Assembly (NCBI GenBank): GCA_903875605.1
Contig: CAIQWT010000017.1
Span: 1 to 64,000, forward strand
Direction of reading: 5' to 3'
Origin: an uncultured Geobacteraceae bacterium
GTDB lineage: Bacteria > Desulfobacterota > Desulfuromonadia > Geobacterales > Pseudopelobacteraceae
DNA length: 64,000 nt
The notes below the pieces were generated by a model, which saw nothing but the letters and a program-made list of their open reading frames with translations, was not told where the DNA came from and searched no databases. The position numbers and the translations under genes were made by a program. This document shows positions 1-64,000 of this stretch, one piece after another; the first letter of the stretch is position 1; each line of letters begins with the position of its first letter.

Positions 1-752
1 ATCTGTCCCCTGATTTCGACCGGTACATCATTTCGCACCATGAACGAATTATTGATCAGGTGAGGAGTCTCCCAAATTACTTTCAGCTCGGCCGCCTCTT
101 TAGGATGATCCTTCTGGAAGGATCTCCAGGGGATTGGCCAGGTTACGCCCGCAGCTACGGAACCAAGATACACATTCATGATGGAAGATTCCTGAGAACC
201 GACGTAACGATTTTCAATCTGTGTTGTAACGTTGATCCCCTGCTTGTGAAGAAAGTATTGCGGCATGATGCAGGCAGCCAGGGCAGTGGCAGCAGGGTAA
301 CTGACCGCCTTGCCTTTAAGGTCGGATGGTTTTGTTATAACGGAGTCGCGCCGGACGATGAAAGTCCCTTTGAAATCCTCTGCCCGTCCCGCCATTGCAA
401 TCACTGTGTAGCCAAACTTCATTGCTTCGAGTGTCTGCCACGGGTTGGGGAGCAGAAAATGTGGAACACGGGTTCTTATTTTCGATTCAAAATTGCTGTA
501 ATCTTTTGAGGGCTCCACGACTTCAAAGTTTATAGAGCTAAATTGTTTACTCAGGTGATCAACCAACGGTTGGTATGTCTGGATTAGTTTTTGGGGATTG
601 TAAAGTGGATGAACGGCTAACATATAAGTCTGTTTGGCCTGTTGTTGCGGGGTATTTCCGTATCGCGGCCCCGGATTTTTCGGCTCCGGACTGCATCCTA
701 ATACAGATACCGCAAATAAAAGGGATAATGCATATTTTACATTTATATTCAT
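1..752 (-). CDS. PhnD-like phosphate/phosphonate-type substrate-binding lipoprotein, C-terminus beyond window
   Basis: A minus-strand reading frame opens at the ATG at 752 (GTGAGG upstream) and is still open at base 1, about 250 codons. The N-terminus is a lipoprotein signal with hydrophobic core and lipobox VLGC (Cys at residue 20). The body reads like a type 2 periplasmic binding protein of the PhnD/phosphite family: a first strand LAVHPLYNPQKL, a helix QPLVDHLSKQF, KIRTRVPHFLLPNPWQ, and the typical hinge phrase SDLKGKAVSYPAATALAAC. Known family role is binding phosphate, phosphite or phosphonate for ABC import or for a sensor kinase; which one applies cannot be seen because the downstream neighbour is outside the window. 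The family call is fairly sure, the ligand is not. Confidence 0.8.
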   Translation of the reverse strand, partial: MNINVKYALSLLFAVSVLGCSPEPKNPGPRYGNTPQQQAKQTYMLAVHPLYNPQKLIQTYQPLVDHLSKQFSSINFEVVEPSKDYSNFESKIRTRVPHFLLPNPWQTLEAMKFGYTVIAMAGRAEDFKGTFIVRRDSVITKPSDLKGKAVSYPAATALAACIMPQYFLHKQGINVTTQIENRYVGSQESSIMNVYLGSVAAGVTWPIPWRSFQKDHPKEAAELKVIWETPHLINNSFMVRNDVPVEIRGQ

Positions 753-836
753 GTGTTGCCTCACAGGTGCAGTAATATTAGCACATCTCAATCCAGCACC
801 TCCCGCACCTCAACCAGAGTATGGTGTTCACCAGAC

Positions 837-1143
837 TCAAATAATCTGATGGAAACAAGAGCCAGCCGAAAATGCCATTAATCTGTTTGGCAAGGGCAAG
901 AAGTAAGAGGCGAGCCATGAGGCTGTATTGGCTGAACTTTGCAGCTGGATCGGTAAGGTTAGGGTTGAAAATGTTTTTTTGTCACTTCTACCCACAATCA
1001 ACGCGGGGATCACGCCTGCCACAATCAAGCTTCTAAAACGACTGATATATTTGAGTTTAATGACCGTTTCTTCCATTTTTTCAACAATCAGCATGACCAT
1101 AGACTCTTCTTGATAAACTGCTCTGTTCCTCCTCTTTTCTCAC
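837..1143 (-). pseudogene. Possible decayed gene for a small membrane protein
   Basis: Two overlapping minus-strand frames look like pieces of one gene. A GTG at 1143 opens a charged segment VRKEEEQSSLSRRVYG that stops at about 1081. A second frame (837-1100) continues with VEKMEETVIKLKYISRF and a hydrophobic stretch LIVAGVIPALIVG, then loses protein-like character. This pattern suits a frameshifted gene for a short membrane protein, but I do not recognise the family with certainty and the region may simply be non-coding. Confidence 0.2.
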
Positions 1144-1303
1144 CACCGGTGCCATACATAACTAGCTCTATATTTCTCTCCCTAATCATTTTAGCAGGCT
1201 AGGTAACAAGGGAATAACAATACTCTGAACAGTCATAGCGCCATTCAATACCTTGAAACTGAATATCTATATGATCTCGGTAGACACCTCACTTCATTTT
1301 AAT

Positions 1304-1585
1304 TTATCTTTTCAATGATCCCATTGTTAGGTGACAGGCACCACAATTTGTATTGCGACCTTCATTGAGCAAATCGTGGCAAATGATACAGCGCTTGTGC
1401 GCCCATTCCTTACCGAATCCTGGTATTTTACCGACACTTTCATCATGGCATACCGTGCAATTGCCAACTTTTTCAGTTTGATGCCCTTTGTGGTCAAATT
1501 TCACGCCATGCTTGAAAACAAGAACATCCTCAGCAGATACACCGGATGCAGACAGCATTAGCAAGACTACGACAATCTTCTTCAT
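1304..1585 (-). CDS. Periplasmic triheme c-type cytochrome (c7-like)
   Basis: This 93-residue protein has a signal peptide (residues 1-18, ending SGVSA) and three CxxCH haem attachment motifs: CTVCH at 43-47, CIICH at 66-70 and CGACH at 81-85. Additional His residues (KHG, FDHKGH, WAHKRC) can serve as distal axial ligands, giving bis-His haems. Size and three-haem layout fit the small cytochrome c7-type proteins that carry electrons through the periplasm in Desulfuromonadales. The start is supported by GGAGGA seven bases upstream of the ATG. It lies downstream of the SAP-like microprotein gene on the same strand with a 200-bp gap, so it may have its own promoter. The electron-transfer partner cannot be told from the sequence. 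Confidence 0.9.
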   Translation of the reverse strand: MKKIVVVLLMLSASGVSAEDVLVFKHGVKFDHKGHQTEKVGNCTVCHDESVGKIPGFGKEWAHKRCIICHDLLNEGRNTNCGACHLTMGSLKR

Positions 1586-1788
1586 GACTTTCCTCCATGT
1601 GCGAAACCTGCTGATACCCTGATTGTGCAGATCGAACGCGGACTAAAAAACATCTTCCATCCCGGTCAATCCGTGAGAATCCGTTCAAATCTGATTTAAC
1701 CGTTGTTCTCCAGCCCTTGTTCTCTCCGGAAAGTTTTCGGCCTGTCCGGCTTGGGGAGTCGGTATCCGTTTGTGTGATCGATCCGGAC

Positions 1789-1968
1789 TCAATCACAATC
1801 ATCACGCCACGCACAGGAGTGTTGACCACATTCTTCAGAGAGGTTACTATTAAAACATTGCTGATTTCCCTCGACTTCCTGGATAGACCGCACAAGTTCA
1901 CTCTTGGTTGCCTTGCCGATCTTGAGATTTAAATGTTTGGCGATTTCCTTGATCTCTGTGATTTTCAT
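1789..1968 (-). CDS. Small SAP/Rho-N-like helix-extension-helix protein with Cys-rich tail
   Basis: A 59-codon gene. The ATG at 1968 is preceded by GGAGAG with good spacing and the frame ends at a TGA at 1789. The first 32 residues (MKITEIKEIAKHLNLKIGKA followed by TKSELVRSIQ) have the form of a SAP or Rho-N nucleic-acid-binding helix-extension-helix. The tail holds four cysteines (CF, CG, SCAW, DDCD) that could bind a metal. Proteins of this shape are, to my knowledge, common small genes in Geobacter relatives. Function is unknown; DNA or RNA binding is inferred from the fold only. It starts 62 bp after the lytic transglycosylase gene and may share its transcript. Confidence 0.75.
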   Translation of the reverse strand: MKITEIKEIAKHLNLKIGKATKSELVRSIQEVEGNQQCFNSNLSEECGQHSCAWRDDCD

Positions 1969-2030
1969 TTTTTACTCTCCTTTATTTGGGTTTGAACTTC
2001 ATCATCATTGGAATAATACCCTCCCTTTGA

Positions 2031-2705
2031 TTATGCATTCCTTTTTTCAAGCGACTGATACGTTAACTTTAACATTCGAGTATTCCCTGGAAGTTTTAGT
2101 AGTGCCTGTCTCAACATGTTGTAATCATTCGGCAGATGTTTAACTGCAACCTGCAGATGCCTGGTTCGTCTCAGTACCCTCTCCGCATAGCGATAACTTT
2201 TGCCAGGTGGCGCAGTTCCACCGTTGTAAAGTGCCAGTGCTTTTTTTCTGTTCCCTTTAGTATGAATCATAAGACCACAGATTATTCTTTCGGCTTGGAC
2301 GGCCTGTCCGTATATATCTTCTGGCACAAAACCCCAATCCGAAGCTTTGACCTGCCAGGCACCCTGTTCGCCCGACGAGCCAACTGCCACGGGGTTGCCA
2401 CGGCTTTCTTCAATAGCAACGCTGATTAGCAGGTTCGCCATCGGGCTATGCCCGACTGCAGCGACAAGCGATACCGGGTCAGCGACCCCGTGATTGGCTG
2501 CAAATCTAACCCGCTGCTCGTGTGCAGTTTTCATTGTGGCTGATTGTTGTGCTGCGACGCCTTTTATTGTTTCACTGTTTAATCCATGCGTTTTTTTTGC
2601 TGATTTAACTTCCGTGGTAACTTCTACGACAGAAAACAGTGCCAGCACGACTGCTGCAAATGCCAGGTAATATCCATGGTGAATTTTGGAATTAGCTCTA
2701 ATCAT
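2031..2705 (-). CDS. Membrane-anchored lytic transglycosylase (SLT domain)
   Basis: The C-terminal part carries the soluble lytic transglycosylase pattern: the catalytic Glu in AIEESRGNP, then GSSGEQGAWQV, the ALALYNGG motif and a Tyr-rich YRYAERVLRR. Such enzymes cleave the MurNAc-GlcNAc bond of peptidoglycan to give 1,6-anhydroMurNAc. A single hydrophobic segment near the N-terminus (GYYLAFAAVVLALFSVV) suggests an anchor or uncleaved signal. An upstream in-frame GTG at 2738 exists, but the ATG at 2705 has GGAG just ahead of it and leaves a 39-bp gap to the preceding gene, so I prefer it (about 224 residues). SLT proteins often accompany envelope-spanning machines; here it lies next to glycogen-type genes and no specific partner is visible. 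Confidence 0.8.
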   Translation of the reverse strand: MIRANSKIHHGYYLAFAAVVLALFSVVEVTTEVKSAKKTHGLNSETIKGVAAQQSATMKTAHEQRVRFAANHGVADPVSLVAAVGHSPMANLLISVAIEESRGNPVAVGSSGEQGAWQVKASDWGFVPEDIYGQAVQAERIICGLMIHTKGNRKKALALYNGGTAPPGKSYRYAERVLRRTRHLQVAVKHLPNDYNMLRQALLKLPGNTRMLKLTYQSLEKRNA

Positions 2706-2744
2706 AACGCTCCATATTAGTGTTTTTTCATTCGACACACCACT

Positions 2745-5700
2745 TTACACTTCGGCCATACGTCGATACAGACCTGTTCGATAGCCGGCGTACGCCGCCA
2801 ATTCACAGGATTTAATAAACTCTCTCTCGGCTTTTTCCATTTCGGCAGACAGAGCACTTACCGACCCGGGAAGCGTTCCCACATGAACTGGCCCGATGAT
2901 TGAGAGCCATCCTGCCAATTCCTCAAAACGCTCCTTATTAAACCACTCCGTACCACTGCTTTCATGAACATCAGAAAACTCACGGCACGCTGAAACTGCA
3001 AACATGTTCGCAGGCACAACCGATTCTTCCGCAAGGTCCAGCAGCGTTTTCAGCAGGCTCATACGGTGTACTGCACACTCCTTGTCAAGCATTCGGTTCA
3101 GCGTGCAATCAATACCGAACTGTTCCATAGTACCTGGTTTCATGCCTCCCAGTAGAACCCAGGCCGCTACCAACCTGCTGTCGTCTGCCGAGTTAAGAAG
3201 ATCAGTCAACCTGGCACGAAAAGCTTCGGCATCCTTGGAAATCGGCTTTACTTTCAAAAGTGCCGCAAGAATCGTGAGCCGCGACTCTACCCTGGCAATC
3301 TGTTCACCGAGCCACACCTCACTCGACTGGTCATCTAACACTCCGTGCAGCAATATGAAAAAATCCCGTGAAGCTGCGGTAACTGCCACTGCGGAATACT
3401 CACATGTGGAATGCACTTCACCCAGCATCAGCTCAATCTCCGCTATAAATGCCTCATTCAGAGACTTATAGCGCAGCTGCTTCAGTTCGTCCTCCAGGCT
3501 GTATACTCCTCTGCCTTCAAGCGCCACACAGAGCGCGCTCCAGTTCTTCTCGCTATCGTCTCTGATTTCAATAAAATCCAGAAACACATAAAACTGATAT
3601 TCTTTCATCTCGACGTACAGTCCGTATTCGTAAAGTTCACGAGCATTCCGCAGGTACGCCAATCCCGTGACATGATCACGAAATGCGCATAGAAACCCCT
3701 CTTCGCCTGTCAGGCCGAGAGCCACACCTAATGTTGTTCGATGTATATCCGGCTCGTAATTACCATTTTTTACGGCAAAGCCTACCGACTCCCTGATCCA
3801 TCCGGCGGCGGTGGAAAAGCTGTTGTGGTACAAAACTAGAGAGTTCTGGTCGCGAGCCCGGTTGGAATAGGCAAAGACGTTTTCGTTGATGCAGTCGCAG
3901 AAGTGAAAATCATATAGCATGAAGTTCTCCGACCCGGAGAACAGCCAGCGGCAGCGCAGCAGGGGAAAGATCCACAACTCGTGGCCGCGTACCAATCCTT
4001 CGTCAATCTGCTCATCCCAATAGGCCCGTTTGTACTCCATGCCGTATTTTTCGTGGAAACCCTCGATCTGGCCGTGGCCGAACATCGGCAACCCCGGCAT
4101 GGTAGCCAGCAGCACACAGGCGCCAAAATATTTATCCTGTGAGCCAAACTGTTCTACAGCGGTCTTCTCATCCGGATTATTCATGAAATTGACGAAGCGC
4201 TTTAAAACCTCGGGGTTAAACTCCAACACATTTTTGACGGTATGGCGATATTTGTGATTTTCTTCAGTCTTGAGCATGTTCATGAAGGCACTGTTATAGA
4301 CACGGTGCATTCCGAGCGTCCTCACAAAATAGCCCTCCATCATCCAGAATGCCTCCGCCAGCAACAGCGTGCCAGGAGCTTCAACGACCACCCGATCCAC
4401 GACCTCACGCCAGAACTCTATCGGGAAGACAGAGTCGAATTCTTCTTTGCTCATGCCATGTTCAGCGCGCGACGGAATGCCGCCGCCGTGGCCGCGCAGT
4501 GGAAACCAGAGACGTTCGTAATGTTTTTTTGCCAGAGTCATGGCGGCATCAAAGCGGATAATCTGGAAGTTGCGGGCAACATGCAATATTGTCTGGATAA
4601 CCGCCTCACGAACTTCTGGAATAAGATAATTGAGCTGGGCGGTATCGTTCCATGGAGTGCTGGTGCCGTCATTGCCGTGGTAGATGTAGCGGGTTCTGCC
4701 ATCACGCCGGTCATAATATTTGAACACTACGGCAGCATCGTGTTTGCTCCAATAACCATCATCAATCTGAATGCAGATATTACCGTCGCAGGAGAGATCT
4801 TCGCCATTAAACTGGTAGGTTGGAAAGGGAGGATAATCGGTCTGGACAAACCAGTCTGGATGCTGCACAACCCAACGGGAACAGATGCCGGTATGGTTCG
4901 GCACCATGTCGCTGGCCAGTCGGATACCGCGTTGAGCGGCTTTTTCCCGCAGAGCGGCAAGAGCATCCCAACCGCCCAGATCATCGGCAACTTCATAATC
5001 GAAAAGGGAATAGGCCGAAGAGATGGCATCCGGATTACCGCAGAGCTGCTTGATGCGTTGCGAGGCTGGTGAGCGTTCCCACAAGCCGATCAGCCAGAGA
5101 CCGGTGAAACCCCACGATGCCAGGCGGTCAAGTTCGGCATCCGGAATCTGGTCGAGGCGGGTTATCGAAAATCCATATCTGCGGCTTAGTTGGTCGAGCC
5201 AGACATACACCATTTTGGACATCAGGACGACATTGGACATCCAGTCAGCATCTTGCGAGAAACTTTCATATTCCGGATAATCAAACCCGGCAAAAATTGA
5301 ATCTCCACGACCATGCGCAGCTACTCCACTGGAACCTCCGCCATGCTTTCCGGCACGCCTGAATTCCAGTACCGGCGGCGGCCCAGGATCGCCACCCCAG
5401 ACGCGCTCGCGCTCTTCTTCAAGCAAAACATCAAAAGCCGCATCCAGGTCAGCAAGCAGCTCAGAAGGCAGGACGGCACTCCATGTATCACGCACAAAAC
5501 GGATCTGCTCTGACAGCGAATAGGGTGCCGCTTTAATCGGCGCCCACAACGCCTCACCTAGCGTGCAGCTAAGCGGCACCACAAATGGTTTTTTTGTTAA
5601 TGCAGCAAGAACTTTTGAAGAGATAGATTCGTATCTGGATGAAAGAGCCAACTCCTGATCATCAAAAATATCTTTAAAATTATTCACCGCCCGGTTTTTT

Positions 5701-6173
5701 GCAGTTATATGCAGAAGCAGCATCTCTCGCAATACCAACCGACTCCGCGCGTCATTTTCATTCAACCATTTTTTGCCTCCTACAGCGCCAGAGAGCAGAT
5801 CTGCCGGTGGAAACAGATCCACAAAACGCTCAAGCGACTGCCTGGTCTCACCAACTGACAGATCAAAACCACACTTACCCGCCGCCTGTTCAAGCTGACC
5901 AGAGGCTTTATTTTCTGCAAGTATGTCGATCATATATCGATACACTTGAAGCAAGGTGGCAAATAAGTTCAGATGTGAGGCATGTACCGTCGACACATTT
6001 TCCTGATGAATCTTGTTGATGGAAAGAGCCAATTGGCGATAAAAAAGCACCGGTGGCAGGCGCCGTTCAGAAATATTGTGCGAAGAAGCACCTAATCCAA
6101 GGGCGTGCCACATTTGGGCAGAAATTGGCATAACGTGCCTAAAGTAGTCAGATTGCTGGTACTGTCCGGTCAT
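2745..6173 (-). CDS. Large GH13 alpha-amylase-family enzyme with helical flanking domains
   Basis: 1142 residues, much longer than a simple alpha-amylase. A catalytic GH13 barrel spans roughly residues 310-800: region I DMVPNHTG, region II IIRFDAAMTL (Asp nucleophile), region III LLLAEAFW (Glu acid/base) and region IV FMNNPDE (transition-state Asp; NNPD where most relatives have NHD). Before it lie about 280 mostly helical residues and a Gly-rich linker; after it about 300 residues with helical character. No signal peptide is seen, so a cytoplasmic alpha-glucan hydrolase or transferase acting on glycogen or maltooligosaccharides is likely. Its ATG overlaps the glgC stop (ATGA), which implies translational coupling. 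The exact reaction cannot be assigned from motifs. Confidence 0.85.
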   Translation of the reverse strand: MTGQYQQSDYFRHVMPISAQMWHALGLGASSHNISERRLPPVLFYRQLALSINKIHQENVSTVHASHLNLFATLLQVYRYMIDILAENKASGQLEQAAGKCGFDLSVGETRQSLERFVDLFPPADLLSGAVGGKKWLNENDARSRLVLREMLLLHITAKNRAVNNFKDIFDDQELALSSRYESISSKVLAALTKKPFVVPLSCTLGEALWAPIKAAPYSLSEQIRFVRDTWSAVLPSELLADLDAAFDVLLEEERERVWGGDPGPPPVLEFRRAGKHGGGSSGVAAHGRGDSIFAGFDYPEYESFSQDADWMSNVVLMSKMVYVWLDQLSRRYGFSITRLDQIPDAELDRLASWGFTGLWLIGLWERSPASQRIKQLCGNPDAISSAYSLFDYEVADDLGGWDALAALREKAAQRGIRLASDMVPNHTGICSRWVVQHPDWFVQTDYPPFPTYQFNGEDLSCDGNICIQIDDGYWSKHDAAVVFKYYDRRDGRTRYIYHGNDGTSTPWNDTAQLNYLIPEVREAVIQTILHVARNFQIIRFDAAMTLAKKHYERLWFPLRGHGGGIPSRAEHGMSKEEFDSVFPIEFWREVVDRVVVEAPGTLLLAEAFWMMEGYFVRTLGMHRVYNSAFMNMLKTEENHKYRHTVKNVLEFNPEVLKRFVNFMNNPDEKTAVEQFGSQDKYFGACVLLATMPGLPMFGHGQIEGFHEKYGMEYKRAYWDEQIDEGLVRGHELWIFPLLRCRWLFSGSENFMLYDFHFCDCINENVFAYSNRARDQNSLVLYHNSFSTAAGWIRESVGFAVKNGNYEPDIHRTTLGVALGLTGEEGFLCAFRDHVTGLAYLRNARELYEYGLYVEMKEYQFYVFLDFIEIRDDSEKNWSALCVALEGRGVYSLEDELKQLRYKSLNEAFIAEIELMLGEVHSTCEYSAVAVTAASRDFFILLHGVLDDQSSEVWLGEQIARVESRLTILAALLKVKPISKDAEAFRARLTDLLNSADDSRLVAAWVLLGGMKPGTMEQFGIDCTLNRMLDKECAVHRMSLLKTLLDLAEESVVPANMFAVSACREFSDVHESSGTEWFNKERFEELAGWLSIIGPVHVGTLPGSVSALSAEMEKAEREFIKSCELAAYAGYRTGLYRRMAEV

Positions 6174-7624
6174 GCCTGCATCCTGATTTCACTTCTCTTG
6201 GATGATGTTTTGAATTCTTGAAGTATCTCCTGAGAGATACTCCAGTCAACGTGAGGTTTCGGAACTTGGTCAGGTTGCTTCTCTGTATTCAGTTGAAGAA
6301 CCGGTTTTTTATGCTCAACCACCTGAATAGCCCGAGCATCTTTATCGTTAGATACACTCACGGCTTGTCTGACGTGGTTTGCACATTTATCTTTGCGCGG
6401 CACGACGATAATTCCTGATTCCGTTACCGTATAACCATTGCGGCGGTCTTCTTCTAGATCGTAGCCGATCACCGATCCGTCGGGAATCACCACACCCTTA
6501 TCGATGATCGCCCGCCTGATCTTGACATGACGCCCAACCGTGACGTTTTCAAAAAGAATCGATTCTTCTACGAGACTGTAACTGTTGATCTTACAGAGCG
6601 GGCCGAGGATAGATCGGCGCACCGTACTGCCGCTGGTGATGCAACCGCCGCATACATACGAATCAATATTTAGGCCACGTCGTTCGTCGTCATCGAATAT
6701 GGTCTTGGCTGGCGGCAGATTGCCCTGATTGGTGAGAATCGGCCACTTGTAATTGTAGAGATTCAGCTGCGGCGAGACATTTATCAAATCCATGTTCGCC
6801 TCGTAATAGGAGTCTATGGTTCCGACATCCTTCCAGTAGCCACGCTCCTCTGTCTTCATGCCTGGAATCTGATTATCGTTGAAATTGTAGGCAAAGACGC
6901 GGTCACCTGCTTCAAGCATCATCGGAATCACATGCTTCCCGAAATCCAAATCTACATATTTTTTTTTCGCTTGCAGCAGCACTTCGATCAACTTTTTAGT
7001 AGAAAAGATATAATTACCCATGGAGGCAAAGCAGGTACTCCGACCGGGTATTGTTTGCGGCCGCGCCGGTTTTTCTGCAAAAGCGGTCACACGGGCATCG
7101 TCATCTACAGAAAATACTCCGAAGCGATCAGCCTCCGCTTGTGGCACCTCCAGGGCGGCAATGGTTATATCTGCACGATTCACACGGTGATAATTGATCA
7201 TCTGGGTAACATCCATTTTATAGATATGATCGCCACCAAAGATCGCCACATAATCGGCATCAGATGATTCAACAAAGCGCAGGTACTGAAGGATCGCATC
7301 GGCTGTTCCCTTGAACCACTCTTCACTTTCGCTGCTGGTTTCCGGCGAGATGGCAACAAAAAATTCACCTAGACCGGTCCATTTCCCCCATGACTCGCGA
7401 ATATGTTTAATCAGTGAAAACGCACGGTACTGGGTCAGGATATAAACCTTTTTTATGCCGGAGTTAAATAGATTGGAGAGAACAAAATCGATGATCTTGT
7501 ATTTACCGCCAAAAGAAACGCTCGGCTTTGCCCGGCGGAGTGTCAACGGACTGAGCCGCTCACCCTTGCCACCTGCCAGAACCATTGCAATTGTGTTTCT
7601 ACCAACATTGTCGAGTGAGTACAT
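6170..7624 (-). CDS. glgC: Glucose-1-phosphate adenylyltransferase (ADP-glucose pyrophosphorylase)
   Basis: This enzyme makes ADP-glucose from ATP and glucose-1-phosphate, the committed step of glycogen synthesis. The N-terminal signature VLAGGKGERLSPLTLRRAKP is complete, followed by FGGKYKIIDFVLSN, GTADAILQYL, the GGDHIYKMD metal/sugar motif, FAEKPARP and YWKDVGTIDSYYEANMDL. The last third is a left-handed beta-helix with hexapeptide-type repeats. After the normal end (about residue 420) there is a 60-residue lysine- and glutamine-rich extension ending SEIRMQA. The start has AAGGAGAG upstream. It is co-transcribed with the GH13 gene (4-bp overlap), forming a glycogen/alpha-glucan pair. Confidence 0.95.
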   Translation of the reverse strand: MYSLDNVGRNTIAMVLAGGKGERLSPLTLRRAKPSVSFGGKYKIIDFVLSNLFNSGIKKVYILTQYRAFSLIKHIRESWGKWTGLGEFFVAISPETSSESEEWFKGTADAILQYLRFVESSDADYVAIFGGDHIYKMDVTQMINYHRVNRADITIAALEVPQAEADRFGVFSVDDDARVTAFAEKPARPQTIPGRSTCFASMGNYIFSTKKLIEVLLQAKKKYVDLDFGKHVIPMMLEAGDRVFAYNFNDNQIPGMKTEERGYWKDVGTIDSYYEANMDLINVSPQLNLYNYKWPILTNQGNLPPAKTIFDDDERRGLNIDSYVCGGCITSGSTVRRSILGPLCKINSYSLVEESILFENVTVGRHVKIRRAIIDKGVVIPDGSVIGYDLEEDRRNGYTVTESGIIVVPRKDKCANHVRQAVSVSNDKDARAIQVVEHKKPVLQLNTEKQPDQVPKPHVDWSISQEILQEFKTSSKRSEIRMQA

Positions 7625-7666
7625 GCAGGCTCTCCTTAAATTCGTGTTGTATGAAATTGAGCCTGC

Positions 7667-7996
7667 TCAGGTAGCAATCATAGTCGGACCTGGAAAATTA
7701 TCAGAAAGATATTGTTTAAAATCGAGACCTTGCATGGCATGACGGAGACTTTCCGGCACATTAACCAGCGTCGGCTCTACCCCCCGGAATCTGACACACT
7801 GAAGCCAGACATTCAGCAGCTGCATTCCGCTTGAATCTACGTTCCCGACCTCCCTGCAGTTAATGCTAAGGTTCTGTTCATTGCCTGGTTCAAACTGCTG
7901 TAACGATTGTGCCAGCGCATCTACATTGCGGGTTACGGCGGTTAGGGTCCAGTCGCCTTCCAAATGTGCCTCTGTGCCTGTCATACGAATTGCCAT
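7667..7996 (-). CDS. STAS-domain protein (anti-anti-sigma-like)
   Basis: A 109-residue single STAS domain. It has the conserved NVDSSGMQLL motif near residues 52-61, where Ser55 or Ser56 would be the phosphorylatable residue of SpoIIAA-type antagonists. There is no other domain. Proteins like this act as phospho-switches for anti-sigma factors or for sensor and secretion complexes; no partner kinase of the SpoIIAB/RsbW type lies beside it. A strong ribosome site (AAGGGGAGG) precedes the ATG. It sits 42 bp upstream of glgC on the same strand and probably heads that transcript; its upstream region has a TATAAT and a 13-bp direct repeat. Confidence 0.8.
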   Translation of the reverse strand: MAIRMTGTEAHLEGDWTLTAVTRNVDALAQSLQQFEPGNEQNLSINCREVGNVDSSGMQLLNVWLQCVRFRGVEPTLVNVPESLRHAMQGLDFKQYLSDNFPGPTMIAT

Positions 7997-8076
7997 GTGA
8001 ACCTCCCCTTAAAAATTATTATCTCCGGGGGGCAATACAGAAATTATGCCAGATTTTAAGTCAAAATATATTTGTA

Positions 8077-8138
8077 ATTATAGGGTGTTATGAACACAAA
8101 GGGGATTGGTAGGTGTACTATATTTAAAGGGGATTGGT
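8077..8138 (-). promoter_or_regulatory. Probable promoter of the STAS-glgC-amylase unit with 13-bp direct repeats
   Basis: On the minus strand a perfect TATAAT (8077-8082) lies about 80 bp before the STAS gene. Upstream of it the 13-mer ACCAATCCCCTTT occurs twice (8098-8110 and 8126-8138), 28 bp apart, covering the -35 area and the region above it. There is no good -35 hexamer, which fits an activator-dependent promoter. The repeat is seen directly; the promoter role is inferred. Confidence 0.35.
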
Positions 8139-8220
8139 GATTATGTGTGTTATATGTTAAACCGTAGTAAGTTATGGAATGTTAGTTTTTTTACCAGTGC
8201 GCAATTTGTAACATCGCGTA

Positions 8221-11226
<3,006 letters not shown>

Positions 11227-11230
11227 GGTT

Positions 11231-11599
11231 TTATTCCTGTTTGAACGATTTTCGGAAAGCGAAGATTGTCTCCGTAATATGATGGAGTTCCTTCATTACT
11301 TCGGAAACGTCCGCGTTCATTTCTTCAGCTGACAGATCGTTTCTCTTGAAAGCGAGAAGCAGACCCTGAACAATCAGGCTTATATTATTTAGCGGCTGCA
11401 ACCACTGATGAGCAAGTTTAGCAATCAGGTCACCAATATTATGGAGCTGATTCTGCCGGATGAGCTCATCTTTCAGTCGCAACTCAGCCTCAACCTCACG
11501 AATACGAGACTCCAAAGACTGATTACGGCCCTCGAGCTGTTTCAGCGTGAGGGCCATACAGAACTGCTCTTGCTGGGTGTTGAATTCTTCATTGCGCAT
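11231..11599 (-). CDS. Stand-alone histidine phospho-acceptor (DHp-like) protein without ATPase domain
   Basis: 122 residues. Residues 15-50 are a coiled coil (LKQLEGRNQSLESRIREVEA). Then comes an H-box of the IAHQWRQPLN class, here IAKLAHQWLQPLNNISLIVQ, with the presumptive phospho-acceptor His near residue 64, followed by a second helix that would complete a DHp hairpin. No N, G1 or G2 ATPase motifs follow; the frame stops. The next gene, a full hybrid kinase, begins 4 bp downstream. So this is either a trans-phosphorylated DHp module, a dimerisation partner of the kinase, or the remnant of a split kinase. A good GGA-type ribosome site and intact frame favour a functional gene. Confidence 0.75.
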   Translation of the reverse strand: MRNEEFNTQQEQFCMALTLKQLEGRNQSLESRIREVEAELRLKDELIRQNQLHNIGDLIAKLAHQWLQPLNNISLIVQGLLLAFKRNDLSAEEMNADVSEVMKELHHITETIFAFRKSFKQE

Positions 11600-11740
11600 T
11601 ACAGTTTCCTTAAGTCCGTATCAATAGCATCTAAGCTTCACATATCATATTATCCAGCCTTTAATACAGAGTAAAATAATCCTGAATGTACTAAAATACA
11701 AATATTTTTTGTGCCAGTTGCTGCCGGATGTTTCATACAT

Positions 11741-11956
11741 TCACTCCAAAACTCTCCGCTCCTCGCGATGCTCGACCCGCCGTTCAATCCCAGAAAATTT
11801 ATGTCTTTTCGTTTGTCGCAAGTTGCCTATCCCAGGCATAACCCAACCATCATGCCGTTTAAACTCCCGCACTTTGCCCGCTTCAAGCAGACGATCCAGA
11901 ACTTCAGGCCTGACCATATCAAAACGATCATCAACGTATTTCACTCTGACTAACAT
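11741..11956 (-). CDS. Small conserved-type protein with ERR tail, function unknown
   Basis: 71 residues starting MLVRVKYVDDRFDMVRPEVL, with a DGWVMPGIGN segment and a basic tail containing SGIERRVEHREERR. The ATG has a near-perfect Shine-Dalgarno (GGAGGAGG) seven bases upstream, which makes this a credible gene. Proteins with the KYVDGRFDMV start and a (Y/S)xGxERR tail are, as far as I recall, frequent single-domain genes in Geobacter; their function is not known to me. It stands alone, between the kinase pair and the nucleotidyltransferase gene. Confidence 0.65.
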   Translation of the reverse strand: MLVRVKYVDDRFDMVRPEVLDRLLEAGKVREFKRHDGWVMPGIGNLRQTKRHKFSGIERRVEHREERRVLE

Positions 11957-12143
11957 GGCAACCTCCTCCCAGACTGAATTCCTGCACGTGTAGACTACTG
12001 GTAGAACAAACTATTTAGCACTAAGTGTGCCATAGTATATATACCTGTAATAGCGAGTTTTTTTTATATTTTGTCGGCATTTACGTGAAACTGTAAAATT
12101 TTCCGACATACATTCAACAAAAGTATACTGTTGGAATCCCGTA

Positions 12144-13142
12144 CTATCCACCCTGCATTTCTATCGACGAATGATCGCCGATATTCATGCAACGTGCCGA
12201 ACTGGTAAGGTGCACGGCATCACCAAGGATCGAGTTCTGCAGAATCATGTTCCTGACATGAGACTTGCCGTTTATAATCGAATTCCGGATAATGCTTGTC
12301 TCGATAGTGCTCCCCGCTGCAACGGAAACATTCGGCCCAAGTATGCAGCCCTGCACAACAGCACCTTTTTCAATATGAACCGGCTCAATAAGAACAGAAT
12401 CAGTCACAGAACCATGATTATGATGACGACCGATCAACAGGTAGCTGTTTGATTCAAGTAATGTTTCAGGCTTACCGCAATCCAACCAGGCATCTATTTC
12501 AGGCGCCTTGAATATCATACCGTCCCTGATCATCCGCATGAAAACAGCCGGCAGATAATATTCACCCTTCACCATATCTTCGGCAAGAATGGCCTGATGC
12601 AGATACTCCATGAAAAGATGACCATCTTTCAGGTAATAAAGCCCAACCTGAGCCAGCTTAGAAACTGGATTATCCGGCTTTTCCACCATTTCTGTAATAA
12701 AGCCATTCAGGACAACATTGACGCCGAAGCGCTGATAATCCTCGACCTCCTTGGAATATATCAACCCATCGCAGTCGCTGCAGAGATCGTCAATCTGACT
12801 CAGGTCGGCATCAAATATTGTGTCGTTAAAGACAATCAGCAGGTCATCGCCTTTTTCTATACATTGAGCGGCAAGAAATATGGCATGTGCAGGGCCTTTT
12901 TGCTCTGTTTGAACAATATAGTGGCAGCAAAGTTCAGGAAACTTACTTTCCATAAATTCACAGACCTGCCCGCCATTTTCATCGGTAATGAAGATATATT
13001 CTGTTACCCACAGATGATTGAGTCGACTAATAATATGCTCCAGGACTGTTTTTCCGGCAACATGAACAAGTGATTTTGCTTTTGTCTGTGTGTGCGGACG
13101 TAACCGAGTTCCTTTACCCGCGACAGGAAGAATAATTTTCAT
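12144..13142 (-). CDS. Sugar-phosphate nucleotidyltransferase with C-terminal beta-helix
   Basis: The N-terminal domain has the pyrophosphorylase signature MKIILPVAGKGTRLRPHTQT with downstream KSLVHVAGKTVLEHII, LIVFNDTIFDADL and MVEKPDNPVSK, as in RmlA/GalU/GlmU-type enzymes that make NDP-sugars from a nucleotide triphosphate and a sugar-1-phosphate. The last 100 residues (GSVTDSVLIEPVHIEKGAVV onward) are hexapeptide repeats of a left-handed beta-helix, typical of the long thymidylyltransferases. An upstream in-frame ATG at 13154 exists, but GGAG inside that leader serves the ATG at 13142, where homology also starts. Which sugar is activated is unclear. It is probably a supplier for the EPS cluster. 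The 290 bp upstream (to 13441) contain only a terminator. Confidence 0.85.
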   Translation of the reverse strand: MKIILPVAGKGTRLRPHTQTKAKSLVHVAGKTVLEHIISRLNHLWVTEYIFITDENGGQVCEFMESKFPELCCHYIVQTEQKGPAHAIFLAAQCIEKGDDLLIVFNDTIFDADLSQIDDLCSDCDGLIYSKEVEDYQRFGVNVVLNGFITEMVEKPDNPVSKLAQVGLYYLKDGHLFMEYLHQAILAEDMVKGEYYLPAVFMRMIRDGMIFKAPEIDAWLDCGKPETLLESNSYLLIGRHHNHGSVTDSVLIEPVHIEKGAVVQGCILGPNVSVAAGSTIETSIIRNSIINGKSHVRNMILQNSILGDAVHLTSSARCMNIGDHSSIEMQGG

Positions 13143-13380
13143 GGTGGGCTCCATTATTTTGAGATTGAAGTAATCAGATCCATTTCAGTACATTTTTTAC
13201 GCCAAGAGCGTATATGCCGCGATAACAGCAACTAGGGAAAAACGGGCGGGATATTCTATGCCACTTTTGAATCGACACACAGACACGGAGCTGGCGAAAA
13301 GAGTGTAACGGCGTGTAAATGCGGGGGATTGAACAATTATGTGTATTGTTAATTTTTGAGCGGGCAGGCATTTTGAAAAT

Positions 13381-13419
13381 ATAAAGGCTGTCCTCCCTTT
13401 ACGAAAGGCCAGCCTTTAT
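13381..13419 (-). terminator. Terminator downstream of the GH16/Ig-like gene
   Basis: Perfect 10-bp inverted repeat ATAAAGGCTG / CAGCCTTTAT with an inner CCTTT/AAAGG stem. On the minus strand it is followed by an AT-rich run (ATATTTTC). It lies 23 bp after the stop of the large secreted protein. Confidence 0.7.
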
Positions 13420-13441
13420 GGTTTGCAGCGGATATTCAGGT

Positions 13442-16400
13442 CTATCGGTTGTAAATTTTATAACTTACCGAAGATGACTGTTTTATGTTGCCTGCGGCAT
13501 CATACGCCTTAGCATACATGGTGTAACTGCCGTTATATGCGGCAGTTGTTGACACGCAGAATCCAAATGGAGCTGCTGTTATGGTTTTGTTAAGTGTACC
13601 GTTCACATAGTATTCCACCTTGGTAACCCCTACATTATCGCTTACTGATACTGCTGCGCAAGTCGTTCCGCTGATCGTAGCATTAGCGGTCGGTGAGGTA
13701 ATGGCAACTGTTGGAGCAGTAGTATCGGCCACGCTATTTTTTACGGTTACATTTACCGCTGCGGATTGCTTCATATTACCCGCTGCATCATAGGCTTTGA
13801 CGGTTAACGCATACGAACCGCTGGCCACTGAGGTACTGTTCCAACTGTAGGTGTAAGGTGTTACCGTATCGGTGGCTTTCAATACACCATTTACAAAAAA
13901 CTCAACTTTACTTACCGAAACGTTATCGCTGGCGGATGCTGATATAATGACTGTGCCGCTGACCGTTGTACCGGCTGCAGGTGAAGTAATAGAGGCTGTT
14001 GGTGCAGTAACGTCGACTACGGCGTTGTTTACAGTAACCGCAACGGCTGCGGATTGACTTGAGTTGCCAGCGGCATCGTAAGCTTTGACGATTAATGATG
14101 AGGAACCGTTTGCTACTGAGGTACTGTTCCAACTATAGGTGTAAGGTGTTGCAGTGTTGGTTCCCATCAGTATGCCATTTACATAAAATTCGACCTTGCT
14201 TACCGCAATGTTATCGCTGGCGGATGCCGATATATTGACTGTGCCACTGACCGTTGCACTGGCCGCAGGTGAAGTAATCGAGGCTGTTGGTGCGGTAACG
14301 TCGGCTACGGCGTTGTTTACAGTAACCGCAACGGCTGCGGATTGTCCAATGTTGCCCGCTGCATCATAAGCCTTGGTGGTAATGGAGTAGGAACCGTTGG
14401 CAACTGATGAGCTGTTCCAACTATAGGAATAAGGTATTGCAGTGTCGGTACCCACTAGTGTGCCATTTACATAAAATTCGACTTTACTGACCGCAACGTT
14501 ATCGCTGGCGGATGCTGCAATAGCGAATGTTCCGCTTACCGTTGCACTGGCTGCAGGTGAAGTAATCGAGGCTGTTGGTGCGGTAGTGTCGACTACGGCG
14601 TTGTTCACTGTAACCGCAACTGCTGTGGATTGTCCAATGTTGCCCGCTGCATCATAAGCCTTGGTGGTAATGGAGTAGGAACCGTTGGCAACTGATGAGC
14701 TGTTCCAACTGTAAGAGTAAGGAGTCGCAGTGTCAGTACCCACCAGTGTGCCATTTGCATAAAATTCGACTTTACTGACTGCAACGTTATCGCTGGCGGA
14801 TGCTGCAATAGTGACTGTTCCGCTTACCGTTGCACTGGCTGCAGGGGAAGTGATTGAGACTGTTGGTGACGTTGTGTCAGTAGTAGAACCGCCTGTAGAT
14901 GGGATCGGTGTCGGTCCGGGTATCGTAGCATATCCACTATTTGACGACTTCTGATATGCACGGATATAGTCAATCTTCATCGGAACGGTATTAGCGGTGA
15001 TTTTGGCTATGGTCGCGCTGTCGGGATTGCCTAACCAATTGCCGCCGATGGCCAGATTGGCAAGTATGTACATTGGAGTTGAAGGAATATCTGAAACTGT
15101 GGCTGATGTGATCTGGTATTTCTGCACACCATCAAGATACCATGTGATGCTTCCAGGCTCCCAATCGATTGCATAGGTGTGGTATGCTAGGCTTAAATCA
15201 CCGGTTGTCATCACATTTTGAGATTGGCCGCTGGAAGGTCCGTGATACGACATATAGTCAGTTCCCGGTAAACCGCCGCCTATCTCCATGACATCGATTT
15301 CAGGAGGACTCCAGACTACCGGATTTTTATAGTTGTATAACCAGAAAGCAGGCCACATACCCTGACCAGATGGAATTTGTGCTCTCATTTCAAAATAACC
15401 GTACGTCTGACTGAATTTGCCATACGTGTTAATCATGCCGGAGTTGTAAAGATTGGTACTGCGCAATGATGTATTGAACTGCAAGTAACCACTTGCACCT
15501 GTATATGGAAAGGAGACCATGGAGCTTGAATAGTACTCCTGTTCACCCTGGCCGCTCGCAGATGTGCCGCCACCGGTAAATGTCGTCAGCCATTTTGAAG
15601 TATCTAGCAAAGTACCGTTGAACTCGTCCTGAAAGGTGAGCGTCCAACCGGGACCTGTTAAGAGAAGATTATTCACCGTCACGATTATATTCCCTGTCTG
15701 CCCCAAGTTTCCAGACGCATCATACGCCTTGGCGGTCAACGTGTAGCTGCCGTTTGCTACTGATGCGCTGTTCCAGTTGTAACTGTAAGGTGTCACATTG
15801 CCTGCAGAGATAAGTGCTCCGTTTATGTAAAATTCGACCTTGCTCACACCAATATTGTCGTTGGCACTTGCTACGATGGCCACTAACCCGCTCACCGTTG
15901 CGTTGTTGACAGGAGATGACAAGGAGATGACTGGAGCGGTCGTGTCTTTGAGAACTGTTACCAACACCGCGGCGGATTGCCCCACATTACCGGCAAAGTC
16001 ATACGCCTTTGTCATCAGGGAGTAGGTTCCTGCGGCGAGCGTTGAGGTGTCCCAAGAATAAATGTATGGAGTTGCTGTATCAGTGGATTGCAGAGTACCG
16101 TTTACATAAAATTCTACCTTGCTGACTCCCACGTTGTCGGTAGCCGTGGCGGTGATAGAAGTCGTGCCACTAACTGAAGCGTTAGAAGCGGGAGAAGTTA
16201 CGGAAACAACAGGAGCAACTGTATCGGCTGTTGCAGAGATATTCAGCTGTAATACATTGATTACCGGAAGCGGAGACTCCCCACGATCTGTGAGCAGATA
16301 AATACGCTGTGTGCTCGAATCATACGCGGCACCGCTGATGTTCCAATTCCACCCACCAACCGGCACGTTAAGTTCCCACGTTCTCGGAACCAGATCCCAA

Positions 16401-17416
16401 GGATTTTTTGTACCATTCTTTACCGCAATAAGATCATCTACATCGTAAGCCCATACATAGTATACGTATGGATATGCATGGTCTCCCTTATCGGCATATA
16501 TGGGATCACCGCAGTCAGTACCCGTTCCATAACACCGCGCTCCCTTGCCGTGACGACCGAAGAACAGTACTGTTTTGGTATTCTCAGGAAATACAATACC
16601 CCATATTTCGTCTTTGATAGAGACGTAGCTATTAGTGGGGCCATCATACGCTCCCAGTGTTTGATGACTCATATCGTAGTAAATAAGCGGCACGGAATTT
16701 ATAACCGTCGAAGAAGAGCCGGTCAGGTCGTCAGGATTAAAGGCAAAGGCCCCTGGTCCATAAGAAGAACGTCCGGGATTCTGTGAAGGTGCCCGCAAAA
16801 AGGTGAGTGCCTTCCCGCCGAGCGCAGCCTGGTACTCAGCCGGTATTATTGCCATTGGGCCAGCCACAAACCCTGCCTGAGGAGATGGATAGAGCTGGTA
16901 CATACCCTGAAAGTCTCCTGTCTGTGACAGCGTCAACCCAGATGAAAAGTGAGAACGTACGGCCTCGTGATTTGCATCGTAGAAACCGAAATCGGTCCCG
17001 ATGAGACGGTTATTATAGACCAGTAAACCACCAGAATTTACGGCACCATTCTGATACGCCGCACCGCCGGCAGAAATTTTATTTTTATTTCCTTCAGTAA
17101 TATCCTGAAGTCCCTGAAGCTGTACCGCTCTGTTAAGGGAATCAAGGTTGGTGCTGTTGACAACAGTCGGAATACTTATTTCCGCGACTTTCCCGTAATC
17201 GATGTGCCCCGATATAAACAGACTGTTCTTCGCAGGGTTATACGCCAGACCGGCACCGTTATACCCAAGGGTGCTTGCACTGTCGCCATTGTCTAATGGA
17301 ACCTTAAACGCACCGACATAGTTAAGATCTGAAGAGTTTATTACTTTAGTTGCCGCCACCGCACCCTGGGCCAGCAGTAACATCGGTAGTGTTAATAAAA
17401 AAATTGTCCGCTTCAT
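13442..17416 (-). CDS. Secreted multidomain protein: propeller-like N-domain, Ig-like repeats and GH16 glucanase domain
   Basis: About 1324 residues from the ATG at 17416 (AAGGAG upstream; a longer frame to 17539 would run into the leader RNA). Signal peptide MKRTIFLLTLPMLLLAQGA is followed by (1) a roughly 400-residue domain closely related to the whole protein encoded at 23234-24523, (2) two Ig-like domains (about 400-585), (3) a GH16 domain (about 590-830) with the catalytic EIDVME motif between WPAFWLY and EIGGG, and (4) five more Ig-like repeats to the end. GH16 enzymes hydrolyse or transglycosylate beta-1,3/1,4-glucans and galactans; here a role in trimming or binding the EPS matrix is inferred. 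Expression is probably controlled by the upstream riboswitch and CRP-type box. No cell-wall sorting motif is visible. Confidence 0.88.
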   Translation of the reverse strand: MKRTIFLLTLPMLLLAQGAVAATKVINSSDLNYVGAFKVPLDNGDSASTLGYNGAGLAYNPAKNSLFISGHIDYGKVAEISIPTVVNSTNLDSLNRAVQLQGLQDITEGNKNKISAGGAAYQNGAVNSGGLLVYNNRLIGTDFGFYDANHEAVRSHFSSGLTLSQTGDFQGMYQLYPSPQAGFVAGPMAIIPAEYQAALGGKALTFLRAPSQNPGRSSYGPGAFAFNPDDLTGSSSTVINSVPLIYYDMSHQTLGAYDGPTNSYVSIKDEIWGIVFPENTKTVLFFGRHGKGARCYGTGTDCGDPIYADKGDHAYPYVYYVWAYDVDDLIAVKNGTKNPWDLVPRTWELNVPVGGWNWNISGAAYDSSTQRIYLLTDRGESPLPVINVLQLNISATADTVAPVVSVTSPASNASVSGTTSITATATDNVGVSKVEFYVNGTLQSTDTATPYIYSWDTSTLAAGTYSLMTKAYDFAGNVGQSAAVLVTVLKDTTAPVISLSSPVNNATVSGLVAIVASANDNIGVSKVEFYINGALISAGNVTPYSYNWNSASVANGSYTLTAKAYDASGNLGQTGNIIVTVNNLLLTGPGWTLTFQDEFNGTLLDTSKWLTTFTGGGTSASGQGEQEYYSSSMVSFPYTGASGYLQFNTSLRSTNLYNSGMINTYGKFSQTYGYFEMRAQIPSGQGMWPAFWLYNYKNPVVWSPPEIDVMEIGGGLPGTDYMSYHGPSSGQSQNVMTTGDLSLAYHTYAIDWEPGSITWYLDGVQKYQITSATVSDIPSTPMYILANLAIGGNWLGNPDSATIAKITANTVPMKIDYIRAYQKSSNSGYATIPGPTPIPSTGGSTTDTTSPTVSITSPAASATVSGTVTIAASASDNVAVSKVEFYANGTLVGTDTATPYSYSWNSSSVANGSYSITTKAYDAAGNIGQSTAVAVTVNNAVVDTTAPTASITSPAASATVSGTFAIAASASDNVAVSKVEFYVNGTLVGTDTAIPYSYSWNSSSVANGSYSITTKAYDAAGNIGQSAAVAVTVNNAVADVTAPTASITSPAASATVSGTVNISASASDNIAVSKVEFYVNGILMGTNTATPYTYSWNSTSVANGSSSLIVKAYDAAGNSSQSAAVAVTVNNAVVDVTAPTASITSPAAGTTVSGTVIISASASDNVSVSKVEFFVNGVLKATDTVTPYTYSWNSTSVASGSYALTVKAYDAAGNMKQSAAVNVTVKNSVADTTAPTVAITSPTANATISGTTCAAVSVSDNVGVTKVEYYVNGTLNKTITAAPFGFCVSTTAAYNGSYTMYAKAYDAAGNIKQSSSVSYKIYNR
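13450..14870. repeat. Five tandem ~285-bp repeats encoding Ig-like domains
   Basis: The C-terminal half of the GH16 gene is built of five tandem units, each encoding an Ig-like domain with the pattern TAPT.SITSPAA.ATVSG, DN.AVSKVEFYVNGTL and SVANGSY...KAYDAAGN. The two most N-terminal of these units (about 14300-14870) are almost identical at DNA level over long stretches, as shown by the recurring string from the KAYDAAGNIGQS codons, which suggests recent duplication or gene conversion. Confidence 0.9.
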
Positions 17417-17568
17417 TGCGTTCTCCTTCAGTAATCGCCATAAACATGTATCATTAACCGCTGATACGGGATCTTTTACTCCGATAATTGCCTTTTCCAC
17501 TCGACTTCTCATGTTCTTCCTCCTCCTTTTGACTGTCACAATTCGCTTTCAGCACTTCGTAGCAGTGA

Positions 17569-17608
17569 CCGGTATTTTTTAGCCAAGCGCTTGACAAAAA
17601 AATACCGG
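17569..17608 (-). promoter_or_regulatory. Large leader hairpin, candidate riboswitch expression platform
   Basis: On the minus strand CCGGTATTTTTT pairs perfectly with AAAAAATACCGG, and the 16 bases between are themselves nearly palindromic (GTCAAGCGCTTGGC). The left arm GGTATTTTTTT could instead pair with AATACC at the 3' edge of the riboswitch (about 17629-17634), giving a short stem followed directly by a U-run, that is, a terminator. The two pairings exclude each other, as expected for a transcription-control switch. The switching model is inference. Confidence 0.6.
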
Positions 17609-17628
17609 ATCACCATCTACCCATTCAG

Positions 17629-17710
17629 AGGTATTTCGGCGACCCGGCTGTCTCAAGAGACCCAATGGGCTTTCCGTCCCATCCTCGCGGATGGTTTAGT
17701 ATTGTCGTCT
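17629..17710 (-). promoter_or_regulatory. GEMM-I cyclic-dinucleotide riboswitch in the leader of the GH16 gene
   Basis: Minus-strand RNA matches the GEMM-I core: ACUAAACC, a P2 stem CCAUCC capped by the GNRA loop GCGA and closed by GGAUGG, the joining sequence GGGACGGAAAGCC, a P3 stem GGGUCUC/GAGAC carrying the tetraloop receptor, and the closing GCCGGGUCGCCGAA. P1 can form from GACGAC with GUCGCC. Every conserved block is present and in order, so the class is quite certain. Aligned to the Vc2 aptamer, the base that contacts the ligand guanine (G20 in Vc2) reads A here (CAAUACUAAACC), the change that marks the cGAMP-preferring GEMM-Ib group known from Geobacter. It controls the downstream secreted GH16/Ig-like gene. 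Confidence 0.88.
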
Positions 17711-17724
17711 ACACATTCAGATTG

Positions 17725-17774
17725 TGATTGGATAATGTACCGAACGAAGCAATCCGTATGTGATTAACGTCACA
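17725..17774 (-). promoter_or_regulatory. CRP-type operator and promoter ahead of the riboswitch leader
   Basis: TGTGATTAACGTCACA at 17759-17774 is a perfect match to the CRP half-site pair TGTGA-N6-TCACA. On the minus strand a -10-like CATTAT (17732-17737) follows, which would put transcription start near 17725, with the operator centred about 41.5 bases upstream, the class II CRP position. A recognisable -35 hexamer is missing, as is usual for activator-dependent promoters. The transcript would begin just before riboswitch P1. Box seen directly; start site inferred. Confidence 0.5.
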
Positions 17775-17849
17775 GGAATGGACTATTATCAAAGGGATGG
17801 AAAAACAGACCAGCAGTGTGTAGATGCTCAGTGGGGCTGATATTTTCTG

Positions 17850-17874
17850 GTCCCTCCCCTGGGAAGGGAGGGAC
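17850..17874 (-). terminator. Strong GC hairpin after the radical SAM gene
   Basis: Perfect 9-bp inverted repeat GTCCCTCCC / GGGAGGGAC with a 7-base loop, 45 bp downstream of the radical SAM stop on the minus strand and upstream of the riboswitch promoter. There is no clear U-run, so it may slow polymerase or protect mRNA ends rather than act as a classic terminator. Confidence 0.45.
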
Positions 17875-17918
17875 ATTCATAGCTAACCAGGTCAGAGATC
17901 AGGATGACGGGTACGACA

Positions 17919-19079
17919 TTATGCAGGACAATCAATATAGCTGACTTTGGGACGTGGCGTGAAGAAGCTCTGCAGAATCTCTTTCCGACCCGGAAGCAGC
18001 GAGGTGTTAGCAGTGCTTGACTCCCCCTCAAAAGAGGGCTGACGACAGCGATAGCAGAGATTTGACGAGCAGCGATTAACGGTGGCGCGGAGCAGCAGGT
18101 ACGGCAGACTGTTCCATACTCCATGCACGGAGCGCCCTGCTCTTCCGTATGCACGCCCCATGCGACGCCAGAGAATGTGGCAGGCCCTGATATCGCCGAG
18201 TTCATTCAATGTCATATTTTTCCACGGCTTCTCGCACTTTTTCATCACCACTGTACATTGCCCGGAGTGTGACGTTACTTCCTTTGCTTTTTCGCATTGA
18301 TTGAGTTCAAAAGTACCGGTACTGAAATCCGCGGGGATACTGACTTCCACACCAAGCTCCCGGGCCACTGCACGTGATTCGCTGAACACCGAGTTGGCAG
18401 CGCTGCGGTGGTAGAACAGCTGCTTGTACTTTTGAGACTGTACATAGGGAAAAAACGGCATGACGCGAACGCGGTCTATATTCATTGACTTCGCACGGCG
18501 TATCATATCAGGCAGTTGACTTATGCTATCAGAATGGGCACAGTAGCGCCACTCCACTGGAAATGATCGCCCCTGTCGTTCCCTCTCCCCGATAACCTTT
18601 TCAATATTTTTCAGGTATGAAGACCATTTGAAACCCCGGATTTTTTCATATTCGGACTCCATGCCTTCAAGCGAGAACCCGACGACACTCACGTTCCGAA
18701 CCAGATCGCTTAGCCAACTGCTGTTTACAATCGTACCGTTAGTCGTGAGACTGATGCTGATGCCGTTCCGTTCACAATCGTTCACGACCCGGTGAAATTT
18801 TTTCGCCAGAGTAACCTCGCCATAATTCCCCCCCCCCAACGAACAGACCTCCGTGGTGGGAAAAAGTTCGGAGACGATAAGTTCATAGGTATCATCGCTC
18901 ATTTCAGTTCCGCTGGTCAGGCCATGCACGTGAACGCCGCAGTGTGTACATGCAAGGCTGCACTTTCCGATGAGGTCGAGACTGACGTTTCTAGGCTTTG
19001 AACGAAGAAACAGTGTTCCCGACTTTTGTTCTACATCATTGAGATGCCTGTTGGCTTCTTTAATCTTTTCAATATCCAT
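17919..19079 (-). CDS. Radical SAM protein with SPASM-like C-terminus, EPS-locus associated
   Basis: 386 residues. The radical SAM [4Fe-4S] motif is Cys40-x3-Cys44-x2-Cys47 in GKCSLACTHC, followed by a glycine-rich SAM-binding segment CSLGGGNYGE and LTTNGT. Near the C-terminus NLCYRCRQP plus upstream Cys residues (DIRACHILW) resemble the auxiliary cluster region of SPASM/twitch proteins, which modify peptides or sugars. It is the last gene of the EPS cluster and its 5' end overlaps the upstream glycosyltransferase gene by 11 bp, so it is co-transcribed. The substrate is unknown: a sugar intermediate or a secreted peptide are both possible. Confidence 0.82.
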   Translation of the reverse strand: MDIEKIKEANRHLNDVEQKSGTLFLRSKPRNVSLDLIGKCSLACTHCGVHVHGLTSGTEMSDDTYELIVSELFPTTEVCSLGGGNYGEVTLAKKFHRVVNDCERNGISISLTTNGTIVNSSWLSDLVRNVSVVGFSLEGMESEYEKIRGFKWSSYLKNIEKVIGERERQGRSFPVEWRYCAHSDSISQLPDMIRRAKSMNIDRVRVMPFFPYVQSQKYKQLFYHRSAANSVFSESRAVARELGVEVSIPADFSTGTFELNQCEKAKEVTSHSGQCTVVMKKCEKPWKNMTLNELGDIRACHILWRRMGRAYGRAGRSVHGVWNSLPYLLLRATVNRCSSNLCYRCRQPSFEGESSTANTSLLPGRKEILQSFFTPRPKVSYIDCPA

Positions 19080-20319
19080 AGTAGTCTCCAGTTGTGGTTA
19101 TCGGCTGATAATTGGCATCAACAGCCTTCCCGGATGTGTCAACAGTCGCCAGTAATGAATCGAGCGAGCTCAAATTTGACTGCCAGTCGTAGAATGTATC
19201 AACAGCTTTTCTGGCGTTGAGTGAAGTACTCAAACGGAGCTGAGGGTTGGTCATGAGACGGATGACCTGTCCGGCAAAAGCTTCCGGGTCATTTTCGACG
19301 AAAATATCTTTGCCGGGAGTCGCGCTGAGACCCTCGAATCCAAGGGAGGTCGTCACGACCGGTACACCCATGGCCATAGCTTCAAGAATCTTGTTCTGAA
19401 CCCCCCGGGCAATTCTCATCGGTGCTACGAATACGGAAGATTGTATGACGAAAGGGCGGACGCTTTCCACGTGACCAGTGACAATAATATTGGAATACTT
19501 CCCGGTCAACCGGCAGATATCTTTACCCGGCTTGCTTCCCACTATGTAGAATACGAGTTTTGGAATCCGCTTTAAAATGAGCGGCATTATCTGCTCTACA
19601 AAGTAGAGAACCGCTTCCACATTGGCAAAATAATCCATTGCCCCGGTAAAGACGACGGCGTGCTGGTTATACGGATCAGTCGACGGCGTAAAGGTTGAAC
19701 CGTCAACGCCGTTTGCTATGGAAACAACGGATGCACCCGGAGCGGCTAAAACTCTGAAATCCTCCGCCTCCTTTTCCGAAACAAATAAACAGTGCCGAAA
19801 TAGCCCGGAGAGCCGCCGTTCATATTTTTGAAGACGGTATGCCTCCAACTGGTAGACAAAATTCATCGGGAACTGAGAAAAATGCGAGTACTGCCGCCAT
19901 TTTTCCGAATCAACATCAACAAAATCAATAAAAACAGGGCAATTCCGGACGTAATCTACATACTGAGCCATAGAAGAGCAATATACGAAAATAAGATCAT
20001 ACCTTTCACTCCGGAGTTTCCTGTCAACCAGCGCCTTAAGTTTCCGGGAACGGAAATAGGACACTGTCAGAGGTTTCGGCGAGAATAGTCCGGCGAGAGT
20101 GCTGAGCCGAGACCTTCCTTTGGGATGATACACGACATCAACAGAGTGGCAGTACGCACCGAGTTCGCCGTTCAGTGTAAGATCTGTAACTGTGTCGGTC
20201 AGACAGACCAGCGATATCTCATGATTCCGGGACAAAAACTTGATTATGTTGAAGGAGCGAAGTTTATCGCCTTTGTCAGGAGGGTATGGGAAGCGCTGGC
20301 TCAAAAAGAGGATCTTCAT
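19069..20319 (-). CDS. GT4-type sugar transferase, PEP-CTERM/exosortase-system type
   Basis: 416 residues with the opening KILFLSQRFPYPPDKGDKLR and DFVDVDSEKWRQYS segments that characterise the sugar transferases associated with PEP-CTERM/EpsH systems (the family TIGR03087, as I recognise it). The C-terminal half has the GT-B nucleotide-sugar site: VVFTGAMDYFANVEAVLYF, FVAPMRIARGVQNKILEAMA and GVPVVTT. It would add one sugar to a lipid-linked EPS repeat at the cytoplasmic membrane face. Its ATG overlaps the stop of the preceding gene (ATGA). Donor and acceptor cannot be assigned. Confidence 0.85.
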   Translation of the reverse strand: MKILFLSQRFPYPPDKGDKLRSFNIIKFLSRNHEISLVCLTDTVTDLTLNGELGAYCHSVDVVYHPKGRSRLSTLAGLFSPKPLTVSYFRSRKLKALVDRKLRSERYDLIFVYCSSMAQYVDYVRNCPVFIDFVDVDSEKWRQYSHFSQFPMNFVYQLEAYRLQKYERRLSGLFRHCLFVSEKEAEDFRVLAAPGASVVSIANGVDGSTFTPSTDPYNQHAVVFTGAMDYFANVEAVLYFVEQIMPLILKRIPKLVFYIVGSKPGKDICRLTGKYSNIIVTGHVESVRPFVIQSSVFVAPMRIARGVQNKILEAMAMGVPVVTTSLGFEGLSATPGKDIFVENDPEAFAGQVIRLMTNPQLRLSTSLNARKAVDTFYDWQSNLSSLDSLLATVDTSGKAVDANYQPITTTGDYYGY

Positions 20320-21446
20320 GACGCATTTCCTCCGAGCAGTTCATTGTAGATGGAGGTATACTCTGCCGCCATTCTCCTGTTAGAACACTCATCCTCCACT
20401 TTCTTTCTTGCCTGGAATGCAAGACTTTCTGCAACCACCGGGTACGTCATGAGTGCACGAATCTTTCCGGCCAGCTCATGGCTGTTGCCGGGAGCAAAGA
20501 GATATCCTGTTTCTCCGTCGCTCACGAGGTTCCTATTTCCGGGAATATCCGAAACCACCACGGGAACCCCGACTGCCATTGCTTCCATGACACAACGAGG
20601 AATGCCCTCCATCCGGGAGGGAAGCACAAAGACGTCAAACGTTTTCAGGAGCGCGGTGGCATCCGCTCTAAAGCCCATGAAGTCGGTCTGCGCGGCTATG
20701 TCGAGTGTCACGGTTTCGTTGTGCAGGGCATCCTGCTCGGAACCAGCGCCAACCAGCATAAGCCTGACATCAGCCAGTTCATCAAGCAACAATCGAACGG
20801 CGTTCAAAAGAGTTGAGAGATCTTTTCGTTCGATCAGCTGCCCGATGTACCCTATCAGGTATCTTTTTTTATGTAGTCTCTCAGCCGGTGCAATTCCCTG
20901 TACTTCATCGATATCGACACCGTTGAAAATCAGTCTGAGCTTCCCGACGTTGACGTTTTTTTCGATCCCGTCCGCCAAGTCTGGGGATAGCGGGCAGACC
21001 ATATCCATGAATCTGAAGAGGTTCCTGTCGATCTTTTCATACAATTTCAATTTCCTGTTCGCTTCCAGACTCCAGCCATGGGGCGTCGTGACAATCCTGC
21101 ATCCTGCTATTCTTGCCGTCAACAGACCAACTGTATCGGATTTGAAACCGTGACTATGAAGGACGTGAAATTGATTTTTACGAGCCCACCCAGCCAGGCG
21201 TACTGGAGACAGGGGATTAAACCTGCCGCCGCACTGAAAATCAAACGCCGCCAGACCTCTTTGCCGTGCCGCAGTCACCACATCGGATTGTTTTCCGTGT
21301 GCGTCAACAAGGTTTACAAGCGTTGCATCGACCTGTCCGGGATCAAGTGCTCTCATGAGCGCCAGAATCCAGCGCTCGGCGCCATAGAGACCGGTACTGC
21401 CGATAAGATGGGCAACACGTATTTTACCGTTCAGTTTTTTTCGCAC
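20316..21446 (-). CDS. Glycosyltransferase family 4 protein
   Basis: GT-B fold enzyme. N-terminal acceptor side with HLIGSTGLYGAERWILALMR and HSHGFKSDTVG; C-terminal donor side with IGYIGQLIERKDLSTLLNAV, FVLPSRMEGIPRCVMEAMAV and GVPVVVSDIPGN, containing the E-x7-E-type motif of retaining GT4 enzymes. The frame could begin at a GTG at 21452, but the GGGAG sequence fits the second GTG at 21446 with five-base spacing. The 5' end overlaps the upstream GT gene by 23 bp, and the 3' end overlaps the next gene by 4 bp, so the three are translationally linked. Specific linkage unknown. Confidence 0.85.
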   Translation of the reverse strand: MRKKLNGKIRVAHLIGSTGLYGAERWILALMRALDPGQVDATLVNLVDAHGKQSDVVTAARQRGLAAFDFQCGGRFNPLSPVRLAGWARKNQFHVLHSHGFKSDTVGLLTARIAGCRIVTTPHGWSLEANRKLKLYEKIDRNLFRFMDMVCPLSPDLADGIEKNVNVGKLRLIFNGVDIDEVQGIAPAERLHKKRYLIGYIGQLIERKDLSTLLNAVRLLLDELADVRLMLVGAGSEQDALHNETVTLDIAAQTDFMGFRADATALLKTFDVFVLPSRMEGIPRCVMEAMAVGVPVVVSDIPGNRNLVSDGETGYLFAPGNSHELAGKIRALMTYPVVAESLAFQARKKVEDECSNRRMAAEYTSIYNELLGGNAS

Positions 21447-22578
21447 AGCCACTCCCGGCAGCCTGATAGAGCTGGTGGTATTTTTTAAGAATGTGATCCA
21501 TGGAAAATTTTTCCCGTACCCTCACAGCTCCGGACTTCCCCATACTGCTGCGCAGTCCGGAGTCGCCCAGTAATCGGCACAATCCGGCGGTCAGACCGCT
21601 GACATCACCAACGTCAAATAAAAGCCCACTTTCCCCATCAAGCACCAGCTCCGGATTACCGCCGGTCCTGGTGGCCAGTACCGTCCGCCCGGCAGACATA
21701 GCCTCGAGAATAGTCATGGAGGCGGCCTCGGTGATTGATGGCAGCACAAACAGGTCACATGCCAAAAGCAATTCGTCAATATCTCTGCGACTGCCGAGCA
21801 GACTGACTCTGCCTTGAAGGTTCAGGTCAGCGACAAGTTTTTCCAACTCCTGCTGATATGTGTTGTTTCCACCACCGACGATCCAAAGACGGGCTTGCGG
21901 AAACTGGGTGGCAACCGGAGCAAAGGCCCGGATGAGCGTGCCAAAATCTTTGATCGGATCCATGCGCCCGATACTCAGGACAAGTAGATCTTTTTCCTGA
22001 AGCTGGAGTGAACTCCGCACCGCTTCCCATACGAGCCTGTTCCCCCCAACGGTATCTAACCAGATACCGTTGTATATGACCTCAATACGTCCTGCCGGCA
22101 TTTTTTCGAAAGAGACCAGACTTTGCCTGGTAAACTCTGAAACCCCGGTATATGCTGCCGTTACCAGCGTCAAAAGCTGGTTTAATACGGCACGTTTGGG
22201 GCGGAGATGATCTGGATAGTGCCGGCCATGTTCTGTTAAAATTACTGATTTTCTCCCGTTCAGCAGAGAAGCGCACGCAGCATAAAAATAGGGGGTATAC
22301 TGATGAGCGTGCATCAGATGAATTTTTCTCGTTCGGCAAATATGCCGCAATTGACCAACAAGATTGAAGTCCACTCCCGGCCGGCGCTGTAACACATCAA
22401 CGTCATACCCTTCATCAATCAGATCCTGACCGAATTCTCCCAGCGTATCGAGGCAACAGACCGACGTGCTGAAATAGTCATTATTACAGGAACGTACCAG
22501 GTCGCAGACGACACGTTCCGTGCCACCGATAACGAGACTATGCACTACCTGCAGAATATGGATCTTGTCAGCTTGCAT
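21424..22578 (-). CDS. Glycosyltransferase family 4 protein, exosortase-system type
   Basis: 384 residues, a GT-B enzyme with the start IHILQVVHSLVIGGTERVV and the acceptor-domain motif HAHQYTPYFYA seen in PEP-CTERM-associated sugar transferases. The donor half has LSIGRMDPIKDFGTLIRAFA, FVLPSITEAASMTILEAMSA and GRTVLATRTGGNPE. It transfers a sugar from an activated donor to the growing EPS unit. It lies 8 bp after the acyltransferase gene; the ribosome site is weak, suggesting coupling to upstream translation. Confidence 0.85.
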   Translation of the reverse strand: MQADKIHILQVVHSLVIGGTERVVCDLVRSCNNDYFSTSVCCLDTLGEFGQDLIDEGYDVDVLQRRPGVDFNLVGQLRHICRTRKIHLMHAHQYTPYFYAACASLLNGRKSVILTEHGRHYPDHLRPKRAVLNQLLTLVTAAYTGVSEFTRQSLVSFEKMPAGRIEVIYNGIWLDTVGGNRLVWEAVRSSLQLQEKDLLVLSIGRMDPIKDFGTLIRAFAPVATQFPQARLWIVGGGNNTYQQELEKLVADLNLQGRVSLLGSRRDIDELLLACDLFVLPSITEAASMTILEAMSAGRTVLATRTGGNPELVLDGESGLLFDVGDVSGLTAGLCRLLGDSGLRSSMGKSGAVRVREKFSMDHILKKYHQLYQAAGSGCAKKTER

Positions 22579-22586
22579 TTGAGTAG

Positions 22587-23186
22587 TTAGCCCTTGTGTT
22601 CTGTCTCGACTCTTTTTTTAAGAATCCTGGCCGGATTACCCCCGACGATACTCAGCGGTTCAACATTATTGATGACAACACTGCCGGCGGCAATGATGCT
22701 TTTTTTTCCGACATCCGCCATGACAACCGAACTGTTCCCCAGCCACGAATCTTCACCGATAGATATTTTTTGCAGCTTCCCCCCCTGCTCTCTCACCGGA
22801 ATATCGATGTAGTCAAAATTGTGCTGATTCTTCCCGCTGATTATGTCCACGTTACTACCAATCAGCACATCATCTCCGATCATGCACTCCCCTATGCAGC
22901 AGTTGGTACCTATATAGACCCTCCGACCGATCTCAATGTTCCGCTGGTTGAGTCTGGTACCAAACTCGATGCAACAATCATCCGAACATTTGGCTAGCGC
23001 AACCCGGTAAAACTGCTGACGGAGGTAATTGCCAGGAAGACCCGGTATAAGACTCAGTAACTGTGAGCAGCCTTGAAATGGCTGGTCGCTCTTTATGAAA
23101 ATCTCGCCACCACGCATGACTGCATAGAGAGGCAGTACAAGGAGAAGCGCAGTCGTTTTTACAACGTTCTTGATAATTTCTTTCAT
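22587..23186 (-). CDS. Hexapeptide-repeat acyltransferase
   Basis: 199 residues. A short N-terminal hydrophobic segment (TTALLLVLPLYAVM) may tether it to the membrane. The rest is a left-handed beta-helix acyltransferase: IEIGRRVYIGTNCCIGECMI, DDVLIGSNVDIISG, and the C-terminal IGEDSWLGNSSVVMADVGKK and PARILKK typical of the LacA/VatD group. His in KNQHNF is the likely catalytic base. In this cluster it most probably O- or N-acetylates a sugar of the polymer. It is followed 8 bp later by a GT4 gene. Confidence 0.82.
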   Translation of the reverse strand: MKEIIKNVVKTTALLLVLPLYAVMRGGEIFIKSDQPFQGCSQLLSLIPGLPGNYLRQQFYRVALAKCSDDCCIEFGTRLNQRNIEIGRRVYIGTNCCIGECMIGDDVLIGSNVDIISGKNQHNFDYIDIPVREQGGKLQKISIGEDSWLGNSSVVMADVGKKSIIAAGSVVINNVEPLSIVGGNPARILKKRVETEHKG

Positions 23187-23233
23187 GGCAGTACAATCCT
23201 TAGTTCACATGCTGATGCACCTAGCGGATATTT

Positions 23234-24523
23234 TCACAACAAGACCTGTAATACATGAATAACCGGCAGATTCCCCTCGCCATGATCCTGTGATATGAAA
23301 ATTCGCTGGCGAGCAGGATCATATGCCGCCCCAAGGATATTCCTACCTCCTGTCTGAAAGGGGAGTTCGTAGGTCCATACTGAGTACGGTGAAATATCCC
23401 ACGGTTTTTTTGTGCCATTCTTTACTAACAGCATATCGGTTGCATCATAGGCCCACACCTGGTGCACGTACGGATATCCGTGAGTTCCCTTGCTGTCATC
23501 AGCAGGATCATAGCAGTATCCGGAGCCACCGTTTACGGCCGGTTTTCCCACAAGAGCGGCATCAGACGTACCTGTCCCATAACAGCAGTTCAAACCGTGC
23601 CGACCAAAGAACAGGACGCTCCTACTACCCTCCGGAAAGACCACTCCAGTAATTTTAGTCGTCTGATTTGCGTACGGGTTGGCAGTGCTGAAGTCACCTA
23701 TGGTCCGGTGATCAGGAGGGTAATAGACAAGGGGAGAAGCGGCGATATCAACCGTAAAATCGACTTCATTGGGATTAAAGACAAATGCTGCCGGTCCAAG
23801 GGAGGTTCGCGAAATAATAGAGAGATTGCTGTTGCCAGTAATGGCACTTCCGCCAAATTCAGCCTGCCATTCGCCAGGAATTTTACTCATGTACCCGGAT
23901 ATATACCCTGCCTGAGGTGCAGGCGGGACGCCTATCCGTTTCATGCCGCTGAATTCGGCTCCATTTTTGCTCCAATCGGCGTTAGCGGTGAAATGAGTGT
24001 TGTAAGCCTGATGCGAACCGTCATAATATGCATATGCAGACGCCAGCAACCTGTTTCCGGTCAGCAATAATCCACCCAACTGCCCGCCATTTTCTATGTA
24101 CGCTCCACCAACACCTAGATTGCCGATTTTTCCATGCGTCAGATCGGTAAAATTCTGGCGTATCGTCGCAGTATTTAGAGCTCCGAGATTATTACTGCGA
24201 ACTAGAGCAGGAACATTAATCTCTGCCAACCACTGGTTGTGCCTGTGCCCAACCACGTACAGACTGTTATTGACCGCGTTATAGGCGATCGGGCCGCCTC
24301 CATAATGAAATGAGCATTTAGTGTCATTGGGGCAGCCATAATTCCCGTCAGGAACTCGAAACGCTCCCAGATATTCTATATTCGACTTCTGCAGCAATTT
24401 TTGCCTGCTTCCGCTCAACCGCTCTGAGACATCAGCCGCTGAAGATAGCACAGCCAGAAAGAGCGTTATAATCAGCGCGAGGCCCATCATCATTAGATAT
24501 ATTCCGACTTTTACGGTTCCCAT
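23234..24523 (-). CDS. Secreted propeller-like protein, paralogue of the GH16 protein N-domain
   Basis: 429 residues from the ATG at 24523 (AGGAGAGG upstream; the longer frame to 24556 begins inside the previous gene). An N-terminal hydrophobic segment (YLMMMGLALIITLFLAVLSS) is a signal or anchor. The rest aligns along its length with the first 400 residues of the GH16/Ig protein at 13442-17416: YLGAFRVP against YVGAFKVP, VLFFGRHG in both, YPYVHQVWAYDATDMLLVKN against YPYVYYVWAYDVDDLIAVKN, and GAAYDPARQRIF against GAAYDSSTQRIY. The recurring strand-like repeats suggest a beta-propeller, but the family is not one I can name. It has two adjacent CC (NCCYGTGT). It lies inside the EPS operon 19 bp after the ligase gene. 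Confidence 0.75.
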   Translation of the reverse strand: MGTVKVGIYLMMMGLALIITLFLAVLSSAADVSERLSGSRQKLLQKSNIEYLGAFRVPDGNYGCPNDTKCSFHYGGGPIAYNAVNNSLYVVGHRHNQWLAEINVPALVRSNNLGALNTATIRQNFTDLTHGKIGNLGVGGAYIENGGQLGGLLLTGNRLLASAYAYYDGSHQAYNTHFTANADWSKNGAEFSGMKRIGVPPAPQAGYISGYMSKIPGEWQAEFGGSAITGNSNLSIISRTSLGPAAFVFNPNEVDFTVDIAASPLVYYPPDHRTIGDFSTANPYANQTTKITGVVFPEGSRSVLFFGRHGLNCCYGTGTSDAALVGKPAVNGGSGYCYDPADDSKGTHGYPYVHQVWAYDATDMLLVKNGTKKPWDISPYSVWTYELPFQTGGRNILGAAYDPARQRIFISQDHGEGNLPVIHVLQVLL

Positions 24524-24542
24524 GCTTCCTCTCCTATCCCGG

Positions 24543-25844
24543 TCAGGCCTCCACAAACGGTTTGCTTATCATTACAAACAGGGCGTTACTTATCAGCAAT
24601 AAAAAATAATAGATTTCGTAGGTATTTAGACTCAGAAACAGTGAACAGACTGTCAAACCGGCAAAAGATAATGTACACGCATCGTTATAGTGACCGATGC
24701 GTGAGCTAATGATATTTTTGCTGTTTTCACTACACCACACTCTGATTCTTTTAGAGTTACGGAAGAACAGATAGACAATGACCAGATAGCAAATACCGGC
24801 TCCGACGCCTGATTCTGCGGCAAACTGCATAAAAGTATTATGGGCGACACGTGGAGAGGACTCGATAAAATCTGGCAGAGCGGTAATATACGATCCCAAA
24901 CCTACGCCTATCAACGGATGAGACTCCATAATTCTCAGACCGCCTTTCCATGCGGTCAGTCGCATTTCTGCGGAGGTCTCACTCTCGTATTCCGAAATAG
25001 TATCCGCCCTCTCTTTCATGACGCTGCCCGCTTGCCATTGATAGAAGAGTACGAATAGAATGATAAGCGGAATTGCCATAAACTTATGTTTTGTCCGGTA
25101 AAATCCAAGCAGAACAAGCACACAGAGACCGACTAAGCCACCTCGGGAACCGGTCAGAAAAACTGCATGACACCCCAGCGGAATCAGGCACCATAGAAGG
25201 TATTTAAGATAATTCTGTTTGATTTCATGGCCCAAATAATAGATAAACGGCAGACCGGTCACAAAGAGCATGGCGAAGGTATTTTCATCCCGGTAGATAG
25301 AACTGCCATTAACACTTTCCGGTCCCATGAGACGCCCCATGTTGAACTGTTCCCAGTTACTGTTCAGATACTGGCTATTGGCCCAATAAATAAGATATCC
25401 GGCAGAGATGATCATTATAATGCCGAGATATGATACTTTTTTTAGGTCATTGATGATAAGGGAGGCACAAAAATAGAACAGAAATATGCTGTTCGTTATC
25501 GAAAAGAGCTGATCCGGACTGAGTACATAGGAATCAAATTTGGCAACATACGGTCCGAAATAGTACGAAAGGGAGATACAAAGCCACAACAGGGCGAGCC
25601 AGAGGTTCTGTTTTGTTTTAAGGAAGGAGAAGTCGTAGTTATTCTGCCCGATCTGCAGCGCAATACCGCCAAGTGTAAAGACGGCTACCCAGAGAGACGC
25701 CCGCAGACCGTCGAAGTGCCACCACCATATGTACTGAGGGCCGAGAATTGCGAGCAGATAATATGCCATTATTCCAATCCATGGCTTGACAAGCGAGGAT
25801 GCAGTCGTTGAGAAGAACGTTGAATAGAATAGTATTGTTCCCAT
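24543..25844 (-). CDS. O-antigen ligase/polymerase-like membrane protein, exosortase-associated
   Basis: 433 residues with about ten hydrophobic segments. The start, with GIMAYYLLAILGPQYIWWW, and the large periplasmic loop containing TAWKGGLRIMESHPLIGVGL and HNTFMQFAAESG are features of the Wzy/WaaL superfamily and specifically of the exosortase A-associated putative O-glycosylation ligases (TIGR03097 as I recognise it). It would polymerise or transfer the lipid-linked glycan on the periplasmic side, possibly to PEP-CTERM proteins. A good ribosome site (AGGTAGGA) precedes the ATG. It is co-directional with the GT2 gene 14 bp upstream. Confidence 0.87.
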   Translation of the reverse strand: MGTILFYSTFFSTTASSLVKPWIGIMAYYLLAILGPQYIWWWHFDGLRASLWVAVFTLGGIALQIGQNNYDFSFLKTKQNLWLALLWLCISLSYYFGPYVAKFDSYVLSPDQLFSITNSIFLFYFCASLIINDLKKVSYLGIIMIISAGYLIYWANSQYLNSNWEQFNMGRLMGPESVNGSSIYRDENTFAMLFVTGLPFIYYLGHEIKQNYLKYLLWCLIPLGCHAVFLTGSRGGLVGLCVLVLLGFYRTKHKFMAIPLIILFVLFYQWQAGSVMKERADTISEYESETSAEMRLTAWKGGLRIMESHPLIGVGLGSYITALPDFIESSPRVAHNTFMQFAAESGVGAGICYLVIVYLFFRNSKRIRVWCSENSKNIISSRIGHYNDACTLSFAGLTVCSLFLSLNTYEIYYFLLLISNALFVMISKPFVEA

Positions 25845-25858
25845 GTTTTTCCTACCTT

Positions 25859-26737
25859 TCAGGCTCTTCCGGCAATAACACGAACCGCGTCACACCATAT
25901 TCTGAATTCAAAAGGCGTCTGCCAGAAAGCTTTTACGAACTGCTTCAACGAGAAGGCCATATCCTGTGCACGGGCTGATGCCCATGCAGCTGTTCTAAAA
26001 GTATACGCCCAGACTCTACGTTTTTTTGGACCGCTGATGCTTCTGCCGCGATCCGTCATTAGTATTGATGAGATGATGTTCTCTCTTGCAACGGCCTGGC
26101 GCACATAATTCCGGCTCTTTCCACTGGCATGAAACCTGTATTTTACTAGAGGTTCTGGGCAGAAACCGATGCTGCCTGATGCGGAATAACGTAACCAGAG
26201 ATCCCAGTCTTCACAAGTAAAGAGCCCCGTATTAAAACCGTTCAAGGATAAAAAACGATCTCGTTTGATGACGACACTGCTGTTGGTTATGACATTGCCC
26301 ATCAACAGATTTTCAAAAATATCACCCTCCGGCATCTCTTCTATGTCTGATTGAACGTCGGGTAAATCACCTTTATCTCCGATATTGAATCTATTGGTAT
26401 AGACCATATCATATCCTGCTGTGAGCTTATGACTCTGCATCTCAAGTTTTTCCGGGAGCCAGATATCATCTGCATCGAGAAATGCCAGATAGACTCCAGT
26501 TGCTGCTCTGGCCCCGTCGTTTCTGGCGGAGGAACAGCCTGAGTTGGGCTGGGATATTATTTTGACACGCTTTCCAAAGCTCTGTGCAACTTCAAACGTA
26601 CCGTCAGTTGAACCATCGTCTGCGACAATTACCTCACACTTCACGTTCTTCTGCTGTAAAGCTGATTCGATTGTTTCACCAAGGTATCGCTCTGAATTGA
26701 ATGCCGGTATTATCACGCTGAATAGATAGTCACGCAT
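25859..26737 (-). CDS. Glycosyltransferase family 2 protein
   Basis: 292 residues, GT-A fold. VIIPAFNSERYLGETIESAL starts the domain, followed by VIVADDGSTDGT, the DxD metal site in AFLDADDIW and a CEDWDLWLRYS segment that positions the catalytic base. Inverting GT2 enzymes of this kind add a sugar to a lipid-linked EPS intermediate in the cytoplasm. Its start overlaps the end of the preceding GT4 gene by 8 bp. Donor and acceptor not determinable. Confidence 0.87.
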   Translation of the reverse strand: MRDYLFSVIIPAFNSERYLGETIESALQQKNVKCEVIVADDGSTDGTFEVAQSFGKRVKIISQPNSGCSSARNDGARAATGVYLAFLDADDIWLPEKLEMQSHKLTAGYDMVYTNRFNIGDKGDLPDVQSDIEEMPEGDIFENLLMGNVITNSSVVIKRDRFLSLNGFNTGLFTCEDWDLWLRYSASGSIGFCPEPLVKYRFHASGKSRNYVRQAVARENIISSILMTDRGRSISGPKKRRVWAYTFRTAAWASARAQDMAFSLKQFVKAFWQTPFEFRIWCDAVRVIAGRA

Positions 26738-27941
26738 TTCCGAATACCTCCTCGTAAACCCTCATGTGGGACTCAGCAGATTTTTTCCAGTCAAAAGTCT
26801 GCGCCCGTTTGATCCCGTTCTCTGCCTGCACATTCCAGGCAGCTTCATCGGTTAAAATTTTTGAAATGCCACACGCAATTTTTTCATGATCGTCAGGGTC
26901 GAATGTGAGTCCAACATTTCCAAGCACTTCCGGTATCGAAGAACAATTTGTTGAGATCACAGGCGTGCCGCTTGCCATTGCGTGGAGTGGAGGGAATCCG
27001 AATCCCTCATAGCGTGAAGGGTAGAGAAAGAGAGCAGCGCTTCGTAAAAATTCAATCAACTCCCCTTGAGTTACCCAACCATGGATATCAACTGAATCCT
27101 CCAGCTTGAACCGATGTAATGCCTGTATCAGTGGAGACGATCCGTCCCCGCAAAAGCCTACAATTTTAAGTCGGTACTTTGCTTTGATCGACTCAGGCAC
27201 CTTAGACCATGCGGCAATTGCACCTTCAGGATTTTTCTGGTGGCTATCGCCACCAAGCATCAGTACATATCTTCGGGAATCAAGTGGAGTGTGGGATGGC
27301 CTGTCACTACATGTATCGTCGCCGTTATCCAGTAAAAATTCCCGATCTAGGCCATGGTGAATCGCGGTCACTAATGCAGTTGATATTTTGAAATATTTGA
27401 CTATATCGGAAGCCGAATAATGAGAAACCGTTATGACATGCGAGGCTCTTCTCAAAGCAATCTTGTAGGTGGACCAGATGTACGCTGCCATTCTGCTGTT
27501 ATAAAAATGCATGCACATATTTGTTTTAAATTTACTTAGGTTTGCTGCAAATCTTTTGAACAAAAGAAGATATTCGATTACGTCATGTATGGTCACAACC
27601 GTCGGTACTCCCGGGAAAAAACAAATTCTGTTCCCAGGGGTATGCAGTAGATTAATCCGGTATTTAGTGATAAGGCGTGGGAGGTAAAACTGTTCCCAGA
27701 CTACTTCAGCGTCATGGTCACAGATTATGATGCGCACATTGTCATGCCGCTTTTGAATCTCCTCCAATCTCGGCAGATAGTTGTCCGGGCAATCGTTATG
27801 CTCAAATCCCTTATTGATGAAATAATAAAACATATAGTCTTTACCGACTTCGGGTAGAAACTCGCAGAGTCGCGCCACATAGAGAGGAATGCCTCGTAGT
27901 GGACGAAGCATGAAGCGTGCATCTATGCCGATTGTTTTCAT
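26730..27941 (-). CDS. Glycosyltransferase family 4 protein
   Basis: 403 residues of GT-B type. The acceptor domain starts IGIDARFMLRPLRGIPLYVA; the donor domain includes VLMLGGDSHQKNPEGAIAAW, FLYPSRYEGFGFPPLHAMAS and GTPVISTNCSSIPEVLG. The EGFGFPP motif is the conserved E-x-GFG-type element of the mannosyl/rhamnosyl-like GT4 enzymes. It is the first gene of the block 17.9-27.9 kb, with a GT-rich 350-bp region upstream that should carry the promoter. A ribosome site (AAAGGTG) lies eight bases before the ATG. Confidence 0.85.
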   Translation of the reverse strand: MKTIGIDARFMLRPLRGIPLYVARLCEFLPEVGKDYMFYYFINKGFEHNDCPDNYLPRLEEIQKRHDNVRIIICDHDAEVVWEQFYLPRLITKYRINLLHTPGNRICFFPGVPTVVTIHDVIEYLLLFKRFAANLSKFKTNMCMHFYNSRMAAYIWSTYKIALRRASHVITVSHYSASDIVKYFKISTALVTAIHHGLDREFLLDNGDDTCSDRPSHTPLDSRRYVLMLGGDSHQKNPEGAIAAWSKVPESIKAKYRLKIVGFCGDGSSPLIQALHRFKLEDSVDIHGWVTQGELIEFLRSAALFLYPSRYEGFGFPPLHAMASGTPVISTNCSSIPEVLGNVGLTFDPDDHEKIACGISKILTDEAAWNVQAENGIKRAQTFDWKKSAESHMRVYEEVFGNA

Positions 27942-28290
27942 GTACGCACCTTTTGACTTGACGGCAGAACTTATTCGCCTTTTTTACCAGTCTCACAGAT
28001 TATCATGAAGGTCACTACTCACATAATTCTGAGAGTTTTAGACCACAGCTTATTGCGTAGTTACAAAGACAATGCCAATGCCATTTTTATTTTTATGCCT
28101 TTAATAACAGTATATTGCACAATTAACTCTGCGCATATAGTTAAGAATTGATGTTAATGGATGGCTGATTTGAATCTTGCAAACATGGAACATACGTATG
28201 GAAAGGTGTTACGCGGGGAATGTTAAAAATAGTGCAGATGTTATTCCGTACCAACTAGGTGGGCATGTATTATTTGTGATATTTTATTTT
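27942..28290. other. Intergenic region upstream of the 26.7-27.9 kb glycosyltransferase gene
   Basis: No gene is seen in these 349 bp. The sequence is AT-rich and should hold the promoter for the minus-strand block starting at 27941. A duplicated TGGCATTGGCAT on the minus strand (near 28070-28084) recalls a sigma-54 -24 element, but the -12 GC is absent. No terminator hairpin with a U-run was found for the beta-helix gene that ends at 28291. Confidence 0.5.
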
Positions 28291-29625
28291 TCATTTACCG
28301 ACCTTTAGCTCGACAAATTCGTCAGCTCCTGCATTCACCTTTCCGCCGGACGGTCTTGGGGCTCCATCAATGTCCGTGGATACTAAAGCCGATGACGCAG
28401 TATCGATTATGACCTTGGCGCGAATATCAGGGGTATCGACTAGATGGAGATTGCCGGAAGGAGCATCGACAAAAATGTCTGTATTCGCACTAAGATAGTT
28501 ACCGCTTCGGTGGCAGGTACCGCCATCTCTGGTAGAAATCGGTGCATCTGACAGGTTGTTCCTGGCTTCTGCACCAAAAGTATTGAAGCGATATTCAATG
28601 CTATTGGTGACATTATTATTAGTAAGTATCGTATTGTGGTATACCGCAGAAGTTGGTGAATTCCAAACTAGAATGGATGCATCGGAATTTGCCCCACGGT
28701 ACTCGCTCATAAGATTCGGTGCAAGATAGACAAAATTGTTACGTATTACACCACCATAATGGTCGAATCCGCCTACATCCTGAAGACCGTAGGCAATGGA
28801 CCTGTCAACATTAATGAAAACATTATTTTCTGTAACCGTATTTTTTGAATGGTTCCAGACAAGTACTGCGGGATTCCATAAATAGTCGGCGGAATCAGGA
28901 GTATGAAGATTTTTGAATAGATTCCCCCTGATCTTCCAACCATCAACGGCATGGGCGCTAATACCATTGGTGTACCCTATCTTACCTGCATGGTGTGGCG
29001 TTCCATTCGTATATTCAAACCATGAGTATTCAATTATTCCGTTTTTAACACCAATACCATTGGCTGCGTCAGTAGGGTTTGATTTGATAAACTGCGAACC
29101 TGCATCCAATAGCTTCACGCTATAGACATGAGGAGATTGTGTACCGGCGTTGAACACTACTTCATTTTCGTAGGTCTCACGAATGGTCAGATGCGCTATG
29201 GTAGTATGCACTGAATTTGACCAGATACCGTATAGAACATTTCCGTAGTTTGCACTGTCCATGCCCTTTCCTACCAGTACAACGTCGTCACAGCCTGAAA
29301 CCCCTCTGATGGTTACGTCATCTTTATTATTAATATATATAGAGCCAGTTAGATTGTATCTGCCATTGGCAAGAACAATTGTGTCTCCAGACTGAAGAGA
29401 TGAAATAGCCGACTGAAGCTGAGCTTCAGTTTTAACATGTACGATGCGAATCCCGGTTATCGGTAACGCGCTAACATTACAGGCAGAACCATGTAGCAAA
29501 CCATCGGTTGACTCCAGATGAATTCGTGCATCCGTAGCAAGTAAGTTTCCTGTTTTTTGGACAGCAGAGCATGCTGGAATACAAATACAGATAATTAGTG
29601 ATGAAATCAGATATTTTACTGTCAT
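28291..29625 (-). CDS. Right-handed beta-helix lipoprotein, polysaccharide lyase-like
   Basis: 444 residues. The N-terminus is a signal with a lipobox-like IPAC (Cys19), so it is probably lipid-anchored. The domain begins with the pattern of PL6/pectate-lyase-like proteins: VHVKTEAQLQSAISSLQSGD, TIVLANGRYNLTG and DDVTIRGVSG, then successive short strands rich in Asn and His (HAGKIGYTNGIS, NHSKNTVTENNVF) to a C-terminal NAGADEF. These proteins bind or cleave acidic polysaccharides by beta-elimination. Because the EPS probably contains uronic acids, an EPS-trimming lyase is plausible. It is transcribed away from the PEP-CTERM gene and the two share a 206-bp control region. Confidence 0.78.
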   Translation of the reverse strand: MTVKYLISSLIICICIPACSAVQKTGNLLATDARIHLESTDGLLHGSACNVSALPITGIRIVHVKTEAQLQSAISSLQSGDTIVLANGRYNLTGSIYINNKDDVTIRGVSGCDDVVLVGKGMDSANYGNVLYGIWSNSVHTTIAHLTIRETYENEVVFNAGTQSPHVYSVKLLDAGSQFIKSNPTDAANGIGVKNGIIEYSWFEYTNGTPHHAGKIGYTNGISAHAVDGWKIRGNLFKNLHTPDSADYLWNPAVLVWNHSKNTVTENNVFINVDRSIAYGLQDVGGFDHYGGVIRNNFVYLAPNLMSEYRGANSDASILVWNSPTSAVYHNTILTNNNVTNSIEYRFNTFGAEARNNLSDAPISTRDGGTCHRSGNYLSANTDIFVDAPSGNLHLVDTPDIRAKVIIDTASSALVSTDIDGAPRPSGGKVNAGADEFVELKVGK

Positions 29626-29681
29626 GTCTTCTCCTGAAAAAAGTTTCTTTTAGATGCAACCCGTTGTAGGCGTAAAATATC

Positions 29682-29699
29682 ACCTGACATCTGTCGGGT
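29682..29699. promoter_or_regulatory. 18-bp palindrome, candidate enhancer site for a sigma-54 activator
   Basis: ACCTGACATCTGTCGGGT is an inverted repeat with 7 of 8 arm positions matching (ACCTGACA / TGTCGGGT around TC). Its centre lies about 105 bp upstream of the start expected from the sigma-54 promoter at 29769-29784, the normal place for an upstream activating sequence. PrsR, encoded in this window, is the most likely binder (inference). Confidence 0.5.
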
Positions 29700-29768
29700 A
29701 ATCTTACATATCGATTTTTAAAATAAATTAAAATTAAATTTATATTGTTATTACAGCATATTACGCTT

Positions 29769-29784
29769 TGGCATTACAATTGCT
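29769..29784 (+). promoter_or_regulatory. Sigma-54 (-24/-12) promoter of the PEP-CTERM gene
   Basis: TGGCATTACAATTGCT matches the consensus TGGCAC-N5-TTGC(A/T) at all but one position, with exact spacing and both invariant GG and GC pairs. Transcription would start near 29796, about 36 bp before the ATG at 29832 and just ahead of its AAGGAGG ribosome site. This links PEP-CTERM expression to RpoN and an enhancer-binding protein, as known for PrsK/PrsR-controlled PEP-CTERM genes. Confidence 0.82.
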
Positions 29785-29831
29785 TTTAGTCAAGCCAAGA
29801 TTTAAAACTTTGCTTCAAGGAGGCCGGGAAC

Positions 29832-30374
29832 ATGAGAAAATCAATTTTTACAGCAATACTTGTTTTAGTTGTAACTTTAAGTACTGTCCCCGTACACGCA
29901 ATGAATATGGTAGAAAACGGAGGTTTTGAGTCGGGAAATTTGACCGGCTGGGTAGCAAATGACATTGGTATTTCAGTACATCCTACAATGTGGGCGTACG
30001 ATGGGAGCTATGCTGCCGAGATTTCACCGCATGAAAATTTAGGGACTTTGAAGCAACTGATTCCAACTGAAACAGGCAAGGCTTACGAACTGAGCTATTA
30101 TCTACGAAGCGCAGGTGGTGCAAATGAATTCATAACCAGTATTGACGGCAACAAATATATGGATCTGCATAACTTCGGCCAGGATTATACAAATTACAGC
30201 TTCACTTTCTCAGCAATCTCGCCACTGACCGAGTTAGCATTTGCTTCTCAACAGGAATTCGGTGCTTTCCTCGACAACGTTACAGTGACACCAGTACCAG
30301 AACCGGCTACCCTTCTGCTTCTCGGAGCAGGACTGTTCGGTGCAAGCTTCATGAAGAGAAGGATCAAAAGCTGA
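29832..30374 (+). CDS. PEP-CTERM sorting-domain protein with carbohydrate-binding-like domain
   Basis: 180 residues. Signal peptide 1-23 (ends VPVHA), then a jelly-roll-like domain starting MVENGGFESGNLTGWVAND, which has the NGGFE-G-W opening of CBM4/9-type carbohydrate-binding modules. The last 26 residues are a complete PEP-CTERM sorting signal: VPEPATLLLLGAGLFGASF followed by KRRIKS. The known role of the signal is recognition by exosortase, which cleaves near the PEP motif; the exosortase gene lies 23 kb away in the window. It is the only PEP-CTERM substrate seen here and stands alone on the plus strand with its own sigma-54 promoter and terminator. Likely a secreted EPS-associated matrix protein. 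Confidence 0.93.
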   Translation: MRKSIFTAILVLVVTLSTVPVHAMNMVENGGFESGNLTGWVANDIGISVHPTMWAYDGSYAAEISPHENLGTLKQLIPTETGKAYELSYYLRSAGGANEFITSIDGNKYMDLHNFGQDYTNYSFTFSAISPLTELAFASQQEFGAFLDNVTVTPVPEPATLLLLGAGLFGASFMKRRIKS

Positions 30375-30401
30375 GACAACATATATAAGTCGAAGCTAAT
30401 A

Positions 30402-30438
30402 GGAAGGATGCCCACCAACGGACATCCTTCCATTTTTT
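30402..30438 (+). terminator. Rho-independent terminator of the PEP-CTERM gene
   Basis: Perfect 9-bp stem GGAAGGATG / CATCCTTCC with a 12-base loop, followed by ATTTTTT. It lies 27 bp after the stop. It also sits just beyond the end of the convergent minus-strand gene at 30465. Confidence 0.9.
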
Positions 30439-30464
30439 GCTCTGTTATCCCCAGATGCCTATTA

Positions 30465-33056
30465 TCAACTTTTCAGTCGTGCCCATAACCATGCCGCTTC
30501 CCGTCGTATATTCGTATTCAGTGCTGCTTCTCCTATCTCCGAACAGATCCGTGAGGCAACCGCTCCCAACGAAAGTTGGGGTGTCGACTTGCTCGATATT
30601 TTCACTTTTGGGCAATCAGGAACCACAAACACTGCCGCATCTTTGAACAGCTGCGATCCTGCCCAGCCATTTTGCAGCACAAGAACCAACGGGCGAGTAA
30701 GATTACCCGTAGCATGCCTGTGCAGCTCATCGCGGGCTGCAGTAAAAAAATACCGACCTTTTTCTATGAATGAATTTCGTTGTTCAAGATACGCATATCG
30801 GCTCGCATGAAAAAATATCACACTCTTCCTGAGATCCTGTGCCGGCCAGGTTTCATTGGGGTACTCAAGATTTTCCGCTTTGTCCAGATAAGAATATTCG
30901 TTACTGAGCATCCATGTTGCGTATGTAAGCAGGCACCTTCGGGCATATTCGAATTCCTGATCAAACTCTTCCAGCTCATTTTTTTTGTCTATATATTTAG
31001 CCACCGCAACCAGTAGCACGGTGTATGACCAGGCGGTTTCAGCTTCAAGAAGATTACGGGCGAAGATATCGTCATCCGGATGAATCGAACCATTGATCAT
31101 GTTTTCAGCTGCATCGAGAAATTTTCTTCCTCCGCTGATCTCAAAGGCATCAAGGCAGGCGATAATTGCATTCCCCGTCCCACGTGTCAGCGGATAACGG
31201 GGAAACAGTTTATTTATGTTCCTAGAGGAATGCCAGAACTGTATATATCCGACACTCCGCTTCAGAGCGGCCAATATTGTCCGCGATCCGGTGATTGATG
31301 TAAGTACCCACTCGGCAAGGTTTATAACCGTTTCCTTGAACGCAGGATTGCCCGTCTGAAAATAGTGAAGCATCAGTCCAGTTGTGTAGCAATGTTCCGC
31401 CCCCGGTCCACCACCACAGTTGCGCAAATCTTTTATTTTTAGATGCTCTTTGGAATACGATCGATGCCCGGAAAGACCGGCATCAAGGTAGTGATCGGTG
31501 TGCCAGAACAGGCCGTTGTTGTACTCCTCGCGATCAAGATCAGTATGGTAGATGTCAATGTCGATACTATGACGGGCAAGGTCGGCAGCAAGCTCTCCCC
31601 AAATGGTATCTCCCGTAGCAAAATATTTCCGGTAGGCTCCTGCACAGAAATCGTACTGGTTGTTGTAATGAGACACAAATGGTTCATTACCCAGGTGATA
31701 GACCGCTTCGTGATCAGCATAAATCTCACCGAAGTTACGCCAGCCGTATTCATCAGCAGTTTCCCGCTTTCCAATAATATCGGTGCTTAAGGCGAATTGG
31801 TCAAGCAGATCATCGTTGTCAGGTAGATCGTTGAAAACGGCTGAAGTTCGATAATCAGCCGCAGAGGCTACGGCAACAACAGGAGAGAGAGCCGAGACCA
31901 TGCTATCCGGACTGGCGGCAAAATCAAGGGCAAAGTAATGGGTCTTTTGTTCTCCGCCCTGCAGTTCATGCAGATCAGGAAACCGGGAGGGAAACAGAGA
32001 AATTTTAAGTTGACTTTTATCCGCTTCGATTGCGTTGGGAAACTCCTGCCAGAAATACGGCACGACTGCTGCGATCCCAACCTCAGCCTTCCCGCACCAA
32101 ACAACTGGAGATGCACGCAGTCCAGTCTCAGACGGAACCCCACCAATTTCAATGATATACCCTCTGAGCGTCATAGGCACACAACCGAGCCTGTTTCTGT
32201 GATTGGCGCTATGCCAATTTTCGCCACCGCTCGACTCCTGATAGACCGACAAGCATTCATCCCCGGAGCTTTTGATTGGAGCTGCGCCGATCTTCGGTAC
32301 GCAACAGACCTCTTGCACAGTTCCGGCGGGGAAAGTCCATGTAAATGCAAACGCCTTGAAGAGCACAGAACCTGGATCACCCAGATCCCATAATCCCCCC
32401 GAATGAGATGCTGCCTGCGGGTTGAGCAGACCAAATTCTAACTGGACGGCCATACTGCCGGCAAAAAAATGGAGGCGCGAGGTAAACCGAAGCACTTTAT
32501 TTGCTGGGAGGTCAAAGCGCCCGGTAATATTGATAATAGCCCTCAGTAAACCGTCATCCTCAAGTTGGATATTCTCAATTAATGGCGTAATGTGTGAGTT
32601 CTCGTCCAGAGAGAGCAAGCACAAACTCTCTTCAGATAAAAGCAGTTCACTACCTTGGCGTCGAACCGAAGTAAATGGCCTGAAAATACAGGCATCAATA
32701 CCGAATGTCCCGATACCCGTGTCAACCTGCCAAACTTTGTCACCTGGAGAAACGCGCAACGTAGAGGAAGTAGTAGATACAGGAACCTGTGCAGACACAA
32801 CACGATAGATTGCTGTATTTCCAGACGTTACCGCAACAGTACTGTCGATCAAGAGCCACTTCACCGACCCGTCATGCCACTGTTTGAGTATCCGGGTCTG
32901 AGTTGGAATTTGCTGCAATGACGGACTGATAAGAGTTACTGATGATTCCGGCAGTAATTCACCTGACGCAAAGGGGACGGAGACGCGAATGTATTCGAAC
33001 ATACGGTCGATTCCGGCTGTTTCCCTGACATAGATCTCTTTACCTGTAAATGCCAT
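30465..33056 (-). CDS. RIFT-barrel / alpha-toroid protein, PcRGLX/YetA-like polysaccharide lyase candidate
   Basis: 863 residues without a clear signal peptide. The N-terminal part (EYIRVSVPFASGEL, ILKQWHDGSVKWLLIDS) has the signature of the RIFT-barrel domain that opens PcRGLX/YetA-type proteins, some of which are exo-lyases of rhamnose-glucuronate polysaccharides. The central part (about 430-720) is rich in paired helices with aromatic and acidic residues (WHTDHYLDAGLSGHRSYSKE, GPGAEHCYTTGLMLHYFQTG), fitting an (alpha/alpha) toroid active site. Family assignment is from overall pattern and moderately sure. It follows the amidotransferase gene after 4 bp and ends the 30.5-45.7 kb operon. Its lack of an export signal is unusual for a matrix lyase. 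Confidence 0.6.
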   Translation of the reverse strand: MAFTGKEIYVRETAGIDRMFEYIRVSVPFASGELLPESSVTLISPSLQQIPTQTRILKQWHDGSVKWLLIDSTVAVTSGNTAIYRVVSAQVPVSTTSSTLRVSPGDKVWQVDTGIGTFGIDACIFRPFTSVRRQGSELLLSEESLCLLSLDENSHITPLIENIQLEDDGLLRAIINITGRFDLPANKVLRFTSRLHFFAGSMAVQLEFGLLNPQAASHSGGLWDLGDPGSVLFKAFAFTWTFPAGTVQEVCCVPKIGAAPIKSSGDECLSVYQESSGGENWHSANHRNRLGCVPMTLRGYIIEIGGVPSETGLRASPVVWCGKAEVGIAAVVPYFWQEFPNAIEADKSQLKISLFPSRFPDLHELQGGEQKTHYFALDFAASPDSMVSALSPVVAVASAADYRTSAVFNDLPDNDDLLDQFALSTDIIGKRETADEYGWRNFGEIYADHEAVYHLGNEPFVSHYNNQYDFCAGAYRKYFATGDTIWGELAADLARHSIDIDIYHTDLDREEYNNGLFWHTDHYLDAGLSGHRSYSKEHLKIKDLRNCGGGPGAEHCYTTGLMLHYFQTGNPAFKETVINLAEWVLTSITGSRTILAALKRSVGYIQFWHSSRNINKLFPRYPLTRGTGNAIIACLDAFEISGGRKFLDAAENMINGSIHPDDDIFARNLLEAETAWSYTVLLVAVAKYIDKKNELEEFDQEFEYARRCLLTYATWMLSNEYSYLDKAENLEYPNETWPAQDLRKSVIFFHASRYAYLEQRNSFIEKGRYFFTAARDELHRHATGNLTRPLVLVLQNGWAGSQLFKDAAVFVVPDCPKVKISSKSTPQLSLGAVASRICSEIGEAALNTNIRREAAWLWARLKS

Positions 33057-33060
33057 CCGT

Positions 33061-34935
33061 TCAACTCTCCAGATATTCCTTCTGCCACAAACTCAGCATG
33101 AGTAGACTCCATAAAAGCGTGCCATGATGAGCCTTATGCTCTTGATGCTCCTGCCACAGACGTTGCACCGTCTTGGGGTTCAAATACTCAGCCAGTATTG
33201 GCCGATGTAGAAGATATCGCTCAGTAAATGCCTTCAGCTCTCCCCGAAACCATGCATCGAGAGGTACGGTAAATCCGTGCTTTGGTCTATTGAGAATGCC
33301 GCTTGGCAAAAGCCGGCTGAACGTATTTCGGAGAATTATTTTTTTTCTATTCCCCTGTATCTTCCATTTACTCGGTAAAGATGCCGCAAATTCAATGATC
33401 CGGTAATCGAGAAAAGGAGCCCGCACCTCAAGACAATGCGCCATGCTCATACGGTCAACCTTGACAAGAATATCGTCAGGCAGATACGTTTTCAGATCTG
33501 TGTAGAGCATACAGGTAACATGATCGGCACCGCGCACTTTGTCCCAGTAGCGTGTCGTATGTTCGCCGGGATCGTATCCGGTACAACTGCCGCGCACTCC
33601 ATCAGCAAGCAGTTGGTTCAGTATCATGTCATCGACAAAAGAGTTTGTATGGTAGAAAGCCCGCGCCGGATCCAGTAGCGCACTGCTAGTCAGGGAGCCT
33701 ACCTTGCGGGCAAGCGGATGACTGAAGCATCTGGAAGTTGCCTGCAACATGGTCAGTATCGGGGTCGGGACAAGATACCGAGCCAGATTTTCCTTGAGTT
33801 CTGTACCGTATTTATCGTAACCGGCAAAATTTTCATCCCCTCCGTCACCGGCCAGAGCAACCGTAACTGCCTGCCGCGCCAACCGTGAGACGTGGTATGT
33901 CGGTATCGCCGATGAATCAGCGAACGGCTCATCGAAGTATTTCGGCATTAGTGCAACGGTATCCTGAAGGTTTCCCCGCGCGATGTACTCATAATGGTCA
34001 GTTCCTAACAGAGTTGCAAACTCCCTGGCATACAGCGATTCGTCATGACGTTTGTCGTCAAAGCCAATAGTGCAGGTTTTTACTGGCCCCTGCGACACTT
34101 TGGCCATGAGGGCGACAACCGCGCTGGAGTCGATACCGCCACTTAAAAAGCTTCCCAGTGGGACATCAGCAATCATACGGCAGGCAGTGCTATCCTCTAA
34201 CAGTTCCAGGAGCGCATCTTCCGCATCACCTTGAGAGAAACCGGCAGCGGTTGAAAAATCTACATCCCAATATTCTGAGACTAGCGGTGCCTGACCGAGG
34301 CGAACCGTGAGGCAATGTGCCGCCGGCAGCTTATAGATATTCCGGTAAATAGTCTTGGGGGCAGGAATATACAGGTATTTGAGATAATCAGGTATTGCCG
34401 TCAGTTCAATATCCCGATTAATACCTGGAAGCTGCAGCAGCGATTTGATTTCGGAAGCAAACGCCAGACGGTCACCTCCGCCATGATAATAATAGAGCGG
34501 TTTTTTACCAATCCGGTCTCTGGCAAGAAACAGGGTCTTTTCTACGGTATCCCAGATGGCAAAAGCGAACATACCGTTAAGCTGTGCAAGACACGCACTA
34601 CCAAGTTTCTGGTATAGTTCCACGATCACCTCCGTATCAGTTGCTGTCTTAAAGCATACACCTGAGCGCTCCAACTCAGCACGCAGTGCCAAATAATTAT
34701 AGATTTCACCGTTAAAAACGATGATCAGGTGACCATCGGCCGACAACATGGGCTGATTCCCCTGGGACGAGAGGTCGAGAATACTCAGCCTCCGGTGAGC
34801 CAGACCGATATGATCATCCAGATATTCACCGCTAGCATCCGGGCCACGGTGTTTTATTACTTCTCCCATCCGTTTGAGTGTACTTTCATCGGCAGTCGGG
34901 GCGGATGTTCTGAGGAAACCGGCTATTCCACACAT
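33061..34935 (-). CDS. Asparagine-synthase-like amidotransferase, exosortase A system type
   Basis: Start placed at the ATG at 34935 so that the mature N-terminus is Cys2 (MCGIAGF), the nucleophile of class II glutamine amidotransferases; a longer frame to 34992 would overlap the previous gene and hide this Cys. About 624 residues. The N-domain has KHRGPDASG, VFNGEIYNY and the C-domain the PP-motif SGGIDSSAVVALMA with FDDKRHDES. This is the form of the exosortase-associated amidotransferases (TIGR03108 as I recognise it). Glutamine-derived ammonia is channelled to an acid, here possibly the carboxyl of a uronic acid in the EPS, giving an amide. It lies 31 bp after a GT2 gene. Confidence 0.88.
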   Translation of the reverse strand: MCGIAGFLRTSAPTADESTLKRMGEVIKHRGPDASGEYLDDHIGLAHRRLSILDLSSQGNQPMLSADGHLIIVFNGEIYNYLALRAELERSGVCFKTATDTEVIVELYQKLGSACLAQLNGMFAFAIWDTVEKTLFLARDRIGKKPLYYYHGGGDRLAFASEIKSLLQLPGINRDIELTAIPDYLKYLYIPAPKTIYRNIYKLPAAHCLTVRLGQAPLVSEYWDVDFSTAAGFSQGDAEDALLELLEDSTACRMIADVPLGSFLSGGIDSSAVVALMAKVSQGPVKTCTIGFDDKRHDESLYAREFATLLGTDHYEYIARGNLQDTVALMPKYFDEPFADSSAIPTYHVSRLARQAVTVALAGDGGDENFAGYDKYGTELKENLARYLVPTPILTMLQATSRCFSHPLARKVGSLTSSALLDPARAFYHTNSFVDDMILNQLLADGVRGSCTGYDPGEHTTRYWDKVRGADHVTCMLYTDLKTYLPDDILVKVDRMSMAHCLEVRAPFLDYRIIEFAASLPSKWKIQGNRKKIILRNTFSRLLPSGILNRPKHGFTVPLDAWFRGELKAFTERYLLHRPILAEYLNPKTVQRLWQEHQEHKAHHGTLLWSLLMLSLWQKEYLES

Positions 34936-34966
34936 TATAAGCCACACGATTCTGTCATAGTTATAT

Positions 34967-35908
34967 TCATACACATGATCGTTTACCTCCAAAAAATGCC
35001 AACCCGCGAGCCAGAAAATAGACGTTCAGCAAGGCATACAATTGGGCTACTCGGAGCAGGTCAGTCTTTGTACGATTTTTCCGGAAGCTCGAAACTAGCA
35101 GCAGAACCTGCCACGCCATGAAGGCAATGACTACCACCAGATACATGTCATGTCTAATCAATGGCAACCCCACCGTAGCTGCGGCGAGCAACAGGCAGTG
35201 GGCTGGTGGAGCGATGAGACTGGGAATCTCTGCCATAACAATCCCGTGCTGTATCACTCCTTTGACATTGCTGATACCGCGCCAGCGCTCTTTACTAAAA
35301 AAATGTCGTACCGTAGCGGCTTCACCGTGATGAACGGCAATTATGGCGCTGTCATTCATCATCTGCCCGATTCTCTTTAACCGGAGTGATAGGTCATAAT
35401 CTTCACAGGTAATCAGATTTTCGTCAAATCCGCCGCAGGTAATAAAGGCATCCCGCCGCACGAACATATTCATTGATTCAAGCCAATTGGTCTCACCGAC
35501 TGACAAACTTTTTCTGCGCACCTCAAACCAGGCTTTCTGAACCCAGGTTGCATTTTCCGGGACAACTGGCGGGCTACCAAAACTGACTACATCCGGACGA
35601 GACATATAATGCGCCGCCTCACTGAGCCACTCCGCAGCTACGGTACAGTCGGCATCAAGAAAAGCCAGAATACCGCCGGAAGCCTGTCCCGCCCCAAAAT
35701 TTCTGAGTCCGGAAATTGTAAGTTCCGGCTTAACATAAACCGCAACACCGTGTAGACGTGCGATCTCGACAGTTCCATCGGTGGAGCCATTGTCGATAAC
35801 AATCACTTCATACCGACTGCTGTCCCATGCCACACTCTCGATCGAGTCGAGGCACCTGCCGATGTTGGCAGCTTCGTTTTTTGCCGGGATTATGATTGAA
35901 AATTGCAT
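34967..35908 (-). CDS. Glycosyltransferase family 2 protein with C-terminal membrane segments
   Basis: 313 residues. GT-A domain with FSIIIPAKNEAANIGRCLDS, VIVIDNGSTDGT, the metal-binding DADC in ILAFLDADCTV and a TCEDYDLSLRLKRI segment. Two hydrophobic stretches near the C-terminus (LIAPPAHCLLLAAATVGLPL and MYLVVVIAFMAWQVLLLVSS) suggest membrane attachment. Inverting sugar transfer onto a lipid-linked intermediate is likely. Its start overlaps the preceding gene by 19 bp. Confidence 0.86.
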   Translation of the reverse strand: MQFSIIIPAKNEAANIGRCLDSIESVAWDSSRYEVIVIDNGSTDGTVEIARLHGVAVYVKPELTISGLRNFGAGQASGGILAFLDADCTVAAEWLSEAAHYMSRPDVVSFGSPPVVPENATWVQKAWFEVRRKSLSVGETNWLESMNMFVRRDAFITCGGFDENLITCEDYDLSLRLKRIGQMMNDSAIIAVHHGEAATVRHFFSKERWRGISNVKGVIQHGIVMAEIPSLIAPPAHCLLLAAATVGLPLIRHDMYLVVVIAFMAWQVLLLVSSFRKNRTKTDLLRVAQLYALLNVYFLARGLAFFGGKRSCV

Positions 35909-37098
35909 AATTCACCAATGGGATACTGAATCCCCGCTCTGTCGCACATTGTTCTGGCAATCAGGGCAGCCTGATTATCCCAGTCGGAGCGTCTGGCAAC
36001 TTCCTGGCGACGGGTAATTGCCTCTTCTGAATTATCCTTGAGTTCAAGACACACCGAAATTGCCTCGGACCATTCCCATGATGTCTGAGCGATCCTGACG
36101 ACATCACGGAACAGCTCAATTGAAGGGAGCGGAACACCTACTACTGGACGGCCGGTTGCCAGATACTCGTTAATCTTCAACGGGTATATGAATTTGGTAT
36201 AGCCATCAATTTTGTAACAGAGTGAGCAGACATCGAAATGCTGGACGTAGCCTGGAAGTTCATCAGCCGGCTTACCGCCGAGAAAAAATACGTTATCCTT
36301 TTTTTCAAGGTTCATTAATGCGTTCTCTATCGAGCCGATGTTGCGCCGGGGACCGACAAAAACAAACGACCACTCCATGTGACGCTCCACCAGAGTGGAC
36401 AACAGCTCGAAGTCAAGCTGGTCCTTGATTATGCCGGTGTAGCCTATGCGTGGGTGGGGTATCTGCTTCATATCTTCAGGTTCAGGCTTTGGCGTGGAAT
36501 ATGCGTGAAAGTCCACTCCGTTACTGACATACAGGGTATTTATATTGAGGTTCCCTTTCTTTTCCATCAAGGCTGGAGAATGAATGAAGACCTGGTCAGA
36601 CCGCCCAATCAACGCCGCCTCTTCGGCACTTGTTTCCTTTTCTATCGAAGAAAAAGAATATTCATCATCAATATGGTAGAAGGAGCGGTCAAAATCGACC
36701 AGATCCAGAGCCGTGCCGAATTCAGGGCGCCAGATGTACAGGAGAATATGTTTACACCCCTTTGTCCGGAGCTTCTTTATTGCTTGCTTCAGACGCTTTT
36801 TTTCAAATAAACGGGCGACAAACACAGGCCGATACAAAAACGGCAGCCACCTCCCTGGGGTGTAGATCATCATGTTTCCGAACTTATCCGGAACAGGCTC
36901 TCTCGTACTGTTGGCGCCGGGAAGCCAATAATCCCGCCAACCGCGTGGCTTATTACACCAGACAACATGGAAATATCTGGCAAGTCTGGTGAGAATATGT
37001 TGACGTACCTGCCACATCTCCCCCCAGCATCCGGGCACCAGACCCAGAACGCCAATTTCCGGGTGCAAAGGCTCATTTGAAACTATTCTACTGTCCAT
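35890..37098 (-). CDS. GT4-like glycosyltransferase (TuaH-like)
   Basis: 402 residues. The opening GVLGLVPGCWGEMWQVRQHI and the donor-half motifs RIGYTGIIKDQLDFELLSTL, FVFVGPRRNIGSIENALMNL and NEYLATGRPVVGVPLP place it with GT-B enzymes of the TuaH/exosortase-locus kind. KIDGYTKFIYPLKINEYLAT supplies the acidic nucleotide-binding residues. It would transfer a sugar to the growing EPS repeat. It overlaps both neighbours (11 bp upstream, 19 bp downstream), typical of a tightly packed operon. Linkage unknown. Confidence 0.78.
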   Translation of the reverse strand: MDSRIVSNEPLHPEIGVLGLVPGCWGEMWQVRQHILTRLARYFHVVWCNKPRGWRDYWLPGANSTREPVPDKFGNMMIYTPGRWLPFLYRPVFVARLFEKKRLKQAIKKLRTKGCKHILLYIWRPEFGTALDLVDFDRSFYHIDDEYSFSSIEKETSAEEAALIGRSDQVFIHSPALMEKKGNLNINTLYVSNGVDFHAYSTPKPEPEDMKQIPHPRIGYTGIIKDQLDFELLSTLVERHMEWSFVFVGPRRNIGSIENALMNLEKKDNVFFLGGKPADELPGYVQHFDVCSLCYKIDGYTKFIYPLKINEYLATGRPVVGVPLPSIELFRDVVRIAQTSWEWSEAISVCLELKDNSEEAITRRQEVARRSDWDNQAALIARTMCDRAGIQYPIGELCNFQS

Positions 37099-38047
37099 GT
37101 GTACTCACCGTTTGTGGTTGTGAGGAAGCCCTGTATTTCTGATAAAATTCAGCCATTTCTCCCGCGACTTGGTAGAGTTCCAATTTGCACCAGAAACGCC
37201 GTTGCCCATCAAAGGTTGATAACCATTTCAGAAGTTTTTCAAAGATAATTCGGAATAGATATCTGGGCACACCAAAACAATAAACCATCCTTTCGGAAGG
37301 ATTGTCAGATCGAATCATCGCGGCCCTGCCCAGGTTAAAAAACCACTCGGTAAAATACTCCTTGTGCATTCTTTCCTTTTCTACCGGGTGATAGACAATC
37401 GCATCAGGCGCATACATTACGGTTTCTCCGGCACTAAGAAGTCGCGATGAGAATTCTGTATCTTCACCTTTCCCCATTGGACTTTCCTTGGTGGGGCCCA
37501 AATCATTTCTAAAAAGCCCATATGTTTGAAAAGCTTTTTTTCTAAATGCCATATTGGCTCCAAAAGGTGGAGTATTGAGTGGACAAGGGTTGGTGCCAAG
37601 ATCAAAAGCAACAAGTGGCCCCAGAAACGGCCCCTCCAAACTCAACCATGAAGGAGTTTCACCCCCTAAAACCGGAATAATTTTACCCCCTACCCCCATG
37701 CAATCATATGTGTCGAAGATCTGTTTAATGTCCCATAGCCATAGCGGATGCACAGTCACATCATCGTCGGTAAATACCAGTAGTTCACCTGTTGCAGCAT
37801 TTATACCGGTATTCAGTGCAAACGATTTACCCTGCCGACCTTCAAACAGGTAGCTTATATGCTCTCCCCCATCATTAACAAACCTTTCAACAACGGCTTT
37901 TGTTTTATCACTCGAGTTGTTGTCTATAATAATGAGTTCCCATGTGATGGATGAGGTCGTTTGTACTTCACGCAGGCTCTCCAGCACTCTTGTCAATCGG
38001 TCACATCTGTTGTATGTGCAAAGAATAACACTGATGTCCATTCTCAT
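37088..38047 (-). CDS. Glycosyltransferase family 2 protein
   Basis: 319 residues. GT-A motifs: ISVILCTYNRCDRLTRVLES, LIIIDNNSSDKT, LLVFTDDDVTVHPLWLWDIK with the DDD metal site, and GKGEDTEFSSRLLSAGE near the catalytic base. The DDDV and GGKI patterns resemble the next GT2 gene (38069-39016), and the two may have arisen by duplication. Cytoplasmic sugar transfer to the EPS unit is inferred. The gene follows its neighbour by 21 bp. Confidence 0.86.
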   Translation of the reverse strand: MRMDISVILCTYNRCDRLTRVLESLREVQTTSSITWELIIIDNNSSDKTKAVVERFVNDGGEHISYLFEGRQGKSFALNTGINAATGELLVFTDDDVTVHPLWLWDIKQIFDTYDCMGVGGKIIPVLGGETPSWLSLEGPFLGPLVAFDLGTNPCPLNTPPFGANMAFRKKAFQTYGLFRNDLGPTKESPMGKGEDTEFSSRLLSAGETVMYAPDAIVYHPVEKERMHKEYFTEWFFNLGRAAMIRSDNPSERMVYCFGVPRYLFRIIFEKLLKWLSTFDGQRRFWCKLELYQVAGEMAEFYQKYRASSQPQTVSTHGQ

Positions 38048-38068
38048 AAGGCAAGCCCTTTTAAGTTG

Positions 38069-39016
38069 TTAATACTTGGGGTCTTTTCCGAAATATAATT
38101 TTAGTCTACCGTTCATAAAGCCTAGTGAATTACAGACATTCAACTCATCTATAAAGCACATTTCCGAATTTAACGACAACATGCTGATCAGGTACTTTTT
38201 GCTGATCTCGATAAAGCCTCGAATTATGTAAAATGGGATGCCGAAAATATTGCGTTTATCGTAATTTCCAAGTTGTATCCCGTGAAACTCGCCGTCATCG
38301 AAGTGCCATTTCCTGAAGTATGATTTTCTGGTGCGGTGCATTCCTATGATATGGTGAATAATCGCTCTCGAAGAATAAATGACTTTCCCATGGGCCTGAA
38401 TAACCCGTTTATATAATTCCTTATCTTCATGGCTGTATAATTTATCCCCTTTTCTGCCTAACGATGTATCGAAGCAGCCAACTCTCTGCAGTATCCTTCG
38501 CGAGAAGGCAATGTTCGCACCAAACAGCAATCGGTTCTCATCCTCTATTTCAAAGGTGCCTTCACCGTAATCAAGAAGAGCAATGTTTCCTTCTATTTTT
38601 CTGGTTAGCCATGAAGGTCTTTCGCATGGCCATACCGGTAGAATCTTGCCGCCTACACAATCTGCATTGTAAGAGCAAAAAGCATGGACGATTTCAGTCA
38701 ACCAGGCAGGATCAACGAGAACATCATCATCGGTAAAGAGGATGATGTCACCGGTTGCCTCCTTGAGCCCGGCATTGCGTGCAGATGACAACCCCTGTTC
38801 AGCTTCTAAAATATATTTTAAATTATACTTGTAATTTTCATTGAACCTTTCCACTATTTCTCTTGTTCCATCCTTTGAGTTGTTGTCGACAATCAGCGTC
38901 TCCAACGTAACACCTTTAGGTACTATAACGCCGGACAGGCTTTGCAATGTAATACCAAGGCTATCTGCTCGATTATACGTACAGATCAGTATGCTGACGT
39001 TTAAGGGTATCTGCAT
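38069..39016 (-). CDS. Glycosyltransferase family 2 protein
   Basis: 315 residues, GT-A fold: VSILICTYNRADSLGITLQS, LIVDNNSKDGTREIVERF, ILFTDDDVLVDPAWLTEIVH, DCVGGKILPVWPCERPSWLT and YSHEDKELYKRVIQAHGKVI. It is clearly related to the protein of the gene downstream, with the same order of motifs including the GGKI-P-x-PSWL block. A clean GGAG ribosome site lies ahead of the ATG although the start overlaps the previous gene by 16 bp. Substrate unknown. Confidence 0.86.
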   Translation of the reverse strand: MQIPLNVSILICTYNRADSLGITLQSLSGVIVPKGVTLETLIVDNNSKDGTREIVERFNENYKYNLKYILEAEQGLSSARNAGLKEATGDIILFTDDDVLVDPAWLTEIVHAFCSYNADCVGGKILPVWPCERPSWLTRKIEGNIALLDYGEGTFEIEDENRLLFGANIAFSRRILQRVGCFDTSLGRKGDKLYSHEDKELYKRVIQAHGKVIYSSRAIIHHIIGMHRTRKSYFRKWHFDDGEFHGIQLGNYDKRNIFGIPFYIIRGFIEISKKYLISMLSLNSEMCFIDELNVCNSLGFMNGRLKLYFGKDPKY

Positions 39017-40008
39017 GAAGGGATCTCCGCTTGGTTGTTACCTATGAAAAGGAATCTCCGAGCCATCTGGCCAAATACATTTGTTACTGATATTGGGCAC
39101 CAGAGTCCAATGAGGAAAGCAGCTACAAGTAAAGATGACCAGTTTTCTTTCAGAAGCTGCAACAGAACCCTTGTGGCATAGTTTCTGTCTTTTTCAAGTC
39201 CGTAATAATAAAGCTTCTCCGCCCCATAGGCCAACTTGCTCCTGATAATCTGACGCAGCATGGTTTCTTCCTCTCCGTAACTCTTCTGCAAATGTTTTTT
39301 TAATATAGCAATTTCTTCGTGAAGATAGCGAAAACACCGTAAACTCCTCGGCCCGGAGGCGCTTGTTGGCAGGCATCGCCAGCGAACCATCCGCTTTTTT
39401 ATCATCGTCACGTCGAAGTTAGAAGCGATCCGGATATAGAGGTCATAGTCACTTGCCCGTTTGAAATTCATATCTGAGATTCCGACATTCTTAAATACTT
39501 TTACCGGTATCATTACTTGTGAAGTGGTTGATATGTAATTGAATTGCAGGAGTTGACGGTGGTAGTGGCCACTTGTAACCGTGTTTTCCGAAAGTTCTTT
39601 ACACCATGGAGCAAAAAACAGCGATGATGAGATTGTTCCATCGACATCAAATTCAGAACCATCCACAACAATGAGACCAGAATCCGGAAAGCGTTTAGCA
39701 GCAGCGACCTGAACTGATAGTTTCTCCGGATCCCAAAGATCGTCGCCATCCAGAAAAGCGACGTACTCACCACAGGTATTACGGATACCGGTGTTGCGAG
39801 ATCCGGCGACGCCCTGATTCTTCTGCCGGATATATTTGACCCTGCTGCCAAAAGAAGCGATGCGGGCTTGTGTATCATCCGTGGAACCGTCATCAACGAC
39901 AATGATTTCAAAGCGATCATAAGTTTGGGCAAAAACACTCTCCAGAGTTTGTTCAATATAATCAGCTTGGTTGTAGGTCGTCACAACTACACTAATCAGG
40001 GGATTCAA
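39001..40008 (-). CDS. Glycosyltransferase family 2 protein (TTG start)
   Basis: 335 residues with ISVVVTTYNQADYIEQTLES, IIVVDDGSTDDTQARIASFG, the metal-binding AFLDGDDLW and ASDYDLYIRIASNFDV. A C-terminal hydrophobic segment (WSSLLVAAFLIGLWCPISV) suggests membrane contact. The start is a TTG overlapping the preceding stop (TTGA); GAGGTG sits five bases upstream and no ATG is available before the conserved first strand. Probable EPS sugar transferase. Confidence 0.85.
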   Translation of the reverse strand: MNPLISVVVTTYNQADYIEQTLESVFAQTYDRFEIIVVDDGSTDDTQARIASFGSRVKYIRQKNQGVAGSRNTGIRNTCGEYVAFLDGDDLWDPEKLSVQVAAAKRFPDSGLIVVDGSEFDVDGTISSSLFFAPWCKELSENTVTSGHYHRQLLQFNYISTTSQVMIPVKVFKNVGISDMNFKRASDYDLYIRIASNFDVTMIKKRMVRWRCLPTSASGPRSLRCFRYLHEEIAILKKHLQKSYGEEETMLRQIIRSKLAYGAEKLYYYGLEKDRNYATRVLLQLLKENWSSLLVAAFLIGLWCPISVTNVFGQMARRFLFIGNNQAEIPSCRYP

Positions 40009-41120
40009 TATGACACCTCTGTATACCCGAAGTTCTTAATTTGCTTAATTTGCTGCAAGTATCCCAACCCATTTTTTATATCAGGCTCAAGATGGTTCCC
40101 TTCTGCCCATTCATTCCAGGCATTAATAAAAACGATCCGCTCTTCAATCGGCCTGTCCTGAATATTCTGAGTAATTCCAGAAAGTGCCTTGCCAAATTTA
40201 GCTGGGGTTGTATTAGCCATAATAATCGCATTTTCTCCGCGCCTAGCGGTGTTGTCCCAATCTACAAATATTGATGGAATCACGGAATGTTTATATGTAT
40301 CCATATTTGAAAGCATTGAAGTTACAGCATTTTCGTAATCATAAATCTTCAGTTTCGAACAATTGACTCCCAAGACCTTGTTTCTAATTCGCTTGGCTCT
40401 TGAAGATTCGTCACTCATGAATTCAGGCAGATTACTGAGTTGCGGCATAAAGCAGAGGGTATGGTCAAAGCCTATTGATCGGCAGTCCAATTTCCAACAA
40501 TGAGAGTTAACCCCTATTAAATATGGTTCCGGCAGACCGTTTTTTATAGATTCAATTCGAAATATATCAGTGGTTTTTTGAGGGTTCGGCAGATCATTGG
40601 GCCTGTATATCAAAAAGAGTGGTCGGCCGTTAATCTTAATGCAGCGAGGATCAGAAAAAACCGGTAATAGCCATCTCACATGATTCAAATCATCTTCATC
40701 AGAATAAGTCTGCTGTATTAAAACGTCTTTTTCTTCGCCCAACCAACGTCTTGACCAGGTCTCATTTGCCCAAGCTAGACAAAAGGGAAAGTTCGGTTCC
40801 CCCGAAGTTAAAACTTCGTTAAATGGTCTCTCCAGAAGGCGTTTGCCATGAAACCAGTAGTGGTAATAACAAAACCCTTCAATTCCGTGAGCTAATGCTA
40901 AATCTGCTTGAAATTGACGAACTTCCGGTACTCTTAGATCATAAAAACCAAGGTCAGCCGGCAATCGAGGTTGATAATGACCGGAATACAGAGGGTTAGC
41001 CTTGGCAACATTCGTCCATTCTGTAAAACCCTTTCCCCACCAAGAATCATTTTCAGGGATTGGATGGAATTGTGGTAGATAGTGCGCTATAAACCTGCAA
41101 TCTGGCTTTGTCACCTGCAT
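40005..41120 (-). CDS. WbsX/GH99-like glycosyltransferase-associated protein (copy 1)
   Basis: 371 residues with the complete signature of WbsX-type proteins: FIAHYLPQFHPIPENDSWWG, GFTEWTNVAKANPLYSGHYQ, FCYYHYWFHGKRLLERPFNE, WANETWSRRW and the C-terminal NAWNEWAEGNHLEPD. The fold is related to GH99 (alpha-mannan endo-enzymes), and these genes occur in O-antigen and EPS clusters, where a transferase or processing role is assumed. Closely related to the gene beside it at 41147-42250; a tandem pair. AGGGGG precedes the ATG. Confidence 0.88.
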   Translation of the reverse strand: MQVTKPDCRFIAHYLPQFHPIPENDSWWGKGFTEWTNVAKANPLYSGHYQPRLPADLGFYDLRVPEVRQFQADLALAHGIEGFCYYHYWFHGKRLLERPFNEVLTSGEPNFPFCLAWANETWSRRWLGEEKDVLIQQTYSDEDDLNHVRWLLPVFSDPRCIKINGRPLFLIYRPNDLPNPQKTTDIFRIESIKNGLPEPYLIGVNSHCWKLDCRSIGFDHTLCFMPQLSNLPEFMSDESSRAKRIRNKVLGVNCSKLKIYDYENAVTSMLSNMDTYKHSVIPSIFVDWDNTARRGENAIIMANTTPAKFGKALSGITQNIQDRPIEERIVFINAWNEWAEGNHLEPDIKNGLGYLQQIKQIKNFGYTEVSY

Positions 41121-41146
41121 TTTATCCCCCTGTCACTATTGAGAAA

Positions 41147-42250
41147 TCATGCATTGCTTAATTCCAATGCACGCCTGGTCGCTTCCAGATAAGCTTTTCC
41201 CCATTTCAGATCAGGTTCAAGGTGGTTACCTTCACCCCATTCATTCCAGGCATTTATGAACACGATCTGTTCTTCGTCCTTGAATTTGCTACGCGTCCTT
41301 ATCAAGATCTCTTTCAGCCAGTTTTCGTAGTTTTCCGGCGTGGAATTAATAAAAATCGCTGCTTGTTCTTTTCGCCTCGAGCTGTTATCGAACCCTGGCG
41401 TGATGCAATTGAAGCGTGGATAATAGGGATCAGGTTTCGCAAGCATTTTCATTACCAGCTCAGAATAATCGACAATATTTTGCTCAAAATAGACAGTTGG
41501 AAACAAACCAAGTTTAGACAAACTCTCTTGCCAGCGACTGCGGTTTTTGGAAGCACCCATGTTGCGCCAATCCGGTGCAAACTCAAGAGCAGCATCAAAG
41601 CCGATACTTTGCGGTTCAATACCGCTTTTAAACCCCTCCACCATGACAAGATACAGTCCACCTACTCCTGAGCGAAGTGCTTCGTTACGCCATATGTCTG
41701 CCGTCCTAAGCGGATCCGGCAGTATTTCCGTTCGGTAGACAAGAAGAAGCGCTTTGCCGTTGACCCTGAAATAGCGTTGATCTCTCAATGCCGGGATCAG
41801 AGCTTTTATATGATCCAAGTCATCATCAGTACCATATTTTTGTTCAAGCAAAACCTGACTATCAGTTCCGTCCCACGTTCGTGTCCAATTCTCATTTGCC
41901 CAGCAAAGACAAAACGGAAAGTCAGGTTCTCTTGTTTGCAGCACCTCGTTAAATGGACGATCCAGTATTGTCTTTCCAGTAAACCAGTAGTGGTAATAAC
42001 AGAATGCCGCAATGCCATGCTCACTTGCCATCTCTGCCTGAGCAGACCTTGTTTCCGGGGCTCTGAGATCGTAATAGCCGAGGTCTGCGGGGATATGCGG
42101 CTGATAATGCCCCTTGAAAAGTGGCTTCGCTTTTGCGACATTTGTCCATTCGGTAAAACCTCTACCCCACCACTCGTCGTTTTCCGGGATGGGATGATAT
42201 TGTGGAAGATAAAAGGCTATCAATCTGGCACCATCGGTACTGTTATTCAT
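41147..42250 (-). CDS. WbsX/GH99-like glycosyltransferase-associated protein (copy 2)
   Basis: 367 residues, same layout as copy 1: LIAFYLPQYHPIPENDEWWG, RGFTEWTNVAKAKPLFKGHY, FCYYHYWFTGKTILDRPFNE, WANENWTRTWDGTDSQVLLE and INAWNEWGEGNHLEPDLKWG. The central part differs from copy 1 (RTEILPDPLRTADIW against RPNDLPNPQKTTDIF), so the two may act on different sugars. AAGGAGAT precedes the ATG. The pair probably descends from a local duplication. Confidence 0.88.
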   Translation of the reverse strand: MNNSTDGARLIAFYLPQYHPIPENDEWWGRGFTEWTNVAKAKPLFKGHYQPHIPADLGYYDLRAPETRSAQAEMASEHGIAAFCYYHYWFTGKTILDRPFNEVLQTREPDFPFCLCWANENWTRTWDGTDSQVLLEQKYGTDDDLDHIKALIPALRDQRYFRVNGKALLLVYRTEILPDPLRTADIWRNEALRSGVGGLYLVMVEGFKSGIEPQSIGFDAALEFAPDWRNMGASKNRSRWQESLSKLGLFPTVYFEQNIVDYSELVMKMLAKPDPYYPRFNCITPGFDNSSRRKEQAAIFINSTPENYENWLKEILIRTRSKFKDEEQIVFINAWNEWGEGNHLEPDLKWGKAYLEATRRALELSNA

Positions 42251-42266
42251 TGATTTTTATCTCCTT

Positions 42267-43436
42267 TCACAAATAACGCTCTATAATATTTTGAATTTTT
42301 TTAGCACCCACGGAAATATCGTAATTATCCCTAACTTTTTCAAAAGCATTTTCGCCAAGTTGTTTTCGCAATTTTTCGTCTTCAAGCAACATGATTATTT
42401 TATCTGCCATTTCATTTATATCTAGATAAGGAACAACAAAACCGGCATCGTTTCTAACAAATTCAGGAGAACCTCCAGAGTTGTCAAAGCAGATGATCGG
42501 TTTCCCTAATGCGGCTGCCTCAAGATTTACCAGCGGAAATGGATCTTCCCGTGAGGTCATCGCAAAGACATCGAATTCAGCGTAAAAATCAATTGGATTT
42601 GCGACCTGATCGACAAAATGAATGTTAGCCGATATGCCGGCGTGACGGATGTCGTGTTCAAGTTTATAGAGTTCTGCTCTCTCCGGTCGCCCGCCAATCC
42701 AGACAAAATGGATTGGCCTGTCTACAAGCTTTCGAAGTACATTGAGAGCTAACTGAATAAACAGGTCCTTACCTTTTCGCCATGTTTCATGACCCGAGCC
42801 ACCCACGATAAAAGCATCCGAGGAGATTTTTAACGATTCACGCATATTGTTTTTATATCCGGAACTGTATTTTAATGCTTCAATAGGAATAAATCCGTGG
42901 ACAACATCAACCTTGTCATCCGGAATATCATGATTAATAACAAGATTTTGTTTAACTGCTTCAGATACCGCAATAAACTGATTTGTATATTTCCTGACAA
43001 GATCGAAGTTTTTTGTCCCGCTCAAGTGTATCCAATATTCCAGTTCATGCACTTGAGTAATGATGGGGCATTTTAGATCGCTTAAGAATCTAAGCACCTC
43101 TCCATTGGTTACGGTATTTGAATAAACCAATTTGATATTGTCTTTTAAAAGGTTTCTTTTCAGTTTATTTTTTTGGAGCCTATCTTCGAACTCTGAAAAT
43201 AACGGCATTAATGTAGCCAAGCGATTCCACCATTTGCCGGTGAATGATTTATTATTGAATGCTGTCAGTGGTGCCAAGGCTTTAAACTCCGATTCCAGTT
43301 CTCCGCCATCCTTTAACAAGATTTGGAAAGGAATTTCAGAATTTTGATGGAACCATTTCAGGAAATTCAGTAAAAAAATTGGAGCCCCTGTTCGTAAGGC
43401 GTCATGACAGATGAATAGAACTTTCTTGTTTGACAA
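42267..43436 (-). CDS. Glycosyltransferase family 4 protein (TTG start)
   Basis: 389 residues of GT-B type. N-half: VLFICHDALRTGAPIFLLNF and ITQVHELEYW; C-half: FIVGGSGHETWRKGKDLFIQ, HFVWIGGRPERAELYKLEHD, FAMTSREDPFPLVNLEAAAL and GKPIICFDNSGG, with the E-x7-E-like element DPFPLVNLE. The start is TTG at 43436: AAAGGGG lies six bases upstream of it, while a nearby ATG at 43440 is in another frame. Likely EPS sugar transferase. Confidence 0.84.
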   Translation of the reverse strand: MSNKKVLFICHDALRTGAPIFLLNFLKWFHQNSEIPFQILLKDGGELESEFKALAPLTAFNNKSFTGKWWNRLATLMPLFSEFEDRLQKNKLKRNLLKDNIKLVYSNTVTNGEVLRFLSDLKCPIITQVHELEYWIHLSGTKNFDLVRKYTNQFIAVSEAVKQNLVINHDIPDDKVDVVHGFIPIEALKYSSGYKNNMRESLKISSDAFIVGGSGHETWRKGKDLFIQLALNVLRKLVDRPIHFVWIGGRPERAELYKLEHDIRHAGISANIHFVDQVANPIDFYAEFDVFAMTSREDPFPLVNLEAAALGKPIICFDNSGGSPEFVRNDAGFVVPYLDINEMADKIIMLLEDEKLRKQLGENAFEKVRDNYDISVGAKKIQNIIERYL

Positions 43437-43448
43437 ACATTGCCCCTT

Positions 43449-44426
43449 TCATTTAGAACTGCTTACGTTGAAAGCAAAAGTCACGCGATTTATGGATTTA
43501 AAAAGCTGGAATAACAAAGGAAAGTAGAACTTCAAAATCAATCTGAAGGATCTTGCGCTTATTATAAAATGCTTAGTAAAAGATATCCCCGCGAATTCTT
43601 TAGCTTTGTCCAATTCCCCTAACTCGTCATATTTTTCTGAGATCTCTACACACTGTTCATGCAGTACATGCCTAATAATTTTTTTATACTTTGCCTCCAA
43701 GACAGAATATAACTTATGGTAGGCGTCCATATTTGCCTTTGTAAGCTCTTCCCAATTCTGCCTCATGCCAAACCAAACTCCCGAATGGTGAATACGGTAC
43801 TCTCCCATAATTTCGTTGATGTAACCTATATTCCCGTGCCGAGAGATTAATACATCAATTGGCCAATCACCCATTTTCAAAGAAAATACCCACTCCGGAA
43901 TCTTATCCAGAAGAGATCTTCGATACATTTTTGAACACGTCGGTAAAAAATTTCCTTTTATGAGCAAATCCTCGATAGTTGAAAATTTATTTTGATCGGG
44001 GGGACAATATACGTAGGGTTGTTGGGAACCATCTTCATGCACTAACAACGCATTGTGAAAACAGATCACGCAATCGCGGTGCTCATCCAGAAAATCCACC
44101 TGTTTCTGCAATTTACACGGCGATGTCCAATAGTCATCGCCTTCCAGCATCGCTACATATTCGCCTGTACACGCTTGAACTGTCTGAACACCGTTTTTAT
44201 GCATGCCAATATTTTTCTCGTTTAATAAGAGTCTGATTTTATCTGGGTACCTACGTTGGTAATCCAGAACGATGGATCGGGTTCCATCACGTGAGCAATC
44301 CTCTCCGATTACTATTTCGTAGTCAAAATCAGTCTTCTGCATAAGAACGCTATCTATCGCCTTCGCAATAAATTGTTCATGATTGTATGTCACCATTGAA
44401 ATACTAACTTTCATATCGCCACTCAT
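43449..44426 (-). CDS. Glycosyltransferase family 2 protein
   Basis: GT-A enzyme with VSISMVTYNHEQFIAKAIDS, IVIGEDCSRDGTRSIVLDYQ (GED in place of DDG), the metal-binding MLEGDDYWTSPCKLQKQVDF and GDWPIDVLISRHGNIGY. The frame extends to an ATG at 44462 overlapping the preceding stop, but AGGAGAG stands eight bases before the ATG at 44426, which also fits the domain start; about 325 residues. This is the subfamily often named glycosyltransferase of capsule loci, with unknown donor. Confidence 0.83.
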   Translation of the reverse strand: MSGDMKVSISMVTYNHEQFIAKAIDSVLMQKTDFDYEIVIGEDCSRDGTRSIVLDYQRRYPDKIRLLLNEKNIGMHKNGVQTVQACTGEYVAMLEGDDYWTSPCKLQKQVDFLDEHRDCVICFHNALLVHEDGSQQPYVYCPPDQNKFSTIEDLLIKGNFLPTCSKMYRRSLLDKIPEWVFSLKMGDWPIDVLISRHGNIGYINEIMGEYRIHHSGVWFGMRQNWEELTKANMDAYHKLYSVLEAKYKKIIRHVLHEQCVEISEKYDELGELDKAKEFAGISFTKHFIISARSFRLILKFYFPLLFQLFKSINRVTFAFNVSSSK

Positions 44427-44454
44427 GTATTTAACTCTCCTGATTTCCATTGAA

Positions 44455-45717
44455 TCAGACATTCAATGCAACCGGCAGTGTTTCTATTCTTTGAGCTGCA
44501 TACGGTTCAAATATAAAATTGCAGCCTGACATCCGTTCATTGATTTCAAAGGCCGAAGAGACCGACAGCCTTATGATCTGGCAAATTTCCCGTATCTCAT
44601 CCAATCCGACTGCAGTACCGGTAGGGAGAGACAGTACCCGTTGTGCAAGCTGTTCTGTTTCCGGCAGCAGTAACCCCGCATTGGGAAAATAGGAGCGATA
44701 AGGCTCCATCCGATGACATCCGGGATAAAAGTAGCGCCTGGCCAGTACATTATCGGCACGAAGAATCTCCACGAGTTGATCTCTCGATACGCCGGTGACT
44801 GATTCATCAATTTCGAGCACAATATATTGGTAATTGCACTTTTCAAGTGGATCGTAACTGATCAGGCTGACCCCAGGTATATCGGCGAGTTCAAATCTGT
44901 ATGCCTCATAGTTTTCGCGATTTACCGAAATAAATTCCTCAATGGATTCAAGATTAGTCAAGCCCGTCAGTGCTGAAAATTCATTCATTTTGCCATTAGT
45001 GCCCACGTTGACAACGTTGTCATATCCAGAAAAACCAAAATTTTTCATCAGCCGTATTTTCGCTGCCAGAGCATCATCATTAGTTACGATTGCGCCACCC
45101 TCGGAAGTGTTAAAGAATTTTGTCGGATGAAAACTGAATATTTCTGCCATTCCAAAATTACCAAGCATTCTGCCTTTGCATGAGCAGGCAAATCCATGAG
45201 CGGAATCAAAGAGCAGCTTTAAGTGATGGTCAGCGGCTATTTTTTCCAATGCCTCGATGTTGCAGGGGCGACCCCAGAGGTTCACTCCGATGATTCCGGT
45301 TGTCCGGGGCGTAATCATTTTTTCAATGCAGACCGGATCAATGGTATGTGTTTTGGGATCAATATCGCAAAAAACCGGTGTTATTTCCTGCCATTGCAAC
45401 GCATGTGCTGTTGCGACAAAGGTGAATGAGGGAATAATCACCTCCCCCTTTAATTCAAGGGCACGTATAGCAATCTCAAGGGCAATGGTACCATTGCAAA
45501 GCGCAATACAATGTCTGACACCGATAATGTCAGCGACTCGCTGTTCGAATTCCTGCACATACGGCCCGTTGTTGCTCAGCCATTTTCGATCCAGCATATC
45601 GTTGATGCGTTCAATCAGACGAGACCGATCACCAAAATTGGGGCGTCCTACATGCAGCGACTTTTTAAACGCCGGGATTCCGCCATTAATAGCCAGATCA
45701 TCTGTTGTTTTTTTCAT
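44455..45717 (-). CDS. DegT/DnrJ/EryC1/StrS-type PLP aminotransferase
   Basis: 420 residues. PLP site: FDSAHGFACSCKG (Asp pairing with the pyridine N) and the Schiff-base Lys200 in FSFHPTKFFNTSEGG; the C-terminal half has NFGFSGYDNVVNVGTNGKMN and ARRYFYPGCHRMEPYRSYFP. These enzymes transfer an amino group to a keto-NDP-sugar, making an amino sugar for surface polymers; some relatives are dehydratases but those lack the Lys. The Lys is present, so transamination is likely. AGGGGG precedes the start. It is the first gene of the 30.5-45.7 kb operon, so the promoter should lie in the region upstream to 45840. Confidence 0.88.
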   Translation of the reverse strand: MKKTTDDLAINGGIPAFKKSLHVGRPNFGDRSRLIERINDMLDRKWLSNNGPYVQEFEQRVADIIGVRHCIALCNGTIALEIAIRALELKGEVIIPSFTFVATAHALQWQEITPVFCDIDPKTHTIDPVCIEKMITPRTTGIIGVNLWGRPCNIEALEKIAADHHLKLLFDSAHGFACSCKGRMLGNFGMAEIFSFHPTKFFNTSEGGAIVTNDDALAAKIRLMKNFGFSGYDNVVNVGTNGKMNEFSALTGLTNLESIEEFISVNRENYEAYRFELADIPGVSLISYDPLEKCNYQYIVLEIDESVTGVSRDQLVEILRADNVLARRYFYPGCHRMEPYRSYFPNAGLLLPETEQLAQRVLSLPTGTAVGLDEIREICQIIRLSVSSAFEINERMSGCNFIFEPYAAQRIETLPVALNV

Positions 45718-46385
45718 TTCATCCCCCTAGCAACCGGGTTCTAGCGCGGTATGTTTACTCTCTGACTTAATCATTAATCATACCAACACAGACAGTGTCT
45801 ACTTACCTGATTTTATTGTTTTTAATACATCGAAAGGAGAGTGCAGTATGGTAAGAATATATTGTGTAAAGAGGGCTTATGGGCGCATTGATTGGATTAT
45901 CAAGCCGGGAGGTCACACGTTAATAATTTGGAAAATGTTAAGGAATTAATCTCATCAAATTCGGGTATTTCTTTAAAGACCCGACAACATCCAAGCCATT
46001 TTTGTATTTCCCTTTGGCAAGCGAGCCTGACATTACGTCCATTTCCACTTCCTGATGAGAAGCAAGTACGCTCCGGATTTTTTCTACAGCCGCCATCCGC
46101 AATCAAATATTCAAAACATCCCGTAACCATATGTCGCTGAACCTTACACGTGTATTGAACCTGCTATAAATGTGACACCGGGTAACAAATTGCACATCGT
46201 GGCTTATCCTTAGTTTTCCGGCGAAAGCGCATGTCACGATCAAACACCCATAAAACAAGCTTCGGGGAATATGACCCGGAGTGATTTATAGATTTATATC
46301 CGGCAGAAGGCCTCGATGACAGGTCGCATTTCTAAATTTATACCTATATGCATTGGGTAATAAAAGTTACCCGATCTCGTTCGTT
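45718..46385. other. Intergenic stretch upstream of the DegT operon
   Basis: No gene I can support is seen in these ~670 bp. It should carry the promoter of the minus-strand operon that starts at 45717. A 33-codon plus-strand frame at 45848-45949 has an AAGGAGAG ribosome site but no recognisable product. Two 76-82-residue frames overlap on opposite strands at 45892-46140 and neither looks like a known protein. With the hipA remnant beside it, this looks like a region of decayed or exchanged DNA. Confidence 0.4.
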
Positions 46386-46389
46386 TGCT

Positions 46390-46990
46390 CGATGAAGTTG
46401 AGCTCTTACTCCCTCTCGATGAAACGCCAAAACGTCTGGCGCTCGCCAGTGAAGGAGGATTGCGGCCGTCTCTGCTGGCGCACATGCCAATCTCCCCGAG
46501 GTTGCTGAAGGTGAGAGCATCGTGTTGCCGCTGTTCAACTCTCCGAGTTCGCATATACTTAAACTGGCAATTGCCAGCATGGAGTGGAGCGTCTTCAATG
46601 AAGGTTTTTGCCTGGCCCTGGCCAATGTTCTGAAGCTTGATACCGTCAAAGCAAAGATTCGCCGTATTAGCGACCGACATTATTTGCTTGTGGAACGTTA
46701 TGATCGGCAGGTAACAGCAGGTAGGCGCTTAATGCGTTTGCATCAAGAGGACTTTTGCCAGGCTCTGGCAGATGCCTCGGAATTCAAACATCAGAACGAA
46801 GGCGTGCCGGATCTATCAAAGGCATTTGAGCTATTGCACCGGGCAACAAGACCGAGTGCTCCACAAATTCATAAACGACTGGACTTTATGATATCAATAC
46901 CATGATCGGTAATCACGTTGCCCACGGAAAGATTTATTCATTGATTTACACAATACAGGGAATCTTGTTGGCATCATGTTACGATGCGCT
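46390..46990 (+). pseudogene. hipA-like kinase pseudogene (toxin-type), frameshifted
   Basis: Pieces of a HipA-family Ser/Thr kinase lie in three plus-strand frames. Frame one (46390-46480) gives PKRLALASEGGLRPSL. Frame two (about 46505-46890) gives VLPLFNSPSSHILKLAIASM, KAKIRRISDRHYLLVERYDR and RLHQEDFCQALADASEFKHQ NEG. Frame three (about 46900-46980) gives IGNHVAHGKIYSLIY, matching the HipA IGN-DAHGKN catalytic loop but with Val at the Asp position. No intact start, at least two frameshifts and a lost catalytic Asp show that the gene is dead. No HipB antitoxin gene was recognised next to it. Confidence 0.8.
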
Positions 46991-47060
46991 TGCAATCCAC
47001 TGACTGACGCCTGAACAAGCCGAACAAAAACAGGAGGGAATCCGGGGAACTAGCCTCTGA

Positions 47061-48437
47061 CTACTCTAATTGCTTCACAATGCCGTGTTTTTTCACAAGA
47101 TCATACAGTGTCGGCCTACTGATCCCCAACGATTCTGATGCCTTGGCCATATTATTTCTATGATTTTCAATCGCGGCAATTACCATTTCACGTTCAACCA
47201 ATTCGCGGGCATCTTTCAGGGTGAGGTTTGTAAAGGAATGGATTCCCTTCTTGGCTGTTTTTACTGAAAAATCAAGATCCTCCGGCTCAATGGTTGGACC
47301 GTCTGACATAATAACCGTTCGTTGCACCTTGTTCTCAAGTTCTCGCACATTTCCAGGCCACTCATACGAGGATAGCAGTTTTATGGAATCTGCGCTGAAC
47401 CGCCGCGTTTTTTTACCGAGTTCCTTGCTGTAATGATGGAGAAAATAGTTTGCCAGCAGCATAATATCTTCTCCGCGATCGCGCAGTGCCGGCAATTTTA
47501 TGTGGATAACGGAAAGTCGATAGTAGAGATCTTCGCGAAAACCGCCTGTTTCAGTCTCATTGACAATATCCCTGTTAGTGGCGGCAATTATACGGGCGTC
47601 AACTACAATGTCCTCCCTTCCGCCAATGCGCTGAATGGTTTTCTCCTGCAAAAAACGAAGCAACTTAACCTGTAGATTGAGTGGCAGTTCTCCGATTTCA
47701 TCAAGGAAGAGTGTTCCGCGGTGTGCGTACTCCACCTTCCCCTGAACACGTGCATAGGCGCCACTGTATGCTCCCTTTTCGTAGCCAAACAACTCAGACT
47801 CCAGAAGGTTTTCAGGAATTGCACCACAGTTTATAGCGATAAACTCCTTTGACTTTCTCGGACTGAGGACGTGAATCGCCTTGGCTACTAATTCCTTACC
47901 GGTGCCGCTTTCACCCGTAATCAAAACAGCCACTTCTGAAGAGGCAACCTTGCGAATAGACGAGAAAACCTCCAACATCCGAGGTGATGTGCCGATGATA
48001 CCTATCGGGCTGAGGCCCTGATGATTGATGCTGTACTGCAAACGGGAGTTTTCGTTTTCAATGGCTGCCAGATGAAAGGCTCTCTTGATAATGCCCTTCA
48101 ATTCAGTTAAATCAACGGGCTTGCTATAATAATCATACGCACCGTTTTGGACTGCCCGTAATGCATTCTCGCGGTCATCATTACCGGTTATCATTATTAC
48201 TTTTGTTGCGGGAGATATTCGTAATATTTCATCGAGGCACCGAAAACCTTCTTCGCACCCCGTCTCGTCAGGTGGAAGGCCAAGATCGAGCGTCACCACT
48301 TGAGGGGTATGTTTTTTTATCAAGGAAAGTGCTTCCAGGCGCTCGCCGGCAACGAAAACTTCATACTCTCTTGCCAGTCCCCAACTGAGTTGGCTTCGTA
48401 TTTCCTGATTATCTTCAATAATGACGAGCTTTTCCAT
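47061..48437 (-). CDS. prsR: PEP-CTERM-system sigma-54 response regulator
   Basis: 458 residues: receiver (1-120) with phospho-acceptor Asp51 in VVTLDLGLPPDETG and Lys in YSKPVD; AAA+ sigma-54 activation domain (about 145-380) with Walker A GESGTGKE (175-182), Walker B GTLFLDEIGE; Fis-type HTH (about 415-455) in NMAKASESLGISRPTLYDLV. The receiver text GYDYYSKP-type and overall layout match the PEP-CTERM-box response regulators (TIGR02915). It should bind upstream of PEP-CTERM genes and activate RpoN. The sigma-54 contact loop reads GAYSGA (222-227) instead of GAFTGA. It is the last gene of the exosortase operon, 13 bp after prsK. Confidence 0.92.
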   Translation of the reverse strand: MEKLVIIEDNQEIRSQLSWGLAREYEVFVAGERLEALSLIKKHTPQVVTLDLGLPPDETGCEEGFRCLDEILRISPATKVIMITGNDDRENALRAVQNGAYDYYSKPVDLTELKGIIKRAFHLAAIENENSRLQYSINHQGLSPIGIIGTSPRMLEVFSSIRKVASSEVAVLITGESGTGKELVAKAIHVLSPRKSKEFIAINCGAIPENLLESELFGYEKGAYSGAYARVQGKVEYAHRGTLFLDEIGELPLNLQVKLLRFLQEKTIQRIGGREDIVVDARIIAATNRDIVNETETGGFREDLYYRLSVIHIKLPALRDRGEDIMLLANYFLHHYSKELGKKTRRFSADSIKLLSSYEWPGNVRELENKVQRTVIMSDGPTIEPEDLDFSVKTAKKGIHSFTNLTLKDARELVEREMVIAAIENHRNNMAKASESLGISRPTLYDLVKKHGIVKQLE

Positions 48438-48450
48438 AAATGCTTTCGTA

Positions 48451-50514
48451 TTATACCACTATCGGCTGCATCTTTGGCAGCCAGACGGTGAATTCTGAAC
48501 CATTATCAATGCTACTTTCGACCTCGATTCTGCCTCCGTGCGCCTCAATAATCTGTCTGCTCTGATAGAGCCCTATTCCCATGCCCTGCTTTTTGGTGCT
48601 GGTGAACGGCTTGAAAAGCACATGTTGTATAAACGCGGCTGGTATGCCGCACCCTTTATCTTTGACCCGAATGAATGGGCTTCCATGTACTCCAACCTCA
48701 ACCGTAACCGGTGAATTCCCTTCAGTTGCCTCAACGGCATTCAGCATCAGATTGAGTGTGACCTTTTGAAGTTCTTCCCGGTCAGCTTCTGCAATTACGG
48801 TGGTCCCTATAACCTCCAATGTCCTACCTGTCACCATCGCAGCCGTATCTTGAACCATTGCCAACAAATTAACCGGTGACATCTGCAGTGAATGTTTTTC
48901 CGGAAGATGCTTTAAACGAGAAATTATAGCTCTCATTTTGATGACAGTGTTCCCGAGTGACATGAGCAAGTCATTTTGGAAGGCAGGCACAGTGATATGC
49001 TCCTGTGCGTTTTCAAGTAATAACGATACTGCCGATACGAGATTTTTCAGGTCGTGCATGACGAAGGTAGAAACTTTTCCAATAGCTGCTAACTCGCGCG
49101 AACAGGCCAATTGATCCGAGAGCCGCAGATTTTGAAGCGCTGAAGAGGCCTGTTTTCCAAGCGTTCTCATCAAGTCAAAATCTTCATGGGTATAGATTTC
49201 TTTTGAGCTATGAGGTCGCCCCAATATTATAAAGCCATCAACCAAATCGCTCATGAAAAGCGGCACTATGAAGCAGGCTCCCGAACTGCTAAAAAACTCC
49301 CTATGCAGATTATTAGCTACAGCAATGTTCTCCCGCACATCATAAATCCATTTGTTAACGGCAAAATATTCGACAGCAGGGTCATTCATACCGAAACATA
49401 CGGTACTGATATTTTCCATACCGACTGAGGTCGCAAGCCGGTATGTGTCACGCTCCTGATTAATGATGAAAAGAGTACCGCTTCCCATTCCGAAAGTGTC
49501 ACAGAATTCAGAGATGATTGAGTGTAAGAGATTGTCACTCGTCTGTGATGCTGAAAGTCGATCTGTGAACTGCAGCCATTGCGTTCGGTAGTCATATTTA
49601 TTCTGGTAAAAGTTCTTGTGAATGAAGATTGTGACTCTGCGTTTAACCGTTTCAGAAAGCAGAATTGTGAGCAGAGCAAGGCCGGTCAAAAATACAAGTG
49701 CGAAGATCAATGAATGGTGAAACCCATTACCGAAATACTTCATTCCTTCACCAACTACACCAAGAAAACCAATGTACACTCCAACAGCAAGAAGTACCGC
49801 TGATTTACAGGCAATCTGCTGTGAGACGTGAACTGTGGTAACACCGCTGTCACGTTTAAGTCGTGAATAGAACATCATCGCTATAGCAACGATGAGCACA
49901 AATGAACGCATCGGAGCCAAGTCCAAGTTAATAGTTCGAAATAAGAGGCCCTGGCTGTAGTAAATGACCAGTAAGGTGAGAAACGCTCCCGCCCCCAGCA
50001 ATTCATATTTAATTTTCCAGCGCGATGTCCAGGTTGACTGTACCAGCGTCTGTTCCAGTTTGATCAGTGCCGTCACAAGATAGAAGAGTATTAAAAGATA
50101 AAAGATGAAGCCGTTGGTGCTGAGAAAAAGAATTTTTTCTGAAACAAAATCAGGTGAATATATAAATGATCGAATCGGGAGAATGAGCGTAGCTACGACG
50201 ATAAGAGGTGACGTTGCCAGTGTGATACGTAGAGAAATAGATAATGTATGTAATTCGCTTGGTCGTGCATGGGTCAGGGCGAACCAGAGCCAGACCGGGA
50301 TCATGACGGCTTCTGTGATGAGAGAAAATTTCATCATATCATAAAAATGTTCTGGATTATTCACCACAAGCAGGTTGAAAAGTTCCAGAATAGCGCTCAA
50401 CACAAGTGCGCAGGTGAGCGGAGTCGGTAGGGATACCGCGTCCTTCCGAAACACAAGGTAGAGCGGAAACGCGACTGCTGCGATGATTGCAGTTATGGAA
50501 AGTAGCATATTCAC
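48451..50514 (-). CDS. prsK: PEP-CTERM-system membrane histidine kinase
   Basis: 687 residues. The N-terminal 290 residues contain about eight to nine membrane segments, then a GAF-like domain (about 320-460), then the kinase core with H-box FVMHDLKNLVSAVSLLLENA, N-box LMLNAVEATEGN, G1 VKDKGCGIP and G2 KQGMGIGLYQSRQI. The HDLKN H-box and layout fit the PEP-CTERM-system kinases (TIGR02916), the known partner of PrsR. The start is a GTG overlapping the upstream stop (GTGA), so translation is coupled to the epimerase gene. The signal sensed is unknown. Confidence 0.93.
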   Translation of the reverse strand: MNMLLSITAIIAAVAFPLYLVFRKDAVSLPTPLTCALVLSAILELFNLLVVNNPEHFYDMMKFSLITEAVMIPVWLWFALTHARPSELHTLSISLRITLATSPLIVVATLILPIRSFIYSPDFVSEKILFLSTNGFIFYLLILFYLVTALIKLEQTLVQSTWTSRWKIKYELLGAGAFLTLLVIYYSQGLLFRTINLDLAPMRSFVLIVAIAMMFYSRLKRDSGVTTVHVSQQIACKSAVLLAVGVYIGFLGVVGEGMKYFGNGFHHSLIFALVFLTGLALLTILLSETVKRRVTIFIHKNFYQNKYDYRTQWLQFTDRLSASQTSDNLLHSIISEFCDTFGMGSGTLFIINQERDTYRLATSVGMENISTVCFGMNDPAVEYFAVNKWIYDVRENIAVANNLHREFFSSSGACFIVPLFMSDLVDGFIILGRPHSSKEIYTHEDFDLMRTLGKQASSALQNLRLSDQLACSRELAAIGKVSTFVMHDLKNLVSAVSLLLENAQEHITVPAFQNDLLMSLGNTVIKMRAIISRLKHLPEKHSLQMSPVNLLAMVQDTAAMVTGRTLEVIGTTVIAEADREELQKVTLNLMLNAVEATEGNSPVTVEVGVHGSPFIRVKDKGCGIPAAFIQHVLFKPFTSTKKQGMGIGLYQSRQIIEAHGGRIEVESSIDNGSEFTVWLPKMQPIVV

Positions 50515-51563
50515 GGAGTGGGCGCCTTGTCCTTACGAGGCAGTTTACTCATATACCATCCCATGGTGGCCTCCAATCCTTCTTCAGCGGAATATGCGGG
50601 TTCATACCCCAGTAGCTCACGTGCCTTTGAGATATCGGCCTGTGAGTGGAGAACATCCCCCGTACGAAAGTCGCGATAGAAAGGGTGGTATTCTTTCACT
50701 TGGCTGCAGTAAGGCAGCATCATTTTTTGCAGCAGGGAGTATAGTTCATTCAGCGTGATTCGCACATTGAGCGCGACATTGTACACCTGATTGATTGCAG
50801 TCTTATTGTTTGTCAGTGCTGCCAGAAGATTGGCCTGGACCACATTTCCCACATAACAAAAGTCCCGGCTCGTTTCTCCAGTACCGTTGATATAGACTTT
50901 TTCGCCGTTGCGTAAGGACGAGATCCAGTGTGGAATGACTGCGGCGTAGGCACCTTCAGGGTCCTGACGTGGTCCAAACACATTGAAATATCGTAGGCCG
51001 ACGGTCTCTAGGCCATAAAGCCTTGAGAATACATTGGCATACAGTTCGTTTACCATTTTGCTGACAGCGTACGGTGAAAGCTGCTGTCCACAGATTCCCT
51101 CGACTTTTGGCAAGCCGGGATCATCGCCATAGACAGCGCTGCTGGAAGCAAATACCATTCGCTTGACTCCGTTATCGCAGGCCGCTTTGAGCATATTGAG
51201 ATTGCCGCAGACATTATTTTCGTTACAGTTAAGCGGGTCATCAATTGATCGGGGAACTGAGCCGAGCGCAGCCTGGTGAAGGACTACAGCAGCACCATTG
51301 CAAGCTGCCTTGCAAGTGTCGTGATGGCGGATATCACCTTCTATAAGATTGAAGCGCTGCCACTGTTGCCCGCTGACTATTGATTTGACCTCAGCAAGGT
51401 TTTCTCGCTTTCCTGTGGAAAAATTGTCGAGACCTGTCACCTGCTGGTCAAGCAGCAACAACTGCTCTAGAAGATGGGAGCCGATGAAACCTGCGACTCC
51501 AGTTACAAGCCAGTGTTTCGGTTTACTGAGAATTCCGGTTGTTATATTCTCGTAAGTGGTCAT
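50511..51563 (-). CDS. wbpP: UDP-N-acetylglucosamine 4-epimerase-like SDR protein
   Basis: 350 residues of the extended SDR family: NAD site VTGVAGFIGSHLLEQLL, GDIRHHDTC, active-site Ser in FASSSAVYGDDPGLP, catalytic pair in SPYAVSKMVNELYA, and NVFGPRQDPEGAYAAVIPHW. Length and motifs match WbpP/TviC enzymes, which interconvert UDP-GlcNAc and UDP-GalNAc or their uronic acids. Together with the dehydrogenase gene just upstream it would yield UDP-GalNAc-uronate for the EPS. GAGGAG precedes the ATG. The precise substrate (acid or neutral sugar) is inferred. Confidence 0.87.
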   Translation of the reverse strand: MTTYENITTGILSKPKHWLVTGVAGFIGSHLLEQLLLLDQQVTGLDNFSTGKRENLAEVKSIVSGQQWQRFNLIEGDIRHHDTCKAACNGAAVVLHQAALGSVPRSIDDPLNCNENNVCGNLNMLKAACDNGVKRMVFASSSAVYGDDPGLPKVEGICGQQLSPYAVSKMVNELYANVFSRLYGLETVGLRYFNVFGPRQDPEGAYAAVIPHWISSLRNGEKVYINGTGETSRDFCYVGNVVQANLLAALTNNKTAINQVYNVALNVRITLNELYSLLQKMMLPYCSQVKEYHPFYRDFRTGDVLHSQADISKARELLGYEPAYSAEEGLEATMGWYMSKLPRKDKAPTP

Positions 51564-51578
51564 GTTTCTCCTCTCTTG

Positions 51579-52868
51579 TTATAAGCGCCAGGTTCTTATT
51601 CCAGCTGCATGAAGTGCTGCAGCATCAAAAATTCCCTTTACATCGATTAGCACCGGATGGCTGACAACAAGCAAGGATGAGATCTCCGCCACCGACCAAC
51701 TTAGATAGCCTTCATGGGCAACAGCGGAAACAATTGCTACCGCTGGTTTCAAATCGTGCAATTTGACTAGCGCGATACCGTATTCCCTGTGCGCCTCGGC
51801 AGGATCTGCCAGTGGGTCATGAACCTGGATGGAAATTCCGTACTCTTCAAATTCACGGATAATATCGACGACCTTGGAGTTACGCAGGTCCGGACAGTTC
51901 TCCTTAAATGTTAGTCCTAGCACGGTAACAATACTGCCGGATATGCAGTGTCCGGCACGGATCATCTCCTTGATCGTCTTCTGAGCCACGAACATACCCA
52001 TGCCGTCATTAACGCGCCGTCCTGCCAGGATCACTTGGGGGATATAGCCGATTCTCTCGGCTTTGTGGGTCAGGTAGTAGGGGTCGACTCCGACGCAATG
52101 GCCACCTACAAGCCCAGGCCTGAACGGTAGAAAATTCCATTTTGAGCTGGCGGCCTTGAGGACATCCCATGTATCAATGCCCAAACGATCAAAAATGATT
52201 GCAAGCTCGTTCATAAGGGCAATATTAATATCCCGCTGGATGTTCTCAATTACCTTGGCCGCTTCTGCCACCATGATGCTGGGAGCCCGGTGGACACCTG
52301 CAGTCACGACTCTCTCATACGTTGCAGCAATGATATCGAGCGCTTCGAAGTCCTGCCCAGAGACAACCTTCCTGATCTTTGTGAAGGTATGTTCCTTGTC
52401 ACCAGGATTGATCCGCTCCGGGCTGTACCCAATTTTGAAATCACGCCCGCAGATGAGTCCTGATTCTTGTTCAAGTACAGGAAGGCACTTCTCTTCGGTT
52501 GCTCCAGGATAAACTGTTGATTCGTAGACAACAATGTCCCCTTTTTTCAGGGCTTTGCCTGCTGATACCGTTGCGCTGATGAGCAGAGATATGTCTGGCT
52601 GATTCGCATCATTGATCGGTGTGGGTACCGCAATAATGTGAAAATCCGCCAGTTTCAGGATATCAATACTCGATGTATACAGGATATCGGCGGCTTCAAG
52701 TTCGCTTGATGTAACCTCCCCAGTGCGATCGTGCTTTCGGCGCAATTCTTCGATGCGGACAGAATTTATATCGAAACCTATTGTTTTCGCTTCATTACCA
52801 AAGGCTACCGCGACAGGTAAACCGACATAACCGAGACCGATGACAGATATTTTTCTCTGAGTGTTCAT
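51579..52868 (-). CDS. tviB: Nucleotide-sugar dehydrogenase (TviB/WbpO type)
   Basis: 429 residues. NAD domain starts ISVIGLGYVGLPVAVAFG; central helical domain with SPERINPGDKEHTF and EAAKVIENIQRDINIALMNE; catalytic Cys in GLVGGHCVGVDPYYLTHKAE; C-terminal UDP domain with VLGLTFKENCPDLRNSKVVD. These are all elements of UDP-GlcNAc/UDP-GalNAc 6-dehydrogenases, which oxidise C6 to a carboxylate with two NAD. Its nearest known relatives in pattern are TviB and WbpO. With the epimerase downstream it makes a uronic amino sugar donor. GGAGGA precedes the ATG; 15 bp separate the two genes. Confidence 0.9.
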   Translation of the reverse strand: MNTQRKISVIGLGYVGLPVAVAFGNEAKTIGFDINSVRIEELRRKHDRTGEVTSSELEAADILYTSSIDILKLADFHIIAVPTPINDANQPDISLLISATVSAGKALKKGDIVVYESTVYPGATEEKCLPVLEQESGLICGRDFKIGYSPERINPGDKEHTFTKIRKVVSGQDFEALDIIAATYERVVTAGVHRAPSIMVAEAAKVIENIQRDINIALMNELAIIFDRLGIDTWDVLKAASSKWNFLPFRPGLVGGHCVGVDPYYLTHKAERIGYIPQVILAGRRVNDGMGMFVAQKTIKEMIRAGHCISGSIVTVLGLTFKENCPDLRNSKVVDIIREFEEYGISIQVHDPLADPAEAHREYGIALVKLHDLKPAVAIVSAVAHEGYLSWSVAEISSLLVVSHPVLIDVKGIFDAAALHAAGIRTWRL

Positions 52869-52896
52869 GTAGCTTCCTCCATGTCATCGTTGAAAA

Positions 52897-53529
52897 TTAA
52901 ACCGGTAAAAACTCACGAATCAACGGATAAACATCTCGTACAAAACGTAAACCTGTCGCTGCAGCATCATGTTCATCACCGTCAATCGGTACGGAAATTC
53001 GGATGAACGAGGACTCTGTGCGACCGTGCATGATAGAATTTATAATTCCGGTCACTTTTAGCGAATATTCATCAGACATGGTTTTTTCCTGAACCTGAAA
53101 CCAGTACAGAAAGAGTTCCCTGTTTTCGCCCTTCTGATAGACCGCCTGTACAAGGTTTATTGGCCCGAGCGCGTTTTTAATAATAATTCGCTCGCTGGAC
53201 AACTGTTGCCATCCACTTCCCGGGAGACAGTTTTTTGGTGAATGAATGTCACCACTTGCTCTACCGCCATCGTGGTAGCCAATATAGAGACCGATGCGGG
53301 TGCCATTGCCGGCCTCATACCTTCGTGACAGGTAATCAGTTGGTTTAAGCACAGCAAGAATGTCGTCGCTGAAATGCTCCTGAGAGGTCATCCGCCAGTC
53401 TCGGCATATAGTCGGGAAATATGCCAGTGGATTGGTATGCGGCGCTGATTTTCTCACCGTAAGCAACATACAACCCATGGTTACAATAAGAAGAAGATAA
53501 TAAAGTATGAAGCGAACGCCGGGAATCAT
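52897..53529 (-). CDS. epsI: EpsI-family exosortase-associated protein
   Basis: About 210 residues from the ATG at 53529, which overlaps the exosortase stop (ATGA). An apparent N-terminal extension of the frame to 53727 is simply the alternative frame of the exosortase gene. One N-terminal membrane segment (FILYYLLLIVTMGCMLLTV) leads to a periplasmic domain with YIGYHDGGRASGDIHSPKNC LPG, the HSPxxCLPGxGW pattern that defines the EpsI family, and FLYWFQVQEK. EpsI proteins accompany or are fused to exosortases in EPS loci; their biochemical role is not established. Confidence 0.9.
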   Translation of the reverse strand: MIPGVRFILYYLLLIVTMGCMLLTVRKSAPHTNPLAYFPTICRDWRMTSQEHFSDDILAVLKPTDYLSRRYEAGNGTRIGLYIGYHDGGRASGDIHSPKNCLPGSGWQQLSSERIIIKNALGPINLVQAVYQKGENRELFLYWFQVQEKTMSDEYSLKVTGIINSIMHGRTESSFIRISVPIDGDEHDAAATGLRFVRDVYPLIREFLPV

Positions 53530-54368
53530 AATGTTTTTACACGCAATATCTGACCCAATGAGACCAGAATTAACATGGCAAGAACAAATACCGCCATTCC
53601 GGCAAACTCGTGAAAGAAGCCCTGAGCTGCTGCGGCACCGTGATAGTTGGCTAGGATTCCGGTAACGATTACTCGCAGCGCATTGGTTGCAAGTGCAATA
53701 ATGATTGATGAAACGATGATGATCCATCGCTTTACCTGAGAGATCTGCAGAACAAAGGCGTAGGCGGTGCTTAGGGCCAGAATTGAAACCAATGATCGTA
53801 TGCCGCTACAGGCGTCGGCAACCTCAAGGGTAATATTCGGGAACATGATGATAGTGCCATCGCGCAGGACAACAAGTCCAATCGCTTTCAAGAAACTTAC
53901 GGAGAACCAACTGACGAACATCTTAAGCGGTAGTGCAATCGTATTGTAGACAATATATGGCAGCGGTACCATGAAGAGCAGATAGAAAATAGGCAGGCGG
54001 GTTATCTTGAACACTTCAGTGCCAAAAAAATAGAGTATCATTCCGGCAATCAGGACAACCAGAGATGAGCGGGCCACAAAGTATTCAGTACCTAGAGATG
54101 CTATGACAAGCAGTAAAAGGGCACATCCGATTATGGCGAGGCCACTATTCGATGGTGCTACAGAGGCAGCTTTAAGATCGTCCCAGCGCTCCCGAACAAA
54201 GTAACCGGCGATTAGTGGCACGAGAAATCCATGCGAATAGTTGTCGTCACTATACCAGTCCGTAACCATACCAGCGACCACTGACCCATATAGACCGGAT
54301 ACCAGCACAAGTGCAAATGCCAGTGCATATCGGTATGTGTGAAGAGATTCGGAAAACATCATCAGCAT
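53526..54368 (-). CDS. Exosortase (PEP-CTERM transpeptidase-like membrane protease)
   Basis: About 280 residues with seven to eight membrane segments. The three catalytic residues of exosortases are present: Cys in EVADACSGIRSLVSILAL (about 188), Arg in TNALRVIVTGIL (about 233) and His in QGFFHEFAGMAVFV (about 254). Known role: recognition and cleavage of PEP-CTERM sorting signals at the membrane, with transfer or glycan attachment suspected. The start is uncertain: a GTG at 54371 and ATGs at 54368, 54362 and 54359 follow a weak AGGTG; I use 54368. It is the first gene of the epsI-tviB-wbpP-prsK-prsR operon. The neighbours (PrsK/PrsR, TIGR03097-type ligase, amidotransferase) point to the exosortase A branch. 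Confidence 0.93.
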   Translation of the reverse strand: MLMMFSESLHTYRYALAFALVLVSGLYGSVVAGMVTDWYSDDNYSHGFLVPLIAGYFVRERWDDLKAASVAPSNSGLAIIGCALLLLVIASLGTEYFVARSSLVVLIAGMILYFFGTEVFKITRLPIFYLLFMVPLPYIVYNTIALPLKMFVSWFSVSFLKAIGLVVLRDGTIIMFPNITLEVADACSGIRSLVSILALSTAYAFVLQISQVKRWIIIVSSIIIALATNALRVIVTGILANYHGAAAAQGFFHEFAGMAVFVLAMLILVSLGQILRVKTL

Positions 54369-54371
54369 CAC

Positions 54372-54734
54372 CTAAACTGTTAAATAGTGCATCACCGTCG
54401 GAGTAATCACGGATCATGCCAGTTTACTCTCAATAAATGATCGTTTAATAACAAGTGGTTATGAAGTATTTTCTAAGGAGTTATGCTAGGAAGTTTGTTG
54501 TAGTGGCGTTTTTTAAAACATAAAAAAACGTGAGGACACTGTTGTAAAAACGATTGTAGAGGAAAGTAAAGTTTATTGCCGTTGTTACAATTTGAGCGGT
54601 AAATTATAGAGACTAAAGAAACAAAATATTTAACAGATTTTTTTAATTATGCTTGACAACCGATAATTATACGCTACAAACAAAATAATTGGAAAAATCG
54701 GCAGCAATTAAAGTACGGAGCCTGGGAGGAATGG
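54372..54734. promoter_or_regulatory. Divergent promoter region between exosortase operon and sigma-54 regulators
   Basis: A 363-bp AT-rich region without genes. On the plus strand TTGACA (54653-54658) with TACAAA (54675-54680), 16 bp apart, is a plausible sigma-70 promoter for the regulator pair. On the minus strand TATAAT occurs nearby in the overlapping complement (GTATAATTATC) but with a poor -35. No sigma-54 element was found here, so the exosortase operon does not look RpoN-dependent. Confidence 0.4.
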
Positions 54735-56159
54735 TTGACCAACACACAGCCTGAACGGCAAAATTCCATATTACTGCTTGGTGACGACCCGCAATCACTT
54801 GAACAGACCCGAATCCAGCTTCAGGATGCAGGAGTAAGTCCGGTTCTTGTCCTTTCCGATAGCCGTGCCACACTGTCGTTTCTTGAGCAGCATACCATCT
54901 CTCTGATAGTTCTTGATCTATCCGCTGCCATGATCAAGACGGAACTCCTTGCTCGAATTTGCGTGGCCTACCCGAATATCGCTGTAATTGTGGAATCAGC
55001 GTCAGGCGATGCAGGCCTCGCGGTATGCTGTATGAAGACCGGAGCTGCTGATTATATTGTCAAGCCGGTTGAGCCTGAACGTCTGCACACAGCGATTGAT
55101 AAAGCATTAAATGAAATCAGTGTGCCGCAGGAGGCTTCGGCACTAAAAGAATGTCTCTTTAGCGATCGATTAAAGCATGCTGAAGCTTTTACGACAATAA
55201 AGACTTCCAGTAGAAAAATGCGCGCAATTTTTCAATACACGGAAATTGTTGCCTGCTCACCGCAGGCGGTGCTGATCACCGGGGAAACCGGCGTTGGTAA
55301 GGAACTGTTTGCCCAGGCGATCCACCGGGTAAGTGGAGTACGTGGACTATTCGTCAGCATCAATGTTGCCGGCCTTGACGATGCCATGTTTTCTGACACA
55401 CTCTTTGGGCACAAGAAAGGTGCTTTTACCGGCGCGGATCAATATCGGGACGGATTAGTCAGTAAAGCAGCTAATGGTACGCTGTTTCTTGATGAAATCG
55501 GTGACTTGAATGAATTGTCACAGGTAAAACTTCTGCGGTTATTGCAGGAACGGGAGTATTACCCGGTTGGAGCCGATCTGGTTAAGACCAGTTCTGCCCG
55601 TATTGTCCTTGCAACCAATGTCAATCTGCAGGAACGCATCAAAGACGGACGCTTTCGCCGCGACCTCTACTTTCGTCTCTGTAGCCATCAGATTCATATC
55701 CCTGCATTGCGCGAGCGCAGGGAGGATATTCCTATTCTGCTTGACAGTTTTATCTCCGAATCAGCACGGCATTTTGGCAGAGGCATTCCCGTTGCTTCAC
55801 CGGAACTAGTTGCTGCACTCACAGAATATGATTTTCCCGGCAACATCAGGGAGCTACAGGCCAGGGTCAGCGACGCTGTAGCCCGCTCTGATGAATCGAC
55901 GCTGACACTTGAATACTTCCACGGCATTTCCGCAGCGCCACTAGTGAAACCTTCTGTACCCTTTGTCGCACTGACTGGCGCTAATGCCGGCATCTACAGC
56001 CTGTTTGGTCGACTGCCGACTTTTCGGGAAATAGAGGATTATTTAATCGTCGAGGCCTTGAAGATTTCTGAAGGAAATTATGCAGTAGCCGCATCAATGT
56101 TGGGGGTCACTCGGCAAACAATTAGTAAACGGCTGAAAACTATCGAGCCTGCTTCCTGA
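54735..56159 (+). CDS. NtrC-family sigma-54 response regulator, first of a tandem pair (TTG start)
   Basis: 474 residues: receiver with acidic GDD and phospho-acceptor Asp61 (LIVLDLSAAM), Lys110 in IVKPVEPE; AAA+ domain with Walker A GETGVGKE, the canonical GAFTGA loop and Walker B GTLFLDEIGD; C-terminal Fis-type HTH in NYAVAASMLGVTRQTISKRL. The frame can only start at TTG 54735: GGGAGGA sits just upstream, while the ATG at 54731 opens a seven-codon frame that stops. No closer in-frame ATG exists before residue 66. Paired with a close paralogue 39 bp downstream. No kinase gene adjoins; target promoters unknown. Confidence 0.88.
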   Translation: MTNTQPERQNSILLLGDDPQSLEQTRIQLQDAGVSPVLVLSDSRATLSFLEQHTISLIVLDLSAAMIKTELLARICVAYPNIAVIVESASGDAGLAVCCMKTGAADYIVKPVEPERLHTAIDKALNEISVPQEASALKECLFSDRLKHAEAFTTIKTSSRKMRAIFQYTEIVACSPQAVLITGETGVGKELFAQAIHRVSGVRGLFVSINVAGLDDAMFSDTLFGHKKGAFTGADQYRDGLVSKAANGTLFLDEIGDLNELSQVKLLRLLQEREYYPVGADLVKTSSARIVLATNVNLQERIKDGRFRRDLYFRLCSHQIHIPALRERREDIPILLDSFISESARHFGRGIPVASPELVAALTEYDFPGNIRELQARVSDAVARSDESTLTLEYFHGISAAPLVKPSVPFVALTGANAGIYSLFGRLPTFREIEDYLIVEALKISEGNYAVAASMLGVTRQTISKRLKTIEPAS

Positions 56160-56198
56160 AGAGTACAACCTGCAATTTTGCACAGGAGACGTTTTGTC

Positions 56199-57617
56199 AT
56201 GAATTCAATTATGTACTCACAATTACCCATATTGCTGATAGATGATGACCTTGTCGTACTTGAAATACATAGTACCGCTCTGGAAAGCAAAGGATTCAGG
56301 AATATCCTAACACTCACCGACAGCAGAAAAACAGTACAATTTCTTGAGGCCAATCCGGTATCAATAATCCTCCTGGATCTGATGATGCCGCATGTGACAG
56401 GACTGGAGCTGCTCCCTCTTCTGACCCGTGACTTTCCGCACATTCCGGTTATTGTCATGACATCACATGATGACATAGAAACGGCGGTAAACTGTATAAA
56501 AGTAGGTGCAGCAGATTTTCTGACAAAACCTGTGGAGAGCGAACGACTACTATTGAGCATAGAAAATGCCCTCTGTGTTAACGAGTTATCCCGGGAAAAT
56601 CGCAGTTTGCGAGAATATCTGCTCAACGACCGCCTGGAACATCCAGCAGCATTCGATGCGATTATTACGACCAGTAAAAAAATGCGGGCTATTTTCAAGT
56701 ACATCGAGGTCATTGCAAAATCAAACCAGCCGGTTCTGGTTACGGGCGAAACCGGCGTCGGTAAGGAGCTTATAGCCAAAGCGATTGGCGCGTTAAGTGG
56801 AAGAAAGGGTGCGTTTGTCACCGTTAATGCTGCCGGTCTTGATGATAATATGTTTTCAGATACGCTGTTCGGTCATAAAAAGGGTGCTTTTACCGGCGCG
56901 GATCAGGCGCGTGACGGTCTAATCTGCACCGCAGAAGGAGGCACACTGTTTCTTGATGAAATAGGTGATTTGAACGAAACCTCCCAGATAAAGCTGCTGC
57001 GCCTCATTCAGGAACAGGAGTTCTACCCGGTCGGATCAGATGTGCTAAAGAAAACCGATGCACGCCTGATTGTGGCCACTAATCACGATCTCTCCGCTCA
57101 TATTGCCGCTAACAAGTTCCGCAAAGATCTTTATTATCGTCTCTGCGCCCATCATATTCAGATCCCATCTCTTCGGGAGCGCCGGGAGGATATACCATCA
57201 CTGCTGGATCATTTTCTCGAAAAAGCTTCAACATCTCTCAATAAGCCAAAACCGGTTCTGTCGCGGGAAGTTACCGCGCTCCTCTCCACCTATCACTTTG
57301 AAGGGAATGTCCGTGAGCTTCATGCCATGGTTTTCGATGCCGTTGCCCGTCACACCTCAGGGTTACTGACACTTGACTGTTTTGTCGGACTGTCTGAAAA
57401 CGAAGGGAGTCCGGTACGTACCGAGTTGCTAGTGCCGAGTAAGGCAGTTGATGATGTGTTGTATGGCTTTTTCGGTCGGTTTCCTACCTTGAAGGAGATG
57501 GAGGATTATCTAACCTCATCGGCAATGAACCTGACCTGCGGTAATCAGAGATCTGCGGCATTACTGTTGGGTATTGCCCGTCAAACATTAAGCAAGCGGC
57601 TAGGTAATACGGAGTAG
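56199..57617 (+). CDS. NtrC-family sigma-54 response regulator, second of a tandem pair
   Basis: 472 residues from the ATG at 56199 (CAGGAGA upstream; a TTG-initiated longer frame to 56178 would include the ribosome site). Receiver with IDDD and Asp60 in IILLDLMMPHVTGLEL, Lys in LTKPVES; AAA+ domain with GETGVGKE, GAFTGA and GTLFLDEIGD; HTH in NQRSAALLLGIARQTLSKRL. It aligns with the preceding protein over its whole length (TSKKMRAIFKYIEV against SSRKMRAIFQYTEI), so the pair arose by tandem duplication. A conserved block before the HTH (FGRFPTLKEMEDYL / FGRLPTFREIEDYL) is specific to the pair. Role in EPS or motility control is a guess from location. Confidence 0.9.
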   Translation: MNSIMYSQLPILLIDDDLVVLEIHSTALESKGFRNILTLTDSRKTVQFLEANPVSIILLDLMMPHVTGLELLPLLTRDFPHIPVIVMTSHDDIETAVNCIKVGAADFLTKPVESERLLLSIENALCVNELSRENRSLREYLLNDRLEHPAAFDAIITTSKKMRAIFKYIEVIAKSNQPVLVTGETGVGKELIAKAIGALSGRKGAFVTVNAAGLDDNMFSDTLFGHKKGAFTGADQARDGLICTAEGGTLFLDEIGDLNETSQIKLLRLIQEQEFYPVGSDVLKKTDARLIVATNHDLSAHIAANKFRKDLYYRLCAHHIQIPSLRERREDIPSLLDHFLEKASTSLNKPKPVLSREVTALLSTYHFEGNVRELHAMVFDAVARHTSGLLTLDCFVGLSENEGSPVRTELLVPSKAVDDVLYGFFGRFPTLKEMEDYLTSSAMNLTCGNQRSAALLLGIARQTLSKRLGNTE

Positions 57618-57866
57618 TCTCCACTGCCACAAATGAAACAGTGGTAAAAATTGTAACAATCAGCCGACGTCATTTAACCGTCGCTACTTTCACCGGATAC
57701 AATTAAATACACCTATTATTATTTCCAGGTTTGTAGTCGCCAACCATCTACTAAAAGTGTGTAATGATCTGATATAGCAGCATTATATTATCAGTTCCCA
57801 CTGGCACAATAAATGTATAAATGTACATATACAGGAATGATGGTCAGAGCTGAAGGGGGACTCAAA

Positions 57867-59696
57867 ATGTGCGGCATTGTTGGATATGTCGGAAATCAGG
57901 ACGCCACACCGGTAATTATGGGCGGGTTGAGGCTGTTGGAATATCGCGGCTACGACTCTGCCGGAATATGCACCATGGATGACGGTGATGTAGATATAAG
58001 GCGCAGCGCCGGAAAACTGGTGAATCTGGAACGACTCCTCAAGGAACATCCGTTACACGGAACTATCGGCATCGGCCATACCCGTTGGGCCACACACGGT
58101 AAACCAACCGTTGCAAACGCCCATCCGCATAAAGGTGGCTCAGTAGTTGTTGTGCATAATGGTATTATTGAAAACTATCTGTTGCTGAAGGAAGATTTGG
58201 CCAATAAAGGGCATGATTTCACGTCAGAAACTGATTCAGAGGTTATTTCACACCTCATCGATGAAAAACTCAAAACAGCAGAATCTCTCGAGAGTGCTGT
58301 CCAGCAGGCTTTGCGGGATTTACAGGGTGCATATGCTCTGTGTATTTTGAGTCACAAGGACGATAAAACATTGATTGCGGCCAAATCCGGTTCTCCAATG
58401 GTTATTGGAATACGAGGTAATGAATATTTTGTGGCCTCAGATATGCCGGCCATTATTGCCAACACGCGGAAAATGGTCATCATGGAGGATGGGGAAATCG
58501 CTGTGTTCAGGAATGGTGGTGTGAAATTCACCACTACTTGTGGAGATGAAATTACCAAGGAGTCCCGGTATATAGACTGGTCGCCAATGAAAGCGGAGAA
58601 GAATGGTTACCCGAATTTTATGCTGAAAGAAATATACGAACAACCGCTGGCCATCAGGAATGTGTTTGCCGGTCGCTTACGGGAGGATGAAGGTGATGCA
58701 TTTCTCGAAGGATTGAATTTAAATGACATGCAGCTAAACTCATTTGAAAGACTCTGTATTGTGGCGTGCGGCACTTCGTGGCATGCTGCATTGGTCGGAA
58801 AGTATTTGATCGAGGAACATTGCCGAATTCCGGTCGATGTTGATATCGCATCAGAATTTCGCTATCGAGATCCACTTGTCTCGAATAAAACATTGGTGAT
58901 TGTGATCTCTCAATCAGGTGAGACTGCAGACACGTTGGCTGCACTGCGTGAAGCAAAGAGTAAAAAAGCACACATCATATCCATCTGCAATGTTGTTGAT
59001 TCGTCCATTCCGCGTGAATCAGATGGTGTCATTTTCACGCATGCCGGCCTAGAAATAGGAGTTGCTTCGACCAAAGCGTTTACAACGCAGCTCGTAGCTC
59101 TCTATCTCTTGACAATCCGACTTGGGCGAGCAAACGGCATCATAGGCCTGAAAAAGGGTCAGGAAATGATCTCCGCTCTCTATGAACTCCCGGCTCTGGT
59201 TGAAAAAACATTGAAACTTGATGATCAGATTGAGGAGATTGCCTGTGAGCACTTGACTTCATGGGATGCGATTTATCTTGGTCGTGGCATCAGTTACGCC
59301 ATTGCACTTGAAGGTGCCCTCAAGCTGAAGGAAATATCGTATATCCACGCAGATGGATATCCCTCCGGTGAGATGAAGCATGGGCCGATTGCCCTGATCG
59401 ACAGAGAAATGCCGGTTTTTGTCCTGGCACCTAACGACCGGCACCTTGTCAAGGTCAGGTCCAATATGGAAGAGGTCATCACCCGTGGCGGCAATGTTGT
59501 TGTTCTCTGCTCGGAGGGCGACCTTGAAACCGGAAAAAGAGCTAAATACACCCTGTTAATACCTTGGGCGGGAGAAGCACTGTCGCCGGTGCTGTTCACC
59601 GTAGCACTTCAGCTTCTGGCATATAATATTGCAATATTAAAAGGTAAGGACGTTGATCAGCCAAGGAATCTGGCAAAAAGCGTCACTGTGGAGTGA
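57867..59696 (+). CDS. glmS: Glutamine-fructose-6-phosphate aminotransferase
   Basis: Start at the ATG at 57867 (AAGGGGG upstream), giving [10 protein letters not shown] with Cys2 as the glutaminase nucleophile; 609 residues, the usual GlmS length. N-domain motifs [25 protein letters not shown] and [10 protein letters not shown]-domain has two SIS modules with [33 protein letters not shown] and the C-terminal tail [13 protein letters not shown]. It makes glucosamine-6-phosphate, the entry to UDP-GlcNAc, needed for cell wall and here for the amino-sugar EPS. No glmS ribozyme was recognised in the 249-bp leader. It is 3 bp ahead of the hybrid kinase gene. Confidence 0.97.
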
Positions 59697-59699
59697 GCA

Positions 59700-62591
59700 T
59701 TGACACAAAATAACCGAATAATGATCGTTGAGGATGAGACTACTGCAGCCCACCAGCTCAAAAAGGCCTTGGCACGCCTCGGCTACGATGTTGTTAAGAT
59801 AATTGATAACGGCGAGGAATCCATTGAAACGGCAAAAGCCTTGCGTCCCGATCTGATCCTGATGGATGTATCACTCAAGGGACAGATGGACGGCGTCACC
59901 GCAGCCAACAGAATCTCTGCAGAAATGAATATACCGATTATCTTTCTTACGGCACATGGAGATGATGCCACCTTTTCCCGTACTAAGAGTGCCAATCCGT
60001 ATGCATTTCTTGAAAAACCGGTCAACCTCAACCACCTCAAGCACAGCGTTGAGATGGCGATCTACAAGCAGGAGCAGGAGCGTATCCGGAAGCAGATGGA
60101 GAATGAACTACGGTTGAGCGAGCTGAAAACGCTTGCGCTGTTGAAGACTATTCCCGACATGATTTTCCATTGCAGGAATGACGGTACTATACTGTATTGC
60201 CAACGTCCAGATTCCGCAGATTTTACATTTATAACTGACAATCCGATTGGCAAGAAGATCACTGATGTTCTGTCGTCAGGCACAGACAGTTATACAAATA
60301 AAGACTTACAAGATTGGTTTCCGAGTGATGATCTGCGCCTTTGTTTACAAATACTGTCTCTGCAAAATCGGCACTTTCTTGAATTACGCTCTGTCCGCTA
60401 TGGTGATAAAGAACAGTTGGTAATCGTACGGGATATCACTGAACGAAAACTGGCGGATGATAGGCTGCTGCGTTATATGGAGGAGTTGAAAACGTCACAA
60501 CGTCTGATTGAACAACAGTCCCATGAGTTGATTAGCGCGCACAATAAAGCCGAAACAGCCAATCAGGCAAAAAGTGACTTTCTGGCGACCATGAGCCACG
60601 AAATACGTACCCCCATGAACAGTGTCATCGGACTATCCGACCTGCTGTTACAAACCCCGTTATCCGAACAGCAGAGCTCCTTTGCCAATGGCATACTCGG
60701 TTCCGCAACTGCCTTGCTTGACATTATCAACGACATCCTAGATTTTTCAAAGGTTGAGTCAGGAAAAATTGATATAAAATTGGCTCCCTTTGATTTGCGC
60801 TCACTGTGCGAGAGCGTGAGCGAACTGCTCGCACCGAAAGCAAATGCCACGGAGGTTGAGCTCATTCTCAGTTACCCTCCTGAGATCCCGACGCATCTGA
60901 TTGGAGATGCAGGGCGTATCAGTCAGGTGTTGTTAAATCTTGTAGGCAATGCAATTAAATTCACCGCTTCTGGGCATATCATTCTTGACGTGGAGTGTCT
61001 CGGCACTGGTGTCGGAGAGACCCTTCTTAAAATAAATGTATCTGATACCGGCATTGGTATCTCGGTAGACGCGATTACCCAGCTGTTCAACCGTTTTTAT
61101 CAGGTGAAATCGGTTTCATGCGGCACGAGCGGGGGCACCGGACTCGGACTTGCTATCTGCAAAAGCCTGGTGGAAATGATGGGTGGTACAATTGGTGTGA
61201 AAAGCAGAGATGGCAAAGGCTCTACCTTCTGGTTTACCCTGGCATTACCGCTCGACACGTCACACAGAGAGCCGGCGACGCATTCAGGGTTGACCGGTGT
61301 TCGCGTGTTGATTGTTGACGATATCCGCCAGAATCGCCTGATTCTCGGCAAATATCTTACCTTTCGGGGTCTGCGCTGTAGTCTGGCGTATTCAGGAGAG
61401 CATGCGTTAAAAATGATGAAAAGTGCCCGGCGTGATAATGATCCCTTCCGGATTGCGCTGATTGATAAGAATATGCCAGGGATAAGCGGCTTGTCTCTAG
61501 GTTGTAGCATAAAGGCAGATGACGACATAAGAGAGTCTCAGCTGATACTTCTCGCGCCACTTTCCCCTGAGACGGGATTGAGTGCTGTCTTTCCTGACTC
61601 TATGTTTTCGGCGGTATTGACCAAACCGTTCCACCAGCATCGGGTTATAGATGCCGTTACCATTGTTGCTCACTGTGCACAGCAGACGAATTGCGGCGTC
61701 AACAGGGACGCTTTGACGACTAATCCGGATAGCATTATTTCTCAGGAGCCCCACAAATATATGCGTGTTCTCGTGGCTGAGGACAATCACTCGAGTCAGG
61801 TTGTTGCGGCAACAATGCTGCAGTGTATCGGGTGCAAGGTAGATGTTGTCGCCTGCGGGAAAGATGCCGTTACTATGGTTAGTAAGCATAACTACGATAT
61901 GGTCTTTATGGACTGCAACATGCCGAATATGAATGGGTTCGAGGCCACTAAAGAAATTCGACGGTTGGAAAGTATCAATAGGCACACAATTATCGTTGCG
62001 CTCACCGCAAATGCTGTCAAGGGTTTTCGTGAAAAGTGCCTCGCAGCCGGAATGGATGAGTACCTAAGTAAACCGATCCGTTTCAGTAAGCTGCAGGAAA
62101 CAGTGGTTCGCTGGTCAACGCCGCTACGACGTCTTACGTCGCGTGCCGAGGTGCCTCCCGAGTGTGAGGTTATGCGCAAAACAAATCAGAGCAAGATGTT
62201 TGATATGGCTCGACTGCAAAAAATGAGTGCCATGTTCAAAAAAGTCGGGAAAGATTTTGTGCCGGCGGTGATAGATCCGTATTTGGAAAGTGTCGAAAAT
62301 AATATTCCGACGCTGCGTGCTGCAGTAGCCGGGAAAGATTATTCAGAGGTGTATAAAACCGCACATTTCCTTCTCGGCGGGAGTAAAAACCTCGGGTTGC
62401 TGAAACTCTCAGAAATTTGTATCGGCCTTCAGGATAACGCTAAATGTGACAACCATGACATCATTCGGGAGCTCGTAAGTGCCATGGAGCAGGAACTTCC
62501 TCTGGTTAAGGCCCATGTGGATGACTGGCGGGAGAAGGGGCATGTTCGAGAAGTGGTTGTCGGAGTGGCGGAGGGCGCAGCCTGCTGTTGA
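59700..62591 (+). CDS. Hybrid sensor kinase: REC-PAS-HisKA-HATPase-REC-REC-HPt
   Basis: 963 residues starting with TTG (GGAG within the glmS end lies six bases upstream; an ATG at 59721 would cut the first receiver strand). N-terminal receiver (1-120; Asp56, Lys106), PAS-like domain (about 125-255), short coiled coil, HisKA with His near 299 in [14 protein letters not shown], HATPase ([27 protein letters not shown]), two receivers (LIDKNMPG and [11 protein letters not shown]) and a C-terminal HPt with phospho-His near 889 ([14 protein letters not shown]). All phosphorelay elements are present in one chain, so the likely output is transfer from the HPt to a separate regulator, perhaps one of the nearby sigma-54 activators. 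No membrane segments. Confidence 0.93.
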
Positions 62592-62633
62592 ATCCCCGCA
62601 GGGGGGAAGGCGTATTCTGATATCGCTGGTTTT

Positions 62634-64000
62634 TTAGTCATACGACTGGCCGAACAGCGCGTGGACGTCTCCTGCCGGAACGGGCCGGCTGAATAAATAC
62701 CCCTGGCCCTTCTGACAACCATGAACAGTAAGAAAACCTTTCTGAATTTCATTCTCAATGCCTTCAGCAACGACATCTAATTCCAAGCTTCTGGCTAACG
62801 CAATGATTGCAGAGATGACTGGAGCCTTCTCGTTAATATCCGAGATGTCCGCCACAAATGACCGGTCTATCTTGAGAGTATCAACCGGCATACTCTGTAA
62901 ATATTGTAATGAAGAGTACCCCGTACCAAAATCGTCTATGGCTAGTGAAATTCCTATCTGTTTAAGTTCCAAAAGTGTTGCAGAAGAAGCGGCAATATCC
63001 AGCATTAGTACCCCCTCGGTAATCTCTATTTGAAGCGTCCGGGGTGCAATATTGTGTGTATTGATTTCCTGCCGTATAAAGGATGCCAGATCATTGCGCG
63101 TGATGCTCTTGCCGGAAAGGTTAATGGCAATCTGTATTCCCGGGGGCATTCCAGTGGCCTGCCATACGCCGATCTGTCGACATACGTCAACTATTACCCA
63201 GCGGTCAATGTCGCAGATCAGATTGTTTTTTTCTGCTATCGGGATAAATTTTTCCGGAGAAACGGAGCCAATTTTCGGGTTGTTCCAACGGATAAGCGCC
63301 TCAAAACCCACGATACGTTTTGACGTCAAATCAACTTGCGGCTGGTAATACATCGAGAACTCGTTATTCATTATGGCCATTTTGAGCTCTTTTTCCAGTT
63401 CGAGCACGAGCGTTGCCGATTCATGCATTGACGGATTAAAGTACTGGAATGCATTCTTTCCATTTTCCTTGGCTGAATACATGGCAATGTCAGCGTGTTT
63501 GATCAAAGTATCTGTGTCAGGGCTGTCGTCGGGAAAAATACTGATGCCGATACTGGCGGTAACCACGACTTCAGTTGTTTCCAGAAGTACAGGACGCCGT
63601 ATGTTGCCTATTATGCGCTGCGCTATCGTAGCGACATCTTCACTGTTTTTAAGGTGTTCGATAATTACCACGAATTCATCTCCCCCAAGGCGCGCAATCA
63701 TTCCGGCTGAAGCAAAATCATCGCTGCGAAGACTCTCTTTCAGCCGCAACGCCAGTTGCTGCAGCAGACAATCGCCGGAAAGATGCCCAAGCGTGTCGTT
63801 GATACTCTTAAATCCGTCTATGTCGATAAAAAGCATGGCAAAGCGTTTATTGTCAGTCAGTGATCTGGAATGAATCCGCTTGAGATGATCCAGGAAGAGG
63901 GCGCGGTTGGGCAGACCGGTTAATGTGTCGAAAAAAGCCAGTTGGCGGATTTGACTTTCCGTTGCCTTACGTTCAGTAATGTCCTGTATAGATCCCTCTA
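62634..64000 (-). CDS. PAS-GGDEF-EAL cyclic-di-GMP protein, N-terminus beyond window
   Basis: The frame runs from the stop at 62634 past base 64000, at least 455 codons; the ATG at 63836 is internal. The visible part begins with the end of a PAS domain (SIQDITERKATES), then the GGDEF domain (FFDTLTGLPNRALF, LFIDIDGFKSINDTLGHLSG, intact RLGGDEFVVIIEH) and the EAL domain (ELKMAIMNNEFSMYYQPQVD, intact GFEALIRWNNP, IDDFGTGYSSLQYL, DTLKIDRSFV, EGIE). Both catalytic motifs are complete, so it may make and break cyclic-di-GMP, or cyclic-AMP-GMP if it is a Hypr-type GGDEF. It converges on the hybrid kinase gene with 42 bp between them. Confidence 0.92.
   Translation of the reverse strand, partial: EGSIQDITERKATESQIRQLAFFDTLTGLPNRALFLDHLKRIHSRSLTDNKRFAMLFIDIDGFKSINDTLGHLSGDCLLQQLALRLKESLRSDDFASAGMIARLGGDEFVVIIEHLKNSEDVATIAQRIIGNIRRPVLLETTEVVVTASIGISIFPDDSPDTDTLIKHADIAMYSAKENGKNAFQYFNPSMHESATLVLELEKELKMAIMNNEFSMYYQPQVDLTSKRIVGFEALIRWNNPKIGSVSPEKFIPIAEKNNLICDIDRWVIVDVCRQIGVWQATGMPPGIQIAINLSGKSITRNDLASFIRQEINTHNIAPRTLQIEITEGVLMLDIAASSATLLELKQIGISLAIDDFGTGYSSLQYLQSMPVDTLKIDRSFVADISDINEKAPVISAIIALARSLELDVVAEGIENEIQKGFLTVHGCQKGQGYLFSRPVPAGDVHALFGQSYD

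Follow-up and report, generated by a model that had tools for sequence, protein, structure and literature searches.

A predicted beta-propeller domain outside the named families, present twice in a Geobacteraceae exopolysaccharide locus, is a candidate matrix binder associated with likely depolymerases

The window, a 64,000-nucleotide stretch from an uncultured Geobacteraceae bacterium, carries an exopolysaccharide (EPS) cluster whose genes discussed here all lie on the minus strand. P0001 (23234..24523), a protein of 429 amino acids with an ATG start and a hydrophobic N terminus, is encoded in a compact run, 17919-27941, where nine minus-strand genes follow one another at intergenic distances between -29 and +47 bases. 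Nineteen bases separate it from the adjoining gene for a Wzy/O-antigen-ligase-like membrane protein (24543..25844). Its downstream neighbor is a hexapeptide-type acetyltransferase (22587..23186), and three GT4-type glycosyltransferases belong to the same run (19069..22578; coordinates 19069, 20316, and 21424); all of these neighbors were named by eye. A beta-helix protein of 444 amino acids is encoded at 28291..29625; at other loci, its homologues lie next to the propeller or form one protein with it. A PcRGLX-like (exo-rhamnogalacturonan-lyase-like) protein at 30465..33056, matching Pfam models PF21345 and PF19501 above the cut-off, is a candidate further depolymerase of the cluster.

The remaining cluster genes comprise an asparagine-synthase-like amidotransferase of XrtA/EPS loci (33061..34992; TIGR03108, E value 8.7e-192, below the curated cut-off), the PEP-CTERM two-component system PrsR and PrsK (47061..50514; TIGR02915 and TIGR02916, above the cut-off), and an exosortase (53526..54371; PF09721, E value 4.4e-70). 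Together with the glycosyltransferases, this gene set resembles the XrtA/PEP-CTERM EPS loci described in an earlier report (PMC1569441). Unlike the sorting substrates of such loci, the two propeller proteins lack a PEP-CTERM-like tail when the C termini are inspected by eye, and no PEP-CTERM model was found among their NCBIfam matches. The domain had been placed beside exosortase genes; it does share the EPS cluster with the exosortase, but about 29 kb separates that gene from the nearer propeller copy. Shared sigma-54 regulation was discarded as an explanation, since 38 site matches against 35.7 expected amount to no signal.

The second copy of the propeller domain (16223..17416) forms the N-terminal part of P0002 (13442..17416), a fusion protein with the order propeller, two Big_7 Ig-like domains, GH16, and five Big_7 Ig-like domains, the order of the Big_7 copies being read from the sequence. 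The probable start is the ATG at 17416, with the reading frame open upstream to a GTG at 17539, and the protein ends at 13442. P0001 and the first ~400 amino acids of P0002 share 163 of 395 aligned positions (41% identity; BLASTP E value 7e-90), which excludes chance likeness. The alignment spans the whole length, as originally predicted, and VLFFGRHG and the other two motifs named in that prediction occur in both proteins. The fusion to Ig-like and GH16 modules was likewise borne out by Pfam, with Big_7 detected in seven stretches (E value 1.8e-146) and the GH16 domain at 14945..15634 (PF00722, E value 1.3e-25). The latter retains an intact E-I-D-V-M-E motif at residues 707-712, which we take to be the GH16 catalytic motif. 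These two copies are the ones present in the source assembly (109 contigs totaling 3.58 Mb; completeness of 99%), and a search of the whole assembly returned no third copy at an E value of ≤1.

The structure of P0001 was predicted with AlphaFold2 as an all-beta propeller with high confidence (pLDDT 92.1, pTM 0.89), in agreement with the earlier guess of this fold. The best VIA matches listed were YjiK, glutaminyl cyclases, staphylococcal phage baseplate proteins, and GH43/GH130 enzymes, which from their names are presumably propeller proteins. Foldseek superpositions were poor overall, with TM-scores of at most 0.40 by query length among the matches listed, and a viral structure library gave general matches only. 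Neither the PL22/24/25 propeller lyases nor Bap1 appeared among the structural matches listed. In our reading of the DSSP strand line, rather than of the coordinates, the propeller would have five blades: residues 77-126, 148-197, and 212-266 for blades 1 to 3, residues 290-385 with extra strands for blade 4, and residues 396-427 for blade 5, which is closed by the N-terminal strand 49-56.

The impression that this was no nameable family also held. The propeller domain gave no significant match in Pfam, NCBIfam, PHROG, or PDB sequences; P0001 itself matched no Pfam or NCBIfam model, and among 18 scanned family members, including both window copies, unrelated models from these two collections matched single members only. 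P0001 alone produced two chance-level matches to PDB sequences (E values of 0.09 and 0.22), and homology to a solved structure was not found with profiles A1 and A3. No description of this propeller domain was found in the literature as judged by titles and the beginnings of abstracts.

The family is rare and patchy within the phylum (15 of 395 genomes), and 33 propeller loci were collected from 29 genomes of many phyla. An association with EPS loci, predicted on the basis of the exosortase, was recovered in the close subfamily, where all five sampled carrier genomes had an exosortase (one by a weak match), but not in the distant subfamily (1 of 10 carrier genomes) or at the level of the locus, where an exosortase gene lay inside 1 of the 33 fetched propeller loci. 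The genome-level tally covers the sampled carriers, apart from 25 reached solely through a separate search. One carrier with an exosortase locus is Desulforhabdus sp. TSK (L052). Conversely, the propeller was found in 6 of 158 sampled exosortase genomes. Glycosyltransferases lay beside the propeller in 10/33 loci compared with 0/20 control stretches (p = 0.008), and acetyltransferase homologues in 6/33 compared with 0/20. When exosortase, PrsK, amidotransferase, Wzy-like protein, and acetyltransferase were counted together, a count in which the PrsK and amidotransferase probes were unspecific, no difference was seen (9/33 loci versus 4/20 controls). PrsK and PrsR were useless as neighborhood markers (1/33 and 0/33 loci versus 3/20 and 2/20 controls). 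In general, the EPS link of the propeller family is real but partial.

GH16 was not a recurrent neighbor: it was found in none of the 33 propeller loci, and its fusion to the propeller was seen in the window only. Instead, the recurrent partner was the beta-helix protein, encoded beside the propeller in 10/33 loci compared with 0/20 control stretches (p = 0.008). Both domains occurred in one open reading frame in four loci (L007, L031, L049, and L050) and were adjacent in others. The beta-helix was present in 5/15 propeller genomes and 6/380 other genomes (p = 1.6e-5); with the query genome dropped, 4/14 propeller genomes carried it (p = 2e-4). Twenty of 43 propeller genomes had no beta-helix match. 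Coevolution was only weakly indicated by the paired distances of the two partners (Mantel r = 0.27, p = 0.06, n = 12); substituting the other window copy gave r = 0.23 (p = 0.08), and adding G348 gave r = 0.19 (p = 0.14). The propeller was also fused to a dockerin (L047) and within a protein of 4009 amino acids, and one locus (L033) had TIG/DUF11/CARDB partner modules, which lack a sugar link.

The model of the beta-helix protein is a right-handed beta-helix that matched the alginate lyase PsAly (6kfn) with a Z score of 30.2 over 268 residues and Vibrio cholerae RbmB with a VIA Z score of 27.2; phage tailspikes and a surface adhesin matched nearly as well (Z scores of 27-29). Whole-sequence profile comparison gave E values of 1e-4 to 6kfn and 9e-6 to BcAlyPL6, and the single-stretch matches had values of 0.007 and 0.05, respectively. 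In a weak HMM alignment, the catalytic Tyr184 of PsAly corresponded to the conserved Y218 of the beta-helix family and its catalytic Lys221 to the conserved Trp257, so that the Tyr/Lys pair is incomplete. The beta-helix protein is likely an EPS-cutting enzyme.

In several unrelated microbes, the propeller is joined in one protein with, or encoded next to, a probable EPS-cutting enzyme, and it therefore probably grips the cell's own EPS. A comparable arrangement is known from V. cholerae, in which the Bap1/RbmC propeller binds the matrix EPS and the beta-helix lyase RbmB cuts the same EPS (PMC10102183, PMC11637428, PMC11695861). By analogy, the propeller may anchor depolymerases on the cluster's own polymer; the model of the window's beta-helix protein resembles RbmB. 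The differences are that the Bap1/RbmC propellers have eight blades according to PMC10102183, compared with five by strand count here, and that Bap1/RbmC carry adhesion domains, whereas the window-type propeller is fused to depolymerases. The GH16 fusion P0002 has a counterpart in prmQ, a GH16 gene inside the Sphingomonas promonan EPS cluster whose product has a predicted export signal and whose deletion alters colony texture; unlike for P0002, the word "propeller" is absent from the accessible text of that paper (PMC11340318). With modest confidence, we favor a five-bladed, probably secreted propeller that binds the EPS of its own cluster. In P0002 and the beta-helix fusions, it would keep the depolymerase on the matrix polymer; stand-alone P0001 would coat or cross-link the polymer or sit at the cell surface.

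The propeller could instead be an EPS-degrading or -modifying enzyme itself, from a new lyase or glycosidase family, and the fusions would then pair two enzymes. GH43 and GH130 propeller enzymes are five-bladed, as the fold predicted here is by strand count, and they were among its structural matches (Z scores of ~14-16). In the close subfamily, S241, Y315, D339, H348, and Y352 are unchanged and D127, D363, D402, and E101 are kept in 89-94% of members; judged by sequence, D339, H348, Y315, and Y352 could be a catalytic site. Unlike in GH43/GH130, however, no family model matched the propeller: P0001 and the propeller parts of its relatives hit no CAZyme model in Pfam or NCBIfam. In terms of sequence conservation, D402 is the only one of the conserved acids kept at ≥85% in both subfamilies, and E101, the sole conserved Glu, falls to 78% in the distant one. 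We regard an enzymatic propeller as unlikely, though a serious competitor to polymer binding. The aromatics conserved in the close subfamily (Y167, Y315, Y350, Y352, W357, W375, and W383) would suit sugar binding.

The short distance between P0001 and the Wzy-like gene raises another explanation, in which the stand-alone propeller would work in the periplasm as an assembly factor, together with its neighbor, in EPS polymerization, export, or surface ligation. Of 147 relatives, 4 carried the propeller, and precisely these 4 had a strong counterpart of the window's Wzy-like gene. L028 and L035 have the two genes side by side, and in G041 they stand two genes apart. Further afield, Wzy-like matches occurred in 5/29 close-subfamily genomes, 0/10 distant-subfamily genomes, and 4/121 controls. 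The 24 close-subfamily genomes without a match, together with the fusions to GH16, beta-helix, dockerin, and the 4009-residue protein, which an assembly role leaves unexplained, make this reading improbable. Even less probable is a reading of the propeller as a generic secreted module for adhesion or protein interaction, with no polysaccharide ligand and only occasional recruitment to EPS loci. It would accommodate the wide spread, the varied partners, the distant subfamily mostly without exosortase, and a combined EPS-marker count no higher than in controls, but not the enrichment of glycosyltransferases and beta-helix proteins beside the propeller.

To our knowledge, there are few EPS types for which the proteins that recognize and cleave the producer's own matrix are well understood. 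If the family binds its cluster's EPS, it would offer a sequence handle on the matrix-binding proteins of exosortase-type EPS loci, and these binders would come paired with candidate depolymerases usable for mapping or dissolving such matrices. The propeller/beta-helix link also allows either partner to help in finding the other outside EPS loci. More tentatively, the propeller may be part of a mobile cassette, reading one EPS and traveling with its polymerase and a matching beta-helix depolymerase, fused or adjacent, through many bacterial phyla and perhaps an archaeon. Searches of 72,556 plasmid and 50,697 phage records gave no match to the propeller, leaving a plasmid or phage origin unsupported. 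A recent duplication inside the window was not supported, as the tree pairs P0001 with a Myxococcales copy (L036) rather than with the P0002 copy (support of 100/98, from a bootstrap that had not settled). The two propeller copies of another genome, G055, were close sisters in the same tree.

The stand-alone propeller protein (23234-24523, minus strand; 429 residues) and the first 400 residues of the GH16 fusion protein (13442-17416, minus strand) were aligned over their whole length, as the original prediction had claimed, with 41% identity across 395 columns (E = 7e-90) and all three of its quoted motifs present in both. In the fusion protein, the propeller is followed by seven Big_7 Ig-like domains, interrupted by a GH16 domain whose E-I-D-V-M-E motif is intact. 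Only these two copies were found in a whole-genome search of the window's assembly. The stand-alone gene is one of a tightly packed run of nine genes on the minus strand (17919-27941), flanked by a Wzy-like gene (24543-25844, minus strand) and an acetyltransferase gene (22587-23186, minus strand); the fusion gene comes 502 bases after this run. The EPS cluster contains PrsK, PrsR, an exosortase (53526-54371, minus strand), and a TIGR03108-like amidotransferase; genes without a family-model assignment were named by eye. In the window, the exosortase gene overlaps a separate ORF that looks EpsI-like by eye (52897-54371, minus strand), whereas in genome G055 a single ORF of 512 residues takes their place. 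A small protein (29769-30374, plus strand) ends in a PEP-CTERM-like tail (by eye), and a sigma-54-like site with one mismatch lies 47 bases before the start of its gene; no excess of such sites was seen within the window.

The expectation that the domain has no nameable family held. The stand-alone protein had no match in Pfam (E ≤ 1), NCBIfam, or PHROGs (E ≤ 0.1), and in a scan of 18 members, the two window copies among them, Pfam and NCBIfam each matched one member with unrelated models (best E = 3e-4). The suspected beta-propeller fold was recovered by structure prediction on the stand-alone protein (AF2, 33-row alignment; pLDDT 92.1, pTM 0.89). Five blades are predicted from the DSSP line, in which blade three has short strands, blade four has extra strands, and closure is by the N-terminal strand 49-56. 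The best match listed by VIA-align was YjiK (3qqz; Z 18.9, 233 aligned, 3.4 Å); further best rows were glutaminyl cyclases (Z 18.8, 17.4, and 16.8), a staphylococcal phage baseplate protein (16.3), GH43 (16.2), and GH130 enzymes (about 15), with 5-12% identity across the rows listed. The Foldseek superpositions listed were poor (query TM-scores of 0.40 or less, rmsd of 7 Å or more).

At E ≤ 1e-5, and with the window's genome counted, the propeller was present in 4 of the 147 nearest relatives, and a sample of 395 genomes from the phylum had 15 carriers; these and all later genome counts ignore shared ancestry. A GTDB contig scan yielded 33 loci from 29 genomes; four of these loci (L029, L032, L035, and L052) hold the same genes as previously found ones. 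The hosts were labeled Nitrospirae, Deltaproteobacteria, Acidobacteria, Verrucomicrobia, candidate-phylum bacteria, Bacillota, Actinomycetes, Proteobacteria, and others, including one possibly misbinned Woesearchaeota bin. Most propeller loci are metagenome contigs, many of them cut short. The tree was divided into two well-separated clades, close and distant. A profile of close members only retrieved ten distant ORFs (E = 2e-32 to 9e-40) and a fragment (4e-15), and the two are therefore one family. S241, Y315, D339, H348, and Y352 were invariant in 36 of 36 close-clade rows, and E101, D127, D363, and D402 were present in 89-94%; of these nine residues, only Y315 and D402 were fixed in the nine distant rows. 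Several members have unusual forms. One gene (G417:C19:63684-64855) falls into a pair of overlapping ORFs that lie in different frames; a damaged copy or a sequencing error is the probable explanation. In a 4,009-residue Acidobacteria protein (L055:4304-16333), the propeller lies among repeats of HYR/Ig-like appearance (by eye). A dockerin type I domain forms the C-terminus of two candidate-phylum members (L047:9920-11281, above the Pfam cut-off; L059:7160-9697, by similarity), whose genomes measure only 0.6-0.8 Mb.

Four ORFs combine the propeller with a beta-helix, the same one each time. The propeller leads in L007 (G055) and the beta-helix in L031 and L049 (both Acidobacteria); in L050, beta-helix and propeller are followed by a polysaccharide-lyase-like stretch below Pfam's cut-off. 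Since both domain orders occur, at least two fusion events are suggested. In the window, the beta-helix is a separate gene (28291-29625, minus strand; 444 residues), 61% identical to the fused beta-helix of G055. Where the two are separate genes on one strand, the gap is 9 bases in L030 and 70 in L045, and in L060, L051, L044, L041, G348, and G449 they are adjacent, overlapping as called, or less than 1 kb apart; some ORF starts in these pairs are uncertain. The beta-helix was detected at E ≤ 1e-5 in 23 of 43 propeller genomes. Among the 395 sampled genomes it occurred in 11, namely, 5 of 15 with the propeller versus 6 of 380 without (P = 1.6e-5; 4 of 14 and P = 2e-4 with the window's genome left out), and in two of the five co-carriers (G193 and G352) it lay on a different contig.

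The comparison set for the 33 loci (433 kb) was small, with 20 control stretches of 1 to 20 kb that total 311 kb and come from 15 carrier genomes. The beta-helix and a GT4 glycosyltransferase were each found in 10 loci versus no control (P = 0.008), the acetyltransferase in 6 versus 0 (P = 0.07), the Wzy-like gene in 5 versus 0 (P = 0.14), the amidotransferase in 6 versus 1, PrsK in 1 versus 3, and PrsR in 0 versus 2. A combined index (exosortase, PrsK, amidotransferase, Wzy-like, or acetyltransferase) did not differ (9 of 33 versus 4 of 20). GH16, a neighbor named in the original prediction, was found in none of the 33 loci or 20 controls. The proposed exosortase association stood in the close clade, with all five of its genomes in the 395-genome sample positive (one weakly, 1.5e-7) versus 153 of 390 others (P = 0.0099; 0.025 with the window's genome left out), but not in the distant clade (1 of 10) or the loci (1 of 33 versus 0 of 20). 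The propeller was present in 6 of 158 exosortase genomes and is therefore an optional accessory. The sharpest EPS link is co-occurrence with the Wzy-like gene among the window's relatives: of 147 genomes, the 4 propeller carriers, from four genera, and no others have this gene at E < 1e-100, with weak matches near 1e-21 in two further genomes. This link weakens further from the relatives (5 of 29 close-clade genomes, 0 of 10 distant ones, and 4 of 121 domain-less exosortase genomes, the 121 being out of 152). The co-occurrence is most simply explained by joint transfer of a single EPS cluster; thus, it marks the propeller as part of that cluster and does not indicate its function.

The beta-helix model (pLDDT 77, core above 90) resembled the PsAly alginate lyase (6kfn; Z 30.2) and RbmB, a lyase of VPS (Z 27.2), but epimerases, phage tailspikes, and an adhesin also matched at Z 27-30. 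Over the whole chain, a 15-row profile matched BcAlyPL6 (E = 9e-6) and 6kfn (1e-4), with single stretches of both never below 0.007; two pilus proteins matched at 3e-4. The catalytic Tyr184 of PsAly aligned with the conserved Y218, but Lys221, also catalytic, aligned with a conserved Trp. The fold is predicted to be lyase-like and the protein is a candidate lyase only. A PcRGLX-like protein (30465-33056, minus strand) had homologues in 4 of 33 loci versus 0 of 20 controls and is therefore possibly a further recurrent depolymerase.

The propeller is probably a sugar-binding module for the EPS of its own locus, with putative binder and candidate cutter joined in one protein in some cases. The closest worked-out parallel to the pair is Bap1/RbmC with RbmB in Vibrio cholerae. 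Bap1 and RbmC are described as having in common a propeller of eight blades with direct binding to VPS (PMC10102183), and RbmB as cleaving VPS and remodeling cell-matrix contact (PMC11637428, PMC11695861). Judged by strand count only, the propeller here is not of the Bap1 type; the likeness lies in how it would work, not in membership. An EPS-cluster GH16 protein of Sphingomonas, PrmQ, is reported to matter for colony texture (PMC11340318).

A short C-terminal tail of the type P..P(T/S).(L/V).(V/A) closes both the propeller and its beta-helix neighbor in L051 (8473-11098) and L060 (8342-11191), and was also seen in L039:900-2195, L053:471-1811, L056:9971-11842, and window 17919-19049. No FN3 continuation was seen past the stop codon of tailed ORFs. 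The tail, a pattern picked after seeing examples, closed 8 of 38 propeller or beta-helix ORFs (including L045, a doubtful match) versus 6 of 689 others (P = 6e-8) and is possibly a sorting tag.
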